Source: Chromatiaceae bacterium (GTDB taxonomy: Bacteria; Pseudomonadota; Gammaproteobacteria; Chromatiales; Chromatiaceae). From it: a stretch of DNA of 61,884 nt. The stretch lies in the NCBI GenBank assembly GCA_013426805.1, contig JACDZG010000032.1:1-61884 (forward strand). The letters are read 5' to 3'. A program made the position numbers and the translations under genes. The notes beneath the pieces are model-generated. The model saw nothing but the letters and a program-made list of their open reading frames with translations, was not told where the DNA came from and did not search any database. Of the stretch, positions 1 through 61,884 are shown piece after piece. The first letter of the stretch is position 1; each line of letters opens with the position of its first letter.

Positions 1-16
1 GTCAAACTTTTTCGGT

Positions 17-35
17 CCCCCGGCAAAGCCGGGGG
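17..35. repeat. GC-rich hairpin at the left edge of the window
   Basis: CCCCCGGC and GCCGGGGG form a perfect 8-bp stem around an AAA loop (17-24 and 28-35), followed by ATTTCCC. It looks like a dispersed intergenic repeat. The reading frame of the next gene stays open through it to the window edge, so it may either interrupt that gene or lie just upstream of it. Confidence 0.5.
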
Positions 36-92
36 ATTTCCCATTCTATTAAGGTCGCCGGACCCAGGGGTGAGCGAGCGGAGGGATACCGG

Positions 93-533
93 GTGGTGGG
101 TGAGATCATCGGTCGACGTTTAGGCCCATCCGCACTCACCGCGGAGGCGTTGGACCTGCTGATCGAAAAGACCGGTGGGGTCTTGCAGCATGCCTTCGAG
201 GTCATCGTGGGTGCCACCTTGTTGCGTGATGCCCCGGTGCCCCTGGGCCGGGAGCAGATCCGCTATAGCCTGCAACGGCGCAAGAGCGAATTCCTCACCG
301 AAATCACCCTCCCTTACAATGAGGTCGATGGACTCAAGGACCGCAAGCAGTTGTTCGACCGGCTGCGCGAATGTTTGGGAAGTCAGCGTGCGGGCACGCC
401 CAGCCGGCCGACCGGCGAGGGTATCGATCAGGTCCTGCTGAAGTCATGCGCACTGGTCGAATACAACGGGGAGTGCTGGCTCGGGGTCCATCCGCTGGTG
501 CAGGACCTGTTGGACGAAGACCCGGCACTCTGA
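93..533 (+). CDS. C-terminal part of an ATP-binding (AAA/STAND-like) protein, probably truncated
   Basis: The 146 residues are helical with no P-loop. The segment around LIEKTGGVLQHAFEVI, then REQIRYSLQRRKSEF, resembles the lid and winged-helix part that follows the ATPase core in bacterial AAA/ORC-like ATPases. GTG codons at 93 and 96 are possible starts, but no clear ribosome-binding site precedes them. The frame stays open to the left edge through a hairpin repeat, so either the gene starts outside the window or its ATPase half was lost. It ends 13 bp before the TIR-NACHT gene and is probably co-transcribed with it. The family assignment rests on pattern resemblance only. Confidence 0.45.
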   Translation: MVGEIIGRRLGPSALTAEALDLLIEKTGGVLQHAFEVIVGATLLRDAPVPLGREQIRYSLQRRKSEFLTEITLPYNEVDGLKDRKQLFDRLRECLGSQRAGTPSRPTGEGIDQVLLKSCALVEYNGECWLGVHPLVQDLLDEDPAL

Positions 534-546
534 GCCCTCCACGGTC

Positions 547-3500
547 ATGGCAAAGGTCCCTCAAGACCCCGGGCCGGGGTCACTCGGCGACGACTGGACT
601 CTGTTGGCGAATGCCCTGACCGACCCGCTGGCGCAGCTCATCGCCGTCGAGGTCAAGGACCCCGCGTGCATGGACGCGTTGGAACTGCGCCTCGGCGAGC
701 TGGCCGGCGCGCGGCCCCTGGTCTGGGAAAGCGTCAGTCCCGGACGGGATTCGGCAGAGGCGCTCTGGCGGCAGGCTCGGGAGCGGGTCGGCGACGCGGG
801 CGACGCGGGCGCGGACGACCCCGTGTCCATTCCGCTCCTGGTGATCACCCTCGGGGCCTGGTCCGGGGACCGGGGCGAGCGCCAGCGCCTGGTCGAATTC
901 TGGCAGGGTATGAACCAATTGCGCGAGCACTGGCACGGCCTGCCCGCCCAGGTTGTCTTCCTGCTGAGCGGCATCGCCTATGAGCATCTGACGCTCAACG
1001 CGGATCACTTGAAGCGCTGGATCGCGCTCAAGGTGCACCCCGGGATCGCGCTTCCGAGCCTGGGTGACCTTATGCGCCCCGGCAGCATCCTAGGTCCCGT
1101 GGTCGCCACTGCAAACCAGGCCGACCAGATGATCGAGCAGGCCCGGCGGCGCGGGTACCTGGATCTGCTCATCCGCCAGGCCCGCGATGCAGAGCGCCGC
1201 GGGGAGGCTCCGCGCACACGGGCACGGCGCTATTACCTGCCGATCGCATCCGGCCTCCTGGCGCTCGGCGACCTTGAAGCGGCCGAGCACTGGCGCCGAC
1301 AAATCGCCGCTGCGCAGACGCTGGACCTGCACGATCGCACGGCGGTCGAGCGACTGGACGAACGGATGGCGGCCGAGCGCCGGCAGGTCCGCGGGGATGG
1401 CGCGAACCGGTTCGGCTTCGACTGCTTTCTCTCACACAACAGCCGCGACAAACCGGCGGTGCGGAACTTGGCACAGGCACTGAAAGCACGGGGCCTTCGT
1501 CCCTGGTTGGACGAGGAACAACTGGCGCCGGGTCTGCCCTGGCAGCCACTGCTGCAATCAGGGATACGCGCCTCCACGGCCGTGGCCGTATTGATCGGCG
1601 CGGATGGGCTCGGACCCTGGCAAGACGAGGAGTTGCGCGAGGCGCTGTCGCTCGCGGTGCGGGATAGCCGTCCGGTCATTCCGGTCCTGTTGCCCGACGC
1701 GCCGGCGGTGCCGGAACTGCCGCCCTTTCTCGCCGGCCGGACCTGGGTTGATCTGCGCCGGGATCAGGAGGCCGGTCTCGACCGGCTGGTGTGGGGCATC
1801 ACCGGGCGGCGGCCCGTTCGATCCAAGGACCAGGGCTCCCCGATCCGCCTGCTGCACCTCTCGGATCTGCACTTTCGGGCCAACCACGCCTGGGATGCGG
1901 ACCCGGTGCGGCGGTCGCTGGCGCGGTTCATCGGGGAGGAAGTCCGCGCCGGGCTGGTACCCGACCTGGTGGTGATCACCGGTGACCTCGCCTTCGCCGG
2001 CACGGCCGCGGAGTACGGGCTGGCCCGCGATTGGCTGGACCGGGTCCTGTGGCCCCTGCTGCACGACGCCGCGGGCACGGTGCTGCCCCGGGACCGTCTG
2101 CTTCTCGTCCCCGGCAACCACGACGCGGACCGCGCCCGGATCGGGCGGACCGCCCGGCATGTCCAGGACGGTCTGCTCGCCGAGTATTCTCAGGACGCGG
2201 TGGCTGAGATCCTTGGGGACGCGGATGAACGGGAGGGACTGCTGCGGCGACACCGCGACTGGCTCGCCTTCCACGCCGATTGGCTTGGCACGCCCCAGGC
2301 GCTGCCCTGGTGGCAACGCACGCTCACCCTTAAGGGCCAGCGCGTGCACTTGGCCGGACTCGACTCCGCCTGGATGTCCAGCGACGACCAGGATCGCGGG
2401 CGCCTCCTGCTCGGCCGCTACCAGATTCATCAGACCGTGCTGCACCCGGACGCCGACGCGGCGGACTGGCGCCTGGCCCTGCTGCACCACCCCTGGGATT
2501 ATTTGGCCGAGTGGGACATGCTGGAGTCCAGGCAGGCCGTCCACCTGCACCGGGACCTGGTGTTGCGCGGGCACCGGCACGCGAGCGATGCCGCTGACCT
2601 CCGGCCTCCGGACCCGGCCCGCGCCTGTGTGGAACTGGCCGCCGGCTGTGTCTACGACGGCAGCCGTCACCCCAATGCCTTTCAGTGGATCGAATTGTGG
2701 CCGAATCCCAAGCGCGTGCGGGTGCTGTTCCGCGCCTGGGTCAAGGGCGCTTGGTCCGTCGACCGCAACCAGCCCGGTTGTCCGGACGGGGAGGCGACCT
2801 TCGACCTCGCCGCGGCACCGTCCCGCCAGGGCACGGCGCCCCCGACCGCACCGCCGGCCGACCCCCGCAAGTACCTGGAAAACCTGTGGTCCGACACCGC
2901 CTACATCGACATCCGCGGCCTGGTCACCGGCGGCGCCAAGGCCCACCGCTTCCCCATCGCCGATCTCTACATCGAGCTTCAGGCGACCGGCACCACCACC
3001 CCCGCACGGGCCAAGGATGACGCCAGGTCGGACCGCACGGGCCAAGACCCCCGCCTGGACGCCCGCGCCGATCAGCCCCTGCGCGCCGCCCTGGTCAACC
3101 CACGGCTCGTCATCGTCGGTGACCCCGGCTGCGGCAAGACCACCTTCCTGCGCTGGGTCGCCCACTGCCTGGCCGCCGACCGGCTCGGCCGCGACCCCGG
3201 CGCCGCCGCCCGGCACCTGGGCTTGGACCCGGTTCCGGCCGGGGTCCGGCTCCCGCTGCTGGTCCCTATCGCCGACTGGCTCGACTACATGGCCCGCGCG
3301 ACCGCCAACGGCCACGGTCTCGACCTCGCCGTCTGCGCCGACTGGCTGCCGCAATACCTGGGCGCCCGCGCCGGACTCGCCAACCAGGGTCTGACCGCGG
3401 ACGCCTTCCACCGCCTGCTCGACGGCGGCGAGGCACTGATCCTGCTCGACGGACTCGACGAGGCCCCCGACCGGCTCCAACGCCAACAGGCCGCGGCCTT

Positions 3501-5391
3501 GATCGAATGCCTGGCCCTGGCCTACCCGGACTGCCCCCTGGTCGTCACCAGCCGCCCCGCCGCCCTGCGCGACAGCGCCGTCCTGACCGGCTTCGCCCAA
3601 ACCACCATCGAGGCCTTAGACCCCGCCGCCATCGACGGCTTTCTCGCCCGCTGGAGCCGCGCGCTCTTCGCGGACGATCCACCACGCGCCCGGGCGCATC
3701 ACGACGCGCTGGCCGCGGCACTGGCCTCGCGCCCCGAGATCCGCACCCTCGCCCGCAACACCGTCATGCTCACCGCGCTCGCGGTCGTGCACTGGAACGA
3801 CAAGCGGCTGCCCGAGCAGCGCGCCGAACTCTACGAGTCCATCATCCGGTGGCTGAGCGAGGCCCGCGAGCGGCGCCCTGGGCGGGAGAAGCCTCAACGC
3901 TGCCGCCAGCTCCTGGCCGATCTGGCGCTTGCCATGCAGGCCGATCCGCAGGGGCGTCAAGTCCAGGTCAGTCGGCGCTGGGCGGCCGAGCGCCTCGCGC
4001 GGCGCTTCGCCCCGGCCGACGACAGCGACCCCGAGGCGATCGAACGTGCCGACGCCTTCCTCGCCGAGGAGGAGATCGACAGCGGCATCATCGTGCGCCG
4101 CGGTCACCAACTGCGCTTCTGGCACCTGACCTTCCAGGAGTATCTGGCCGCTCAGGCACTCGGCGGGCGCGACGCCGAGCGCACCCGGCTGCTGCTGACC
4201 GCCGACGGGGATAGCGCTCCCGCCATCTACCGCCCGGAATGGCGGGAGACCGTCCTGCTGCTCGGCGGGGTGCTCTACCTGCAAGGGCAGGATCGGGTCG
4301 ACGGACTGGTGAGTTCCGTACTCGCCGCCCTGGGTGAGCACCCGACCCGCGCCGAACAGGCGCGCGCCGCCGGACTCCTGGGTGCCCTGGTGCGCGACCT
4401 CGCCCCCTTCGGCTACCGCCCGGCCGATCCGCGCTATGCGGAGATTCTCGACGCCGCCCTGGCCGTCTTCGACCCGGCCCAGGCCGGCGCCATCCCGCTC
4501 GCCGACCGCATCGCCGCCGCCGACGCCCTGGCCCAGGCCGGCGACCCGCGCCTGGGCTGGGCGCATCCCGAGCGCTGGGTCGAACTGCCGGGCGGGCGCT
4601 TGCTGATGGGCGCGCAGAAAAAGCGCAAGAAGGCCCCGGGCTACGACCCCGACGCAGACGACGACGAGGCCCCGGTCCATGAGGTCCCGATCGCCGGTTT
4701 CGGGATCGCCCGCTTCCCGGTGACCGTCGCCGAGTTCGCCGCGTTCCTGGAGGACGAGGGCCACGCCAGTCCCCACTGGTGGCAGGCCGGGGGTGCGGAT
4801 CAGCCCGCGGCTCCGGACGACTGGGAGGAGCAGCAGGCCCACCCCAGCCGGCCCGTCGTCGGGGTCTCCTGGTACCAGGCGATGGCCTTCTGCGCCTGGC
4901 TGACCGATCGGCTGCGGCGACCCCAAGGCGCCAAGGGCGCCATCCTGCTCCCCGCCGACCGCGAGGTCCGCCTGCCCACCGAGGCCGAGTGGGAATATGC
5001 CGCCCGCGGTGCGGCCGGCCGGCGCTATCCATGGGGCGACGCGGTGCCGGACGCGCAGCGCGCCAACTTCGCCGAGACCAAGGTCGGGAGCCCCAGTCCC
5101 GTGGGGGTCTTCCCGTGCGGCGCGACCCCCGAGGGTGTGCTGGACCTGGCCGGTAATGTGTGGGAGTGGTGCTTTGATGCCTACGCCGACTACGCCAAGC
5201 AGCAGGGCCAAGCGTCGTCGGCCGACCCTCCGGCTCAGGGCGACGACGGGTCGCCGCGCGTGGTGCGCGGCGGTGCCTTCGACCGCGTGGCCGGGGACCT
5301 GCGCTCGTCGAACCGGATCAGGATCGACCCCGAGTTCCGGTACAGGTTCTTCGGGTTCCGCTGCGTCCTGGCCGCGCGCCGCCAGCCTTGA
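547..5391 (+). CDS. STAND NTPase with TIR, metallophosphoesterase, NACHT and FGE-like C-type-lectin domains
   Basis: This is a 1614-residue multidomain conflict protein. Residues 1-285 resemble the N-terminal module of STAND proteins that lacks a P-loop. A TIR domain (about 288-430) starts FDCFLSHNSRD and has a candidate catalytic Glu in the PWQDEEL segment. A calcineurin-like metallophosphoesterase (about 433-760) has all its metal motifs: SDLHF, GDLAF, GNHD, LLHHPW and GHRH. The NACHT NTPase has Walker A GDPGCGKTT at 858-866 and Walker B LILLDGLDE at 964-972. The end (1344-1614) is an FGE-sulfatase/C-type-lectin domain with PTEAEWEYAARG, GNVWEW and a final GFRC. By analogy with Avs/NLR-like STAND systems, ligand binding at the C-terminus would oligomerise NACHT and switch on TIR and phosphoesterase activity; that mechanism is inferred. 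The C-terminus carries a putative DGR variable region. The start was chosen for its 13-bp spacing from the preceding gene; no strong ribosome-binding site is visible. Confidence 0.88.
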   Translation: MAKVPQDPGPGSLGDDWTLLANALTDPLAQLIAVEVKDPACMDALELRLGELAGARPLVWESVSPGRDSAEALWRQARERVGDAGDAGADDPVSIPLLVITLGAWSGDRGERQRLVEFWQGMNQLREHWHGLPAQVVFLLSGIAYEHLTLNADHLKRWIALKVHPGIALPSLGDLMRPGSILGPVVATANQADQMIEQARRRGYLDLLIRQARDAERRGEAPRTRARRYYLPIASGLLALGDLEAAEHWRRQIAAAQTLDLHDRTAVERLDERMAAERRQVRGDGANRFGFDCFLSHNSRDKPAVRNLAQALKARGLRPWLDEEQLAPGLPWQPLLQSGIRASTAVAVLIGADGLGPWQDEELREALSLAVRDSRPVIPVLLPDAPAVPELPPFLAGRTWVDLRRDQEAGLDRLVWGITGRRPVRSKDQGSPIRLLHLSDLHFRANHAWDADPVRRSLARFIGEEVRAGLVPDLVVITGDLAFAGTAAEYGLARDWLDRVLWPLLHDAAGTVLPRDRLLLVPGNHDADRARIGRTARHVQDGLLAEYSQDAVAEILGDADEREGLLRRHRDWLAFHADWLGTPQALPWWQRTLTLKGQRVHLAGLDSAWMSSDDQDRGRLLLGRYQIHQTVLHPDADAADWRLALLHHPWDYLAEWDMLESRQAVHLHRDLVLRGHRHASDAADLRPPDPARACVELAAGCVYDGSRHPNAFQWIELWPNPKRVRVLFRAWVKGAWSVDRNQPGCPDGEATFDLAAAPSRQGTAPPTAPPADPRKYLENLWSDTAYIDIRGLVTGGAKAHRFPIADLYIELQATGTTTPARAKDDARSDRTGQDPRLDARADQPLRAALVNPRLVIVGDPGCGKTTFLRWVAHCLAADRLGRDPGAAARHLGLDPVPAGVRLPLLVPIADWLDYMARATANGHGLDLAVCADWLPQYLGARAGLANQGLTADAFHRLLDGGEALILLDGLDEAPDRLQRQQAAALIECLALAYPDCPLVVTSRPAALRDSAVLTGFAQTTIEALDPAAIDGFLARWSRALFADDPPRARAHHDALAAALASRPEIRTLARNTVMLTALAVVHWNDKRLPEQRAELYESIIRWLSEARERRPGREKPQRCRQLLADLALAMQADPQGRQVQVSRRWAAERLARRFAPADDSDPEAIERADAFLAEEEIDSGIIVRRGHQLRFWHLTFQEYLAAQALGGRDAERTRLLLTADGDSAPAIYRPEWRETVLLLGGVLYLQGQDRVDGLVSSVLAALGEHPTRAEQARAAGLLGALVRDLAPFGYRPADPRYAEILDAALAVFDPAQAGAIPLADRIAAADALAQAGDPRLGWAHPERWVELPGGRLLMGAQKKRKKAPGYDPDADDDEAPVHEVPIAGFGIARFPVTVAEFAAFLEDEGHASPHWWQAGGADQPAAPDDWEEQQAHPSRPVVGVSWYQAMAFCAWLTDRLRRPQGAKGAILLPADREVRLPTEAEWEYAARGAAGRRYPWGDAVPDAQRANFAETKVGSPSPVGVFPCGATPEGVLDLAGNVWEWCFDAYADYAKQQGQASSADPPAQGDDGSPRVVRGGAFDRVAGDLRSSNRIRIDPEFRYRFFGFRCVLAARRQP
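5278..5352 (+). other. Putative DGR variable region (VR) of the TIR-NACHT-FGE gene
   Basis: This is codons 1578-1602 of the upstream STAND protein. Aligned without gaps to the equivalent stretch of the second STAND gene (6406-6480, minus strand), 20 of 75 nucleotides differ. Nineteen differences are at first or second codon positions and one is at a third position. Most variable codons are NNC (GAC, AAC, ATC, TTC, TAC), as expected if the template has AAC. The unchanged codons are adenine-poor or interspersed AGG/CGG. The 42 nt that follow (5353-5394) are identical in the two genes and would serve as the homing (IMH) side. The protein pattern LRS-x-x-R-x-R ... GFRC matches known DGR targets of the C-type-lectin fold. 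Confidence 0.72.
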
Positions 5392-5435
5392 CCCATTGAC
5401 CCATTGACCCATTGACCCATTGATCCTTTGACCCT
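5388..5435 (+). repeat. Six 8-bp tandem repeats (TTGACCCA type) overlapping the stop codon
   Basis: Four TTGACCCA units are followed by TTGATCCT and TTGACCCT. The first unit contains the TGA stop codon of the STAND gene. A related array of four units sits at the same place after the second STAND gene (6339-6370). The arrays abut the constant 3' side of the putative variable regions. Confidence 0.85.
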
Positions 5436-5448
5436 TTCTTCTCTTCCC

Positions 5449-5469
5449 ACGGACCGCGCAGCGGTCCGT
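5449..5469 (+). repeat. Hairpin downstream of the first variable region
   Basis: ACGGACCGC and GCGGTCCGT form a perfect 9-bp stem with a GCA loop, 58 bp after the STAND stop codon. The same stem core (GGACCGC/GCGGTCC) follows the second STAND gene at 6309-6325. In the Bordetella phage DGR an inverted repeat just downstream of the variable region promotes target recognition, so a role in retrohoming is possible; it could equally be a transcription terminator or a dispersed repeat. Confidence 0.6.
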
Positions 5470-5566
5470 TCGCGATTGACAACTTGCTCGTGGGTGCTTT
5501 CGACCCCCGCCCACGCGGCGAGCTGCTAGCATTGCAATCATCGCCAAACCACCGGGAACCGCAACC

Positions 5567-5803
5567 TTGGCCAATCTAGTGGTCCGCAATCTCGACCCGC
5601 GCATCGTCGATGCCCTCAAGCAACGCGCGTCCGCCCATGGCCGCAGCGCCGAGGCGGAGCATCGCCTGATCCTGGAGCAGACCCTGCTGCGGCCGCGGCG
5701 GCGGGGGTTCGCGGAGGTCCTGGCCGCCATGCCCGATGTGGGCCGCGACAGCGACTTTGCACGGGAGTCCGAGGATACCGAGACCGGCGATGTATTTGAT
5801 TGA
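5567..5803 (+). CDS. FitA-like ribbon-helix-helix antitoxin
   Basis: This 78-residue protein has an N-terminal ribbon-helix-helix DNA-binding fold: a beta strand in ANLVVRNLD, then helices through VDALKQRASAHGRSAEAEHRLIL. The strand and the GRSAEAEHR motif are typical of FitA antitoxins. It starts with TTG, preceded by GGGA eight bases upstream. The C-terminal tail should wrap the toxin. Its last 14 bp overlap the start of the PIN toxin gene, so the two are translationally coupled. By family it neutralises the toxin and represses its own promoter; TTGACA at 5476-5481 could be a -35 box, but no convincing -10 is seen. Confidence 0.85.
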   Translation: MANLVVRNLDPRIVDALKQRASAHGRSAEAEHRLILEQTLLRPRRRGFAEVLAAMPDVGRDSDFARESEDTETGDVFD

Positions 5804-6209
5804 CACCAATGTCATCAGCGAGGTCCGCAAGGGGGACCGGGCCAATCCGGGGGTGCGGCGGTTTTTCGCCCAGGCGGTGGCCTCTGGTTCGCGCCTCTAC
5901 CTGTCGGCTGTCACCATCGGCGAGCTGCGCCGGGGGGTCGAGTTGATCCGGCATCGCGGCGACCGGGTCCAGGCGGACCTGTTGGAGGCCTGGTTGGGGG
6001 AGGTCCAGGAGGACTACGCAGAGCACATCCTATGCCTTGATGCGGACGTGGCCCAGGTCTGGGGGCGGCTGCGGGTCCCACACCCCGAGAACGCCCTGGA
6101 CAAGCAGATCGCCGCTACAGCCCTGGTCCACGACCTGGACCTCGTCACCCGGAATACCCAGGATTTTCGCTGGACCGGGGTCCGGGTCATTGACCCGTTC
6201 TCGGATTAG
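5790..6209 (+). CDS. FitB/VapC-type PIN-domain ribonuclease toxin
   Basis: This 139-residue PIN domain starts MYLIDTNVISE, with acidic residues D5 and E11. It continues with AVTIGELRRG (a third acidic position) and LDKQIAATALVHDLDLVTRN, which supplies the C-terminal Asp cluster. The Mg-dependent active site therefore looks complete. Members cleave RNA, often tRNA or rRNA, when the antitoxin is lost. The ATG at 5790 was chosen because the PIN fold begins there and it overlaps the antitoxin gene by 14 bp; an upstream in-frame extension has no domain content. The pair lies between two convergent STAND genes, which fits a stabilising role in a mobile defence region. Confidence 0.88.
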   Translation: MYLIDTNVISEVRKGDRANPGVRRFFAQAVASGSRLYLSAVTIGELRRGVELIRHRGDRVQADLLEAWLGEVQEDYAEHILCLDADVAQVWGRLRVPHPENALDKQIAATALVHDLDLVTRNTQDFRWTGVRVIDPFSD

Positions 6210-6276
6210 CCCAAGTTCCGGTGCCAGTTGACGTGACAACGGTGTTTGACACTGTCATTGACACTGACAATCACAC

Positions 6277-6325
6277 TGACAAATTGTCAGTCAGTGTCAA
6301 ACGCGAACGGACCGCTACGCGGTCC
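6277..6325. repeat. 49-bp repeat, copy A, with CTGACAA-A-TTGTCAG palindrome and GGACCGC hairpin
   Basis: The block begins with a palindrome, (C)TGACAA-A-TTGTCA(G), and ends with GGACCGC-TAC-GCGGTCC (6309-6325). It matches 47 of 49 bases of 11401-11449. Just upstream, GTTTGACACT (6243-6252) pairs with AGTGTCAAAC (6292-6301). Read from the minus strand, the hairpin lies 42 bp after the stop of the second STAND gene, the same layout as at 5449-5469. Confidence 0.8.
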
Positions 6326-6338
6326 ATTGAAGAAAGAA

Positions 6339-6370
6339 AGGGTCAAAGGATCAAAGGATCAAAGGGTCAA
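6339..6370 (-). repeat. Four 8-bp tandem repeats overlapping the second STAND stop codon
   Basis: On the minus strand the units are TTGACCCT, TTGATCCT, TTGATCCT and TTGACCCT, the first containing the TGA stop. This is the counterpart of the six-unit array at 5388-5435. The differing copy number shows that the array changes length. Confidence 0.85.
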
Positions 6371-9300
6371 GGCTGGCGGCGCGCGGCCAGGACGCAGCGG
6401 AACCCGATGTTCCTGCCCCGGACCTCGGACCCGGCCCTGTACCGGTACATCGAGCGCAGGTACCTGGCCTCGCGGACGAAGGCACCGCCGCGCAGCACGC
6501 GCGGCGACCCGCCTTCCTGCTGGTCCTCAGAATAGAAGTCGTCGCACCACTCCCAGCAGTTGCCCGCCATGTCTTCCAGGCCAAGCGGTACCTGCGCCGA
6601 ACGGGGGAAGAGCCCGACCGGGGAGGTGACCCCGAGACCCGCCTCGTGGCTGTTGCAGATGCCGTCCTCCCACGGGCCGCACCAGGGGTACTCGTAACCC
6701 TGCGGGCCGCGGGCGGCAGCCTCCCACTCCTGCTCCCTGGGCAGTCGTCCCCCGGCCCAGCCGCAGCAAGCTTGCGCCTCCCAGAAGGAGACGCCGATCA
6801 CTGGCTGATTGGGGGCATTCCAGCGCCGTTCCTGCCAAGCAGACGGTTCGGTGACGCCCGTCTGTTGCAGCCAAGCCCAACCCGCGTCGGACCACCACTC
6901 CTGGTTGGTATAACCGGCGTCGTCCATGAAGGCGCGGTACTGGCTGTTGGTCACCAGGTAACGCGCGAGCAGGAAGGGGACCTCGATCCGGAGCGTCGCG
7001 TTCTGCTTGCCGTAGACATAGGTACCGGCCGCGACTTCGACATAAGCCGCGCGGTCGCGCAGGCTGCGGATGCGCGGGTCGCCGAGCAGGCCCAGGCAGA
7101 GCCCCAGGGTCTGGCGCGCCTTGACCTCGACCGCGTCGGCGATGGCATCCAGACAGGTCCGGCGGAACCCGCCGGCCAAACCTGGGGGAATCGCGTACTC
7201 CTTGGCCAGGCACAGCTCCAGGGCCTCGGCCACGAAGACGGCCGGGGCCGGGTTGTCCTTGGTCTGGGCACGGTCGAGCCCGGCGGCGAGCCGGGTCAAC
7301 AGGTCCAGGCCCCACTGGGCGTTGCGCAAGCCGAAGACCCGCGCGGCGAACAGAAACAGGAGCGTCGGGCGCCACTCCGGGACGGTCCAGCGGTTGCGGA
7401 AGACCAACTCCAGGGCGGCGCGATCCGCGGTGCAACTGATCCGCTCGGCGGCCAGGAACTCCTGGAAGCTCAGGTGATAGAACGCGGCGCGACCATTGGG
7501 CCGGGGCAGCAGCAGGCCGGAGTGGGTCAGCAGCTCCTCGCGCTGGACGGCGGGTTCGACCCGACCTTGCTCGTAGGCAGGATTGAGTTGGGCGAAGCAG
7601 CGCAACAGCCGCTCCAGTTCCAGGTCGCCGGTCTCGGCGTTCGGGGTTTGGCGGTCCTCGTCCAGCCCTTCGCCGGTGTGCATGCCATGGGCGATGGCTT
7701 CCAGCCGGGCCTTGACCGGCTCGCGTTGGCGCGCATCGCCGGGGTAGCGGTTGTAGAGCACGTTGTCGACGATCTTCTGGTAGAGATGGTAGCGGTCCTC
7801 GGGCAGCCGCCGGCCGTTGCCGTAGATGACGCACAGTGCCGTCAGCAGCAGGGGGTTCTCGGCGAGCGGGGCCAGGTCGTCGCGGTCGTGGATGGTCGCG
7901 ATCAGGCCGGCGGCCAGCGCGGACTTGTCGAGGGTGTGGAACCAGCGGGTGACGAACAAGTCCTGCAAGGGCTCGGGCAGGGGCTCCAGGGGAGCCTGCG
8001 GCAGCCCGAGTTTGGACAGCCCGGACGCGTCGAGTCCATAGGGGCGGCTGGTGAGCAGGGTGCGGTTGCCGGCCCGCTCCCAGTGCGGCAAGGCGTCGGC
8101 GAGACCGGCGAGTAACAGGGCACGGGGGTAGCGGGTGATCCCGTCGTGGGACTGGGAGACCGGGACCTCGTCCAGTCCGTCGAGCAGCAGGAAGGCGGTG
8201 CCGGCCGCGAGGTGCGCTTGGAGTAGGTCGCCGGTGAGTCCATCCGGGCGCAGTCGGCCGTCCACCCAGGCGGCCAGGGTTCGCGTCAGCTCGTCGCGGC
8301 ACCAGGTGCGGCGGCCGTGGCCGCAGTCCATGGCCTCCCAAAATTCGCGCAGCGGCACCAGGAGCGGCAGCCGGGCGCGCAGGTGGGCGGGTGTCGGCTC
8401 CTGGAATCCGTCCGGGGCCGGCACCGGGTGGGCGGCCGGGGTGCCGGAGCTGCCTTGCAGGACCGCCCAGCGGCAGAAGGTGGACTTGCCGGCCCCGGGC
8501 GGAGCCGGGCAATAGAGCGATGACGCGTCGAGGCGTTGCAGCAGCAGGGTCGGCGGTGGTTGCTCGGCATCCGCGGGTCGCGCCGTCGGCGTGGGCGGTG
8601 TTGCGGGGACCGTGACCGCCGGGCAATAGACCTGGCTCAGGGTCACCGACTGGCCCTGCTGGGCGTCCTGGCCGAGCAGGTCGACGCCGCCGTAGGTACG
8701 GCGCAGCCAGGCGAGGTAGTCGGCGGGGATGGCCGGTGCCGCAGGCTCGGCCTGAAGCGCGGCCGGCTCCGCGGGGCGCGGAAGCGGGAACTCCACGACG
8801 CCCTGATCATCGCCGCCGGGCTGATTGCGATCCCGTTGCCACTTGCCCTTGACCCAGAGCCGGAAGTGCACCCGCACCCGCCGGGGCGCCGGGTAGAGTT
8901 CGATCCACTGGAAGGCGTTGGGGTAATCACTGCCGTCGTAGATACAGCCGGCGGCTAACTCCAGGCAGGTGCGGTCAGGATCGGGTGAGATCACATGAAA
9001 CGCCTCACCCTCGTGCAGATGACCGCGCAGCAACAGGTCCCGATGGAGATGCAGCGCCTCCTTGGCCGTGCGGGCGTCGAATTCGGCCAGGTAGTCCCAG
9101 GGGTGGTGCAGCAGGGCGAGACGCCAGTCGGCGCCCTCTCCGTCCGGGTGCAGAACGGCCTGGTGGACCTGGTAGCGGCCGAGCAGCAGGCGCCCGCGGT
9201 CGGTGTCGCCGCAGGCCATCCAGGCGGAATCCAGTCCGGCAATATGCAGGCGTTGGCCGTCGATCGTGATGCAGCGTTGCCACCAGGGCAGGGGGTGCGC

Positions 9301-9750
9301 GGCGCCGAACCAGCGTCCGCAAAAGTCCAGGTAGGCCGCGTGTCGCTTGAGAACGAGGTCGCGCTCGTCGTCGTGTTGCAGAAGTTCAGCGATGGCGTCT
9401 TGCGAGCCCTCGGCCAATTGGCCGTCTTGGATTTGCCGCGCGCCTTTACCGACCCGGCCCCGATCCGCATCATGGTTGCCGGGCACGAGCAGCAGACGGT
9501 CCCGAGACAACACCGGGGAGAAGGCGGGCCACAGTTGCTGCTCCAGCCAATCCAGCGCCAAGGCGTATTCCTCCGCCTTACCGGAAAAGGCCAGGTCACC
9601 GGTGATCGCCACCAGGTCAGGTTGAAGCCCGCGCCTAACCTCATCGCCGATAAACCGCGCAAAGGCGCGCAAGACCGGGTCCGAGTCCCATGACTTGCCG
9701 GTGCGGAAATGGATGTCGGACAGATGCAGGAGGCGAATCGGTTGATCCAT
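6367..9750 (-). CDS. STAND NTPase with metallophosphoesterase, NACHT and FGE-like C-type-lectin domains
   Basis: This 1127-residue protein is related to the TIR-bearing STAND protein at 547-5391 but lacks the TIR and N-terminal modules. It opens with a calcineurin-like phosphoesterase: LLHLSDIHF, ITGDLAFSG, GNHDADR, LLHHPWDYL and RGHLHEG are all intact. The NACHT core follows, with Walker A PPGAGKST near residue 420 and Walker B LLLDGLDE near 523. The C-terminal FGE/C-type-lectin domain begins near residue 902 and ends GFRC VLAARRQP, identical to the other protein. The ATG at 9750 was chosen because the phosphoesterase fold starts three residues later; ATG 9774 is an alternative and neither has a strong ribosome-binding site. 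It converges on the other STAND gene with a toxin-antitoxin pair between. The likely role is a ligand-triggered abortive defence sensor (inferred). Confidence 0.85.
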   Translation of the reverse strand: MDQPIRLLHLSDIHFRTGKSWDSDPVLRAFARFIGDEVRRGLQPDLVAITGDLAFSGKAEEYALALDWLEQQLWPAFSPVLSRDRLLLVPGNHDADRGRVGKGARQIQDGQLAEGSQDAIAELLQHDDERDLVLKRHAAYLDFCGRWFGAAHPLPWWQRCITIDGQRLHIAGLDSAWMACGDTDRGRLLLGRYQVHQAVLHPDGEGADWRLALLHHPWDYLAEFDARTAKEALHLHRDLLLRGHLHEGEAFHVISPDPDRTCLELAAGCIYDGSDYPNAFQWIELYPAPRRVRVHFRLWVKGKWQRDRNQPGGDDQGVVEFPLPRPAEPAALQAEPAAPAIPADYLAWLRRTYGGVDLLGQDAQQGQSVTLSQVYCPAVTVPATPPTPTARPADAEQPPPTLLLQRLDASSLYCPAPPGAGKSTFCRWAVLQGSSGTPAAHPVPAPDGFQEPTPAHLRARLPLLVPLREFWEAMDCGHGRRTWCRDELTRTLAAWVDGRLRPDGLTGDLLQAHLAAGTAFLLLDGLDEVPVSQSHDGITRYPRALLLAGLADALPHWERAGNRTLLTSRPYGLDASGLSKLGLPQAPLEPLPEPLQDLFVTRWFHTLDKSALAAGLIATIHDRDDLAPLAENPLLLTALCVIYGNGRRLPEDRYHLYQKIVDNVLYNRYPGDARQREPVKARLEAIAHGMHTGEGLDEDRQTPNAETGDLELERLLRCFAQLNPAYEQGRVEPAVQREELLTHSGLLLPRPNGRAAFYHLSFQEFLAAERISCTADRAALELVFRNRWTVPEWRPTLLFLFAARVFGLRNAQWGLDLLTRLAAGLDRAQTKDNPAPAVFVAEALELCLAKEYAIPPGLAGGFRRTCLDAIADAVEVKARQTLGLCLGLLGDPRIRSLRDRAAYVEVAAGTYVYGKQNATLRIEVPFLLARYLVTNSQYRAFMDDAGYTNQEWWSDAGWAWLQQTGVTEPSAWQERRWNAPNQPVIGVSFWEAQACCGWAGGRLPREQEWEAAARGPQGYEYPWCGPWEDGICNSHEAGLGVTSPVGLFPRSAQVPLGLEDMAGNCWEWCDDFYSEDQQEGGSPRVLRGGAFVREARYLRSMYRYRAGSEVRGRNIGFRCVLAARRQP
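6406..6480 (-). other. Putative DGR variable region (VR) of the second STAND gene
   Basis: On the minus strand this 75-nt stretch encodes the segment from the F of GGAF to the residue before GFRC. It aligns without gaps to 5278-5352, with 20 differences, 19 of them at codon positions 1 or 2. Paired codons include GTC/GAC, TAC/GAC, ATG/TCG, TAC/AAC, TAC/ATC, GCC/ATC, GGC/TAC and AAC/TTC, all derivable from a template A at the changed bases. The next 42 nt (6405 down to 6364) are identical in both genes. Confidence 0.72.
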
Positions 9751-9930
9751 GGCGGTACCCGAGGTCCAGTGCATTAACAGCCTGGCGATGTTGCACGAAG
9801 CGTAACCGCTGGTCCAGATCCCCGGCAATGGCCGCGGCGCGGTGGCGGCCGTCCATGCGCGCGAGTGGGAGAACCCGACCAACACGGATGCCGCGGCGTG
9901 TGCATGGCCGGAACGTCACCGGCGACGCCA

Positions 9931-10132
9931 GCAATTCCAAATTTGGGTGGCCGCCGCCAACAGCGTGTCGGCAGCGAGGCCGATGGTGGATGCGCTGCGC
10001 TTATCCACCCTACGAAACCGGCTCCGTTGTAGGGTGGATAAGGCGCGCCGCTCGGTGTCGGGGACCCGGCACGGCGGTCGCGCGCGCCGCATCCACCAGA
10101 GGTCGCGCGGTGCCGCCCAAATTTGGAATTGC
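9931..10132. mobile_element. 202-bp palindromic MITE-like element
   Basis: The ends are 17-bp perfect inverted repeats, GCAATTCCAAATTTGGG at 9931-9947 and its complement at 10116-10132. Nested inside are CTTATCCACCCTAC (10000-10013) and GTAGGGTGGATAAG (10029-10042), a motif often seen in proteobacterial intergenic repeats. There is no internal gene. It lies in the divergent spacer between the second STAND gene and the Uma2 gene, so it may carry or disturb their promoters. Confidence 0.6.
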
Positions 10133-10217
10133 TGCCGACGACGCCCGCCGGTGCCGATCCCGCCCGCTTCGTGCTAGGCTTGAATCCTGCAATTCCAAGA
10201 CCGGACGCCTGCCGCCC

Positions 10218-11309
10218 ATGTCTCCCAGCGCTGCCACTGAACTCGCACCCGCGCCGCAGGTCCCGGCCCCGCCGCCCCGACGCCTGCCCGCGGCGGGTTC
10301 CGCGGACGGTCTCCTGGTCTCGGAGGCGGTTTACTGGACCACCTATTACCTGGAGTCGGACCACCATTACGAGTGGAACAACGGCCGCCTGGAGGAGAAA
10401 CCGGTGTCCGATTACGAGACCTTTCTGGTCTATGCCTGGTTCAGCGAACTGGTGCGGCACTTCCTGCGCACCCACCCCTGCGCGCAACTGGTCGGCTTGG
10501 AGATGGGTTTCCGATTGCCGCTGCCGAGCGGCACCGTCATCCGCAAGCCCGATTTCGGCGTGGTGCGCAACGACAATCCCCAGCCGCTGCTGCCCTTGGA
10601 TTGCTCCTACCACGGGGTGTTCGACCTCTGTATCGAGGCCCTGTCCGACCGGGAGCGCAGCGGCATCGAGCGGGATACCGTCATCAAGAAGGCCGAATAC
10701 GCCGCCGGGGGCGTACCCGAGTATTACATCCTGCACCAGAACCCCGCCCACCAGGCGTTCTACACCCGCACCCCCACCGGGTTCTATACGCCCATCGCAC
10801 CACAGGCCGGGGTCATCTGCTCGCGGGTGCTGCCGGGGCTGCAATTCCGCCCGACCGACCTGGCGCGCCGACCGGAGCTGGAGGCGTTGCGCGACGATCC
10901 GGTTTATGCCGGCTTCGTCCTCCCCGGCTGGCGCGCGGATCGGGAGCGCGCTGAGGCGGCGGCGCGGCAAGCCGATGCCGAGGCGCAGCGGGCCGACGCC
11001 GAGATGCGGCGGGCCGATGCCGAGGCGCAGGCCAAACGCGAGGCCGAGGACCGCGCCAACGCCGAGGCGCGGCGGGCTGACGCCGAGGCCCAGGCCAAAC
11101 GCGAGGCCGTGGACCGGGCCGCTACCGAGGCGCAGCGGGCCGATGCCGAGGCGCAGGCCAAACGCGAGGCCGTGAACCGGGCCGACGCCGAAGCGCAGCG
11201 GGCGGTCGAGCAGACCCGGCGGGCCGACGCCGAGGCTCAGGCCCGGCAGCGCCTGGAGCACGACCTGGCGGCCCTACGGGCACGCCTCGCGCAGGGTGGG
11301 CTGCGGTGA
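10218..11309 (+). CDS. Uma2 family (DUF820) putative PD-(D/E)xK endonuclease with coiled-coil tail
   Basis: This is a 363-residue protein. Residues about 35-235 are a Uma2 domain: YYLESDHHYEWNNGRLEEKP, then VIRKPDFGVV as the PD part, and later FDLCIEALSD and DTVIKKAEYAAGGVPEYYIL as the E-x-K region and substrate-binding part. From about residue 250 to the end it is a charged coiled coil built on repeats of RADAEAQAKREA. Uma2 proteins are abundant in cyanobacteria and purple sulfur bacteria and are often near mobile DNA; the cellular role is unknown. The ATG at 10218 was chosen because the in-frame extension upstream crosses a palindromic element and has no domain content. The Ala/Glu/Arg repeats are close copies and may vary in number. 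Confidence 0.82.
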   Translation: MSPSAATELAPAPQVPAPPPRRLPAAGSADGLLVSEAVYWTTYYLESDHHYEWNNGRLEEKPVSDYETFLVYAWFSELVRHFLRTHPCAQLVGLEMGFRLPLPSGTVIRKPDFGVVRNDNPQPLLPLDCSYHGVFDLCIEALSDRERSGIERDTVIKKAEYAAGGVPEYYILHQNPAHQAFYTRTPTGFYTPIAPQAGVICSRVLPGLQFRPTDLARRPELEALRDDPVYAGFVLPGWRADRERAEAAARQADAEAQRADAEMRRADAEAQAKREAEDRANAEARRADAEAQAKREAVDRAATEAQRADAEAQAKREAVNRADAEAQRAVEQTRRADAEAQARQRLEHDLAALRARLAQGGLR

Positions 11310-11362
11310 GGAACGAACCGCAGCACCGACCGTGCGACCGGCGATGCGGTTCGTTCCTCACC
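11305..11362 (+). terminator. Inverted repeat at the end of the Uma2 gene, possible terminator
   Basis: An 18-bp arm at 11305-11322, which includes the TGA stop of the Uma2 gene, pairs perfectly with 11345-11362. The loop is 22 nt. There is no T-run after it, so it may be a repeat element rather than an intrinsic terminator. Confidence 0.4.
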
Positions 11363-11400
11363 GCATCCTACGGGCTACGGGCTGACCGTCTCATTGACAT

Positions 11401-11449
11401 TGACAAATTGTCAGTCAGTGTCAAGCGCGAACGGACCGCTGCGCGGTCC
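11401..11449. repeat. 49-bp repeat, copy B
   Basis: This copy matches 6277-6325 at 47 of 49 bases, including the TGACAA-A-TTGTCA palindrome and the GGACCGC-TGC-GCGGTCC hairpin (11433-11449). Unlike the copies near the STAND genes, no variable region adjoins it. That argues that the element is a dispersed repeat, or that a target was lost here. Confidence 0.8.
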
Positions 11450-11486
11450 GCTTTGGTAAAGCAAGAACGTCGCTTCTCCTTTTCGC

Positions 11487-11590
11487 TCGCTCCCACGCTC
11501 CAGCGTGGGCGTGTCGTGCGGGCGCTCCGCGTCCGGTCTGCGCACTGGACGCGGAGCGCCCGCACCTGCTCCCACGCCGGAGCGTGTGAG
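11487..11590. repeat. REP-like element, copy 1
   Basis: Its core is a 19-bp perfect stem, 11516-11534 with 11547-11565, flanked by CTCCCACGC boxes. A related copy with the same GCGGGCGCTCCGCGTCC arm is at 18628-18673. Between 11310 and 11630 nothing but these repeats is seen. Confidence 0.75.
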
Positions 11591-11630
11591 CCAGAGTCGG
11601 CCAGAGTGGCCGGAGTAAGGATCGAAACCC

Positions 11631-14600
11631 ATGTCCGACCCCCACGCCTCGCAGGTTCGCATCAGTCTGGCCGGCAGCCCAGGGCTGACGGTCGGTTGCG
11701 GACTCCTGGTCACCCCGCGTCATGTCGTCACCTGCGCCCATGTGGTGGCGGAGGCGCTGGCTGATCCAGCGCTCGCCCTGGCGTCCGCGGCGCCGGCCGG
11801 TGCCGTGCCGCTGGATCTGCCGCTGCTGGCGGTACCCTTCCGGACCAGCGGCCGGGTGGTCTGCTGGCACCCGGCGCGGGACGACGGCACCAAGGTCCCC
11901 GAGGACATCGCCGTGTTGGAATTGGCCGATGAGGCGCCGGCCGCGGCCGCACCGGCCGCGCTCCTGGCGCTCGACCCGGAGGATTACACCCAGCGTCCCG
12001 TGCACTGCTTCGGTTTCCCCGCCGCGATCGACGAAGGTGTTCACCGCCCCGGCACCTGTCGCGGCGAAAACACCCTGGGACGGGTCCAGCTCGATGTCGA
12101 ACGGGGGCTGGTGCAGGGCGGTTTCAGCGGTACCGCCGCCTGGGACCCGACGCAGGGCGCTGTTGTCGGTCTGGTGGTGGCCGCGCGTACCGAGGACCAA
12201 TCCGCCCAGCTCATCCCGGTGCGCACGCTCTTTGCCGCCTGTCCGGAACTGGAGCGCGAGTGGCGCCCGCGCAACCCCTACAAAGGCTTGTCCGCCTTCG
12301 AGCCGGTGGATCGGGCCGACTTCTTCGGGCGCACCGACCTGATCCGGCAACTCGCCGACCGCGTGGAGCGTGAGCGTCTCGTTACCCTCATCGGTCCCTC
12401 CGGCGGCGGTAAGTCGTCGCTGATCGGGGCCGGACTGTTGCCCGTGCTCGCTGACCGGGGCGGCTGGCGGTTCATTCGTATCCGCCCCGGTGTCGATCCG
12501 TTCGATGCCCTGGCCGGGGCGCTGCTCGCGCCCGGTCTCACCCCCGGCCAACGGGTCGAGGAGCGGCGCCGCCTGAACGCCCTGTTGATCGAGGACCCGG
12601 CCGGTTTCATGGCGGTGCTGCGCGAGTGGTCGGCGGACGCCCCCGGTACGCGTCTGCTGCTCGTCGTCGATCAGTTCGAGGAACTCTTCACCAATGTCCA
12701 GACCGGCGACCCGGCGCGCGCCCGCGCCTTTGCCGTCGCACTCGGCGGGCTGGCCGCCGTCGACCCCGCGGCTGGGGTGTCGGTGCGTCTGCTGCTCGCC
12801 CTGCGGGCGGATTTCATGGGCCGCGCGATGGACGGACCCACGGCTCCCTTCATCGCCCCGGAGCGCCAGTGTCAGGTCGGTCCCCTGGACACGGATGATC
12901 TCAAGGCCGCCATCCTGGGGCCGGCGGCGGCCTGCGGCGTGCGCTTCGGCCCCGGTCTGGTCGACGCCATGGTCGCCGATCTGGAGGATCAGCCCGGTCG
13001 GCTGCCGCTGCTCCAGTTCGCGCTCTTCCAACTCTGGGACCAGCAGCAGGCCCGCTGCATCGACGCCGTGGCACTGGAGCGTCTGGGCGGGGTGCGGCGC
13101 GCGCTCTCGGCGTACGCGGATGGTGTCATTGATGCGTTGAGCGAGGCGGACCGCACCCGCGCCCGCCGCATCCTGATCCAACTGGTGCGCCCGGCCGAGC
13201 GCGCCGCGGATGTCGGCACCCGGCAGGTCGCCAGCCTCCGGCGGATCGCCGATCAGGATCAGGATTTGCTGCCGCGGCTCGTGGCGAGCCGGCTGGTCGT
13301 CACCTCCGGCGGCGCCGACGACGAACCCCTGGCCGAGATTGCGCACGAGGCGCTGATTCGCGAGTGGGACCGCCTGCGGACCTGGGTCGGCGAGGACCGC
13401 GTCTTCCGACTCTGGCAGGAAGGGTTGCGCAGCCGACTCGCCGACTGGGAGACGCACGGCCGGCACCCCGGCTATCTGCTCGCCGGTGCCCCGCTCGCCG
13501 AGGCCGAGGGTCGGCTGGCGGTCTACCCGGAAGGGCTGAGCCAGGCGGATGGCGGCTATATCCGCGAGAGCCGCGCGCACGCGGAGCGCGGCCGTCGGCG
13601 CGGGCGGGCGGCGGTCGCCGCAGTCATCCTCGGTCTCGCCGCCGTCGCGGGCGTTGCCGGGTGGCAATGGCAACGGGCCGCGGCCGAGGCGCGGCGCGCC
13701 GAGACGGCCCTCAGTTCCGCTGAGGGTCTGGTCAACTTCATGACCTTCGATCTGCGCGAGAAGCTCCAACCCATCGGTCGGCTGGAGCTTCTGCGCGATA
13801 CCCAAGCGCGCATCGACAAGTACTATGCGCAGCAGGGGGCGCCGAGCGGTGACCCTGTTGCGATACGACGGCGTGCCGCGAATCGTCTCCATTCCGGTGA
13901 GTTGGCAAGCGCGCTCGGCGACCTGTCGGGTGCCGCGCGGCTTTATATCGACGCAGCGGAGGTCTTCAAAGGACTGGCGGAGAGCGACCCGAGCAACGCC
14001 GGCTGGCAGCGCGATCGGTCGGTGAGCCTGAACAAGATCGGCGACCTCAAGACCGTGCAGGGCGACCTGGCGGGGGCGCTGGCGGCTTATAGCGAGAGCC
14101 AAGCGATCCGCGAGCGCCTGGCCGGGAGCGACCCGAGTAACGCCGGCTGGCAGCGCGATCTGGCGGCGAGCCTGAGCAGGATCGGCGACCTCAAGACCGC
14201 GCAGGGCGACCTGGCGGGGGCGCTGGCGGCTTATACCGAGAGCCAGGCGATCCGCGAGCGCCTGGCCGGGAGCGACCCGAGCAACGCCGGCTGGCAGCGC
14301 GATCGGTCGGTGAGCCTGAACAAGATCGGCGACCTCAAGACCGCGCAGGGCGACCTGGCGGGGGCGCTGGCGGCTTATACCGAGAGCCAGGCGATCCGCG
14401 AGCGCCTGGCCGGGAGCGACCCGAGCAACGCCGGCTGGCAGCGCGATCGGTCGGTGAGCCTGAACAAGATCGGCGACCTCAAGACCGCGCAGGGCGACCT
14501 GGCGGGGGCGCTGGCGGCTTATACCGAGAGCCAGGCGATCCGCGAGCGCCTGGCCGGGAGCGACCCGAGCAACGCCGGCTGGCAGCGCGATCGGTCGGTG

Positions 14601-15068
14601 AGCCTGAACAAGATCGGCGACCTCAAGACCGCGCAGGGCGACCTGGCGGGGGCGCTGGCGGCTTATACCGAGAGCCAGGCGATCCGCGAGCGCCTGGCCG
14701 GGAGCGACCCGAGCAACGCCGGCTGGCAGCGCGATCGGTCGGTGAGCCTGAACAAGATCGGCGACCTCAAGACCGCGCAGGGCGACCTGGCGGGGGCGCT
14801 GGCGGCTTATACGGAGGATCTGGCGATTGCCGAGCGTCTGGCCGGGAGCGACCCGAGCAACGCAGAGTGGCAGCGCGATGTCGTCGCCTCGCTCTGGAAG
14901 CTGAGCGGTCCAGGACTTGCCGCACCGGATGTGGCCCGGGACTATCTGCTGCGTGGGCTGAAGATTCTGGAGGGGTTGGAAGAGGCGGGGAAGCTGCCCG
15001 GCAGTCAGGGTGACTGGCCGGGGTTGCTGCGGGAACGGCTGCGGACCCTTGGCGATGGGGCTAAATGA
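11631..15068 (+). CDS. Trypsin-like protease-STAND (nSTAND1) protein with transmembrane segment and tandem repeats
   Basis: This is a 1145-residue protein. The N-terminal serine protease domain has a complete triad: H37 in TCAHVV, D92 in EDIAVLEL and S166 in GFSGTAAW. A STAND ATPase follows, with Walker A GPSGGGKS at 255-262 and Walker B LLLVVDQFEEL around D347. A hydrophobic helix near 659-680 should anchor it in the membrane. The C-terminal third (785 onward) is six 48-residue TPR-like repeats starting SDPSNAGWQRD, plus a degenerate seventh. By analogy with protease-STAND defence proteins, the repeats would sense a ligand, the ATPase would oligomerise, and the protease would cleave a target; this is inferred. 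The ATG at 11631 begins just before the protease fold. Between this gene and prpC there is only repeat DNA. Confidence 0.85.
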   Translation: MSDPHASQVRISLAGSPGLTVGCGLLVTPRHVVTCAHVVAEALADPALALASAAPAGAVPLDLPLLAVPFRTSGRVVCWHPARDDGTKVPEDIAVLELADEAPAAAAPAALLALDPEDYTQRPVHCFGFPAAIDEGVHRPGTCRGENTLGRVQLDVERGLVQGGFSGTAAWDPTQGAVVGLVVAARTEDQSAQLIPVRTLFAACPELEREWRPRNPYKGLSAFEPVDRADFFGRTDLIRQLADRVERERLVTLIGPSGGGKSSLIGAGLLPVLADRGGWRFIRIRPGVDPFDALAGALLAPGLTPGQRVEERRRLNALLIEDPAGFMAVLREWSADAPGTRLLLVVDQFEELFTNVQTGDPARARAFAVALGGLAAVDPAAGVSVRLLLALRADFMGRAMDGPTAPFIAPERQCQVGPLDTDDLKAAILGPAAACGVRFGPGLVDAMVADLEDQPGRLPLLQFALFQLWDQQQARCIDAVALERLGGVRRALSAYADGVIDALSEADRTRARRILIQLVRPAERAADVGTRQVASLRRIADQDQDLLPRLVASRLVVTSGGADDEPLAEIAHEALIREWDRLRTWVGEDRVFRLWQEGLRSRLADWETHGRHPGYLLAGAPLAEAEGRLAVYPEGLSQADGGYIRESRAHAERGRRRGRAAVAAVILGLAAVAGVAGWQWQRAAAEARRAETALSSAEGLVNFMTFDLREKLQPIGRLELLRDTQARIDKYYAQQGAPSGDPVAIRRRAANRLHSGELASALGDLSGAARLYIDAAEVFKGLAESDPSNAGWQRDRSVSLNKIGDLKTVQGDLAGALAAYSESQAIRERLAGSDPSNAGWQRDLAASLSRIGDLKTAQGDLAGALAAYTESQAIRERLAGSDPSNAGWQRDRSVSLNKIGDLKTAQGDLAGALAAYTESQAIRERLAGSDPSNAGWQRDRSVSLNKIGDLKTAQGDLAGALAAYTESQAIRERLAGSDPSNAGWQRDRSVSLNKIGDLKTAQGDLAGALAAYTESQAIRERLAGSDPSNAGWQRDRSVSLNKIGDLKTAQGDLAGALAAYTEDLAIAERLAGSDPSNAEWQRDVVASLWKLSGPGLAAPDVARDYLLRGLKILEGLEEAGKLPGSQGDWPGLLRERLRTLGDGAK
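13983..14846 (+). repeat. Six tandem 144-bp coding repeats
   Basis: Units begin at 13983, 14127, 14271, 14415, 14559 and 14703. A degenerate seventh starts at 14847. Units 3-5 look identical at the DNA level; units 1, 2 and 6 differ at a few codons (for example RSVSLNK versus LAASLSR). The period of 48 codons keeps the frame, so copy number can change by recombination without breaking the protein. Confidence 0.92.
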
Positions 15069-15186
15069 TCGAATGCGGAGGGCTTTGCGAGGCCGCCAGC
15101 CGGCCATGACCATGATTCCCGTCGTCGGCGTTCGAGGGGCAGAGCGCCCCGCTTTGCATATAGCCTTCGGACGTTATAACGGGACA

Positions 15187-15362
15187 TAGGGGCGGGTTTC
15201 AAACCCGCCCCTACACGAAGGTCTGTCTGGATATCAGGTGCGAACGCTATCACACCGCGCGGCGACCGGACAGGGCGTCGGCAGGCGCCCGCTGGAGTCC
15301 GAGGCTTCAGCCTTGGTCAGCAGGCGCCAAGGCGGCTTTAGGGGCGACTAAAGTCGCCCCTA
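15187..15362. repeat. Two palindromic intergenic repeats in the 15069-15475 spacer
   Basis: TAGGGGCGGGTTT at 15187-15199 pairs with 15201-15213 (13-bp stem). TAGGGGCGACT at 15339-15349 pairs with 15352-15362 (11-bp stem). The first, with its downstream flank to about 15245, is repeated in the same orientation at about 18800-18860. No gene was recognised between 15069 and 15475. Confidence 0.75.
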
Positions 15363-15475
15363 CACATCGGTCGGTCATTTCCCGGAAATCACTTAAACCG
15401 CGCCGGCTGCAGCGATCGTCGAGTCTGCCGGGGCCGAGCCCATCCAAAAACATCGCATAGCGCGCCGGGCGCGGT

Positions 15476-16627
15476 TTAACGCCGGTCGAGCGGCACCCAC
15501 TTGCGATTTTCCGGACCGATGTAGTTGGCGCTCGGACGGATGATCTTGTTGTCCTGACGCTGCTCGATGACGTGGGCGGTCCAGCCGGTGATCCGGGCGA
15601 TCACGAAGATGGGTGTGAACATCGCGGTGGGGATGCCCATCTGGGAGTAGGCGACGGCGGAGAACCAGTCGAGATTGGGGAACATTTTCTTGAGATCCCA
15701 CATCACGGTTTCCAGCCGCTCCGCGACCTCGAACATGCGGGTGTCCTGGTTGGCCTCGGACAGCCGCCGGGCGACGCCCTTGATGACCTCGTTGCGCGGG
15801 TCGCCGACCGTATAGACCGGGTGGCCGAAGCCGATGACGATTTCCTTGCGCTCCATGCGGGCCTTGATGTCGGTCTCCGCATCGTCCGGGTCGGTATAGC
15901 GCTGCTGGATTTCGCAGGCGACCTCGTTGGCGCCGCCGTGCTTGGGTCCGCGCAGCGCGCCGATGGCGCCGGTGATGGCGGAGTAGATGTCGGAGTTGGT
16001 GCCGGCGATGACCCGCGAGGTGAAGGTCGAGGCGTTGAACTCGTGCTCGGCATAGAGGTTGAGCGAGGTGTGCATGGCGCGCACCCAGGCCGTCGACGGG
16101 GTGTGCTGGTGCAGCAGGTGCAGGAAGTGTCCGCCGATGGAGTCGTCTTCCGTCTGCACCTCGATGCGCCGGCCGTGATGGGCATAGTGGTGCCAATACA
16201 GCAGCATGGAGCCGGCACAGGCGATCAGCCGGTCACCGATGGCGCGGGCGCCGGCGAAGGGCATCGATTCCTTTTCGGGCTCCAGGGTGCCGAGCAGCGA
16301 GGTCCCGGTGCGCAGCACGTCCATCGGATGGGACGAGGGCGGGAGTTGCTCCAGCGCGGTCTTCATCGCGGCGGGCAGGCCGCGCATGGTGCGCAGACGG
16401 TGCTTGTAGGAGACGAGTTCCGCCCGGCTCGGCAAGTGCCCGTGAATCAGGAGATGGGCGATCTCCTCGAAGTCGGCGTGATCGGCAAAGTCGAGGATGT
16501 CGTAGCCCCGATAGTGCAGGTCGTTGCCGGTGCGCCCGACGGTACAGACGGCGGTGTTGCCGGCGGCGGTGCCGGAGAGTGCGACGGACTTCTTCGCCTT
16601 CGGCAATAGGCTCTCTTGCTCGGCCAT
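15476..16627 (-). CDS. prpC: 2-methylcitrate synthase
   Basis: PrpC condenses propionyl-CoA with oxaloacetate to 2-methylcitrate, the first committed step of the methylcitrate cycle. The 383-residue length is typical. It shows the citrate-synthase family landmarks: the N-terminal [16 protein letters not shown], the catalytic His regions in [11 protein letters not shown] and [17 protein letters not shown], and the Arg/Asp-containing C-terminal half. The N-terminal form without the extra domain of large citrate synthases, together with the prpB neighbour, favours methylcitrate over citrate synthase. It lies 84 bp after prpB on the same strand. A purine-rich AGAGAGA precedes the ATG. Confidence 0.93.
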
Positions 16628-16711
16628 GCGGATCTCTCTCTTGGTTCAGTGATGTAGGAGGGGCTGGTCGGTCGGTGAACAGCAGTGCGTTCACCGGCGC
16701 ACCGGAGTTGT

Positions 16712-17596
16712 CTAATCCTTGTCCGTCGCGAACAGCGCGTCGAGCTTCTGCTCGAAGCTGTGATAATTGAGATAGTCATAGAGTTCCATGCGGGTCTGCA
16801 TGGTCTCCACCACCTTGGCCTGGGTGCCGTCCCGGCGAATCGCCTGGTAGACGTTGAGCGCGGCCTTGTTCATTGCCCGGAAGGCGGAGAGTGGATAGAG
16901 GACCAGCGAGCATCCGGCCTCGCCCAGTTCCTGGGTGGTGAACAGCGGGGTGGCGCCGAACTCGGTGATGTTGGCGAGGACCGGGACGCCGACGGCGGCC
17001 ACGAAGCGGCGGTATTGCTCCAGTTCCACGATGGCCTCGGGGAAGATCATGTCGGCGCCGGCCTCGACGCAGGCGATGCCGCGCTCGATGGCGGATTCCA
17101 TGCCTTCGACCGCCAGGGCGTCGGTGCGCGCCATGATGACCAGGTCATCGGTGCGGGCGTCCACAGCGGCCTTGATGCGGTCGACCATCTCTTCCTTGGA
17201 GACGATGGCCTTGTTCGGACGGTGTCCGCAGCGCTTGGCGGCAACCTGATCCTCGATATGGATGCCGGCCGCCCCGGCGCGCGCCATCTCCCGCACGGTG
17301 CGGGCGATGTTGAAGGCGCCGCCCCAGCCGGTGTCCGCGTCCACCAGCAGCGGGAGTTGCGTGGCGAAGGTGATGCGGCGCACGTCTTCCAGCACGTCGT
17401 TGAGACTGGTGATCCCCAAATCCGGCACCCCGAAGGAGCCCGCCGCGACCCCGCCGCCGGAGAGGTAGACGGCACGATAGCCGGTACGCTCCACCATCAT
17501 GGCGTGATAGGCGCTGATGGCGCCGACGACTTGGAGTGGGTGCTCGTCGTTGACGGCCTGGCGCAGACGGGCGCCGGGGGTGTTCGCTTGGGTCAT
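16712..17596 (-). CDS. prpB: 2-methylisocitrate lyase
   Basis: PrpB splits 2-methylisocitrate to pyruvate and succinate, the last step of the methylcitrate cycle. At 294 residues it is the usual size. The isocitrate-lyase family signature is KRCGHRPNK, with the catalytic Cys in KRCGH. The Mg-binding DADTGWGG and the [13 protein letters not shown] region are present. Its ATG overlaps the stop codon of the GntR regulator (ATGA), so both are translated from one transcript, followed by prpC. Confidence 0.95.
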
Positions 17597-18300
17597 GGGT
17601 CGGTCCGGTGTTGGGTGGTGGTCTCGGTGGCAAGACGGCGCTCGACGTTGCGCCGCGAGGCGCGGATGTGTCGACGCATCATGAGTTCGGCCAGTTCGCC
17701 GTCCCGCTCGGCGATGGCATCGACGATCAGTTCATGCTCCTTCAAGGCATCGCGCGCCCGGTTGCTGACCATCCCGAACTTGCAGCGGTACATGCGCGCC
17801 AAGTGGTAGAGGTCGTCGCACAGGATGCCGATCAGGCGCTGATTGCCGCTGCCCTGAACGATGCGGTAGTGAAAATCCATGTCCCCTTCCTTCTGGAAAT
17901 AGGCCTGCCAGTATTCGCGGGCGATCTCCCCGCGGTGCTGCTCCAGCAGCGCTTTGAGGTCGGCGATGGCAGCCGCCGACATTCGTTCCGCGGCGAGGCG
18001 GGCGGCCAGACCTTCCAGCGCTTCGCGGATCATGTAGATTTCCAGCAACTGCTCGCTGGACAGCGTAATGACCCGCGCGCCCAGGTTCGGGCGCCGCTCC
18101 ACCAGATTGGCGGACTCCAAGCGCCGCATCGCTTCGCGCAGCGGTCCGCGGCTGATTCCGTAGCGCGCGGCCATTTCCGGTTCACTGATTTTGCTGCCGG
18201 GGGGGATATTCCCCTCGACGATCGCCTGACGGAGTTGCCCGAAGACGCGGTCGGCGATGGTGGACGCCTCGTCAGGTTGAACGTCCGCTTGAGCTTCCAT
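17593..18300 (-). CDS. GntR family (FadR/FCD) transcriptional regulator of the prp operon
   Basis: This 235-residue protein has an N-terminal winged helix (about 13-85): [18 protein letters not shown], then [26 protein letters not shown]-terminal all-helical FCD ligand domain follows, with the metal-site pattern of Asp/His residues ([27 protein letters not shown]). FCD regulators bind small carboxylates or acyl compounds. Placement as first gene of gntR-prpB-prpC indicates control of propionate catabolism. A perfect 16-bp palindrome touches the region just upstream of the ATG (18303-18318), so autorepression is likely. The inducer may be 2-methylcitrate or a related acid, which is inference. 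Confidence 0.9.
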
Positions 18301-18302
18301 TT

Positions 18303-18378
18303 AAAGTGTCGACACTTTTATGCGATTTCAGGCAAAGATAGCTGAAATATTCAGGTTGTCAAGCCTGTTTGTCGACAA
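18303..18378. promoter_or_regulatory. Paired TGTCGACA operators upstream of gntR-prpBC
   Basis: AAAGTGTCGACACTTT (18303-18318) is a perfect 16-bp palindrome directly before the regulator's start codon. TTGTCGACAA (18369-18378) is a second palindrome with the same TGTCGACA core. Their centres are 63 bp apart, six helical turns, so two dimers would sit on one DNA face and could loop or repress cooperatively. The motif is not seen in front of prpE. Confidence 0.65.
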
Positions 18379-18547
18379 TAGAGAGCATTGATGACGGCGA
18401 CCGCGCTTTGCAGCGCGATGCGTTAGTGCTTGATGCGGGGTGGTGGAGGCGGCTCACCGCCGAGCACATCCCGCCGGTGAGCGAGTAGGATGCGGTGAGT
18501 ACTCGAACCGCATCACCCAACCCCATAACCCGCACTTTCCCGCCCGT

Positions 18548-18860
18548 TGTCGCTCGCTCCCACGCTCCGGCGTCAATGCCATTAAGTTAAGCCATTCTGG
18601 CTCCCACGCTCCTGCGTGGGAGCACGTGCGGGCGCTCCGCGTCCGGCGCCAAGACCGGACGCGGAGCGCCCGCCCGGCATTCCCACGCGGAACGTGGGAA
18701 CGAGAAACTGTGCTAGCGGCGGCGGGGCGGTTGAGGCGGGTCACCGGCGGGGAAATCCCGCCGGTGAGCTATGATCGCCCTCAAGCGTGATAACCTGACG
18801 TAGGGGTGGGTCTTAAACCCGCCCCCACACGAGTTCTGTCCGGATATCAGGTATGAAGGC
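18548..18860. repeat. REP-like and palindromic repeats between the gntR promoter and prpE
   Basis: CTCCCACGC boxes flank a long hairpin, GCGGGCGCTCCGCGTCCGG at 18628-18646 with 18655-18673. This is a second copy of the element at 11487-11590. From about 18800 to 18860 is a second copy of the repeat at 15187-15245 (AAACCCGCC, then GGATATCAGGT). No gene is seen between 18380 and 18877. Confidence 0.75.
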
Positions 18861-18877
18861 TCGATAGGCGGGACGGA

Positions 18878-20770
18878 TCAGCCGTGCTTGGCGTAGCCGA
18901 TGGCCGCGAGTGCGGCCTCGATCTCGTCCAGAATGGCCGGATCGTCGATGGTGGCCGGCGCCTTGTACTCCTTGCCGTCGGCGATGCTCTTCATGGTGCC
19001 GCGCAGGGTTTTGCCGGAGCGGGTCTTGGGCAGGCGCGGCACGATGACCACGGTCTTGAAGGCGGCCACCGGACCGATCTCGTCACGGACCTTGGTCACC
19101 AGTTCCTTCTGGATGATCGCGTGATCCCGCGTCACTCCGGACTTGAGCACGACCAGACCGAGCGGCAACTCGCCCTTGAGTTGATCCGCCGCACCGATCA
19201 CCGCGCACTCGGCGACATCCTGGTGCCCGGCCAGCACGGCCTCCATGCCGCCGGTGGACAGACGGTGGCCGGCGACATTGATGATGTCGTCGATGCGGCT
19301 CATCACGAAGATATATCCGTCCTCGTCGATATAGCCCGCGTCACCGGACAGGTAATAGCCCGGCTGGATGGCGAGGTAGGACTGGAAGTAGCGCTCCTCG
19401 TTGCCCCACAGGGTGGGCAGGCAGGCGGGCGGCAGCGGCAGTTTGATCATGATCCGGCCGATGTCACCGGGCTTGACCGGTTCCCCGTTCTCATCCAGCA
19501 CCTCGACGGCATAGCCGGGAACGGCCCGGGTGGGCGAGCCCGGCTTCACCGGCAGTTGCTCGATTCCAATGCAGTTGGCGGCGATGGCCCAACCGGTCTC
19601 GGTCTGCCACCAGTGGTCGATGACCGGAACCTTCAGAATCCGTTCGGCCCAGCCCAGGGTATCGGGGTCACAGCGCTCGCCGGCCAGGAACAGCGTGCGC
19701 AGGCTGCTGAGGTCGTATTTCTTGACGTATTCCGCGTTGGGGTCGTCGCGCTTGATGGCGCGAAACGCGGTCGGGGCGGTGAAGAGCACCGAAACCTTGT
19801 GCTCTTCGACCACGCGCCAAAAGGCGCCGGCGTCCGGGGTGCCGACCGGCTTGCCCTCGTAGACGATGGTGGTGCAGCCCATCAACAGGGGCGCATAGAC
19901 GATGTAGGAGTGGCCCACGACCCAGCCCACGTCGGAAGCGGCCCAGTAGACTTCACCGGGTTTCACGCCGTAGACATTGCCCATGCTCCAGGCCAGCGCC
20001 ACCGCATGTCCGCCGTTATCGCGCACCACGCCCTTGGGAACCCCGGTCGTTCCTGAGGTATAGAGGATGTAGAGTGGGTCGGTCGCCGCCACCGGGACGC
20101 AGTCGGCGGGTTGCGCCGCGGCCACCGCCTCGGCCCAGCCGACGTCGCGGCCTTCGACCAGGGTTCCGGGTCCTTGTGGGCGCTGGTAGATGATGCAGTG
20201 GTCGGGCTTGTGAGTCGCCAGGTTGATCGCTTCGTCGAGCAGCGGCTTGTACTGGATGACGCGGGTGGTTTCGATGCCGCAGGAGCCGGCCACCATGACC
20301 TTCGGCTTGGCGTCGTTGATGCGGGTGGCCAGTTCCAGGGAGGAGAAACCGCCGAACACCACGGAGTGGATGGCGCCGATGCGGGCGCAGCCGAGCATGG
20401 CGACCAGGGCTTCGGGGACCATCGGCATGTAGATGATGACCCGGTCGCCCTTGGTGACCCCGAGGTCACGCAGCGCCCCGGCGAAGTGGGACACCCGGTC
20501 CTGCAGTTGCCGATAGGTGATGACCTCCTTGGAGTTGGTCACCGGGCTGTCGTGGATGATCGCCGGCTGGTCGCCGCGGGTCGCCACATGGCGGTCGACG
20601 GCGTTGTAGCAGGTGTTGAGTTCCGCCCCGCTGAACCAGCGGTAGAAGGGCGGGCGGGAGTCGTCGAGCACGCGGTCCCAGGGCCGGACCCAGTCGATCA
20701 GGTCGGCGGCTTCCGCCCAGAAGCCATTGGGGTCTTTGATGGAGCGGTCATAGATAGCTTGGTAACCCAT
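18878..20770 (-). CDS. prpE: Propionyl-CoA synthetase (propionate-CoA ligase)
   Basis: PrpE activates propionate to propionyl-CoA through an acyl-AMP intermediate. The 630-residue protein has the AMP-binding motif ILYTSGTTGVPKG, the WWQTETG motif, YLSGDAGYIDEDGYIFVMSR with the hinge, and the C-terminal PKTRSGKTLRG whose Lys is the usual acetylation-regulated catalytic residue. The start MGYQAIYDRSIKDPNGFWAEAADLI-type N-terminus favours PrpE over acetyl-CoA synthetase (Acs). GGAGGA lies nine bases before the ATG. It supplies the substrate of PrpC but is separated from gntR-prpBC by a repeat-rich spacer and lacks the TGTCGACA operator, so it probably has its own promoter. Confidence 0.92.
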   Translation of the reverse strand: MGYQAIYDRSIKDPNGFWAEAADLIDWVRPWDRVLDDSRPPFYRWFSGAELNTCYNAVDRHVATRGDQPAIIHDSPVTNSKEVITYRQLQDRVSHFAGALRDLGVTKGDRVIIYMPMVPEALVAMLGCARIGAIHSVVFGGFSSLELATRINDAKPKVMVAGSCGIETTRVIQYKPLLDEAINLATHKPDHCIIYQRPQGPGTLVEGRDVGWAEAVAAAQPADCVPVAATDPLYILYTSGTTGVPKGVVRDNGGHAVALAWSMGNVYGVKPGEVYWAASDVGWVVGHSYIVYAPLLMGCTTIVYEGKPVGTPDAGAFWRVVEEHKVSVLFTAPTAFRAIKRDDPNAEYVKKYDLSSLRTLFLAGERCDPDTLGWAERILKVPVIDHWWQTETGWAIAANCIGIEQLPVKPGSPTRAVPGYAVEVLDENGEPVKPGDIGRIMIKLPLPPACLPTLWGNEERYFQSYLAIQPGYYLSGDAGYIDEDGYIFVMSRIDDIINVAGHRLSTGGMEAVLAGHQDVAECAVIGAADQLKGELPLGLVVLKSGVTRDHAIIQKELVTKVRDEIGPVAAFKTVVIVPRLPKTRSGKTLRGTMKSIADGKEYKAPATIDDPAILDEIEAALAAIGYAKHG

Positions 20771-21275
20771 CGTTTTTTCCTCCGGTGGTCAGAATATGGC
20801 CTCGGCACGGTGCGAGGCGTCTTCGTTTTGGGCGTCGCAACCCTAGCTGCTTCCGGGGGCGCTTGCAATGGTTCCGTCATCCATGGCATCCGCTGAATCC
20901 ACTACTCGCGCGAGCCATTCCCGGCTATCCTGAACACCCCTGCGTTGATGTTGCGCGGATGCGCCGGGGAGCTTGGGCTGTCTGCTGGTGGCCGTGGTCA
21001 CCAACCAGAATCGGTGGGCGGTGCGCTGCCGGCCCGCGGCGGCAGCCGACACCCGCGGTCCGCGACGGTGGCTGGCCCGCGTTCGACGACTTTGCCAACA
21101 GTTGGACCCAAGGGTCCGCGGGGACATCGGTCAACACGTCATGTCTAGACCCGACCACGAACGACATCCGAGCAGCGATGCGCTGCGCATCCGCGCGTCT
21201 TCGCCGTCCAGGTTGGTGAAGGGTTGGCGCCGGTTCGTGCCGCCCGTCGCCACCACCTGCTAGCTGACCGCAATC
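20771..21275. other. Intergenic spacer between prpE and the GGDEF-EAL gene
   Basis: About 500 bp separate two divergent genes. Small open frames occur, but none has a recognisable domain, a good ribosome-binding site, or an end that fits its neighbours. Promoters for prpE and for the sensor should lie here; no clear -10/-35 pair was seen. Confidence 0.5.
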
Positions 21276-23735
21276 TTGGGCAGCCTGCGGCGGGACAGAT
21301 CGGGGTCGGCGTTTCTGAGCCTGCGTTGGCAGGCGCTGATCGCTCTTTCGCTGATCCTCTTGCTGGTTAACGGCGCGCTCGCGCTCATGGCCTACCACCA
21401 ATCGCTCGCTCAGTTCGAACTCCAGCAATCGGGTGTCCGGGCGAACCAGGTCCGCCAGTTGCGTGGACTGTTGGAGAACAACTACGAGGAAATGACCCGG
21501 CTGGTGAGCGTGGTGCGAACCTTGGGCCAGAATGCTCCGGCCGATACGCCGGGCGGCCGGGACTTCGGTGCCCGTTTGGCGCGCGGACTCGAGAGCGAAG
21601 GGGCCTTGCTGGGCCTGGAATGGGATATTCGCTTGGTGCTCTGGATCAACCCGGTCGGTGTGCCCGTGCTGGTCTGGCCGGCGGATGCTCAGGCACCGGA
21701 CGCCGCGCTGTTCGCCGGACTGCGCGGTGCTGACGAGGGCGTCGCCCGGCTGTTCACGTGCCGGCCCGAGTGCCTCCAGTTCCTGGCCGCGCCGATTCTC
21801 TGGGAAGGCGAAACCGGGGGAACGCTGGTGCTTGGACGCTCACTAGCCGATGCCTTGCTTGCCTTCAATGCCCTGACCGGGGCCGAGGTGGCTGTCTTCA
21901 CCGGCGCGGCAACGGGTTCCGCGGACCTCAGTCACGCGGTCCGCTATCCGGCGATGACCCACCCGGGGCGGACCGAACCGATTATTCGCGCCATTGCCGC
22001 CGACCTCGTCACCGCACCGCGCGATGTTGCGGGTGCGGGCCAACCCGTGCTCGGTGCGCTTGACGGCCAATGGTTCGAGGTCTTCCGGGTGGATGCCTTG
22101 GCCCCCGGTATCAGTGTCCTCCTGGTGAACGAGGTGACGGCCGAGCGTCAGGCGATCCAGGCGGCGACCCGCATCAGCATCCTGCTCGGGTTGGGTGGGC
22201 TGATTTTATCCGCCTCGCTGCTGTTCTGGGTTGCCCAGTCCTCGGTGGGTCGGCTGCAGCGGATCGCGATCGCCTTGCCGCTGTTGGCCGATAATCGCTA
22301 TCGGGAGTTGCGGGCACGGTTACCCCCGGTGGGCGGCAGGTTGGCGCCAAAGGACGAACTGGATCAGCTCAGCGAGACCGCCCAGGCGCTGACCGATCGG
22401 ATGGAACTGCTGCAACGCGATCGGGAAGAGGCGGAAGCGCGGTTGGTGTGGTTGGCCGACCACGATCCCTTGACGCGTTTGTTCAACCGACGGCGTTTCA
22501 ACGACGACTTCTGCCGCGTATTGGATGCGGCACTGCGCTTTGGTCACCGCGGTGCCCTGCTGTTTCTCGATCTGGATCATTTCAAGGATGTGAATGATCT
22601 GAGCGGGCACCAGGTCGGCGATCTGATGTTGCAGCGCGTTGGCGACCAGTTGGGTAAACTGGCCCACCCAAGCGATATCCTGGCTCGTTTGGGCGGGGAT
22701 GAGTTTGCCCTGGTGCTTCCGGAATGCAACGAGGGCACCGCCCTGGAGTACGCCGAACGCATCCAGGCCGCGGTGCGCTCTATCATTGTGCGGGAGCATG
22801 TCCGCGTCCACCGGGTCAGTGCCAGTATCGGGATTGCCCTGTTCCCCGATCAGGGCCGCGAGGCGCATGAGCTGCTGGCGAATGCGGATCTCGCCATGTT
22901 CCAGGCCAAGGAGAAGGGTCGCGGACGCTGGCACCTGTTCTCCGCCGACGACCGCGCCCGCGAGCAGGCGGATGCCCGTGTCACCTGGCGGGACAAGATC
23001 GCCGAGGGCCTGCGCGAGGACCGCTTCGAGTTGCACTTCCAGCCGATCGTCGATATCGCGAGCGGGATCGTGCAGCACTGGGAAGCCCTGCTGCGGCTGC
23101 GCGACCCGCGCGGCGAGTTGGTTTATCCGGATCGCTTCATCCCGATCGCGGAGAAAACCGGTCAGATTCGGGCCATCGATCATTGGGTGTTGGCGCATGC
23201 GGTCACGCTGCTCGGCCTGGACCCACGCCTGCGGCTGGCGATCAATCTGTCCGGGAGCGCCATGGACGACGAGTCGCTGCTGCCCGACGTCGAACGCTTG
23301 CTGGCGGGGCACCGGGTGACGCCGACGCGTCTGGCCTTCGAGGTGACTGAAACCGCCGCGGTAGGGAGTATCGCCAGGGCGACCGAGCTGATGCAGGGCA
23401 TCCGGCAGCTCGGTTGCCGCTTCGCTCTGGATGACTTCGGTACCGGTTATGCGTCCTACGCCTATCTGCGCAAGCTCCCGGTCGACGACGTCAAGATCGA
23501 CGGCGCCTTTGTCCGCGACCTTGCAACCAACCGGGAGGACCGGATCTTCGTCAAGGCAATCACCGACATGGCTCACGGCATGGGGAAGCGGGTGATTGCG
23601 GAATATGTGGAGAACGCCGAAATCTACGCCGTTCTGAGTGAGCTGGGGGTCGATTGTGCCCAGGGCTATTATCTCGGTCGTCCGGCGCCCCATGCCGAAT
23701 CCGTGGAGCTGCCGCGTCCACTGGCGGTGGCTTAG
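21276..23735 (+). CDS. Membrane-bound GGDEF-EAL protein (c-di-GMP turnover)
   Basis: This 819-residue protein has one transmembrane helix near residues 17-38 and another near 295-320, bracketing a periplasmic sensor of about 250 residues with no recognised fold. A GGDEF domain follows, with the intact RLGGDEF signature at 472-477, then an EAL domain with EALLR (603), NLSG, EVTETAA, DDFGTGYAS and the KIDGAFV lysine. Both active sites look competent, so it could make or break down c-di-GMP; which dominates cannot be told. The start is a TTG with no clear ribosome-binding site, chosen because the first membrane helix follows at once. The LutC-like gene begins 23 bp after its stop. Confidence 0.88.
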   Translation: MGSLRRDRSGSAFLSLRWQALIALSLILLLVNGALALMAYHQSLAQFELQQSGVRANQVRQLRGLLENNYEEMTRLVSVVRTLGQNAPADTPGGRDFGARLARGLESEGALLGLEWDIRLVLWINPVGVPVLVWPADAQAPDAALFAGLRGADEGVARLFTCRPECLQFLAAPILWEGETGGTLVLGRSLADALLAFNALTGAEVAVFTGAATGSADLSHAVRYPAMTHPGRTEPIIRAIAADLVTAPRDVAGAGQPVLGALDGQWFEVFRVDALAPGISVLLVNEVTAERQAIQAATRISILLGLGGLILSASLLFWVAQSSVGRLQRIAIALPLLADNRYRELRARLPPVGGRLAPKDELDQLSETAQALTDRMELLQRDREEAEARLVWLADHDPLTRLFNRRRFNDDFCRVLDAALRFGHRGALLFLDLDHFKDVNDLSGHQVGDLMLQRVGDQLGKLAHPSDILARLGGDEFALVLPECNEGTALEYAERIQAAVRSIIVREHVRVHRVSASIGIALFPDQGREAHELLANADLAMFQAKEKGRGRWHLFSADDRAREQADARVTWRDKIAEGLREDRFELHFQPIVDIASGIVQHWEALLRLRDPRGELVYPDRFIPIAEKTGQIRAIDHWVLAHAVTLLGLDPRLRLAINLSGSAMDDESLLPDVERLLAGHRVTPTRLAFEVTETAAVGSIARATELMQGIRQLGCRFALDDFGTGYASYAYLRKLPVDDVKIDGAFVRDLATNREDRIFVKAITDMAHGMGKRVIAEYVENAEIYAVLSELGVDCAQGYYLGRPAPHAESVELPRPLAVA

Positions 23736-23758
23736 CGCCTTGTTATTCGGAGGTGATC

Positions 23759-24424
23759 ATGACCGATGCGAAGGCAGGAATTCTCACGCGCCTGCGGGCA
23801 GCCGTGCCGCCCGCGGTCAGTTCGGCAGCCGCGGTTGCGGTCCGCCGTTTCGATTGGGATTCAACCGAACGGTTGGCGCGTTTCCAGGAGCGACTGGCGG
23901 CGGTTCGCGGCCAAGTGCAGCGGGTCGGCGACGACTGGCCGCGGGTGCTGCACGACCTATTGCGTCAGCGTGGGGTGACGGAACTGCTGTGCGGTGGCGG
24001 TGGACCCGTCGCGGCCAAACTGCAAGGTGCCTGGCCGATGCCGTCTGCCATCCGCCTGCAACCCTATCAGGAGCCGATCGAGCGCTGGCGGGGTGAACTG
24101 TTCGATCAGGTCCAGGCGGGCTTCACCGGCTGCCGCGGTGCGATTGCCGAGACCGGAACCCTGGTGCTGTGGCCGGATATCCATGAGCCCCGGCTGCTGT
24201 CACTGGTGCCGCCGCTCCATGTCGTCGTGCTGGATGCCGGAACGATTTACAGCACCTTTGCTGAATTGATCGACGCTCAGGGCTGGGCGCAACGCCTGCC
24301 GACCAACGCCTTGCTGATCACCGGTCCGTCGAAGTCCGCCGATATCGAACAGACGCTGACCTATGGTGTGCATGGACCCAAGGAGTTGATCGTGCTGGTG
24401 CGCGACGGCGGGGCGGGCGCTTGA
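23759..24424 (+). CDS. LutC/YkgG-type LUD domain protein
   Basis: This 221-residue LUD (DUF162) protein resembles LutC, one of three subunits of the LutABC L-lactate oxidation complex. Family-like features are the VLDAGTIYSTFAELID segment near the middle and the closing LLITGPSKSADIEQTLTYGVHGPKEL, which is the family hallmark. A strong GGAGGTGATC ribosome-binding site precedes the ATG. LutA and LutB are not beside it: upstream is a c-di-GMP enzyme and downstream only debris. The rest of the complex must be elsewhere, or this copy has another job. It could be co-transcribed with the GGDEF-EAL gene (23-bp gap). Confidence 0.85.
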   Translation: MTDAKAGILTRLRAAVPPAVSSAAAVAVRRFDWDSTERLARFQERLAAVRGQVQRVGDDWPRVLHDLLRQRGVTELLCGGGGPVAAKLQGAWPMPSAIRLQPYQEPIERWRGELFDQVQAGFTGCRGAIAETGTLVLWPDIHEPRLLSLVPPLHVVVLDAGTIYSTFAELIDAQGWAQRLPTNALLITGPSKSADIEQTLTYGVHGPKELIVLVRDGGAGA

Positions 24425-24491
24425 CCGCTGAGCGACTGGTGCCGATTGATTCGATATCGGAGCCTTGCTTGCGGATCACCGGCGCTTTGGT

Positions 24492-24560
24492 CAACACGCT
24501 GACGCCCGTGTGCGCCGGTAGTCGTGACCAATTGATCCAAGCGCTCGACCACGCATGTGT
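24492..24560 (-). pseudogene. Decayed copy of a small DNA-binding-like gene
   Basis: Read on the minus strand this encodes VVERLDQLVTTTGAHGR. That matches [17 protein letters not shown] in the small gene at 25025-25234. The flanking sequence does not continue the match, so this looks like a partial duplicate that has decayed. Confidence 0.45.
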
Positions 24561-24618
24561 GAATAAACCCCGGAAGCGTTGATCGTGGTCGAGGTTCGGG
24601 GTGCGGCACGATCAACGT

Positions 24619-24807
24619 TCAGCCCGCGATGCCGCAGCGACTGATCACCAGGAGCGCGAGCAGTAAGGCCGACAGCCACCACCACCAGCGATTGCCGGTG
24701 GCCGATGCGGTTACCGGCCAGGGCTGTATCGGTTCATCGGGCTCGATCGCGTCACCGGACTCGAGTGCCTGGATGCTGCTGGTGATCCTGGCGACCCCAT
24801 GATTGGG
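24619..24807 (-). pseudogene. 3' remnant of a gene ending in a membrane helix
   Basis: This is an open minus-strand frame of 62 codons with no start codon. Its translation ends with WWWWLSALLLALLVIS and a short polar tail, preceded by an acidic, Pro-rich linker. The composition looks coding, but the 5' part is missing. The family is unknown. Confidence 0.3.
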
Positions 24808-25024
24808 TCACCGGCAGGACGTAGAACCGGTCAGCAAGGCGAATGGCGCCCCGCAGGCGGTAACTCCACCTCGGGACGACTCCCTCGTGAATCAGGTGAT
24901 GGACGAGTCGGCGTGCCGGGCAACGGGTGTCTCTTTGACGCCTTCATTCCGCAGCCAGTATAGATGGGAGAGGGGAAACTGCCAGGTCAGGTTTGACCAG
25001 TCCAATCCACCGCGTGTCGTTGCG

Positions 25025-25234
25025 TTATGTAGTCTCTGTGCTGCCGTCGGCGGCTGTGGGCGCGTCCTCGATCAGCTCGGTCAGCACGCCGGCGCGCCCG
25101 CGTGCGCCGGTCACCGTGACCAGTTGGTCCAATCGCTGGACCACGCGCTTGGGGAGCCAGGCTTGCACCAGTTGTAATCCGGTACGCTCACGCCAGGCCT
25201 GGTTGACCCGCAGTTGCGCCGCTTTCGTGGTCAC
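25025..25234 (-). CDS. Small ribbon-helix-helix-like protein
   Basis: This 69-residue open frame starts with GTG. The segment [35 protein letters not shown] follows the strand-helix-helix pattern of ribbon-helix-helix repressors (a Leu-Pro turn, then the first helix, then a Gly-Arg turn before the second). A decayed copy of its core lies at 24492-24560. No toxin partner is adjacent. It may be an orphan antitoxin or a regulator remnant. The DNA-binding role is inferred from pattern only. Confidence 0.4.
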
Positions 25235-25324
25235 GATGGGCGAGCCTCCAAGGGTCCAGGCGATTGCCGGAAAATCATGCGACAAAATCGAGCGCAACCC
25301 GCCCGGTCGCAATCGCAAGCCGTC

Positions 25325-28300
25325 ATGTCATACTGCGACCTGTTGCGGCCGACCCGCTGGTGGTTTACGCCGCCGGCCTTCGGGGGACTTCATAAGGTGT
25401 TGTGGCGACTCATCGCGGCGGTCTTTCTGGGCTGGGTCCTTGGCCTGGGTTGCGCGTTGGCCGCAATTGGGGGTGCCGCTTGGGCGGTGTCCGCCGCTGG
25501 TTCGGGCACCGGTTCAGACACGGGTTCAGCTGTCGGTTCAGACCCCGGGCTCGGCACCCGTGCCGTGGCGACGGAATCCGGCGCGTCCGTCGCGGTCCCG
25601 GAGCCGGCCGTGGTGATCCTGAGCGCATACCATCCCGGAGACGCCTGGGCCGACGACGAGCTCAGCGGCCTGCTGGCGGGTTTGAAGGCCGCTTATCCGG
25701 ACCAGGTGCCGGCAGTCGAGTACCTTGATGCCAAGCGCTTTCCCGGGCCCGAGCATCTCGCCTTCCTGAAGGACATGCTGGTGCACAAGTACCGGGGTCA
25801 GCCGGTGGACCTGGTGATTGCGCTGGATAATCCGGCACTCGACCTGCTGCGCGCCTACCCCGTGGAACTCTTCCCCGGAGTCCCGGTGGTCTTCGCCGGG
25901 ATCAACGGATTGCGCTCCGAGATGCTGGAAGACAGGCCCGGCATGACCGGGGTGGCGGAGATCCAGGACATCGCCGGGACGCTGGACCTGGCGCTGCGCC
26001 TGCATCCCGGGGCTCGCCGGGTGCTGGTGGTGCAGGACTACACCGCCTCCGGGCTGGCGCTGCGGCAGGAGATGGACCTGGTTCTGCCCGGCCTGCGTCA
26101 GCGCCTCCAGATCGATTTCGCCCCCGATGTCCCCTTGCCGGAGTTGGAACGGCAACTCGCCGCCCTGCCGCCCGACACCCTGGTGCTGATCCTCACCTAT
26201 GTGACCGACGCGGCCGGCCACGTCTTTCCCCGGGCGCAGAGCACTCGGCGCATCGCCGCCGCCAGTCCGGCACCGGTCTATGCGATGCACGGGACCCGTC
26301 TTGGCCAGGGCATCGTCGGCGGCCTGCTGCTCGATGGCCGGGAGCACGGCGGGCAGGCGGCGGCCCTGGCCTTGCGGGTCCTGGCCGGGGAGGACCCGGC
26401 CCGGATCCCGGTCGAGCAGAGCACGGCCCGCCCGGAGCTGGACGACATCCAACTGCGTCGCTTTGGGGTGGACCCCGGCACCTTGCCCCCCGACAGCCGG
26501 ATCATCAATCGCCCGGAAACACTCTACAGTCTCCACCGTCGGTTGGTGCATGGCGTGCTGGCCGCCCTCGCGCTCTTGTTGGCCGTGGTGGTGGTGCTGA
26601 CGATTGCCGTGTTGCGCGCCCGGCGCGCCGAGGCGGCACTGCGGGAAAGTGAGACGCGTCTGCGCCTGGCGCTGGAGCGGCTCGATCTGGCCAAAGAGCG
26701 CCTGGAGGCGGCCCTGGCGAGTATGAATGATGCCGTGGTCATCGCCGATGCCGAGGGGCGGTTCATCGACCTCAACGACGCCTTCGCCACCTTTCACAAG
26801 TTCCAGGATAAGACGGAGTGCTTTCACACCCTGACCGAGTCTGCCAAGACCCTGGAGGTCTTCATGGACACTGGCGAGCGCGCGCCCTTGACGTGCTGGC
26901 CGGTCTCCAGGGCACTGCGGGGAGAGACAGCCAGCAATGTCGAATATGCGTTGCGGCGCACCGACACGGGGGCGGCCTGGGTGGGCAGCTACAGCTTTGC
27001 GCCCATCCCGGACAACGACGGCCGCATCGTCGGCGCGGTGGTGACGGGGCGCGACATCACCGAGCGCAAGCGGACCGAGGATGAGCTGAACCGCTATCGT
27101 GATCATTTGGAGCAGCTCGTCGATGAGCGCACCGGGCAGCTCGTGCAGGCGCGCGAGCAGGCGGAGGCCGCCAACCGCTCCAAGAGCGCCTTCCTGGCCA
27201 ACATGAGCCACGAGATTCGCACGCCGATGAACGCCATCATCGGACTGACCTACCTGATGCGCCAGGACCGGACCACCGCGATGCAGGCTGAGCGGCTCGC
27301 CAAGGTCGACACGGCCGCACACCACCTGCTTGCGCTACTCAACGACATCCTCGACCTCTCCAAGATCGAAGCCGGTAAGATCGCGCTGGCGCAGAGCGAC
27401 TTCGCCTTGGATGAGCTGCTCGATCATGTGCGTTCGATCGTTTCGGTCGCGGCCGATGCCAAGGGAATCGCACTGACCGTGGACCGCGGGGGTGTCCCCC
27501 AGTGGCTGCGCGGGGACGCCACCCGGCTGCGCCAGGCCTTGCTCAACCTCGCGGGCAACGCGGTCAAGTTTACCGAGCGCGGCACGATCGCCCTGCGTTG
27601 CGGGTTGCTGACCGAAGATGCGCACGGGCTCCTCGTGCGCTTCGAGGTTCAGGACACGGGGATCGGCATCGCCCCGGACGCCTTGGCCCGACTCTTCGGC
27701 GCCTTTGAGCAGGCCGATGACTCCACCGCCCGGCGCTTCGGCGGGACCGGGCTGGGGCTTGCCCTGACCGCCAGGTTAGCCCGCCTGATGGGCGGGGAGG
27801 CGGGCGCGGAAAGCGAACCCGGACGCGGCAGCCTGTTCTGGTTCACGGCGCGTCTCGGCCGCGGCGCGCGACCCCAACCCGCCGGTGGCGACACGCGGCG
27901 GGAGCAGGATGTGGAAGCGACCCTGCGTCGACTGCACGGCGGCAAGCGGCTGCTGCTTGCCGAGGACGAGCCAATCAACCGCGAGGTTGCCCTGGAGTTG
28001 CTGCACGATGTCGGACTTTACGCGGACACCGCGCGAGACGGACGCGAGGCGGTCGAGAAAGCGCGCGTGGGGAACTATGCCCTGATCCTGATGGACATGC
28101 AGATGCCGCAGCTGGACGGGCTGGAGGCGACGCGGGAGATCCGGACCCTGCCGCACTGGGCACGGCGGCCGATCCTGGCCATGACCGCCAACGCCTTCGC
28201 CGAGGATCGCAACCGTTGTCTGGCGGCGGGCATGAACGACTTTATCGCCAAGCCGGTCGACCCCGCGACCCTCTATGCCACGCTGTTGACCTGGCTGTCG

Positions 28301-28489
28301 GCGGCGAGCGCGGCGGCCAGCCCGGACGAGCCGTCGGCGACCGAGACGGAAATGGGGAAATGCAGCAGGTCGCTGCACAGCAGCGACCGAACGGACGCTG
28401 ATCCGTTACTTCAGAACGACCTTGACCGAGTCGATGGTTCCGTCGAAGGCGAACGGCCGCCGATCGAAATAGTCGAGCGACACCGGTGA
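25325..28489 (+). CDS. Hybrid sensor histidine kinase with ABC-substrate-binding-like sensor, PAS and receiver domains
   Basis: This is a 1054-residue protein. An N-terminal membrane segment (about 20-45) and a Ser/Gly/Thr-rich linker lead to a periplasmic domain (about 75-360) of the ABC_sub_bind type: [28 protein letters not shown], and [19 protein letters not shown] second membrane helix is near 407-430, then a PAS domain, a HisKA domain with phospho-acceptor H629 in [13 protein letters not shown], and an HATPase with [10 protein letters not shown] and [18 protein letters not shown]. The receiver domain has D924 in LILMDMQMP. No separate regulator is nearby. ATG 25325 was chosen for closeness to the membrane helix; ATG 25277 is possible. 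The last 84 bp overlap the convergent sulfatase gene, so the true C-terminus may have been extended by loss of an earlier stop. Confidence 0.87.
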
Positions 28490-30784
28490 GCCCAGGTCGG
28501 TGCCCACATCGAGCGTCTCGCTTGCCGTGAAGGCGGCCGGGACGGTGCGCTTGACCGTGGTCCGGGCGACCTCCTGACCGTCGACGCTGAGTACCACCTC
28601 CGCCGGGGCGCCGGGCTTGGCAATCGTCGTGTCCACTTCGATCCGATGTGGTCCGGTCGGGAGTTTTTCTTGTGATCGTGCCGTATAGCGCTCAATGATC
28701 ATCATGTTGTACTCGTAGACGAGAACGCCCCGGTCCAGGTACAGAGCGAGGCCCCCGGAGGCGCCGCCCAAGGCGTAGAGCACACCGGATGCGTCCGGTC
28801 CAAGGGTGGCGTCGATGCGGACATGATTGCTCTCGCGGCCGAGGCCAGGCGCCGTGAATTCCGGCATGCGGGTCGTGGTCGAGTCGAATTGCCAGCGTGT
28901 ATAGGGTGTCTTGATGCGGTCCTCGGGGTGGAGGCGCAGCCAGATCCCCGCACCGATGGGGAAGACCTGGTTCTCCTGCGCTTGTTCGAGGAACAGCGTC
29001 TTCATCGCTTCAAGCCGCTCGGGTTCCTGCGCGGCCAGGTTTGCGGCCTGTGAGAAATCGGCGGCGAGATTGTAAAGCTCCCAGGGGTCCTGATTCGCGT
29101 CCCAGGTCGCGAGCCCGGGACTGACGGTGAGCCAGGGTGTCAGCGGGCCGAAGGTGCAGGCGTACCAGCCGTCCTGATAGAGGCCGCGGCTGCCGTTGTT
29201 GTCGAAATACTGAGTGAGCTTGCGGCCGGGTGCCTTGGCGTCCGTGAAGGTGTAGACCATGCTGGTGCCGTCGATCGGGTCTTGCGCGAAGCCGTCCACC
29301 ACCCGCGGCGGTTGAATATGCAGGATGTCATAGAGTGTCGGCGCGATGTCATTGACATGATGGAATTGAGGGCGCGGCGTCCGGTCGGGCTGGATGCGCG
29401 CCGGCCAGGAGACGGCCAGCGGATTGCGCGTCCCACCGAAGTGCGACGCGATCAGCTTGGTGTGCTGAAACGGGGTGTCGCCCGCCCAGGCCCAGCCGGC
29501 ATGATAGATGTTGTCCACCTTGGGGCCGCCGAGTGCGTCCAGGCCGCCGAGCTGATCCAGCGCCGCGCGTTGCTGCGCCATGGTGTTGGGGATCTGGTTC
29601 TGCGCCAGCAGTTCGCTGATGCTCCCTTGCTGCCCCTCGGCGCTCGATCCGTTGTCGCCGAAGACGTAGAAAATGATGGTGTTGTCGCGCACGCCCAGGC
29701 GCTCCAGTTCGTCGATGACCTTGCCGGCCTGGGTGTCGACGTGCTCCACAAACCCGGCGAAGACCTCCATCAACCGGCGCTGGAATGGCCGTTCGGACTC
29801 GGGGATGCTCTCCCACGCCGGCATACTCTCTGCCCGCGGGGTGAGTTGCGTCTGCGCGGGAATCCAACCGAGCGCCTGCTGTTGCGCGAAGGTCCGCTCG
29901 CGTAGTTGATCCCAGCCGTGGTCGAATTGACCTTGATATTTATCCGCCCACTCCTTGAAGATGTGGTGCGGGCCGTGTCCCGCTCCCGGAGCCCAATACA
30001 CGAAGAACGGCTTGTCGGGGGCAAAGGCGCGGTGCTTGCGCAGCCAGGTGATCGTCTGGTCCGCCAGGTCCTCGCTCAGGTGGTAACGCGCAGCGTGGGG
30101 CGGTTCAATCGGATTGAAGTTCTCGACCAGACGCGGCTCCCATTGGGAAGTCTCGCCGGCCAGAAAGCCATAGAAATAGTCGAAACCGATGCCCTCGCCG
30201 GTCGGCCAGAGGGTGAATGGACCCATGGCCGTGGTCTGGGTGGCGGGCGTGTTGTGCCATTTGCCGAAAGCGGCGGTCGCATAGCCATAGTCCCCCAACA
30301 CCTTGGCGAGTGTGGCCGAGGTCCGGGGGAGCTCGCCGGTGTAACCGTCCCAGTCGACCGCCCGTTCGGCGATGGTGCCGGACCCCACCCGCTGGTGGTT
30401 GCGCCCGGTCAGCAGCGCCGCCCGCGTCGGCGAGCAGATCGCGGTGGTGTGAAAGGCGTTGTAACTGATGCCGGCGTTGGCGATGCGCGAGAGCGTCGGC
30501 GTATGGATGGGGCCGCCATAGGTGTCCGCCAGGCCGAAGCCCACGTCATCGAGCAGGATGATGAGGATGTTGGGCGCATCCGCGGGCAGGTGGTTCGGTG
30601 CCGTCCGGCGGACCATTTTCGATTCCTGCAGGGTTGGGCCGGCGATGCTGGCCGAGGGGGGCGGCGGGAAGGGCAGCACCGAGCCGTCGTCGGGTACGGG
30701 CGCAGGGTCGGCCGCGATGCTGACCCCGGTGTGAGTGCCTAAGACCAAAGTGATCATCAGGGCTGGGCAGAAACGTCGTTGCAT
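28406..30784 (-). CDS. Secreted arylsulfatase (formylglycine sulfatase, large S1 type)
   Basis: This 792-residue exported sulfatase hydrolyses a sulfate ester; the substrate is unknown. A signal peptide ([20 protein letters not shown], cut near SIAA) is followed by [13 protein letters not shown] with metal-binding Asp pairs. The formylglycine motif is CSPTR in [23 protein letters not shown] and VFGDNGSS carry further active-site residues, and a C-terminal beta domain follows, as in the ~780-residue arylsulfatases. ATG 30784 was chosen over upstream in-frame codons because AGGAGA precedes it and the signal peptide begins there. The cysteine needs conversion to formylglycine, and no FGE or anSME gene is next to it. 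It overlaps the kinase gene tail by 84 bp. Confidence 0.92.
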
Positions 30785-30836
30785 CAATGGATTCTCCTGG
30801 CGATTTCGAGGAATGGAGGAATGACTGATCGTGTCG

Positions 30837-33212
30837 TCAGGGGCCATTTCGGCTGGCACCCCGAGCATAGACCTCAAACTCTGCTGCCGGGAGCGGCCGG
30901 CTGAACAGGTAACCCTGGCCGATGCCGCACCCCTCGGCCTTGAGAAAGTCCGCCTGGGCTTGCGTCTCGACCCCCTCGGCCACGATGCGCAACCCCAGTG
31001 TCTGGCCTAGGGCAATCACCGCGCGGACAATGGCACAGCCGCCCGGGTCTGCCGGTAGCCCGCCGATGAATGCGCGGTCGATCTTGATCTCGCGTATCGC
31101 CAACCGGTTGAGGGCGGCCAAGGACGCGTAGCCGGTGCCGAAGTCGTCGATACCGACCGCGACTCCCAAGGCTTCCAGGCGTCGGATATTCTCGGCCGCC
31201 ACGTCGGGGTTGGCCATGATCCAAGTCTCGGTGATCTCCATCGCCAAATCGCCGGGGTCTATACCCACCTCGCCGCAGATGCCCGCAATCGTTGCGGCCA
31301 GGTTCGGGTCTTGGGTGTCGCGCCCGGACAGGTTGATCCAAACGGCCGCATCAGTCAGCAGCTCCTGATCCTGCCAGACCTTGATCTGGGCGGCGGCGGT
31401 GCGCACCACCCAGGCGCTGATCGGGACGATCAGCCCGGTGGACTCCGCCAAGGGGATGAAGCGTACCGGTTCGACCAACCCAAGCGTCGGGTGCTGCCAA
31501 CGGATCAGGGCCTCGCAGCCGACGAGGCGGCCGGTCGCGAGCTCGATCTGGGACTGGTAGTGGAGCACGAACTGCGCACGGGCCAGCGCTTGGCGCAGGT
31601 CGGACTCCAACGCGACCCGCGCCAGGGCTTGTGCCGTCATCTCCTCGGTGTAGAAGCGAAAGGTGTTACGGCCCTGCGCCTTGGCACAATACATGGCCGA
31701 ATCGGCGTTGCGGACCAGGGTCTCCAGTTCAGTGCCATCATCGGGGTAAAGGCTGAGGCCGATACTGGCGGTCACATAGAGCAGCCGATCGGCGACCTTG
31801 AAGGGCTCATCAAAGGCCGCAATCAGCTTATGTGCGATCAGTCCGGCGTCGCTGCCCTGCGTCAAGGCCCCCAAGATCACGGTGAACTCATCGCCCCCCA
31901 TGCGGGCGACGGTATCGCCCTCCCGCACCAGGGTGCGCATGCGGCGGGCGGTCTGCTGCAAGATCAGGTCTCCGGTCGCGTGTCCCAGACTATCGTTGAT
32001 CGACTTGAAATGGTCCAGGTCGAGGAAGAGCAGCGCGACCTTGCGGCGCTCGCGGTGCGAGTGACGCATCGCTTGGCGTAGGCGGTCGGCGAACAAGAGG
32101 CGGTTGGGCAGATCAGTCAGTGGGTCGTGCTCGGCGAGATGCGCCAGTTGCAGTTCACGCGCTTGGAGCCGGGCAGTCAGGTCCAGGTGCTCGGTGATGT
32201 CGCGCGAGGACTCGATCACGCCCAGCATCTCGCCCGTGTGGCTGAGCAGCCGCGAGCCGATGACCTCGATCCAATGGGTCCGTCCGTCCGCCCACAGGTC
32301 GCGATGGACCACCTTCACCGGTCGCCCGCCGGCCAGCACTTGCGGCACCGGGCAGGGATGTTCCGCACTGTCGCCGGGGGCGTCGCGGCCGTAAAGGGCA
32401 CTGTAGCAGGTCAGCCCGCAGCGGCCCTCGGCCGGCACGTTCGCCGCTTGCCGTGCCGCCTGATTCATCAGCAGGAGCCGGCAATCGGTGCCGATGACGA
32501 CGATGGGATCGCTGACCCCGTCGACGACCGACTGGAGGAAATGCCGCTCAGCGAGGAGCGCGGCGCGCGCCTGTATGATTTCGGTGATGTCCGAGAGGAT
32601 CACCCGACACGTGGGCGGAGTCGCCGCGGCCGGGCGCGGGGTCTCGCGACGGATGGTCAGGCGCAGGTCGCGCCGGGTTGCTGGCGGACGGCCCAAACCG
32701 ACCTCGTGGGACTCCTCCTCGCCGGTCGACAGCACCCGCCCGAGGCTGCTGAGCAGGACGCGGCCGTCCCCGGGGGCCAGTCGTGTTCCCAAGAACAGGC
32801 CCTCCCCTCGCGCCCGCTCGATCCCCAACAACTGGGCCGCGGTCAGGTTCAGTTGGGTGATCCGCCCCTCGCCGGTGAGACTGGCATAGGCCACCGGCGC
32901 ATGGTCGTACAGGTCCACGTAGCGGTCGCGGGATTCCTCCAGCGCTTGCTGCGCGTCGCGCAGTTCCCGGTTCTGAAGTTCCAGTTCAATCTGATGGACT
33001 TCCAGGTCATGGGCCACGCCCGCGGGGTCGGCCGCGTTGGGTGCCTCGCGACGTAGCGCGGCGAGCAGTTCAGCCAGGATGCGGTCGGTCTGGTCGCGGA
33101 GAGGTGGCATGGTGGGTTCGTAGTGGGATGACATGACGCGTGACACTGGTGGCAAATTCTGCCAATGGTCCTGGAAGGCCAAAGATGAGACGCCGCTGAC
33201 TGGATCGCTCAC
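30837..33212 (-). CDS. PAS-PAS-GGDEF-EAL protein (c-di-GMP turnover)
   Basis: This 791-residue protein has no membrane helix and is probably cytoplasmic. An N-terminal coiled coil (AHDLEVHQIELELQNREL) precedes two PAS domains, about 100-210 and 225-345, the second with a Cys pair (CGLTC) that might bind a cofactor. The GGDEF domain has RMGGDEF near residue 440. The EAL domain has EALIRW near 567, NLSG, MEITETW, DDFGTGYAS and KIDRAF. Both catalytic motifs are intact. GTG 33212 has AAGGGG seven bases upstream; ATG 33134 and ATG 33110 are alternatives. It separates two groups of sulfatase genes, but no functional link can be shown. Confidence 0.87.
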   Translation of the reverse strand: MSDPVSGVSSLAFQDHWQNLPPVSRVMSSHYEPTMPPLRDQTDRILAELLAALRREAPNAADPAGVAHDLEVHQIELELQNRELRDAQQALEESRDRYVDLYDHAPVAYASLTGEGRITQLNLTAAQLLGIERARGEGLFLGTRLAPGDGRVLLSSLGRVLSTGEEESHEVGLGRPPATRRDLRLTIRRETPRPAAATPPTCRVILSDITEIIQARAALLAERHFLQSVVDGVSDPIVVIGTDCRLLLMNQAARQAANVPAEGRCGLTCYSALYGRDAPGDSAEHPCPVPQVLAGGRPVKVVHRDLWADGRTHWIEVIGSRLLSHTGEMLGVIESSRDITEHLDLTARLQARELQLAHLAEHDPLTDLPNRLLFADRLRQAMRHSHRERRKVALLFLDLDHFKSINDSLGHATGDLILQQTARRMRTLVREGDTVARMGGDEFTVILGALTQGSDAGLIAHKLIAAFDEPFKVADRLLYVTASIGLSLYPDDGTELETLVRNADSAMYCAKAQGRNTFRFYTEEMTAQALARVALESDLRQALARAQFVLHYQSQIELATGRLVGCEALIRWQHPTLGLVEPVRFIPLAESTGLIVPISAWVVRTAAAQIKVWQDQELLTDAAVWINLSGRDTQDPNLAATIAGICGEVGIDPGDLAMEITETWIMANPDVAAENIRRLEALGVAVGIDDFGTGYASLAALNRLAIREIKIDRAFIGGLPADPGGCAIVRAVIALGQTLGLRIVAEGVETQAQADFLKAEGCGIGQGYLFSRPLPAAEFEVYARGASRNGP

Positions 33213-33227
33213 GGACCCCTTCTGCTG

Positions 33228-33632
33228 TCAGAAGCGAAACGAAAAGCTGATCGCCAGATTCTCGGTGTCGGCACCGATCACGTCCTGGGTGCGGCTGCCC
33301 ACATAGGCGATCTTCGCGCTGGAATGACGATTGATTGGAAGGCCCAGGCTGACGCCGTAGAGCAGGTCGCCGCGGCGGTCGTGCTTCCTGATGCCGTCGA
33401 CTCTGGACTCTCCGCCGTCGGCGTAGTCGGCGCTGAGTGAGATCCACCATCCGGGGGTGAAGGTGCGCACCAGATGCGTCTGGAGCGCGTACAGCGGGTC
33501 CTGCGTGCGGTGGTGATCGCCCCGGAAGGCGTCGTTGTCCGTGAACAGGTAGGCGGAGCCGGTGAGTTCCCAGGACCAGGGGCCGCGGGTGTGCACGACC
33601 CCGAGTTCCGGGCGGATGACGACCGCATCGCG
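33228..33632 (-). pseudogene. 5'-truncated outer-membrane beta-barrel gene (MetA/phenol-degradation transporter type)
   Basis: About 135 codons continue in frame directly after the TAG stop of the DUF4239 gene. The translation is a barrel C-terminus ending in FSFRF, the typical terminal Phe sorting signal. WSWELTGSAYLFTDND, DPLYALQTHLVRTF and IAYVGSRTQDVIGADT match the end of MetA-type barrels such as the intact gene at 36493-37485. The signal peptide and N-terminal half are gone, so this is a remnant. A GTG at 33596 could start a short product, but that would not form a barrel. Confidence 0.6.
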
Positions 33633-34436
33633 CTATCCCGCCGGCCCGCCGAGCACCTTGTTCATGAACCCGAGCAGCAACTCGAAGACCTCGGGGCTCA
33701 GGCCGAATTCGCCCCGCAGCGGGCTATCCAGGACCACGATCAGGCTGATCATGGCGCTGATGAAAAAGGACATGAGGCCGCCGAGGAAGAATTGGGCGCG
33801 TCGCGTCATGTCGAACAGCCAGACGAAGAAGATACTGATCACCGCCCCCAGCAAGACCACATACCACATGATGCCGGGGATGCCGGTCGTGACGCTATAG
33901 AGGCGGACGGCGCGATGCTCGAGAAAGGTGTAGAACTGGCGGGTGGTCTCGGCGAGCGCGATCTGTTGGCCCGCGCTGGCTGGTTCAAAGGCGGCGATCT
34001 GTCCCTGCAGTTGGTTGATCAGCGGCATCCCGCCCCGCGGCAATTCTCCCTTGCGCATGGACGGCCACTCCTTCTCGATCACGAACTGCACATACTCCCG
34101 TATCGACGCCTGCATCGGTATGCGAGTGGCATCGGGGAACGAACCGGCACTGCGGAATACCGCATAGATTGATGTTCCCTCGGCGGCGATGGCCTGCATC
34201 ACATCGGCTTTGTTCTGGTAGGCGGCGACCGCGAGCAGACCCATGAGGATCCCGTAGAACACCCCGTAGATCGAGACGAAGTTACCGACCACGCCGTTGA
34301 TGTCCGGTTCCGCGCGCACGAACCAGCGGAACAGCGGACGCAGCGTGATGATCCCGAGCCAGGTGAACCCGACAAAGGACAGGCAGACCAGGGCGGCCAA
34401 TTGTGCGGCCGGCAGATCACGTAACAAATCAATCAT
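33633..34436 (-). CDS. DUF4239 (bestrophin-like) membrane protein
   Basis: This 267-residue inner-membrane protein has two N-terminal helices (AALVCLSFVGFTWLGIITL and FYGILMGLLAVAAY). A soluble loop of about 110 residues follows, then two C-terminal helices (GIMWYVVLLGAVISIFFVWLF and FFLGGLMSFFISAMISLIVVLD). This layout and the ending SPLRGEFGLSPEVF fit DUF4239, a family of unknown function distantly compared to bestrophin channels. ATG 34436 was chosen because TGAGGT lies upstream and the first helix starts soon after. It sits 74 bp after a sulfatase gene on the same strand, probably in one operon. Confidence 0.8.
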   Translation of the reverse strand: MIDLLRDLPAAQLAALVCLSFVGFTWLGIITLRPLFRWFVRAEPDINGVVGNFVSIYGVFYGILMGLLAVAAYQNKADVMQAIAAEGTSIYAVFRSAGSFPDATRIPMQASIREYVQFVIEKEWPSMRKGELPRGGMPLINQLQGQIAAFEPASAGQQIALAETTRQFYTFLEHRAVRLYSVTTGIPGIMWYVVLLGAVISIFFVWLFDMTRRAQFFLGGLMSFFISAMISLIVVLDSPLRGEFGLSPEVFELLLGFMNKVLGGPAG

Positions 34437-34510
34437 TGGTGGTAACCTCACGTGAGGGTGGTCGTGGTACTGGTGCCCAGGCGGAGCTGCCTGGGTACCG
34501 CGGGACTGTC

Positions 34511-36016
34511 TCAGGGCTGGGGCAGAACCGCCTTCAGTTGCGGCATCCCGCCGTCGTCGATGTCGAAGTCCGGGTCGAACAGGGTCTGCCCTTGGGCGCC
34601 CAGATAGTCCGGCTGGGCCTTGAGCCATTCGCTCATCTTCTGCTGCTTGGCGTAGGCGATCAGGCGGTCCTCCAGGTCACGGACGACCTCCGGGTGCTGT
34701 TCGGCGAGGTTGTTCTTTTCGCTGGGGTCGGCGCTCAGGTCAAATAATTCGGTCTTGCCCGGCAGTAGCGCGACCTTGACCAGCTTCCACTGGCCCTTGA
34801 TGACCGCGCCGCGGAAGGCCTCGACGTTGACCAGGATGTCGTCGTGCGGCGACGCCTGACCCGTGGCGACGGTCGTCCAGATGTCTTTGCCGTCGAGCGG
34901 CTTGTCGGCGGGGTTGGCGGGGGCGCCGGCCAGTGCCAGGGCGGTGGGCATGATGTCCACCATGTGCAGCGCCTCATCGACGACCCGCGGCTGGAGCTTC
35001 GTCGGCCAATTGAAGATGGTCGGCACCCGCACCCCGCCCTCATACAGGCTGCCCTTGCCGCCACGCAGGTCGCCGTTGCTGGCCGGCAGCACATCCTGGG
35101 TAACGCCGCTCGCGGCGCGCTCCTCCGCAGAGTGCGCCCCGCTGGCCACCACCGCGCTGCGGGGTCCGCCGTTGTCGCTGGAGAAGATGATCAGGGTGTT
35201 ATCGCGCATGCCGCGGTCATCCAGGGCCTTGACGATCCGCCCGACCTGCGCGTCGAGCGAACTGATCATGGCGGCGTAAGTGCGGCGCGTCGGATCCGCG
35301 ATGCTGTCGGCATAGCGGTCCTCGGCGGCCTTGGGCGCCTGATAGGGCGCGTGCGGGGCGAGTGAGGCGAAGTAGAGGAAAAAGGGCTGGTCTGTTGCCT
35401 GGTGCTCGATGAGCTTGACCGCCTCGTTGCCGATCAGGTCCAGGTAATAGCCTTCCTCGTCGATGAAGGTGCCGTCGCGCTGCCAATCGATGATGCCGGA
35501 GCGCTTGTGGGTGAAGTAATCGACCTCGCCGACGGTGTTGCCGTAGAAGTGATCGAACCCGCGGTTCTGCGGCCAGAATTTCCGGTCGGCATGGCCCAGG
35601 TGCCATTTGCCGACCAGGTAGGTCGCGTACCCCGCGTCTTTCAGCGCTTGCGGCAGGGTCCGTTCATCGGTGGGCAGGCCGTACTTGTGGTTGGGAAAGA
35701 TCACCAGGGTCTGGAGGCCCTGGCGCATCGGGTAGCGACCCGTCATCAGGGCCGCGCGGGCGGGGGTGCAGACCGGCATGCCGTGGAAGTTTTCCAGGCG
35801 CACCCCGTCCTTGGCCAGCGCGTCGATGTTCGGCGTCTGGATGTCGCTGCCGCGATAGCCGAGGTCGGCGTTGCCCAGGTCGTCGGCCAGGATCATGACG
35901 ATGTTGGGCTTGCTCGCGGCGGCCGGCCGGGGATCGGTCGAAGCTGCCTGGGTGAGCGGCACGGCCGTCAAGCTGAGCCAGACGAAGGCGCACAGGGTGG
36001 ATGAACGGGGCTTCAT
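34511..36016 (-). CDS. Secreted sulfatase (formylglycine type)
   Basis: This 501-residue exported sulfatase has a signal peptide (MKPRSSTLCAFVWLSLTAVP, cut near TQAA). NIVMILADDLGNADLGYRG supplies the metal Asp pair. The formylglycine motif is CTPAR in PVCTPARAALMTGR. VGKWHLGH and FSSDNGGPRSA hold the remaining active-site residues. The length is that of the ~500-residue S1 sulfatases related to N-acetylgalactosamine or arylsulfatases; the substrate is unknown. It belongs to a minus-strand set with another sulfatase, a MetA-type barrel, a small secreted protein and a DUF4239 protein. Confidence 0.92.
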   Translation of the reverse strand: MKPRSSTLCAFVWLSLTAVPLTQAASTDPRPAAASKPNIVMILADDLGNADLGYRGSDIQTPNIDALAKDGVRLENFHGMPVCTPARAALMTGRYPMRQGLQTLVIFPNHKYGLPTDERTLPQALKDAGYATYLVGKWHLGHADRKFWPQNRGFDHFYGNTVGEVDYFTHKRSGIIDWQRDGTFIDEEGYYLDLIGNEAVKLIEHQATDQPFFLYFASLAPHAPYQAPKAAEDRYADSIADPTRRTYAAMISSLDAQVGRIVKALDDRGMRDNTLIIFSSDNGGPRSAVVASGAHSAEERAASGVTQDVLPASNGDLRGGKGSLYEGGVRVPTIFNWPTKLQPRVVDEALHMVDIMPTALALAGAPANPADKPLDGKDIWTTVATGQASPHDDILVNVEAFRGAVIKGQWKLVKVALLPGKTELFDLSADPSEKNNLAEQHPEVVRDLEDRLIAYAKQQKMSEWLKAQPDYLGAQGQTLFDPDFDIDDGGMPQLKAVLPQP

Positions 36017-36107
36017 GGGCGGGTCCTGAGGTCGATGTGTTGGGAGTTGAGCGCGAGTGATGCCCCGCGGGCCCGGCGTTCGCGCCCTGGATCCCGCGGG
36101 TCATGGG

Positions 36108-36374
36108 TCACTTCACGGCCTTTTTTGCCGCATCCTTGCCATTGTCGCCTCCCGGTTTGAGCGACCCTTTGTCCTTGATGCCCGTGGCGCGCTTGGCCGT
36201 GTCCTTGGCCGCCTCGGCGGGCGAGCAGCGCCCGCCGACCCCAACGGTCGCCTTGGCCGCCGCGCTCTTGGCCGCCTTCTGCGCGGTGCAGTCCGGGTCC
36301 AGGGCGCCGGCGCCAACGGTGCCGACCGCGATCAACAGAGTCAAACCGAGTACGGTTGTCGTCTTCATCATCAT
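36108..36374 (-). CDS. Small secreted Lys/Ala-rich protein of unknown function
   Basis: This 88-residue protein has a clear signal peptide (MMMKTTTVLGLTLLIAVGTV, cut near GAGA). The mature part is rich in Ala and Lys with two cysteines (DPDC and GRCSP) that could form a disulfide. Repeated AAK(D/S) blocks and a charged tail ending KKAVK follow. GGAGA lies just before three consecutive in-frame ATGs (36374, 36371, 36368); spacing favours the second or third. It lies between the barrel gene and a sulfatase. I do not recognise the family. Confidence 0.65.
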   Translation of the reverse strand: MMMKTTTVLGLTLLIAVGTVGAGALDPDCTAQKAAKSAAAKATVGVGGRCSPAEAAKDTAKRATGIKDKGSLKPGGDNGKDAAKKAVK

Positions 36375-36492
36375 GGGGTCTCCATGTTCTCTCGTGGCGT
36401 TGGGGTATCGCGTTGGCACTGACTCCCAAACCGGGCGCGCTGCCGTTGAGTTAAGGGTCATGCGGCACCTCGGATCTGAGTCCACGGCCGCC

Positions 36493-37485
36493 TCAAAACT
36501 GGTAAACGACCTTCAGCCAGACGTAATCGCCCTCCAGCCGGTTCTTTACTTCCAACTCGGGCAGCCAGCGCAGTTCCGCGACCAAGGTGTTCTTGCCGCG
36601 CGGCAGGAGATAGGTCAGCACCGGGCCGACACCGGCGGTGCGGCCCTGGAAGTCGCCGAGGCGCGCGCCCCGCCCGCTGTCGGCAGTGACCTGTTCCTGG
36701 TAGAAGGCCTGCGCCCCCAGGCCGAGGAAGCCCGCTCCGATCGGCAGCAATTGCTGGATGCTGGCGTCCAGGTGCAGGGTGGAGCCGCTGCGGTAGTCGG
36801 TGTCGGGGTTCTCGGTGTTGATGCCGAGCCCCAGGTAGAACGCGGCATTGAGCCCGTTCTTGTCGTTGTTGTAGGAGACACCCAGCGTCGGATCAAACGT
36901 CCAGTAGTTGAGTCCGGGGTTGGCCAGACGACCCTGTTGATAGTCGCCGGTGGGGGCGTAGACCGGGAGCAAGGCGTTCAGTTGCCAGAACCCCGTCGTC
37001 CAGGCCAGCATGGCGGGGATCAGCGTCAGGTCACCGATCCCGGAGGTACTGTCGTGACGCCGAACGGTGCCGAGCGGGGTGTCGAGGTTCGCGTCGACGT
37101 TGATCCAGACATAGGGCAAATAGGCGCCGAGGCTGTAGTGGGCGCCCAGCGGGGTTTGCTCGAAGGTATATAGACCACCGAGCAGGAGGGCGTCGCTGGT
37201 GGCCGCGAGGCCCGCGGCCAGGGTCCCGGCGATGGGGATCGCCTTGGACGTTGCTGCCGAGCCCTCGTAATGCAGATAGATCGGCTCCACGACCCAGCCG
37301 GGCTTGGTCGGCGGCAGGTCGATCAGGGTCGCCGTGCCGCCCGGCAGAGCGTGTCCGGTCCCGCCCTCCGCGGCGAGCACCGCGGCCGGGCATCCCAGGG
37401 CGATTGCCTGTACCAACATCAAGCGCGGTGCGGCGCGCCGACAGAGCCACGGTAAAGGGTTCGCCATCTTGAGTCGCCCCGGCAT
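36493..37485 (-). CDS. MetA-pathway-type outer-membrane beta-barrel protein
   Basis: This 330-residue protein has a signal peptide (hydrophobic stretch around LMLVQAIALGCPAAVLAA) and then alternating strands ending in VYQF, the terminal aromatic of outer-membrane proteins. LPPTKPGWVVEPIYLHYEGS, ALLPVYAPTGDYQQGRLANPGLNYW-type text and VGPVLTYLLPRGKNTLVAELRWLPE match the MetA/phenol-degradation transporter family (PF13557). It begins three bases from the stop of the upstream sulfatase gene. It may bring the sulfated substrate or its product through the outer membrane, which is inference from position. ATG 37485 is the assumed start, with ATG 37467 possible. Confidence 0.82.
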   Translation of the reverse strand: MPGRLKMANPLPWLCRRAAPRLMLVQAIALGCPAAVLAAEGGTGHALPGGTATLIDLPPTKPGWVVEPIYLHYEGSAATSKAIPIAGTLAAGLAATSDALLLGGLYTFEQTPLGAHYSLGAYLPYVWINVDANLDTPLGTVRRHDSTSGIGDLTLIPAMLAWTTGFWQLNALLPVYAPTGDYQQGRLANPGLNYWTFDPTLGVSYNNDKNGLNAAFYLGLGINTENPDTDYRSGSTLHLDASIQQLLPIGAGFLGLGAQAFYQEQVTADSGRGARLGDFQGRTAGVGPVLTYLLPRGKNTLVAELRWLPELEVKNRLEGDYVWLKVVYQF

Positions 37486-37488
37486 GGC

Positions 37489-39045
37489 CTAATTCGCCTG
37501 CTGCATCTTGAGTAGTTGCGACTGGATGCCCTCGATCGTCTTGCCGAACTGCGCGGAGAGTCCGACCTGCCGGATGGGGAAGTCCCTGAAGCTCGCGAAG
37601 TGCTGTTCGACGACGCCGACCATGGGGGTCAACACCCAGGCCTTGTGCTCGGCGTACTGCCGATTCAGATCGCCCCACTGCCGCTCGAAGGGGTCCATCA
37701 GCAGGTTGTCGATGACCGGGCGCCCCAGGTTCTGGAGCGGGTCGTCCCAGTGGCCGCTCAGCTTGGCCGAGAAGGTGACCTTGAACTGGTTGTAACGGAT
37801 CGCGGTCAGGGTGCCCTCGTCGTAGTAGAAGATGAAATTGCGCGCCGATTTGTCAGTCTGGCCCGCGAAGAAGGCGGTCTGGTCGAAGCCGTCGAGATGC
37901 ACCTTGTAGCGGTGGCCGCCGTAGGTCTCGCCCGCCTTGAGCTTCGCCACCACGTCGGGCTCGCCGGCGGCTGCCGCCAGGGTCGGCAACAGATCGGTCA
38001 TGTCGACGATCTCGCCACTCACCCGTCCTGCCGCCGCCCCCGGCCAACGCATCAGGAAGGGAACGCGCACGCCGCCCTCCCAGGTGGTGCCCTTGTCGCC
38101 GCGGAAGGGCGAGGTGCCGCCCTCGGGCCACATATACTGGTAGGCGCCGTTGTCGCTGGTGTAGATGACGATGGTGTTCTTCGCGAGCCCGGTCGCGTCG
38201 AGCACGGCCAGCAGTTGACCGACGTGCCCGTCGTGTTCTTTGAGCCCTTGACCGTAGATGTCCTCGCGGCCGGCGCGGGACTGGCCCTGGGACTCGGGCT
38301 TCAGGTGGATGAAGACATGCTGGCGGGTGGCGTTGTGCCACAGGAAGAAGGGTTTGCCGTCCTGGGCACGGTGCTCCAGGAAGGCGACTGACTTGGCGGC
38401 CACTTCATCGTCGAAGGTTTTCATGCGCTCGATGGTCAGCGGCCCTTCGTCCGCGGCCGCCCCGTCGGCGGTACAGGAGACGATGCCGCGCGGGTTGAAC
38501 TTGGCCAGGAATTCGGGATTGGTCGGGCGATCCGGGTCTTCCAGGTCCTCATTCGCATTCAGGTGATAGAGGTTGCCCCAGAACTCGTCGAAACCATGCC
38601 GGCAGGGCAGGTGCTCGTCCAGGTCGCCCAGGTGGTTCTTGCCGAACTGAGCCGTGGTGTAGCCCTTGGTCTTGAGGATCTCGGCCAGTGTGATGTCCTC
38701 GGCCTTGAGCCCGGCGGGGGAGCCCGGCGTGCCCACTGTCGTCAGCCCGGTGCGCACCGGCAACTGGCCGGTGATGAAGGCCGCCCGCCCGGCGGTGCAA
38801 CTCGGCTGGGCGTAGAAGGCGCCGAGCCGCAGCCCTTCGCGCCCGATGCGGTCGATGTTGGGTGTGGCCACGCCCATGCTGTCGGCGCCATAGGACGAGA
38901 CGTTCATCCAGCCGATGTCGTCCCCCATGATGACGAGGATGTTGGGCTTGGCCGGCGTTGGTGCCGCGGCCCCCGTTGCGGCAAGGCCGGGCAGGTGGAT
39001 CAGCAGCGCCGCGGCGGCGAGCAGGCCGAGCAGAGATCGCGTCAT
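37489..39045 (-). CDS. Secreted sulfatase with variant CTAGR motif
   Basis: This 518-residue exported sulfatase has a signal peptide (MTRSLLGLLAAAALLIHLPG, cut near LAAT). NILVIMGDDIGWMNVSSYG gives the metal Asp pair. The maturation motif is CTAGR in PSCTAGRAAFITGQ, where Ala replaces the Pro of the classical C-x-P-x-R. The rest of the sulfatase landmarks, FGKNHLGD and YTSDNGAYQYMWPEGGTSPFRG, are present. ATG 39045 has GGAG nine bases upstream; the longer frame has no signal peptide. It is the first gene of the sulfatase/barrel operon. The substrate is unknown. Confidence 0.9.
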   Translation of the reverse strand: MTRSLLGLLAAAALLIHLPGLAATGAAAPTPAKPNILVIMGDDIGWMNVSSYGADSMGVATPNIDRIGREGLRLGAFYAQPSCTAGRAAFITGQLPVRTGLTTVGTPGSPAGLKAEDITLAEILKTKGYTTAQFGKNHLGDLDEHLPCRHGFDEFWGNLYHLNANEDLEDPDRPTNPEFLAKFNPRGIVSCTADGAAADEGPLTIERMKTFDDEVAAKSVAFLEHRAQDGKPFFLWHNATRQHVFIHLKPESQGQSRAGREDIYGQGLKEHDGHVGQLLAVLDATGLAKNTIVIYTSDNGAYQYMWPEGGTSPFRGDKGTTWEGGVRVPFLMRWPGAAAGRVSGEIVDMTDLLPTLAAAAGEPDVVAKLKAGETYGGHRYKVHLDGFDQTAFFAGQTDKSARNFIFYYDEGTLTAIRYNQFKVTFSAKLSGHWDDPLQNLGRPVIDNLLMDPFERQWGDLNRQYAEHKAWVLTPMVGVVEQHFASFRDFPIRQVGLSAQFGKTIEGIQSQLLKMQQAN

Positions 39046-39241
39046 GGGCTGGACTCCGGATGGGATCGTTAAATTGGGAATAAGAACTTCACGGTCAGGT
39101 TCACGGACCACTCGGGGGCCACGTTGGCGTCCGCTGCGGAGCACGGCCTGCCGCGGACGGCAGGGGCGCCGGAAATCAAGTCGGAACCATCGCGCTGATC
39201 CGCGGCTCGGCGCGTGGCGTGTCAGCCGGACAGCCGCAGGT

Positions 39242-39463
39242 CTACACCCTGATCCCTAGGGTTTGGTGGCTGTTTTCGATCACTGCCGCATTCAGACCTG
39301 TTTTCTTGGCGAGGTCGTCCAGGTAGGTCTGCTCTTGGGGGGTGTCGACCTCGATTGCCAAGAGCGAGGCGGCAGAGACCTGGGCCGCCAACTCCTGGTT
39401 GGGGATGGCGGCGGCGAAGGTGTCGAGGTCTAACGGTTGACGCAGTTCCTTTAGGTTCGCCAT
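39242..39463 (-). CDS. Short DUF533/TerB-like protein
   Basis: This 73-residue protein corresponds to the C-terminal, TerB-like helical part of DUF533 (YebE-type) proteins: IPNQELAAQVSAASLLAIEVDTPQEQTYLDDLAKKTGL. The usual N-terminal membrane and glycine-rich half is absent. GGAGA precedes the ATG, and MANLKELRQPLDL is a natural-looking start, so it may be a functional short form rather than debris. It is divergent from the AraC regulator. Its function is unknown. Confidence 0.6.
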   Translation of the reverse strand: MANLKELRQPLDLDTFAAAIPNQELAAQVSAASLLAIEVDTPQEQTYLDDLAKKTGLNAAVIENSHQTLGIRV

Positions 39464-39782
39464 CGATTTCTCCGCTCCGCTTTGGTGGTCTGGTTGATCT
39501 GTTACACTGTTTAGGTCATCGCTTCGCGGTCATTTGAGACGGTATTACAAACGTGTTGTTCTCAGCGGTGGAGAGAGAAGACGGCGAGTGATCGTCAGGC
39601 AGGTTTCTCTCGCCCACATCAATGCTGAAGAGACAAGAAGAAAGTGGCAGCGACCGACCCGCCGCAGCCACGCCAGGTGGATGGATCGGCATCACCGCGG
39701 CGATGGTTACCAAAATCTGATGTGAACGGTAGGGCAAGCGTCGCGCGCGGTCTATGCATTTTCCGCAACCGGGGGAGAACCG
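39464..39782. other. Divergent intergenic spacer
   Basis: About 320 bp lie between the DUF533-like gene and the AraC regulator, with lower GC than the surroundings. No coding frame with a recognisable domain was seen. It should hold both promoters; no clear operator was identified. Confidence 0.5.
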
Positions 39783-40805
39783 TTGCAGACATCGAGACAA
39801 ACGCCTGCCGCCGTGCGGACGGCCGCCGCGGCACCAAGCTCCGTCGTCGTCTTTCAGGACATCGACGACCCCTGCGTCTGGGAGGCGGCATCGCCCCCCT
39901 GGGAGGTGCTCGCCTCACCCATCGGGTGCGGTCCGTTCCGGAACATCAAGCGGATCCTGGTCACCCCCAACTGGCTCATCTATCGGGAGTCCTTCGGCTG
40001 CGCCCTGCATGTTCAGGGCTGGACTCCGGCCGGGATGCTCGGCTTCACGGTGCCGTTCCGTCTGGGCGGTCGGTCGAGCTACTGGGGGGCGGCACTTCAC
40101 GAGCACGGGCTTCCCGCCTCCTTGCCGGGGTCTCTGGATGCCGTGCTGGATGCCGGTCAGGAGCAGATTGTCGCGCTGACGCGGCTGGACTGGCTGCGCA
40201 GCCAACTCGATCCGGTCGCGGCCTGGACCATCGAACGCTGTGCGGCCAGCCGGGTGCTGCCGTCCTCCGCCCGGCAGCGGGGCGCGCTGGGGACCTGGCT
40301 GCGGCGCCTGGTGGACCGGGTCCATGCCGAGCCGCAGATCTTGGACCATCCTGCTGTCGTGACCGCTCTGGAACAGGACCTGCTGGATGGGCTGCTGCGT
40401 ACCCTGTGCCCAGGCAGCCCGCCGGCGCCGTTGGAGGTGACGCACCGACGACAACGGGGTTTCGAACTTGCGATTGAGTCCATCCGCTCGGCCGACCTTG
40501 ATGATCTTAACGTCGCGGATCTGTGCACCCAGGTTGGCGTCAGTCAGCGCACGCTGGAGTACGCCTTCCGGGAGCGGCTGGGGGTCTCACCGATGGAGTT
40601 CATCCGCCGGCTGCGGCTGCATGGGGTGCGCCGCGCCCTGTTGGCGGCAAGCCGCAAGGATGAGACGGTGGCGTCGATTGCCATGACCTTTGGTTTCTAT
40701 CAGCTCGGCCGCTTCGCCGCGGACTACCGGGCGGTCTTCGGCGAGTTGCCGTCGGTCACGCTGTCCCGGCAGTGGACCTACCGCGGGGCGGGCCTGCTGG
40801 GTTGA
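39783..40805 (+). CDS. AraC family transcriptional regulator
   Basis: This 340-residue protein has a C-terminal AraC DNA-binding domain (about 235-330) with both helix-turn-helix units: LNVADLCTQVGVSQRTLEYAFRERLGVSP and VASIAMTFGFYQLGRFAADYRAVFGELPS. The N-terminal 200 residues form a beta-rich sensing domain of the EutR/OruR-like type without a recognised ligand. It starts with TTG, preceded by GGGGAGA. It faces away from the sulfatase operon across a divergent spacer and could regulate it, but no binding site was identified. Confidence 0.88.
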   Translation: MQTSRQTPAAVRTAAAAPSSVVVFQDIDDPCVWEAASPPWEVLASPIGCGPFRNIKRILVTPNWLIYRESFGCALHVQGWTPAGMLGFTVPFRLGGRSSYWGAALHEHGLPASLPGSLDAVLDAGQEQIVALTRLDWLRSQLDPVAAWTIERCAASRVLPSSARQRGALGTWLRRLVDRVHAEPQILDHPAVVTALEQDLLDGLLRTLCPGSPPAPLEVTHRRQRGFELAIESIRSADLDDLNVADLCTQVGVSQRTLEYAFRERLGVSPMEFIRRLRLHGVRRALLAASRKDETVASIAMTFGFYQLGRFAADYRAVFGELPSVTLSRQWTYRGAGLLG

Positions 40806-40853
40806 GCGATCGGTCCGGTGCGCTTTTGTAAAAGTGACTGCGCCCAACGTGAG

Positions 40854-41462
40854 TCAGTGGTTCTCGTTGCCTTCTTGCCACAGATGACAACCCAGATGCA
40901 CGATCCGCAATTCGGCGCCGCTGCTGTGCTGGTGTCGGGTTACAAAGGCCCCGGACAGGAGCGGATGGTCCTCGGCGGGTCCGAGCGCCGGGGGGACCGC
41001 CTCCGGTCCAAGCTGCTCGCGTAGGCGGTTGAGCAGCACGACCATACCCTTATGCCGGATGAAAAAGGCAAGACACAGGACCCGTCCCTCGCGGCCGGTC
41101 GCGTAGCCCAGAAGCTGAGTCATCCCCTCCCGGTGCCAGGCCGGGCCATCCCAGATCTTGCATTCGGTGAGGTGTTTGAACTCCAGGCACCGTGGGTGCG
41201 AAATCGTCACGTCCACATGCCCGTTCTGACGAGTTTCCGGTGTGGCCGGCACCAGTTCGCCCAGTAGGTCCGTGATGAATTGACTCAGGTCGATCTCGCC
41301 GAGCTTGCGGTAGGTGCTACGGCTCGACTCCATGCGCTGGACCACACGCGCGATCAGGCGCTCGGCGGCGTCGAGAAAGGCCTCCCGGGAGTCGCTGACG
41401 TACAGTGCCTCCGCATAGGGGTTAATGGAGCGGATGTGCCGCAACCAGTCGTCCGCGCTCAT
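40854..41462 (-). CDS. Putative PD-(D/E)xK nuclease-like protein of the restriction island
   Basis: This 202-residue protein has no confident family. The centre reads GHVDVTISHPRCLEFKHLTECKIWDG, then a Gln in GMTQLLGYATGREG. A strand-borne Asp, an E-x-K in TECK and a following Gln are the signature of PD-(D/E)xK nucleases. Its ATG overlaps the stop of the restriction (Res) gene by ATGA, so it is the third gene of the mod-res operon and is translationally coupled. It may be an accessory nuclease or specificity factor. The function is inferred from the motif and context. Confidence 0.55.
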   Translation of the reverse strand: MSADDWLRHIRSINPYAEALYVSDSREAFLDAAERLIARVVQRMESSRSTYRKLGEIDLSQFITDLLGELVPATPETRQNGHVDVTISHPRCLEFKHLTECKIWDGPAWHREGMTQLLGYATGREGRVLCLAFFIRHKGMVVLLNRLREQLGPEAVPPALGPAEDHPLLSGAFVTRHQHSSGAELRIVHLGCHLWQEGNENH

Positions 41463-44400
41463 GGCCTTGCCCCGAACGGTCGATACACGACGTCGACCCC
41501 GGCCAGCGCTGCGTTCTCGCCGGCCGAAGCCTGGGCGAGCAAACGACCCACCTCCTCTTCCGGAAGATCGCGCCCGGTCGCGCGCTCCACAAAGACCCGC
41601 TGCAGGCGCGGCTGCCGGTCCGTCGCCAGCGCCTCGGCGACCACCAGCAGCCGGTCGCGATGCGCCTCGCCCTGATCGGCGAGGGCCATCAGGGCACCGT
41701 ATTCAATCCCCCCGGACTCCCCGGCCAATCGCTCGATCAGGCGCCCGATGCCGTCGCGTGTCAGCAACCGAAACGCCAGCGCATCCCGCCCGTCGTCGCC
41801 CGGTTCCCCGGGTGGCATGCCCTCGGCGTAACGCAGCAGTGCCCCCATGCTCGGCACCGCCAAGGCATCGAGCCAGGAAAGATCGGTGCGACCCACCTTG
41901 GGGTCCTCCTGTACCAACAGATAGTGCCAGGGCTCCGCGTCATGCGCGGCGAGTAACGCGGCATAGCGGCGTCCGGCCCGCGCCTTGGCGGCATCGCGCT
42001 CGTCCATGCGGCCCTTCACCTCGCAGATCAGGTTGTGGAACCGTTCCGCCCAAAGGACCCGCAGGATGAAGTCCGGATAGTAATGAGACAAGTGCCCCTG
42101 CCAGTCGTATTCGATGCGCAGCCCCACCCCCTGGCGATGGTTGTAGAGCCAACCCGTCACGTCCGGACAGCGGTCGGCCAGGACGGCGAAACGCAGTTCG
42201 TCCGCGCTGTCGAAGGCGCCATTGCCGAAACAACTGCGCTCGGTGCGCTCCAACGCATGTTGCTTGCGCGCGGGATAGGCCGCCAGGTCCGCGGCGCGCA
42301 CCTCCTGCAATTGCGCGACCCGATCGGTCGGCCGCCCGGTGATCGCGTCGCGCAGGGCGGAGCGCAGGGCGTCGCGCACCCGGGCGATCACCTCCGGGCG
42401 CAGCAGGTTGCACAGTGCGATGCGCCCGCTCTCCGGTCCCGCCTCGATCGCCCGGTCGAACGACAGCGGCAGCCCCATCGGCAACCGGAAGGTGCGCCGT
42501 TCCAGGTAGTCCTTGACCACCGCCTTGACCGCGTTCTTGTGGGCAAAAGCCGCCTGGACCTCACGTAGCAGGGGCAGCGCGTAGGCGACCTCCATCACCT
42601 GGTCATAGTCACGAAAGGAGGGCGCGGCGGACAAGGTGAAATGCTGCCCGTCCGCATCGTCCGCAGCCATCGCCTCGCGCAGATAGGTCTGCACCTCACG
42701 ATCCTGGAATGACTCCACCCAGGGCAGGCGCTCTCCCGCCGCCTGGTCCGCGACCTGGAAGCTTGCGCGCCAGTCCTGCACCCGCTCTCGTTCGCCCAAA
42801 AAATAGACGAAGCGCACGTCGCGCACCGCCCGCTCTTTCTCGGACGCGAGCGGCTCGATACGCACATACTCGGGGACGTGCACGATCTTATCGGGGTCGC
42901 GCACATCCACCAGATCTTTGATCTCTTCGATGATGGCGTCGAAACTCGGGTGCTGCATGACATACAGTTCCTCCCTCGATGCCTGCACCGCCCCGTCCTC
43001 GTCCAGCTCCAGCGGGTGCATCCGCCGCAAGCCGCGCCCCAGCGTCTGTTCGGTCAGGGTGCGGCTGTCGCAGGCGCGCAGCGGGACGATGACCTTGACG
43101 TTGCGCACGTCCCAACCTTCCTTGAGCATCATCACGCTGACGACCACGTTGTAGGGGTTGGGCAGCAGGCGCGGCTCGCCGTGTTCGTCCAGGGCACCGC
43201 TCGGGTCGCGGATCGCGTCCTGATCCACCGCGTTGACCGCCGCCCGGACCTTCTGCCAGGCCTCCTCGTTCCGCTCCTCCTTAGCGCCGATGTGGATCTG
43301 GATGACGGTGGAGCGCGGCAGCCCGGCCTCATCCGGCTCCACGAAGAGCCGCTCGCCCGTGTCCGGGTCGACCCAGCCGGTGACGGCGCGGGTGCCGCTC
43401 AGATCCTCCCGGGTCGCCTCGCCATAGGTCAGCGCGTTGGCGATCTCCTGCGCCTCGTGACGGTCCGCGCAGAGCAGGAACAGGATCGGCTTGCGCGCGT
43501 CGCTCTCGGCGCGCAGTTGGTCGCGCACCCGCTGCCAGCGCCCGATTCCGGCACGCAGCAGCGGCTCGTAGGTGAGCCAGGCGTCCGGCTGGTTGGCGCG
43601 TACCGCCTCGCCCGCGGCGCCATCCGCGGCGGTCACCCGCACCCGCTCCAGCACCGGGTGCTTCACCACGCCGTCGGCAATCGCCTCCCGCAGCGGATAG
43701 TCGATCACCGTATGGCGGAAGGGCCGCGGCGTCTTGGCCTTGGTGGACCTGGCCTTGCTCGCCCCGCCTTCCTCTTCGTACAGGGTGGCCGAGAGGTCCA
43801 CCTGAAGCCCCAGTCCGGCGCGTTCGTGCAGGTTGCGCAGACTGCGGACCCAGGCCATCGACGCGTTCTCGGCGCCCCCCAGGCCGACCGCCCGCTTATT
43901 CGCAGCGGTCTTCTCGAAGCGTTGATGCGCGGGCTCGTCACCGACGTGATGCGCCTCGTCGTTGATGACCAGGAGCCCGGCCCCGCGGCGCAGCCGCGCC
44001 AGCAGCGGCGTGCCCTCCGTCTCCAGCCGCTTGGGCTCGGGGGTCTCGAACAGCAGCCGTTGCTGGCGCGCCCCGCGCGACTCCGCGGCCGACCAGGGCG
44101 GCGGCGGTTCCTCCACCCCGAACAGTTGGTGGATGTTGGTCACCACCAGCGCCGGTTCGTTCGGGTCCAGGCGTTGCGGGACCGTCTCGGGGCCATAGAC
44201 CGGCAGGTGCCAGTCCGGCTCCAGTGCGGGCGGAATCACCGGGTCCGCGCGGAACACGCTCGGTCTGTCGGTCGGCGCGAAGTCGAACAGCAGCCGCTCC
44301 TTGACGAAAAGGTTCGGGGCGATGGCCAGTACTTGCGGCCCCAGCCCCAGGTGTGCCGGCCCTTCCCGCCGTGCATTGAGCGTCGACCAGGCGATCACCA

Positions 44401-44830
44401 GGCTCATGATCCGTGTCTTGCCGGAGCCGGTGGCAAGCTGGCCGCCCAGCTTGGGCCAGGGGTCCTGCCCGGTGAAGTCCCGCTCGACCGCGAAGGCGTC
44501 GTAGAGCCCATCGACCCCGCGGATGCCCAGCACCTCGTGCAGATAGATCAGGGTCTCCAGGCATCGGCGCTGGTGCGGCCAGTAGCGGAAGCGCACCAGG
44601 CCGCTGCCCAGCCCATCGCGAGCAGGCGAAGGCAGCTCATGGGGCAGGGGCGGGAACCAGTGCCGGAGCAGGATCAGCGTCGTCTCCGAGACCGGCCGCT
44701 CGGCCGGCCGGACCGGTTCATAGCGACCGGGCGCGATCCAGGCCTCTCCGGCCGGCCCCAGCGGCGAGCCGCGCCAGGCATCGACCGCCGCGGCGATTCG
44801 TTGTATTAGGGACGGTTTCTCGGCGCTCAT
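41459..44830 (-). CDS. Type III-like restriction enzyme, Res (helicase-nuclease) subunit
   Basis: This 1123-residue superfamily 2 helicase has Walker A LATGSGKT and Walker B/DEAH NDEAHH. Helicase motif III is in DLSATLYEEEGG, and TLTEQTLGRGLRRMHP carries motif VI. Near residue 930 a nuclease motif YYPDFILRV...LICEVKGR gives PD-x-ExK. This is the Res architecture that translocates DNA and cuts when two sites meet. It overlaps the methyltransferase stop by ATGA and is followed by a small ECK protein through another ATGA. MVVSVMMLKEGWDVRNV-type text is typical of Res subunits. The recognition sequence is set by the adjacent methyltransferase. Confidence 0.85.
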   Translation of the reverse strand: MSAEKPSLIQRIAAAVDAWRGSPLGPAGEAWIAPGRYEPVRPAERPVSETTLILLRHWFPPLPHELPSPARDGLGSGLVRFRYWPHQRRCLETLIYLHEVLGIRGVDGLYDAFAVERDFTGQDPWPKLGGQLATGSGKTRIMSLVIAWSTLNARREGPAHLGLGPQVLAIAPNLFVKERLLFDFAPTDRPSVFRADPVIPPALEPDWHLPVYGPETVPQRLDPNEPALVVTNIHQLFGVEEPPPPWSAAESRGARQQRLLFETPEPKRLETEGTPLLARLRRGAGLLVINDEAHHVGDEPAHQRFEKTAANKRAVGLGGAENASMAWVRSLRNLHERAGLGLQVDLSATLYEEEGGASKARSTKAKTPRPFRHTVIDYPLREAIADGVVKHPVLERVRVTAADGAAGEAVRANQPDAWLTYEPLLRAGIGRWQRVRDQLRAESDARKPILFLLCADRHEAQEIANALTYGEATREDLSGTRAVTGWVDPDTGERLFVEPDEAGLPRSTVIQIHIGAKEERNEEAWQKVRAAVNAVDQDAIRDPSGALDEHGEPRLLPNPYNVVVSVMMLKEGWDVRNVKVIVPLRACDSRTLTEQTLGRGLRRMHPLELDEDGAVQASREELYVMQHPSFDAIIEEIKDLVDVRDPDKIVHVPEYVRIEPLASEKERAVRDVRFVYFLGERERVQDWRASFQVADQAAGERLPWVESFQDREVQTYLREAMAADDADGQHFTLSAAPSFRDYDQVMEVAYALPLLREVQAAFAHKNAVKAVVKDYLERRTFRLPMGLPLSFDRAIEAGPESGRIALCNLLRPEVIARVRDALRSALRDAITGRPTDRVAQLQEVRAADLAAYPARKQHALERTERSCFGNGAFDSADELRFAVLADRCPDVTGWLYNHRQGVGLRIEYDWQGHLSHYYPDFILRVLWAERFHNLICEVKGRMDERDAAKARAGRRYAALLAAHDAEPWHYLLVQEDPKVGRTDLSWLDALAVPSMGALLRYAEGMPPGEPGDDGRDALAFRLLTRDGIGRLIERLAGESGGIEYGALMALADQGEAHRDRLLVVAEALATDRQPRLQRVFVERATGRDLPEEEVGRLLAQASAGENAALAGVDVVYRPFGARP

Positions 44831-47406
44831 CGCCCCACCTCCACGTCCACCACGCTGATCCCGTCGTTGCCGAAGACATCGGTCACCCGGGCGGCGATCT
44901 GATAGCGGCCCGGCTGCTCATAACGGCACTCGGCGGTCAGCACCAGCGGGTCGACCCGCCCCTTGCCGCGGCGGATGCGGAAGCTCTGCCAGTCGGTATC
45001 GAAGATCGGCTTGCCGTCCGGGCCGCCATCAGTGTCAGGGTGGTTCGCATAGTCCCAGTCCACCGCCCAGAAATCGACGAACTGCTGCCAGGTGGTCGCC
45101 CGCTCCAGCCAGTCCAGCAGGACCGCCCGGCGCGCCTGCCAGCGGTCATGCTCGGCTTGGGCTTTCTTGCGCTGGGCGCCCGTCAATTGATCCGTGATGG
45201 GCTTGAGCGCCGGCTGCTGGCTCAGCAGAAAACTCTGCACGTCCACCTCGCAGCGCTCCAGGCTGAGCGTCACCAGCGGGCCGTCCACCTGGGCACGGAT
45301 GCCGATGGCCAGCGGTGTATAGAAGGCCGGCACCGCCATGGACTCCAAGGCCCCGTCGGCGGCCGACCCCCGGTGCAGGCGCAATGCCACCTGCTCGATG
45401 GCCGCGCTCGGGATGATCCGCAGCGTGACCTGGACGCCGGTCTTCTCCCGGATCTCCTCCCGCTCCGGGTGCGGCAAGGTGTCCAGGTCCGCCGACAGGA
45501 TAGTGACGAAGCGGGTATCGGTCTGGGACGCCTCCCGCGCGATCCCCCAGGCCTGCCGCAGCGGCACCGGGGCGTCCAGCGGTCCCACATGAATCCAGCC
45601 GCGGTGGTCGCGCCCATGCAGCAGCTCGAACCCGGAGACCGGCTCGCCGCCGAAGACCCGAATCATCTCCGGGCGCCAGGCCGCGGGCTGACCCGCGGCA
45701 TCCAGCCAGGCCTCGGCGCGCAGATAGACGCCCATCGATTCCACCGAGAAGGGACGTACCGAATACTTGCCGGGGCTCTTTTGCTTCTTCGGCTTGCGCT
45801 CGATGTTCCCGCACTCTTCGCACTCGACATAGTCGAATTGCTCCTTGGCCGGCGGGCGCGGCTGGCCCTGGAGTTGGATCAGACGCTTGCGTGCCAGGTG
45901 GATGGCGTACTTGCCGTTGTCGATGCCGATCCAGCGCCGGCCCAGGCGCTCCGCAGCCTCAGCCGTGGTACCGGAGCCCATGAAGCAGTCCAGGACCAAG
46001 CCGCCTGGAGGACACGACATCCCTATTACTCGTTCCAGTAAGGCGACCGGTTTTTGTGTCGGATAACCCGAAGCCTCGCTCGCCTGAGAGTTTATGGGGC
46101 TAATATCCGCCCAAACGTCACTAATGGGCTTACCTCGCTGTTCGTCGAGATAACGCTTGAACCGTGGAACCGCGCCCGGACTTGGCTGAACAACCAAACC
46201 GCTGCGATAAGCCTGCTCCATACGTTCTTTAGTCCAACGCCAAACTCTTTTCACCCCTAAGAATTCATACTCTAGATTCGGTCGATCCGGATTCGGATTC
46301 AAGAGACTCGTGAGTTGATACCGGCGACCGTCGGAATCGCGTAGGGAGTATTTTTCATCGGTCTTCGAATCGAAAGCTCCGCCTTCGTAGGACTGGAACA
46401 TAGCAGATTCGTCCCATAGCAAGTCGCCACCAATGCCATAGGCCAGGAGTACATCATGATTGGCAGCAAGCCTCAGCGAGGTCAAACTCTTCGGAACTGA
46501 TCGCTGCCAAACGATCTCATTGCGAAAGGTTTCGTATCCAAATATCTCGTCCATTAGTACTTTCGCATAATGCCCGACGTGCCAATCCAAGTGTACGTAG
46601 ATCCTTCCATTCGGCGCCAACAGCTCCTTCAGCAGCACCAGTCGCGCCCGGATCATAGACAGGAAGCTGTCCAGCCCCTCCCGCCAGGTGTCTTTGTAGG
46701 CGAGTATCTCCACCAGCGACGGCTCCTTGACCGCGCTCACCCCGGCATCGTTGTCCACGTCGATGCTGATGGAGTTGTCGGCCACGAAGTCGCTGTTCAC
46801 CATGAACGGCGGGTCGATATAGATCAGGTCCACCTTGCCGCGGTAGCGCCAGTCCCGCGTCTGCGGGTCACGCTCTTCAAGCAGGGTCTTGAGGGCCACC
46901 AGGTTGTCGTTGGTCCAGATCAGCCGGTTGACCGGGGCACGCTGCTCAGCGCGCGCCCGCGCGGCACTCAAGCCCGCGAACTGGCCCTGGCGCTCGTCGC
47001 GGTGGGCGGCGAGCCCGGGGCTCACCACCTCCTGCACCTGGGTCGGGACCCCGGTGACGGCGGGCCGCGCCTGCATCCCCTGCCAGGCGAGCCGCGGCCG
47101 GCGGCGCGGGACCTCGCAATGCAGCCAGTCGCCGCCGCTGCCCACACCCGCCGCCGCCAGCAGCGCCGTGCGCGCCTGCGCCCCGGTTGCCGCGACAGGC
47201 AGCCCGAGGCGCGTGCAGGCGAGCTTGAGCGTGTCATCGGCCAGATGCTCCAGCAGCCGTGCCAGACCGGGGCGCGCCGCCTCGCGCAGCAGGGTCTGGA
47301 GCACCCCCATGGCGGTGCGCGGCGGCGGACCGACCGCAAGCGCCTCGCCCAGGCGCAGCAGGTCGAGCTCGGTGGCTGAGCCGAGGAGTGTGTCCCAGAT
47401 CTGCAT
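44827..47406 (-). CDS. Type III-like DNA N6-adenine or N4-cytosine methyltransferase (Mod, beta class)
   Basis: This 859-residue protein has catalytic motif IV, YIDPPF, near residue 197 and the S-adenosylmethionine motif, DCFMGSGTT, near 474. IV before I is the beta-class order used by type III Mod proteins. Between them, residues about 279-462 should contain the target recognition domain. An N-terminal extension of about 150 helical residues and a C-terminal part (550-859) ending in a small beta-sandwich (GRYQIAARVTDVFGNDG) are additions beyond the usual Mod. It heads the mod-res-ECK operon with ATGA overlaps. By family it marks host DNA and provides specificity. The DNA encoding 279-462 has clearly lower GC than the rest. 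Confidence 0.85.
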   Translation of the reverse strand: MQIWDTLLGSATELDLLRLGEALAVGPPPRTAMGVLQTLLREAARPGLARLLEHLADDTLKLACTRLGLPVAATGAQARTALLAAAGVGSGGDWLHCEVPRRRPRLAWQGMQARPAVTGVPTQVQEVVSPGLAAHRDERQGQFAGLSAARARAEQRAPVNRLIWTNDNLVALKTLLEERDPQTRDWRYRGKVDLIYIDPPFMVNSDFVADNSISIDVDNDAGVSAVKEPSLVEILAYKDTWREGLDSFLSMIRARLVLLKELLAPNGRIYVHLDWHVGHYAKVLMDEIFGYETFRNEIVWQRSVPKSLTSLRLAANHDVLLAYGIGGDLLWDESAMFQSYEGGAFDSKTDEKYSLRDSDGRRYQLTSLLNPNPDRPNLEYEFLGVKRVWRWTKERMEQAYRSGLVVQPSPGAVPRFKRYLDEQRGKPISDVWADISPINSQASEASGYPTQKPVALLERVIGMSCPPGGLVLDCFMGSGTTAEAAERLGRRWIGIDNGKYAIHLARKRLIQLQGQPRPPAKEQFDYVECEECGNIERKPKKQKSPGKYSVRPFSVESMGVYLRAEAWLDAAGQPAAWRPEMIRVFGGEPVSGFELLHGRDHRGWIHVGPLDAPVPLRQAWGIAREASQTDTRFVTILSADLDTLPHPEREEIREKTGVQVTLRIIPSAAIEQVALRLHRGSAADGALESMAVPAFYTPLAIGIRAQVDGPLVTLSLERCEVDVQSFLLSQQPALKPITDQLTGAQRKKAQAEHDRWQARRAVLLDWLERATTWQQFVDFWAVDWDYANHPDTDGGPDGKPIFDTDWQSFRIRRGKGRVDPLVLTAECRYEQPGRYQIAARVTDVFGNDGISVVDVEVGR
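46020..46570 (-). other. Low-GC block in the putative target recognition domain of Mod
   Basis: GC over sampled 60-bp lines is about 43-53%, against roughly 65-70% on both sides. The reading frame is unbroken. It covers residues about 279-462, between motifs IV and I. This pattern fits import of a new recognition domain by recombination. Confidence 0.7.
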
Positions 47407-47583
47407 GACGGTCCCGTTGGATGCGATGGTGCGAGCGCGGCATGTTAACCGACGCCATCGCCGTGGTGGGGCGGTGTTCGGTCCGGTGACGAAGATCCGG
47501 CGTCGTGAGAATCTTGTGCCACAACCTGCACCCCAAGCGGCTGGTGTGCGATGACCCGTTTGTCACGATTGCCGGCGTCGGGA

Positions 47584-48342
47584 TCAGGCTCCCGCGCCAG
47601 TACCCCGACATCGCGTGACTTCGCACGGAGCGGTGGGATAGAGCCATAGGTGATCCAGCGCGATCGGCTCCACCAGACACTCGCAAAGCACGAATGAACG
47701 CCGATGGACGGACCGGAACACCTTGTCGCCAAGACAGGTTTTCGCCGCTTCTTCGATTCCGCCCGAGAACCCGTATTCCCGCGCCGCTGCCCCCTTGGTG
47801 CAGGTCAATAGTCCGCTCGGAAGTCCGCAGCGATTGCGGACATAGCCGACCATGAGGGCACGATCGACCGCCCAGGCGTAGTCGCCGCGGATGAAGCGAG
47901 CCAGGCCCTCCTTGCAATAGGCAGAGCTAACCGGGTGATTCGAGTCGACTGGCTTGCATTCGACGAATATCCCCGCGAAGACCGTATTGGTCGTCGGGAT
48001 ACTTCCCCGCAAGGGGTAGAAGGTCAGATCGGGCTGGAGGTCCAGGCGCCGGCCGTCGTAGCGGCGAACCTTGCCGTCGCGGCCAAGGCAAAGCTGCGAG
48101 AATCCGTCTACGGGCGAGGGCTCCGCCGCGTGCAGTTCGCCCAGGATGACCTGGATCTGCTCGGTGATCTCGTCTTCCTTGGCCGAGCATAGGGAGAATT
48201 TTCCATCGGCGACATCGCTCAGTAAGGCGCGCCACGCCCAGCTCAGGGCATTTTCAACCACGATCATCAGCGAGAGGGCGACAGGGTTGACTCGATCCTG
48301 GGGGCCGGGCCTTTGCCACCTCCCTGTCATCAGGCCACTCAT
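47584..48342 (-). CDS. Putative PD-(D/E)xK nuclease partner of the gamma-class methyltransferase
   Basis: This 252-residue protein has no confident family. RRLDLQPDLTFYPLRG followed by AGIFVECKPVD reads as PD ... E-x-K, the nuclease signature, and a further conserved-looking YCKEGLARFIRGDYAWAV follows. ATG 48342 overlaps the stop of the methyltransferase gene (ATGA), which decides the start over an upstream codon. As partner of a DNA methyltransferase it may be the restriction part of a two-gene system. It parallels the mod-res-ECK cassette next door, which also ends with an ECK protein. About 180 bp with no gene separate it from Mod. Confidence 0.55.
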   Translation of the reverse strand: MSGLMTGRWQRPGPQDRVNPVALSLMIVVENALSWAWRALLSDVADGKFSLCSAKEDEITEQIQVILGELHAAEPSPVDGFSQLCLGRDGKVRRYDGRRLDLQPDLTFYPLRGSIPTTNTVFAGIFVECKPVDSNHPVSSAYCKEGLARFIRGDYAWAVDRALMVGYVRNRCGLPSGLLTCTKGAAAREYGFSGGIEEAAKTCLGDKVFRSVHRRSFVLCECLVEPIALDHLWLYPTAPCEVTRCRGTGAGA

Positions 48343-51335
48343 GGCTGGGCACGCCCCTCCAGAACGGCGCCATACTGCCAAAGGAGATCCGAGGCCAACA
48401 GCCGGGCCTGAGTCTGGGTCCAGTAGCGATAGCGATCCAGCAGACCCACGACCAGGCAGGGCTCCCGGGCGTCCAGCACTGTGATACGACTGGCCGCAAG
48501 ATCGTCGGCGGCCTCGATCCAGCGGGCTGGTAGCCCGGGGGGCAAAGGTCGGTCATTCACGGTCACGCCGAGGAGGTTCCAGGGCAAGGGCGTGTCGGTT
48601 GAGTCGACCAGATCGACCCGCACCCGGTGGCCGCTGGCGGCCAGTACACTACCCAGCTCGGACTCCAGCCGGGCGCGGAATACCTCCTTCTCCGGCCACT
48701 TCGCCGGTGCCGCAGCGCGTTTCCTAACGCGAGCAAAAGGGGCGCGGGTTGCGACAGCGTCGGCCATGGTCTGCTGATCGCGCCCAGCCAGGCCATAAAG
48801 ACTGGCTACGGTACGGTCCAGTTCGGGCCAGTTGGGTTCATCGGCCAACAACGCGTCGGCGCACGCATCAATGGCCCGACGTTGCTCCGGGTCGAGAAAC
48901 TCGGGGACGACCAAGGGGAACTGCGCGACGTCCAGCAACTGGAATGCCCTGCGCTCAATGCCAAATTTTCCACTGCACATCAGGGTTACGTATTCAAAAA
49001 GCAGGCTGTGGACCAATACCAAGAGATAACGGACGAGGAACTCCCCCTCCGGATGCCGCGCAGCGGAGTAACCGTAGTACGACTCGCAGTAGGCCACATC
49101 TACGGTGCTCACCAAGGCACGCCCACGTTCTCTTTCAGCGCGGCTGCCCTCCCGGATTAGTAGAAGCGGGGCCTTGTATATCTCCGGATCCCTAGGTCGA
49201 TGCAGACCATGCGCCCGATAGGGAACAAGGGCATGATCAAGCACGCAGAATGGGTGCTCGGAATAACCTGCTTCAAGGGTCGGCAACCCGCGCAAAAAGG
49301 CATCGTCTCCCGAGCGACCAGCCTCTTGAAACCCCTGGCCGGAAGTCAGTCCTTGCTGCTCGTCCCAGTAGGCCGCGATCGTGGATGGCGTCTTGGCTAG
49401 GATACGCTCCAGGATGGCAACGTCTAAAGCTGTTCCGAGATACAGGGTCTTTAGCGCAGCGGGTTTCTGGGTTACCAAATCAAGACTCACCGGCACCGCG
49501 TCGCAGGCAGCAATGCGCATGCGTCCCTTATCGTTCAGTTTGCTTTCCCACTCCGGGCTGACCAGCACGAAACGATCGTCTTCGGTCGGCAACCGATTGT
49601 CCGCAAAGAGCAGGCAGAAGGGCTGGTTCATGTTGGGCCAAACCTTAGTTCCCTGCAGGGAGGCACCATTGAGGACACCGGTAACAGCGAGCGAGCGGAA
49701 TACGGCGCTACGAGCGGCGAATCCCGGACCCGTCATCTTGAACAGCCAACGGCCATGCAAGGCAAGGGCAATCCGTCCATCCGGTCTTGCCCACTCCATG
49801 CCCCCCCAGAGGAACGGTAGATCGGGCACCTTGTCGGGGTTCGTATAAATGCGCGCGATCTCTGCGAGGCCGCGCCGTTCGGCAATGGCCCGACAACGCA
49901 AGGTGAAGTGATCGTCGATGGCGGCGTATCGCGGTTTGAGACTGGTCCAAGGCGGGTTGCCGATGACCAGGTCGAAGGCTCCCCGGTAAGCCTCGGACAC
50001 ATGGTCTCCCAGACTGCCGACCATGGGTACGATGACGGCGGGATCGCTGCCCGGATCAGACACGTCGATCAACACGCGCCCTTCCAGCTTACCGAACCTG
50101 AGCGCTTCCATCGGCATGGGATCCGGGTCCAGATCCAGGGCCGTCAGATAAAGGGCGAGGCCCGCGAGGGTGCGGGCATGGGCGTTGGTGTCGAACCCGA
50201 TCAGTTGGTTGTCGAGAATGCCGCGCAGGTCGTCTCGCGTGGGGCGTTGCCCGGTCTCCTGAAAGCGCAGCTCGGCGAGCTTGCGGAAACAGGCCACCAG
50301 AAACACGCCCGCACCGCAGGCCGGGTCCAGCACCCGGGCTGCCGCGCCGGCGGGGTGCTCGTGCAGGGCCTCCTGAACCATGTAGTCGGCGATATGGGCA
50401 GGGGTGTAGTAGACGCTGGTGTCCCGCCGGGCATCCTGGTCAAGCTGCTCCATCAGCCGCTCGTAGGTCTCGCTGAGCAGACCGATGGGCAGATGGTTGA
50501 AGTCCAGCCCCCATCGGGCCAGCCGCCGTTGCGACACCCCGGGTGCGACTGGCTTGTCCAGGTCCATGATGGCCGCTAGCGGGCGCGTGACCCGCTCGCC
50601 GCGGTCTTGAATCAGCCGGGCAAAATAGGCCCTGTAATCCTGATCCGGCAGGCGTAACAGGTCGCCGTTGAAGGTCTCGTCCAGCCACCGGTTGGCCTCC
50701 GCCAGACTGGCGGCGGTGCTGAAACTCTCGCGCAGCGACAGCGCCGACGGCGCAATGGCAGGCCGGTGCCCTTCCCCAATGATCCCGCGACCGATCAGGT
50801 AATGGAAGAAGAGCGCCCGCCCGGTCAAGGCGATGACTTCATCGGTGGAGAGGCCGTACCCCTTCAACTCCAAGGCGGCGTCCGTCATCAGTCGCAGCAG
50901 TTCATCCCGCAGCAGAAGGCTTCCGGGTGGCGCCAGATTTTCGCCTTGGGCCAGTCGGGGCAGTACCGCGAGCGCTTCCCCTGACTCCAGGGAGTAGGTT
51001 TTGGGCGCCGTTTCGGGGTCGGGGTCGAGGTCGGTGGCATAGATATCCAACCGGCCGGGACGCAGGACACCCAGCCAGGCCGGATCGGCTCGCATGGCGA
51101 GGATTCGGCGTAACGCGTTGATGTCCGCTTGATCGTGACCGGCCAATCGAGCGCGGTCAATGACATAGAGCAGGGCGAAGGACTGCTGCTCGACCACCCC
51201 GTCGATCAGGGGCCGTTCCGCGTTGCGGATCAGGTCCGCGTACCGCAGCACACGTGAATCGGTTTGGACGCGCAGGTCGATGCAGTCGTGCTGTGGCGCA
51301 CCGTAACCGCGCAGCGCTTCATGAAGCGCGGTCAT
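48339..51335 (-). CDS. Gamma-class N6-adenine DNA methyltransferase (type IIG/Eco57I-like)
   Basis: This 998-residue protein has motif I VLDPACGAGVFLVACF, preceded by VYYTPAHIADYMV as in type I/IIG methylases, and motif IV LVIGNPPW near residue 463. These identify adenine-N6 methylation. The N-terminal 300 residues are helical without a visible nuclease site, so restriction may depend on the adjacent PD-(D/E)xK protein. The long C-terminal half should contain the target recognition domain, and part of it (about 48.9-49.7 kb) has lower GC. It overlaps a truncated upstream reading frame and the downstream nuclease-like gene by ATGA. No PglZ or BrxC genes are present, so BREX is not supported. 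Confidence 0.82.
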   Translation of the reverse strand: MTALHEALRGYGAPQHDCIDLRVQTDSRVLRYADLIRNAERPLIDGVVEQQSFALLYVIDRARLAGHDQADINALRRILAMRADPAWLGVLRPGRLDIYATDLDPDPETAPKTYSLESGEALAVLPRLAQGENLAPPGSLLLRDELLRLMTDAALELKGYGLSTDEVIALTGRALFFHYLIGRGIIGEGHRPAIAPSALSLRESFSTAASLAEANRWLDETFNGDLLRLPDQDYRAYFARLIQDRGERVTRPLAAIMDLDKPVAPGVSQRRLARWGLDFNHLPIGLLSETYERLMEQLDQDARRDTSVYYTPAHIADYMVQEALHEHPAGAAARVLDPACGAGVFLVACFRKLAELRFQETGQRPTRDDLRGILDNQLIGFDTNAHARTLAGLALYLTALDLDPDPMPMEALRFGKLEGRVLIDVSDPGSDPAVIVPMVGSLGDHVSEAYRGAFDLVIGNPPWTSLKPRYAAIDDHFTLRCRAIAERRGLAEIARIYTNPDKVPDLPFLWGGMEWARPDGRIALALHGRWLFKMTGPGFAARSAVFRSLAVTGVLNGASLQGTKVWPNMNQPFCLLFADNRLPTEDDRFVLVSPEWESKLNDKGRMRIAACDAVPVSLDLVTQKPAALKTLYLGTALDVAILERILAKTPSTIAAYWDEQQGLTSGQGFQEAGRSGDDAFLRGLPTLEAGYSEHPFCVLDHALVPYRAHGLHRPRDPEIYKAPLLLIREGSRAERERGRALVSTVDVAYCESYYGYSAARHPEGEFLVRYLLVLVHSLLFEYVTLMCSGKFGIERRAFQLLDVAQFPLVVPEFLDPEQRRAIDACADALLADEPNWPELDRTVASLYGLAGRDQQTMADAVATRAPFARVRKRAAAPAKWPEKEVFRARLESELGSVLAASGHRVRVDLVDSTDTPLPWNLLGVTVNDRPLPPGLPARWIEAADDLAASRITVLDAREPCLVVGLLDRYRYWTQTQARLLASDLLWQYGAVLEGRAQP

Positions 51336-51483
51336 GGACCCGCCCGGCCCATGCCACCCATCAAGGGCAACTCCCGTTGGGGCGGAACGACTCCCAGATA
51401 GCGGTCGATCCGTTCCCGCTCCCGCGCCAAATGCAGATGATCCCCTGGCACCAGAGTTTTTCGATCCGCTGTTGAAGATCGGC
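51332..51483 (-). pseudogene. 3' end of a lost defence-operon gene
   Basis: A minus-strand frame here translates to LVPGDHLHLARERERIDRYL and continues VVPPQRELPLMGGMGRAGP. Its TGA overlaps the methyltransferase ATG as ATGA, the coupling used throughout this island. The 5' side runs straight into the stop of the DedA/PAP2 gene, where the frame becomes antisense to that gene. The gene therefore appears to have been cut off at the island boundary. The family is unknown. Confidence 0.4.
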
Positions 51484-53490
51484 TCAAGGGTCCGCCACGG
51501 TCGGCAGCGCTTCGATCAGCACGGTCCGCGCACCCGGTACGGTACTGATCGTCAGGTTGTCCGCTCCGCCGACGAGTTCTGTCGGCAGCGCGAATTCCTC
51601 CGGCGAGGTGGCCGGGAAGACGATCAGGTCGAGCAGCACTTTCTTGTGCTGATGGGTGACGTTGCCGACCCACAGGGGTGTGCCGTCGTCCAGTTTGAAC
51701 TGCGTGGGCCACAGGCGCAGGACCTCGCGGTTGTCGCTGCCCGCTGGTCGGCCGAGCACCAGGGCCTCGTGACGGGCATCGTGGACCTGCGGGATCACGG
51801 GCAGTTCAGCCAGGGTGAGCGAGGGCGACAGCAGCCGCATCGCATTGCCCCAATCGAGCTGCTCGACTGGTGCCCAGCCGGCGCCGGCCAGGGCGACGGC
51901 CAGGGCGACGGCCAGCGCGGCGGGGTCGCCCGCGTACTGGATGGTCAGGGGGTGTAGGTCACGTTGGCTGATGTCCTCCCGGCGGGCGGGGAGGCGGGCC
52001 CAGTCGGTGGTGCGCCAGGCGTCGTGCCCCAGGATTTCGATGGGCCGCTGTGGGGTCAGGTTGGCCAGATTGCGGTCGTCGGTGATCCAACCGTGGAACA
52101 CGAAGCCGGCAATCAGGCCGCTCAGTGCGACGGCGCCGAAGAGGCCGGAGCGCAGTGCGACGCGGCTGTGACGATGGAACGCCAGCCCCAGGGCGGCGAC
52201 CCACACCAGTCCCAGGGCGATGCTGTCGATGATCCCGGTGAGCCACTCGGCGCCCAGATAGACGCGCGCCGCGGCGACCGCGGCGACAGTGGTGGTGGCC
52301 AGGGCGTAGGGCGCCCAGCGCCGCCGTTCAGCCAGACCGCGGGCGATGGAGACGGCGAGGAAACCGTAAACGCAGGTCGCCAACAATACTGTGCCGCTGG
52401 GAAATGACCAGGGCAGGAGCAGTTGCAGGCCGAGATCGGGCCGCGGGACCGCCAGCAAGGCGCCGAGGACCGGTGTGGCGACCAGCGGAAAGGCCGCGGC
52501 GGCCAGCCAGTAGTTGCCGTGGCGGTCCGCGCCCCGCCAACGCAGCCAGACGAATACCAAGGCCACCATGGGGAGGATGACGGCGGGCTCGCCCAGGGCG
52601 GCGAGCCGCACCATCAGGCGGTCGCCGAGCGGGTTGTGCAGGCTCTGGGCCAGGTCTAGCGCGGCCTGATTGAGTGCTGATTCGGGCGAGCCGAACAGGG
52701 TCAGCCCGGTGATGGCCCCGACCAGTAGCGAGGCGAGCATCAGCAGGAAGGCGAACCCGGTCAGGGCACGGGCGTCCGGGTGCCCGGGGTCGGCCAGGGC
52801 ATGGGCGATGCGGCCCATGTTCGGGTGCAGGTCGGCCCAGCGCAGCAGTGCCTGGAGCCAGGTGCTGGCGCGGGGAGCGAGCAGCCGATAGACCAGGCGC
52901 GCGAGCCGGAAGGTGAACCAGAGGGCACCCACCAGGAGCAGCCCGAGGATGACCAGCCGCAACGCGGCCTCGGCGGCTAATTTGAGTGAGGCGCCGAAGA
53001 TCATGCCGGGGATGAAAAAAGCCAGCGTTTGGGCGGCGGCCGAGGTGACGTTGGCGAAATAAAAACGGCGCGGCGGCATCCGCATCATGCCGGCGACCAG
53101 CGGAATGATGGCGCGGCCGGGGCCGGCGAAGCGGCCGAGGGCGACGCTCCAGCCGCCATAGCGGTCGAAGAAGGCCACGCCCCATTCGAGTTGCTGCGGA
53201 TAGCGCGAGAATGGCCACAGCTCACGGATGTGCTGGTTGAAATGGCGCCCCAGCGAGTAGCTCAGGCCGTCGCCGGCGATGCCGCCCGCGGTCGCGGCAA
53301 TGAAGGCCGGCCAGAAGGCGATGGCGCCGGTGGCGATCAGGGCGCCGGTGCCGATCAGTGAGATGACCCCCGGCACCACCACCCCGATCACCGCCATGGA
53401 TTCGCCCATGGCGATCAGGAACACGGTCACATAGGCCCACCCTGGATGGCTGCCCACCCAGGCGTGGAGGTTGTGGAAGAGCTCTTCCAT
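51484..53490 (-). CDS. DedA (VTT)-PAP2-LssY fusion membrane protein with degenerate PAP2 site
   Basis: This 668-residue inner-membrane protein has an N-terminal DedA/SNARE-associated (VTT) domain (about 1-200) with GVVVPGVISLIGTGALIATG and RFAGPGRAIIPLVAGMMRM. The middle is PAP2-like (about 230-450). The final part (about 480-668) is an LssY C-terminal domain. Canonical PAP2 has PSGH and SR-x5-H-x3-D. Here the sites read FPSGT and ARVYLGAEWLTG, so both catalytic His and the Asp are replaced while the Arg residues remain. DedA proteins scramble or carry undecaprenyl-phosphate or other lipids, so the PAP2 part may bind lipid without dephosphorylating it (inferred). It starts 21 bp after the hemL stop. 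Confidence 0.83.
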   Translation of the reverse strand: MEELFHNLHAWVGSHPGWAYVTVFLIAMGESMAVIGVVVPGVISLIGTGALIATGAIAFWPAFIAATAGGIAGDGLSYSLGRHFNQHIRELWPFSRYPQQLEWGVAFFDRYGGWSVALGRFAGPGRAIIPLVAGMMRMPPRRFYFANVTSAAAQTLAFFIPGMIFGASLKLAAEAALRLVILGLLLVGALWFTFRLARLVYRLLAPRASTWLQALLRWADLHPNMGRIAHALADPGHPDARALTGFAFLLMLASLLVGAITGLTLFGSPESALNQAALDLAQSLHNPLGDRLMVRLAALGEPAVILPMVALVFVWLRWRGADRHGNYWLAAAAFPLVATPVLGALLAVPRPDLGLQLLLPWSFPSGTVLLATCVYGFLAVSIARGLAERRRWAPYALATTTVAAVAAARVYLGAEWLTGIIDSIALGLVWVAALGLAFHRHSRVALRSGLFGAVALSGLIAGFVFHGWITDDRNLANLTPQRPIEILGHDAWRTTDWARLPARREDISQRDLHPLTIQYAGDPAALAVALAVALAGAGWAPVEQLDWGNAMRLLSPSLTLAELPVIPQVHDARHEALVLGRPAGSDNREVLRLWPTQFKLDDGTPLWVGNVTHQHKKVLLDLIVFPATSPEEFALPTELVGGADNLTISTVPGARTVLIEALPTVADP

Positions 53491-53511
53491 GGGGTCGATC
53501 GGGCGCGCCGC

Positions 53512-54801
53512 TTAACCGGCGATTTGGGCGAACGCCTGTTCCGCCGCATCCAGGGTCGCCTGGATTTGGGGTGTCTCGTGGGTAATGGAGACGAACCCGG
53601 CCTCGAACGCCGAGGGCGCGAGATAGACGCCGCGGGCCAGCATGGCATGGAAAAAGGCGCGGAACTGATCCTGATTGCAGGCCGTGGCCTGGGCATAGGT
53701 GGTGACCTGGGGGGCGTCCGTGAAGAAGATGCCGAACATGCCGCCGACCCGGTTCACGGCCAGGGGCACCCCGGCGGCGGCGGCACGCGTCAGCAGGCCG
53801 TCGGTGAGTTCGACCGTGCGCGCGCTGACCCGGTCGAAGAAACCGGGGGCCGAGATCAGTTCCAGGGTCTTGAGCCCGGCCGTCATGGCGATCGGGTTCC
53901 CGGACAGGGTGCCGGCCTGATAGACCGGACCCAGGGGGGAGAGCCGCTCCATGATGTCGCGCCGTCCGCCGAAGGCGCCGACCGGCAGGCCGCCGCCGAT
54001 GACCTTGCCGAGTGCGGTCAGATCCGGACGGATGCCGTAATGGGCCTGGGCGCCGCCCAGCGCGACGCGAAAACCGGTCATGACTTCATCGAGGATCAGC
54101 AGGGCACCGGATTGATCGCAGACCGCGCGCAGGCCCTCCAGGAAGCCGGGCACCGGGGGAATACAGTTCATGTTGCCGGCCACCGGCTCGACGATGATGC
54201 AGGCGATCTCGTGGCCGATCTTGGCGAAGGTCTCCTGGACCTGCTCCAGGTCATTGTAGCGCAGGGTGATGGTGAGTTCGGCCAGGGCCGCGGGGACGCC
54301 CGGCGAGCTGGGTTCGCCGAAGGTCAGGGCGCCGGAGCCGGCCTTGACCAGGAGCGAGTCGGCGTGGCCGTGATAGCAGCCCTCGAACTTGACGATCTTG
54401 TCCCGGCCGGTGAAGCCGCGTGCCAGCCGCAGTGCGCTCATGGTGGCCTCGGTACCGGAGCTGACCATGCGGACCATCTCCATACTCGGGACCAGGGAGC
54501 AAACCGTGTCTGCCATGGTGGTTTCAAGCTGCGTCGGGGCGCCGAAAGACAGTCCCTTATGCAATCTGGACTCGACCGCCGCCAGGACGTCCGGGTGGGC
54601 GTGACCGAGGATCATGGGGCCCCAAGAGCCCACGTAGTCCACATAGCGATTGCCATCGGCGTCGAAGACGTAGGGGCCGAGGGCGCTCTCGAAGAATACC
54701 GGGTCGCCGCCGACACCGCGGAAGGCGCGCACCGGGGAGTTGACGCCGCCGGGGATGTGGACCTGGGCGGCGGAAAAGAGTTCGTGGGATCGGTTCGTCA
54801 T
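53512..54801 (-). CDS. hemL: Glutamate-1-semialdehyde 2,1-aminomutase
   Basis: HemL converts glutamate-1-semialdehyde to 5-aminolevulinate in the C5 route to heme and bacteriochlorophyll. The 429-residue PLP enzyme shows [18 protein letters not shown] at the start and [29 protein letters not shown] and [11 protein letters not shown] supply cofactor contacts, and the Schiff-base Lys is in [18 protein letters not shown]. The ATG overlaps the thiE stop by ATGA, giving thiD-thiE-hemL in one transcript, a linkage common in gammaproteobacteria. Confidence 0.96.
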
Positions 54802-55463
54802 GTGTGCTCCGGCGGGCGCAGGCCCGGTTCGAATTGTTGGCTGAAGGCCCGCGCCGCCGCGGCGACGTCCGGGGCGGCAAAGACTCCGGTGATCACCGCC
54901 AGCAGGTCGGCGCCGGCGGTGATCAGAAGGCGGGCATTCTGTGGTGTGATGCCGCCGATCGCAACCAGTGGTATGTCGAGTCGGGCCCGGGCGCGGGTCA
55001 AGAGGTCCGCAGTGGGCCGCGCGGCCCGCGGCTTGATGGTCGACTGAAAGAAGCTGCCGAAGGCGACATAGCTGGCGCCGACCGCGGCCGCGGTGAGCGC
55101 CAGGTCGAGGCTGTCGTAGCAGGAAACGCCGATGATGGCGTCGGCACCGAGTCGCCGGCGGGCGGCCGCCGGGTCGCTGTCGTCACGGCCCACATGGACG
55201 CCGGCCGCACCCACGGTGAGCGCCAGTTCGAGATCGTCGTTGATGATCAGCGGCACCCCGGTCGCGTCACAGAGCCGCGCCAGGGCGGCCGCTTGAGCGC
55301 GGCGCCGCGCCTCGTCCAGGCCCTTGGCCCGGTACTGGATCAGCCGGGCGCCGCCCGTGATCGCCTGGGTCACCTGCGTGACCAGGCGGCGATCGGCGCT
55401 GTCCGGGGTATCCGCAGGGGTGTCGGGGGTGATGGCGTAGAGCCCGCGCAATGGCCGGTTCAT
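54798..55463 (-). CDS. thiE: Thiamine-phosphate synthase
   Basis: ThiE joins HMP pyrophosphate and the thiazole phosphate to thiamine phosphate. At 221 residues it is typical. The TIM-barrel landmarks are [14 protein letters not shown] (phosphate and Mg side), [31 protein letters not shown] and [12 protein letters not shown]. The end [20 protein letters not shown] binds phosphate. It overlaps thiD upstream and hemL downstream by ATGA. Confidence 0.95.
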
Positions 55464-56302
55464 CGGCCGGCTCCGGGCGGGTCGTCGGGTGCGGGAAGCT
55501 CCGGCGGCGGGTCGGCAGGAAGCGCGTAGAGCCGATTGGGTGTGAGTTGGCAGCGGCCGGTGCGCCAGGCGTGCGCCAGACTGGACCAGGTGAAGGCTTG
55601 GGCGGCCGCGACGGCCTGCGGCAGCGGCATCCCCAGGGCCAGGCGGGCCGCGATGGCGCTCGCCAGGGTGCAGCCGGACCCATGATATTCAGCAGGCAAT
55701 CGCGGCCAGGTCGCCGTGTGCGCGCTGCCGTCCGCCCCATAGAGTCGATTGGTGACATCCGCGGATTCCGCATGGGTGCCGGTGATCAGGACCCAGGGGA
55801 TCGTCCGCGCCAGCAGGTTCCGGGCACAGTCGGCCGCATCAACGGCGCCGCTCAACTGACGGGCCTCGGGGAGATTGGGTGTCACCAGGGTGATGCGGGG
55901 GAGCAGGCGGCCCAGGATGGCGTCGATGAGGGTTTGGTTCCCCAACCGCTGCCCGGCGCCGGATGCCAGCACCGGGTCGAGCACCACCGGCAGTTGCGGA
56001 TTGGCGTCGAGCACCGCGCACAGGGCGGGCACCAGGCGCTCATCGCCGATCAACCCGATCTTGATCGCTCGGGGGTTGCCGTCGGCGATCAGGGCACGGC
56101 ATTGGGCTTCGACTTGAGCGGCCGGTTGGGGGTGGAGGTGGCGCAGACCGCAGGTGTCCTGATCGGTCAGTGCGGTCACCACGGTCAGCGCGAACGCGCC
56201 GGCGGCGCGCACGGCCTCGGCGTCGGCGAGGATGCCGGCGCCGCCGCTGGGGTCGTGGCCGCCGACGCAGAGTACGGTTGGGGGCCAGGGTGTTGGGTGC
56301 AT
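55460..56302 (-). CDS. thiD: Hydroxymethylpyrimidine/phosphomethylpyrimidine kinase
   Basis: ThiD phosphorylates HMP to HMP-P and HMP-PP for ThiE. The 280-residue ribokinase-fold protein has [15 protein letters not shown] and the T-ALTDQDT region. [12 protein letters not shown] follows, and the anion-hole motif is [14 protein letters not shown] with its catalytic Asp position shifted in the GSGCT context. ATG 56302 was chosen because the kinase fold begins [12 protein letters not shown] shortly after; the longer frame adds only a Pro/Ala stretch. It is the first gene of the thiD-thiE-hemL set and diverges from rubredoxin. No TPP riboswitch was recognised. Confidence 0.92.
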
Positions 56303-56495
56303 TGGAGCCTCGCTAGGGGGAGCCCGGGCCGGCGCGGGCCGTATCATACCCGTTGCAATCAGCGGGCCTTGCCCAGATTTCCAAAATTCGACTTTGCCTG
56401 CCGCGACTGGTCAGGCGCCACCCGACCGTGCGTTCGTCCACCCGCGCTTCCCTCTCGGTGTGGGGATCAGGAGGCCGGTCGACCAGACAGGGCCG

Positions 56496-56663
56496 ATGAT
56501 GAAGACGTACATGTGTGTGATTTGTGGACTGATCTATGACGAGTCACAGGGGTGGCCAAACGACGGGATCGCCGCCGGTACCCCCTGGAACGACGTTCCG
56601 CTGACCTGGAAGTGTCCGGAATGCGGTGCGGGCAAGGACGACTTTGAAATGGTGGAAGTGTGA
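56496..56663 (+). CDS. Rubredoxin
   Basis: This 55-residue rubredoxin carries one iron on four cysteines: CVICG near the start and CPECG near the end. [28 protein letters not shown] is the expected core with its conserved aromatic residues. It transfers electrons in the cytoplasm, for example to oxygen-detoxifying enzymes. The two ATGs at 56496 and 56499 are equivalent; an upstream in-frame extension lies in the promoter region. It is divergent from thiD, an arrangement seen in other gammaproteobacteria. Confidence 0.96.
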
Positions 56664-56727
56664 CGGCCATCCGGTTTTCAGGTGTCAAAACCAGGCATTC
56701 AAGTTCCGGCCGTCTACACTGTGTCTC

Positions 56728-57231
56728 ATGAATGCACCGATCGATCCCTCCCGTCATCCGGATGCCGGCGTCCAGTCGTTACTGAACACCGCCAGGCGTT
56801 ACTGTGCGCTGATCAACGCGTCGGGACCGGACGTCGCCGCCTGGTTGGGTGAAATCGCCGCGCTGCTTCCGCACCTGCACGCCGCCATGACCTCGGTTCA
56901 CCGCAATGTCCCGCACGCGGACCACGATCATCCGGTGGATCTGGATGCGCGCTTCGAGTTGTTTTCGCACTTGCGGGCGCTGCTGGCCGACCGGGACGGG
57001 TACTTTCTGGAGTTCGATCGGGCCCATGACGGGGCGGATGCCATGTCCGGCAGTCTGGCCGACGACCTGACCGATATCTACTGCGAACTCAAGCATGGGC
57101 TGGACGCTTTCGATGCCAACCCGGAACGTGCCCTGGAAACCTGGTTCCTCGGCTATGAGGCTCACTGGGGACAGCATTTGGTCGATGCGCAGCGCCATCT
57201 GGCCAACCTGGCGGCTGCCAGCCGGATGTGA
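56728..57231 (+). CDS. DUF5063 family protein
   Basis: This 167-residue, all-helical acidic protein has LLNTARRYCALINASGPDVA near the N-terminus, LADDLTDIYCELKHGLDAF in the middle and YEAHWGQHLVDAQRHL at the end. This is the DUF5063 pattern. The function is unknown. The ATG at 56728 begins the conserved helix region. It follows rubredoxin by 65 bp and precedes the A-type Fe-S carrier. Confidence 0.75.
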   Translation: MNAPIDPSRHPDAGVQSLLNTARRYCALINASGPDVAAWLGEIAALLPHLHAAMTSVHRNVPHADHDHPVDLDARFELFSHLRALLADRDGYFLEFDRAHDGADAMSGSLADDLTDIYCELKHGLDAFDANPERALETWFLGYEAHWGQHLVDAQRHLANLAAASRM

Positions 57232-57336
57232 TCCGGAGGGCGGCTGATGTCATTGGCGCACTTTCTGCGCTGGATTGTGCGGCGGCCTTTCTGTTAGAGT
57301 CTTTCGCCGTGTTTTAGACCACTGAGGCCATGTATT

Positions 57337-57714
57337 ATGTCCGCATCCCTGACCAACGCGGAGCTGACGCTGACCCTGCCGGCAACGGCGAAGATGGGCG
57401 AGCTCTTCAGCCAAGTCGATGACAATATTCAGGGCGTGCGTGTCTTCGCAACCCCCGGCGGCTGTAGCGGCATCAGCTTCGGCATGACCTTCACCGACGA
57501 GATCAACGCCGACGACGGCGTCCTGGCATGTGACGGCTTCAAGGTCGTCGTGGATGACGGAACCCTGAGCTATTTGCGCGGCGTGGAAATCGACTTCGTG
57601 GAAGACGGCGAAGGCAACGCCACCTTCGTGTTCAACAACCTGCCCCAAATGGGCGGCGGTTGCGGCAGTTGCGGTTCCTCGAACAGCGGCTCGTCCGGCG
57701 GCGGCTGTTCCTGA
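57337..57714 (+). CDS. A-type iron-sulfur carrier with Gly/Cys-rich tail
   Basis: This 125-residue protein belongs to the IscA/HesB/ErpA family. GGCSGISFGMTFTDE holds the first cluster cysteine. The usual C-terminal CGCG/CGS is replaced by GGCGSCGSS and a tail of Ser/Gly ending GGGCS, adding a fourth cysteine. A-type carriers deliver [4Fe-4S] or [2Fe-2S] clusters to target enzymes. A canonical ErpA is 2 kb downstream, so this is a second, divergent carrier. An intrinsic terminator follows. Confidence 0.85.
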   Translation: MSASLTNAELTLTLPATAKMGELFSQVDDNIQGVRVFATPGGCSGISFGMTFTDEINADDGVLACDGFKVVVDDGTLSYLRGVEIDFVEDGEGNATFVFNNLPQMGGGCGSCGSSNSGSSGGGCS

Positions 57715-57792
57715 TGCATCGTCGGTCGCGTCAGACGCGGCCCGCGGTGCCTGTCGGCTAACGACAAAACGATTGAAGAACGTCCCACTCAG

Positions 57793-57814
57793 AAGCGGCC
57801 TCGGCCGCTTTTTT
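57793..57814 (+). terminator. Intrinsic terminator after the A-type carrier gene
   Basis: AAGCGGC, a CTCG loop and GCCGCTT form a 7-bp stem, followed by TTTT. It lies 79 bp after the stop codon. Confidence 0.8.
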
Positions 57815-57904
57815 ATTGCCGTCGGATGACGCGCTTGACGGCCGCCATGGCCCGCATCGCGCGCGCCGATCCCATTTCACCCGTTGGTTTCACAGGGCAC
57901 CATT

Positions 57905-58942
57905 ATGATCAAGGTCGGAATCGTCGGCGGAACCGGGTACACGGGCGCCGAACTGCTGCGTCTCCTCGTCCGCCATCCGCGCGTTGGTGTCGCCGTGATC
58001 ACCTCCCGTGGTGAGGCCGGTATGGCGGTCGCCGACCTCTTCCCCCATCTGCGGGGGCTGCTCGAACTGCGCTTCAGCGCGCCCGACCCGGCAACCCTGC
58101 GGTCATGTGACTTGGTTTTTTTCGCCACACCGAACGGGACGGCGATGCAGCACGCCCCCGAACTGCTGGCGCATGGGGTGCGTATCATCGATCTGGCCGC
58201 GGACTTTCGGTTGGAGGATGCGGCGGTCTGGGAGCAATGGTATGGGATGCCGCATGCCTGTCCGGAGTTGCTTGCGGACGCCGTTTACGGGCTGCCGGAA
58301 CTCAACCGGGCGGCGGTGCGCACCGCCGGACTGATCGCCAATCCGGGGTGTTATCCGACCGCGGTGACCCTGGGTTTTGCCCCGTTGCTGGCCGCCGGAC
58401 TGGTCGATCCGACGTGGTTGATCGCCGACGTCAAGTCGGGTGCCAGCGGCGCCGGGCGCAAGGCCGAAACCGGGCTGCTGATGGCCGAGATCGGGGAGGG
58501 CTTCAAAGCCTACGCGGTGCAGGGACACCGGCACGCGCCCGAGATCAGCCAGAACCTGACCCAGATCTCCGGCACGCCGGTCAACTTGACCTTCGTGCCC
58601 CATCTGTTGCCGATGATTCGGGGCATTGAGGCGACGCTCTATGCCCGCCTCAAGGACCCTGCCGCCATGCCGGATCTAACGGATCTGTATGCGCAGTTTT
58701 ACGCGGGTGAATCCTTCGTCGATATCATGCCGGCTGGTGCCAATCCGGATACGCGTTCGGTGCGCGGTTCGAACCTGTGTCGCATCGCGGTGACGCGGCA
58801 AGCCGGTTCGGATGTTGTCATCGTCCAGTCGGTGATCGACAACCTGGTCAAGGGTGCGGCCGGACAGGCGATCCAGAATATGAACCTGATGTTCGATCTG
58901 GGCGAGACGACAGGTCTGGAAGCGATCGCTCTACTGCCTTGA
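57905..58942 (+). CDS. argC: N-acetyl-gamma-glutamyl-phosphate reductase
   Basis: ArgC reduces N-acetylglutamyl-phosphate to the semialdehyde in arginine synthesis. The 345-residue protein begins [20 protein letters not shown], the NADP-binding Rossmann motif. The active-site Cys is in [12 protein letters not shown], and [12 protein letters not shown] carries the catalytic His. The ATG at 57905 was chosen over an upstream GTG because the Rossmann strand starts at residue 2. It is the long-chain type-1 enzyme, not the short archaeal type. Confidence 0.96.
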
Positions 58943-58994
58943 AACCGGGATTCGTCACCGGACGCCTTGCTGCGTTCGCGGCCGCTGTGCGGAG

Positions 58995-59741
58995 GTGGGT
59001 CGTGCGGTGGACGCGCTACGGACGCCGGGCAGGCTTGCGGCCGTGAGCCGGCTTTCGCCGAAGCTGTGGTGGCACCTGCTCGCTCTGGCCGGCTACGCGG
59101 TGCTGGTGGCCGCGGCCTTCTGGCTCGGATTCGAATTGGGTCAGCGTGACGCGACCACCATCACGGCGGGTCGGTCGCCCGACCCCTACGCGCTGACCGC
59201 GCAGACGGTGCTGACGCTTCAGGAGGAGATCACCGCACTGCGCCAGGAGGGGGTCGTGCTCGAGCGCACCCGCCAGATCGCGCTGGAGACCAATCGATCC
59301 TTACAAGATCAGTTGAAGCAGGTCCAGGCTGAGCGCCTGGCCTTGATCAAGGAGGCTTCGTATCTCAAGCGACTGATTCAGGAAGGCGGCCGCGGTGCGG
59401 TGCGCGTTGCGGATTTGCGCCTGACGCGGGGCGAGGGGGTCGTGCGTTATGCGTTCACCCTGACCCAGCTCAGTCCTGGTTTCGGGGAGTCGCGGGGTGA
59501 AGTCAAGCTCTTGGTGACGGGCACTGCGCAGGGGCAAGAGCGCTCGTTCGATCTGGGGCAGTTGCCACATGCCGATCCCCGCCGCCTGACGATGCGTTTC
59601 GAGCACTTCCAGCGATTCCAGGGCGAGTTCAGCCTCCCCGCTGATTTGGTTCCGACCATGATTGCGCTCACCTTGGCGCCCGAAGGGGATCAACTGGCCG
59701 AAACCTTCGAGAGCTTTCCCTGGGTCCTGAATGACCAGTGA
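58995..59741 (+). CDS. DUF6776 membrane-anchored coiled-coil protein
   Basis: This protein of about 248 residues has one N-terminal transmembrane helix (LLALAGYAVLVAAAFWLGF). A coiled coil follows (LQEEITALRQEGVVLERTRQ through LKQVQAERLALIKEASYL), then a beta-rich periplasmic domain ending ESFPWVLNDQ. This matches DUF6776, a gammaproteobacterial family of unknown function found near argC and erpA. GTG 58995, 59007 and 59043 are all possible starts; the spacing from GGAG at 58991-58994 favours 59007. Confidence 0.75.
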   Translation: MGRAVDALRTPGRLAAVSRLSPKLWWHLLALAGYAVLVAAAFWLGFELGQRDATTITAGRSPDPYALTAQTVLTLQEEITALRQEGVVLERTRQIALETNRSLQDQLKQVQAERLALIKEASYLKRLIQEGGRGAVRVADLRLTRGEGVVRYAFTLTQLSPGFGESRGEVKLLVTGTAQGQERSFDLGQLPHADPRRLTMRFEHFQRFQGEFSLPADLVPTMIALTLAPEGDQLAETFESFPWVLNDQ

Positions 59742-59808
59742 TCGGCCGCGGCGCTTGAACGCTGTTGCCCGCGGACACATCTAATCCGCCAGTGTCACTT
59801 CAGCCATC

Positions 59809-60183
59809 ATGAGCACCCCAATGACCGCCGCAAACACCATCGAAACCACGTCCGATACGCCCTTGGTTTTCACCAACTCGGCGGCCTCCAAGGTCGCCCA
59901 ACTGATCGTGGAAGAAGGAAATCCTGCACTGATGTTGCGGGTTTATATCCAGGGTGGCGGCTGCTCCGGCTTTCAGTACGGGTTCACCTTCGACGAGGCG
60001 GTTCAGGACGGTGATACTGAAGTCGTGACGGACGGCGTCAAGTTGTTGATCGACCCGATGAGTATGCAGTATCTCATGGGTGCCGAAATCGACTACACGG
60101 AAGGGTTGCAGGGTGCCCAGTTCGTGATCCGCAATCCGAATGCGTCCACGACTTGCGGGTGCGGCTCCTCATTTTCAGCCTGA
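59809..60183 (+). CDS. erpA: ErpA iron-sulfur cluster insertion protein
   Basis: This 124-residue A-type carrier has [37 protein letters not shown] with the first cluster Cys, and the closing [12 protein letters not shown] with the Cys pair. [20 protein letters not shown] is the ErpA subfamily signature, distinguishing it from IscA. It delivers clusters to essential enzymes such as IspG/IspH. It lies between the DUF6776 gene and tyrS. Confidence 0.95.
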
Positions 60184-60343
60184 TGCTGCCTGGTCCGCGC
60201 CCCGACGTTTGCCGTCGGTATTTGGCCCCCGCGGGTCCGGCGCGCGCCGGGGCCGGGATTGCAGCCACGCCTTGGACTTGCGTGAAGGTGGGTCGGCGTC
60301 GTAGCCTGCCGCGTTTACGTTACTTGCATGGCTGGTCAGACCG

Positions 60344-61555
60344 GTGGAAAGAATCGAAGCATCGCTCGCGCTGATTCAGCGCGGAACTGAGGAAATCCTG
60401 CTCCCGGCAGCCCTAAGGAAAAAACTCGAAGAGGGTCGCCCGCTCCGCGTCAAAGCGGGCTTCGATCCCACCGCTCCCGATCTGCATCTGGGTCACACGG
60501 TACTGATCAACAAGTTGCGCCAGTTCCAGGAGCTCGGCCATCAGGTTCTTTTTCTGATCGGCGACTTCACCGGCATGATCGGTGATCCCACCGGCAAGAG
60601 CGCGACCCGCAAGCCGCTCTCCCGCGAGGAGATTGCGGCGAACGCGGCCACTTACCAGGAACAGGTCTTTCGTATCCTCGATCCGGCGCGGACCGAGGTC
60701 GTGTTCAACTCGCAATGGATGGATGCCTTGGGTGCGGCCGGGCTGATCCAGATCGCGGCCCGGCACACGGTCGCGCGGATGCTCGAACGCGACGACTTCG
60801 CCAAGCGCTACCGTGGCGGTCAACCGATCGCCGTCCACGAGTTCCTGTATCCCCTGATCCAGGGGTACGACTCGGTCGCCCTGCGGGCTGACATCGAACT
60901 CGGCGGGACGGACCAGAAGTTCAACCTGCTGGTGGGGCGACAACTCCAAGAGTCTTACGGGCAGGAGCCTCAGGTGGTGATCACCCTGCCGTTGCTGGAG
61001 GGCTTGGACGGCGTCCAGAAAATGTCGAAGTCGCTCGGGAACTATATCGGGATCACCGAGCCGCCGGATGCCATGTTCGGCAAGATCATGTCCTTGTCGG
61101 ACCAACTGATGTGGCGCTACTTCGAACTGCTGAGCGCGCGCGAGATGTCAGTGATCGAGGCGTGGCAGGCAGCGGTCCGGGACGGCGCCAATCCGCGTGA
61201 TATCAAGTTTGAACTCGCGGCCGAGATGGTCACCCGCTTCCACTCCGCCGAGGCGGCGCGTGTCGCTCAGGAGCGCTTCATCGCGCGCTTCCAGCAGGGT
61301 GTCATCCCGGAGGATCTGATCGAGATCACGGTCGCCGCGGATGATTCCGGCGGGTTGTCCATCGCCAGGGTCCTGAAGGATGCCGGTTTGGTGAAGAGCA
61401 CCTCCGAGGCGTTGCGTCTGATCGGACAGGGCGGGGTCAGGGTCGATGGTGATCGCGTAGAGGATCAGCATCGGATGTGCCCGGTTGATGCAGTGCATAT
61501 CTACCAAGTGGGAAAGCGCAGGGTCGCCAAGGTGCGGGTTGCACTGCGATCCTAA
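60344..61555 (+). CDS. tyrS: Tyrosyl-tRNA synthetase
   Basis: TyrS charges tRNA-Tyr. The 403-residue enzyme has the HIGH-type motif HLGHTV in [31 protein letters not shown] recognises tyrosine, and KMSKS is intact. A C-terminal S4 RNA-binding domain ends [11 protein letters not shown]. This is the TyrRS subgroup in which [16 protein letters not shown] precedes a KMSKS loop, as in Pseudomonas-type TyrS. GTG 60344 is the likely start because it lies directly before the conserved [10 protein letters not shown]. Strong tandem promoters follow. Confidence 0.95.
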
Positions 61556-61562
61556 ATGCGTC

Positions 61563-61590
61563 TTGACGCTCTCGACTGGGGTTGTATAAT
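61563..61590 (+). promoter_or_regulatory. Sigma-70 promoter 1 of a tandem set
   Basis: TTGACG (61563-61568), a 16-bp spacer and TATAAT (61585-61590), followed by GTTCGGCT. It lies eight bases after the tyrS stop codon. Confidence 0.8.
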
Positions 61591-61656
61591 GTTCGGCTGG
61601 CTAAGATCCGGCAGGCCTGGCGCAGGTAATATCGACCGAGTTGTAATAACAGATGT

Positions 61657-61684
61657 TTGACAGCCTGCTAGTGTGATGTACAAT
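61657..61684 (+). promoter_or_regulatory. Sigma-70 promoter 2 of a tandem set
   Basis: TTGACA (61657-61662), a 16-bp spacer and TACAAT (61679-61684), followed by GGTCGGCTTGCT. It shares the spacing and start-site sequence with the other two. Confidence 0.8.
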
Positions 61685-61753
61685 GGTCGGCTTGCTAGGG
61701 AAGAGCAGGCAAAACCAAATGGCAAGATGCCGCAAGGAACGTGAACAACGATT

Positions 61754-61781
61754 TTGACAGGGAGTCTAGCTGATGTATAAT
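61754..61781 (+). promoter_or_regulatory. Sigma-70 promoter 3 of a tandem set
   Basis: TTGACA (61754-61759), a 16-bp spacer and TATAAT (61776-61781), followed by GATCGGCTTGCT. This is a near-consensus promoter about 100 bp before the window ends. Confidence 0.82.
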
Positions 61782-61884
61782 GATCGGCTTGCTGTGATTG
61801 AATCGCGGCAGTGTGCTAGGAAATCTCAACCGGGTGCGATCGAAACTGATGAGGTAGCATAAAATACAGCAGTACCCGTCTACA

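Follow-up and report, generated by a model that had tools for sequence, protein, structure and literature searches.

How two convergent sensor genes of a purple sulfur bacterium came to end in closely similar, selectively altered patches, and what became of the machinery that altered them, is the question raised by the stretch of DNA analysed here (the window, 61,884 nucleotides, contig C227 of genome G000). The first gene, the a-target (547..5391, + strand), encodes a 1614-aa protein in which Pfam identifies TIR, calcineurin-like phosphoesterase, NACHT and FGE-sulfatase/C-type lectin domains. The second, the b-target (6367..9885, - strand), encodes 1172 aa with a calcineurin-like phosphoesterase domain and an FGE-sulfatase/C-type lectin domain by Pfam and, between them, a P-loop region recognised by eye; PF03781 scores 184.5 bits in the a-target and 142.3 bits in the b-target. 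This is the architecture of the DGR-diversified STAND/NACHT sensors of multicellular bacteria, with an N-terminal effector, a central NTPase and a diversified lectin, of which the b-target shows by Pfam the phosphoesterase and FGE parts only. The initial annotation had described a TIR-phosphoesterase-NACHT sensor facing a phosphoesterase-NACHT sensor. The first description holds, but NACHT finds no Pfam match at E 0.01 in the b-target (6367-9885), where its assignment rests on 40% identity between the two proteins (1232 columns) and on a P-loop-like GAGKST. Judging from known families, the sensors probably detect phage or other invaders, and they may act through TIR or phosphoesterase activity.

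In both genes the altered patch, or variable repeat, lies in the C-terminus of C-type-lectin (FGE) fold: VR1 at 5248..5388 (+) and VR2 at 6370..6510 (-). Set side by side without gaps, 5248-5394 (+) and 6510-6364 (-) disagree in 21 of 147 nt, all within 5278-5352 except one at 5263. The earlier counts were reproduced exactly, namely 20 differences in these 75 nt with 19 at codon positions 1-2, followed by 42 nt (5353-5394) with zero differences between the two sides. Outside the repeats the genes differ strongly: no fourfold site out of 25 differs within the repeat vs 99 of 236 in the compared last 3000 nt before it, and in the FGE domain immediately upstream only 70 of 180 aligned columns (38.9%) are identical between a- and b-target. 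A near-identical patch amid strongly diverged genes reflects neither chance nor ordinary drift, and the fourfold contrast bears out the initial annotation in ruling out ordinary divergence. A third sensor of G000, on contig C62, has TIR, phosphoesterase and FGE domains and carries a window-family repeat with 79% identity to VR1.

The pattern had been attributed to a diversity-generating retroelement (DGR) acting on FGE/C-type-lectin C-termini, and a sister species provided the confirmation. First-look candidates were scored in part throughout, 40 of 93, 40 of 61 and up to 40 per genome in three of the searches and up to 7 per genome in the search of 112 relatives. The latter gave at least 12 relatives with a match, the best being G006, a MAG of an uncultured Lamprocystis sp. 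(NZ_CAIZIZ010000480.1, locus L076). A complete DGR, with RT, accessory protein and matching template, is present in L076 and was found neither in the window nor elsewhere in G000. Its order is intact, a-target > HTH-bAvd-template-RT < b-target: the a-target (3505-7194, +) is followed by the HTH protein (7327-7881), bAvd (7878-8216; PF22296 at 41.1 bits with a cut-off of 40, NF033474 at 46.4 bits, below its cut-off of 80), the template (8276-8416), the RT (8580-9575) and the convergent b-target (9718-13194, -). The window a- and b-targets correspond to those of L076 in order and orientation, with 76% identity over 1211 columns and 64% over 1160 columns, respectively. The query of the template search carried A at mismatch sites, which biases it to A-rich places; unaltered VR1 and VR2 match the same template place at 86-87%.

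This template, which stands beside bAvd and RT, has A at 17 of the 21 sites at which VR1 and VR2 differ, with A making up 28 of its 141 bases (hypergeometric P 2.5e-11, taking sites as independent). Random draws that kept codon positions reached 17 template-A sites in 0 of 200000 cases; restricting the draws to the variable stretch raised this to 24 of 200000. VR1 shows 20 differences from the template, 16 of them at template A, and VR2 19, of which 15 are at template A; the two repeats of L076 itself show 19 each, 19 and 18 at template A. The four VR1/VR2 differences that fall off template A (5263, 5309, 5328, 5329) are left unexplained by the L076 template; they would imply either an own template that differs from it at these sites, or point mutation. 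The window repeats are almost certainly real DGR variable repeats.

We also weighed whether gene conversion between the 3' ends of the two genes, together with diversifying selection on binding residues, could have produced these repeats without any RT. In its favour, codon positions 1-2 dominate and the flanks are identical, which is what conversion leaves behind. This explanation is nevertheless scarcely credible, as the differences track the A of a template that lies beside bAvd and RT in another species, even with codon position and stretch controlled, and as VR1 differs from a repeat on contig C1 of another relative, G002, at 12 A sites and at 0 of 113 others. The DGR-type hairpin found behind both repeats (see below) also speaks against it. 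Ordinary divergence and plain gene conversion were rejected on template-A tracking, the controlled draws and the fourfold contrast.

Behind VR1 lies a hairpin with a 9-bp stem and a GCA loop (5449..5470, +), and behind VR2 one with a GTA loop on the sense side (6306..6327, -); folded as DNA, the two give z of -2.68 and -2.20 vs shuffles. The palindrome ACGGACCGC-NNN-GCGGTCCGT, allowing at most one mismatch, occurs at 16 places in G000, G002, G006 and G007 (the latter being Ca. Thiodictyon syntrophicum), of which 15 are just downstream of window-family repeats and the sixteenth is at window 11430-11452. When G005 is included with these four genomes, a mismatch-free stem of 7 bp or more follows 15 of 22 window-family repeats at 23-60 nt, with sense-side loops GCA (8), GTA (4), GGA (2) and GAA (1); the remaining seven comprise two whose stem carries a single mismatch (G006_a and G007_C3a) and five with no hairpin. 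No hairpin was found after the L076 template, the two matches in G004 or the two repeats of the DGR on G000 contig C311. In the BPP-1 phage DGR, homing requires a post-repeat hairpin, and the available part of that work places such elements 4-34 bp from the repeat, with GC-rich stems of 7-10 bp and loops of the form GRNA (Guo et al., 2011; PMC3240598). The window hairpins are the same kind of element as that of BPP-1, with a loop one base shorter.

What is missing between the two repeats is the DGR core. The initial annotation saw no retroelement nearby, and indeed none of the 12 RVT_1 matches in G000 is on the window contig, and tblastn with the sister core proteins returned only chance-level matches (E 4 or worse) when coding remnants of RT, HTH and bAvd were sought in 5389-6370. 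The trace of the core that remains in the window is a linker from the RT stop codon onward. This linker, kept between the lost RT and the b-target (6233..6366, +), contains the RT stop codon at 6234-6236, and homology to five loci (L076, L154, L155, L156 and L159) starts at 6233, the last RT coding base; in a sixth, L160, it starts 20 nt later. On the other side a linker is kept downstream of the a-target (5412..5483, +), and homology to the intact locus stops near 5483, just beyond the hairpin. The vacated slot holds genes for a FitA-like ribbon-helix-helix antitoxin (5567..5803, +) and a PIN-domain (VapC/FitB-like) toxin (5793..6209, +), both recognised by Pfam. We consider it probable that the window is a degenerate DGR locus whose core has been lost from G000, the intact form presumably being ancestral in its lineage and the assembly presumably missing nothing that is relevant to the cognate DGR.

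The initial annotation had instead supposed that the repeats are served in trans, and G000 does possess other DGRs. Six of its RTs look DGR-like by eye (C198, C259, C347, C152, C311 and C139), a call that depends on an SQ motif where other RTs have SP. Close to each of the six are repeats that differ from each other mainly where one copy has A (or T, when read on the other strand): 18 of 18 in C198, 17 of 21 in C259, 15 of 16 and 18 of 19 in the two pairs of C347, 11 of 12 and 13 of 14 in those of C152, 9 of 9 in C311, and 7 of 9 and 14 of 15 in those of C139. The obvious candidate for rewriting the window repeats in trans is C311, which likewise has a pair of convergent FGE targets flanking HTH-bAvd-template-RT and encodes the RT and HTH protein nearest to those of L076 in G000 (54% and 49%). 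Its template, however, mismatches VR1/VR2 at 27/30 non-A sites, and its repeats lack the hairpin of the window family. The templates of G000 as a whole show 16-30 non-A mismatches to the window repeats in 11 of 12 comparisons, against four for the sister template; the twelfth, C152 vs VR2, was set aside because it aligned over 28 nt only, with three non-A mismatches. In Thiohalocapsa, trans activity was inferred where repeats fit a remote template at all non-A sites, according to the part of that study available (PMC10907252). A scan of G000 with template-A sites left free, allowing at most three mismatches, found the two window repeats only; as its fixed sites derive from the window repeats and the sister template, it would overlook a template of greater divergence. 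A further candidate repeat end, C65:14298-14329, was rejected, since its match is only 32 nt long and faces a permease gene on the other strand. The genome-wide check proposed in the initial annotation, for a DGR RT and a matching template, has succeeded in its first half, with six DGR-like RTs, and failed in its second, as no template of the G000 assembly fits. Rewriting in trans by another DGR of the same genome is accordingly very improbable, and a breakpoint exactly at the RT stop codon supports loss of the cognate core better than trans service.

A more serious alternative is that an intact cognate DGR still diversifies these repeats, from a contig that escaped assembly or in core-bearing cells of the same population. 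The G000 assembly (7.6 Mb) is in 349 contigs, so that template or RT may be unassembled; and the 0 of 25 fourfold differences between VR1 and VR2 imply that the last rewriting was recent, in which case the machine could persist in other cells. In Thiohalocapsa, a locus does occur in both intact and degraded versions within single aggregates, as the accessible text of that study reports (PMC10907252). Against this, searches of G000 for RT and HTH give no core piece closer than C311, and the place that the core takes in L076 is assembled in the window, where the toxin-antitoxin pair occupies it. G007, assembled in three contigs, likewise keeps window-family repeats, with no template found. We regard continued diversification by a hidden cognate DGR as unlikely, and loss of the core remains the preferred reading.

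Relatives of the window locus show that such a loss is not confined to G000. The same pattern scan (at most three mismatches) found one template and three repeats in G006, and repeats in G002 (four), G005 (three) and G007 (four), with no match in G001, G003 or G004; by A count (at most 16/28), no template is among the places in G000, G002, G005 and G007. The comparison of repeats with the template covered 19 repeats and left out those of C62, G002 C184a and G007 C3a, whose matches are gapped or shorter; also outside it are two matches in G004, two in L164 (G007), those in L167 (G035) and weaker matches. Among G000 to G007, no full-length RT other than the L076 RT itself exceeds 54% identity to it. 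Pieces of RT adjoin repeats in L154, L155 and L156 (G002), L159 (G006) and L160 (G007), and pieces of HTH do so in L162 (G007) and L084 (G005). In G007 the missing cognate template is hardly an assembly gap, given its three contigs; the queried stretch of its contig C3 is 100% identical to NZ_CP020372.1. The closest relatives of the b-target are on G002 C1 (89% over 560 columns) and G005 C503 (75%). Between window and G002 C1, 28 of 266 fourfold sites of the b-targets differ, and the A-only differences between VR1 and the G002 repeat point to one template haplotype for both. The G002 locus retains RT residues 1-125 and 296-331, and the window has none of these, so that the two losses seem to be separate events, or at least to have taken different courses. 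As the remnants show, loss of the core has happened more than once in the genus.

The following course of events would accommodate these observations. The ancestral locus would have consisted of two convergent sensor genes (a and b) around an HTH gene, bAvd, a template repeat and an RT. Template RNA would have been copied with errors at A, and the cDNA would have replaced the last ~140 nt of the FGE/C-type-lectin domain of each sensor, the downstream GNA-loop hairpin marking the target; rewriting would in this way have altered the presumed ligand-binding face of probable invader sensors. Loss of the core, from the a-side hairpin up to the RT stop codon, would have come later, with the FitA-like/PIN pair now occupying the slot. 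The repeats would since have been frozen, yet the open reading frames persist, and no rewriter was found in the assembled genome.

More tentatively, the DGR of Thiodictyon/Lamprocystis may be a transient mutator that makes sensor variants and is repeatedly and independently deleted, whereupon the frozen variants persist as a fixed immune-sensor repertoire; the window, with a toxin-antitoxin pair in the slot, would hold one such pair. Related sensor pairs, some of which have the machine (L076) and some of which lack it (window, Lamprocystis purpurea, Ca. Thiodictyon syntrophicum), offer a natural experiment on whether DGR-diversified sensors are useful only during hypermutation or whether fixed variants are valuable in themselves. 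The sister template tells which residues could vary, and sites other than template A can serve as a clock for the end of rewriting. Variable repeats can, moreover, be recognised by comparison with relatives, without a template in the same assembly.

Several known systems resemble parts of the window. The phosphoesterase region of both sensors is like that of the DS8/DS9 anti-phage proteins (NF053861, NF053862) and PADLOC PDC-S60, but the match is confined to this part and the scores are far under the curated whole-protein cut-offs (96-100 vs 790 bits; 44 vs 420 bits). A DGR variable protein of solved structure, Treponema denticola variable protein 1 (PDB 2y3c), is among the PDB matches of the a-target FGE domain, at E 7.6e-19 and aligned to residues 139-273 in a query of 280 aa. 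It is one of 32 distinct PDB sequences that match, among which other FGE-fold proteins equal or beat it; unlike in 2y3c, the window domain forms the C-terminal end of a large NTPase sensor. With the BPP-1 DGR, as far as the available part of its description goes, the window shares template-A-directed differences and a GC-rich hairpin shortly downstream with a sense loop of the form G...A; it differs in that the loop has 3 nt (GNA) in the window family and 4 nt (GRNA) in BPP-1, in the hairpin distance (23-60 nt vs 4-34 bp) and in the loss of its core (PMC3240598). Literature coverage was partial: within it, DGRs with Lamprocystis were met in PMC7159879 only, where the genus is named for VMAP ternary systems in the part available, none were found with Thiodictyon, and the work on orphan, degenerate or remote repeats, including the available part of PMC8144416, does not describe the window locus.

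The closest known case is Thiohalocapsa PB-PSB1, with nine DGR loci (Doré et al., 2024; PMC10907252). The portion of this study available describes NACHT/STAND targets whose lectin domains are diversified, as well as degenerate loci, in Thiohalocapsa PB-PSB1 and its relatives; the DGR 7 repeats have no other match in the reference genome, with intact variants in the population. Like the window, Thiohalocapsa PB-PSB1 is a purple sulfur bacterium with paired STAND/NACHT targets that bear a C-terminal diversified lectin (DGR 3, 6 and 7 especially), with TIR and phosphodiesterase domains in targets and with degenerate loci missing RT or template. The genus is another one, and the core slot holds MITE-like arrays there and a toxin-antitoxin pair in the window. 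Diversification within the population is shown for Thiohalocapsa PB-PSB1, whereas the evidence on the window comes from assembled genomes; unlike in Thiohalocapsa PB-PSB1, an intact counterpart of the window was found in a sister species. The pairing of sensors that had looked new to the initial annotation is for the most part not new, NACHT/lectin targets, targets with TIR and phosphodiesterase domains, two-target loci and degenerate loci all being described in the same source. The kind of system is already known, the degenerate loci of Thiohalocapsa included (PMC10907252), and the window is a well-documented further case of it.

The 9274-9414 repeat that lies beside a reverse transcriptase (RT) piece in G002, a relative genome of the same genus (locus L155), is identical to the 8276-8416 template of the intact sister locus L076, from an uncultured Lamprocystis sp., at all 113 of 113 non-A sites, while 20 differences fall at A sites. 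By contrast, of 183 fourfold sites in the neighbouring target genes, 75 are not the same in the two species. Judging by these sequences, interspecies transfer may have given the two species a common template.

Within the window, an isolated copy of the b-side linker, including its hairpin, is found at 11397-11452 (94% over 53 nt versus 6273-6325), with no variable repeat adjoining it, and is perhaps a relic of an additional DGR target. After this copy, a MITE-like palindromic repeat, similar to one on contig C198, was noted by eye at about 11480-11600. The sensor locus is adjoined by a gene for a single protein that combines trypsin-like peptidase, nSTAND1 and TPR parts (11631-15068), the TPR units being tandem and near-identical, and restriction-modification-like genes occupy 41459-51335 (a ResIII-domain protein, an N6/N4 DNA methylase and a type IIG-like protein).

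Elsewhere in the same genome, a caspase-family peptidase (Peptidase_C14) fused to a diversified FGE domain constitutes a further DGR target (C198, locus L023, 6610-8934). A third member of the window sensor family, with TIR, phosphoesterase and FGE domains, is encoded on C62 (locus L018, 5343-10973); its repeat is diverged, its hairpin loop reads GAA, and no DGR core was found next to it on that contig. An intact DGR is also present in this genome (C311, locus L016, 8142-15266), consisting of HTH, bAvd-like gene, template and RT, flanked by two convergent FGE targets. This arrangement of convergent FGE targets around the core is also the layout of the intact sister locus L076.
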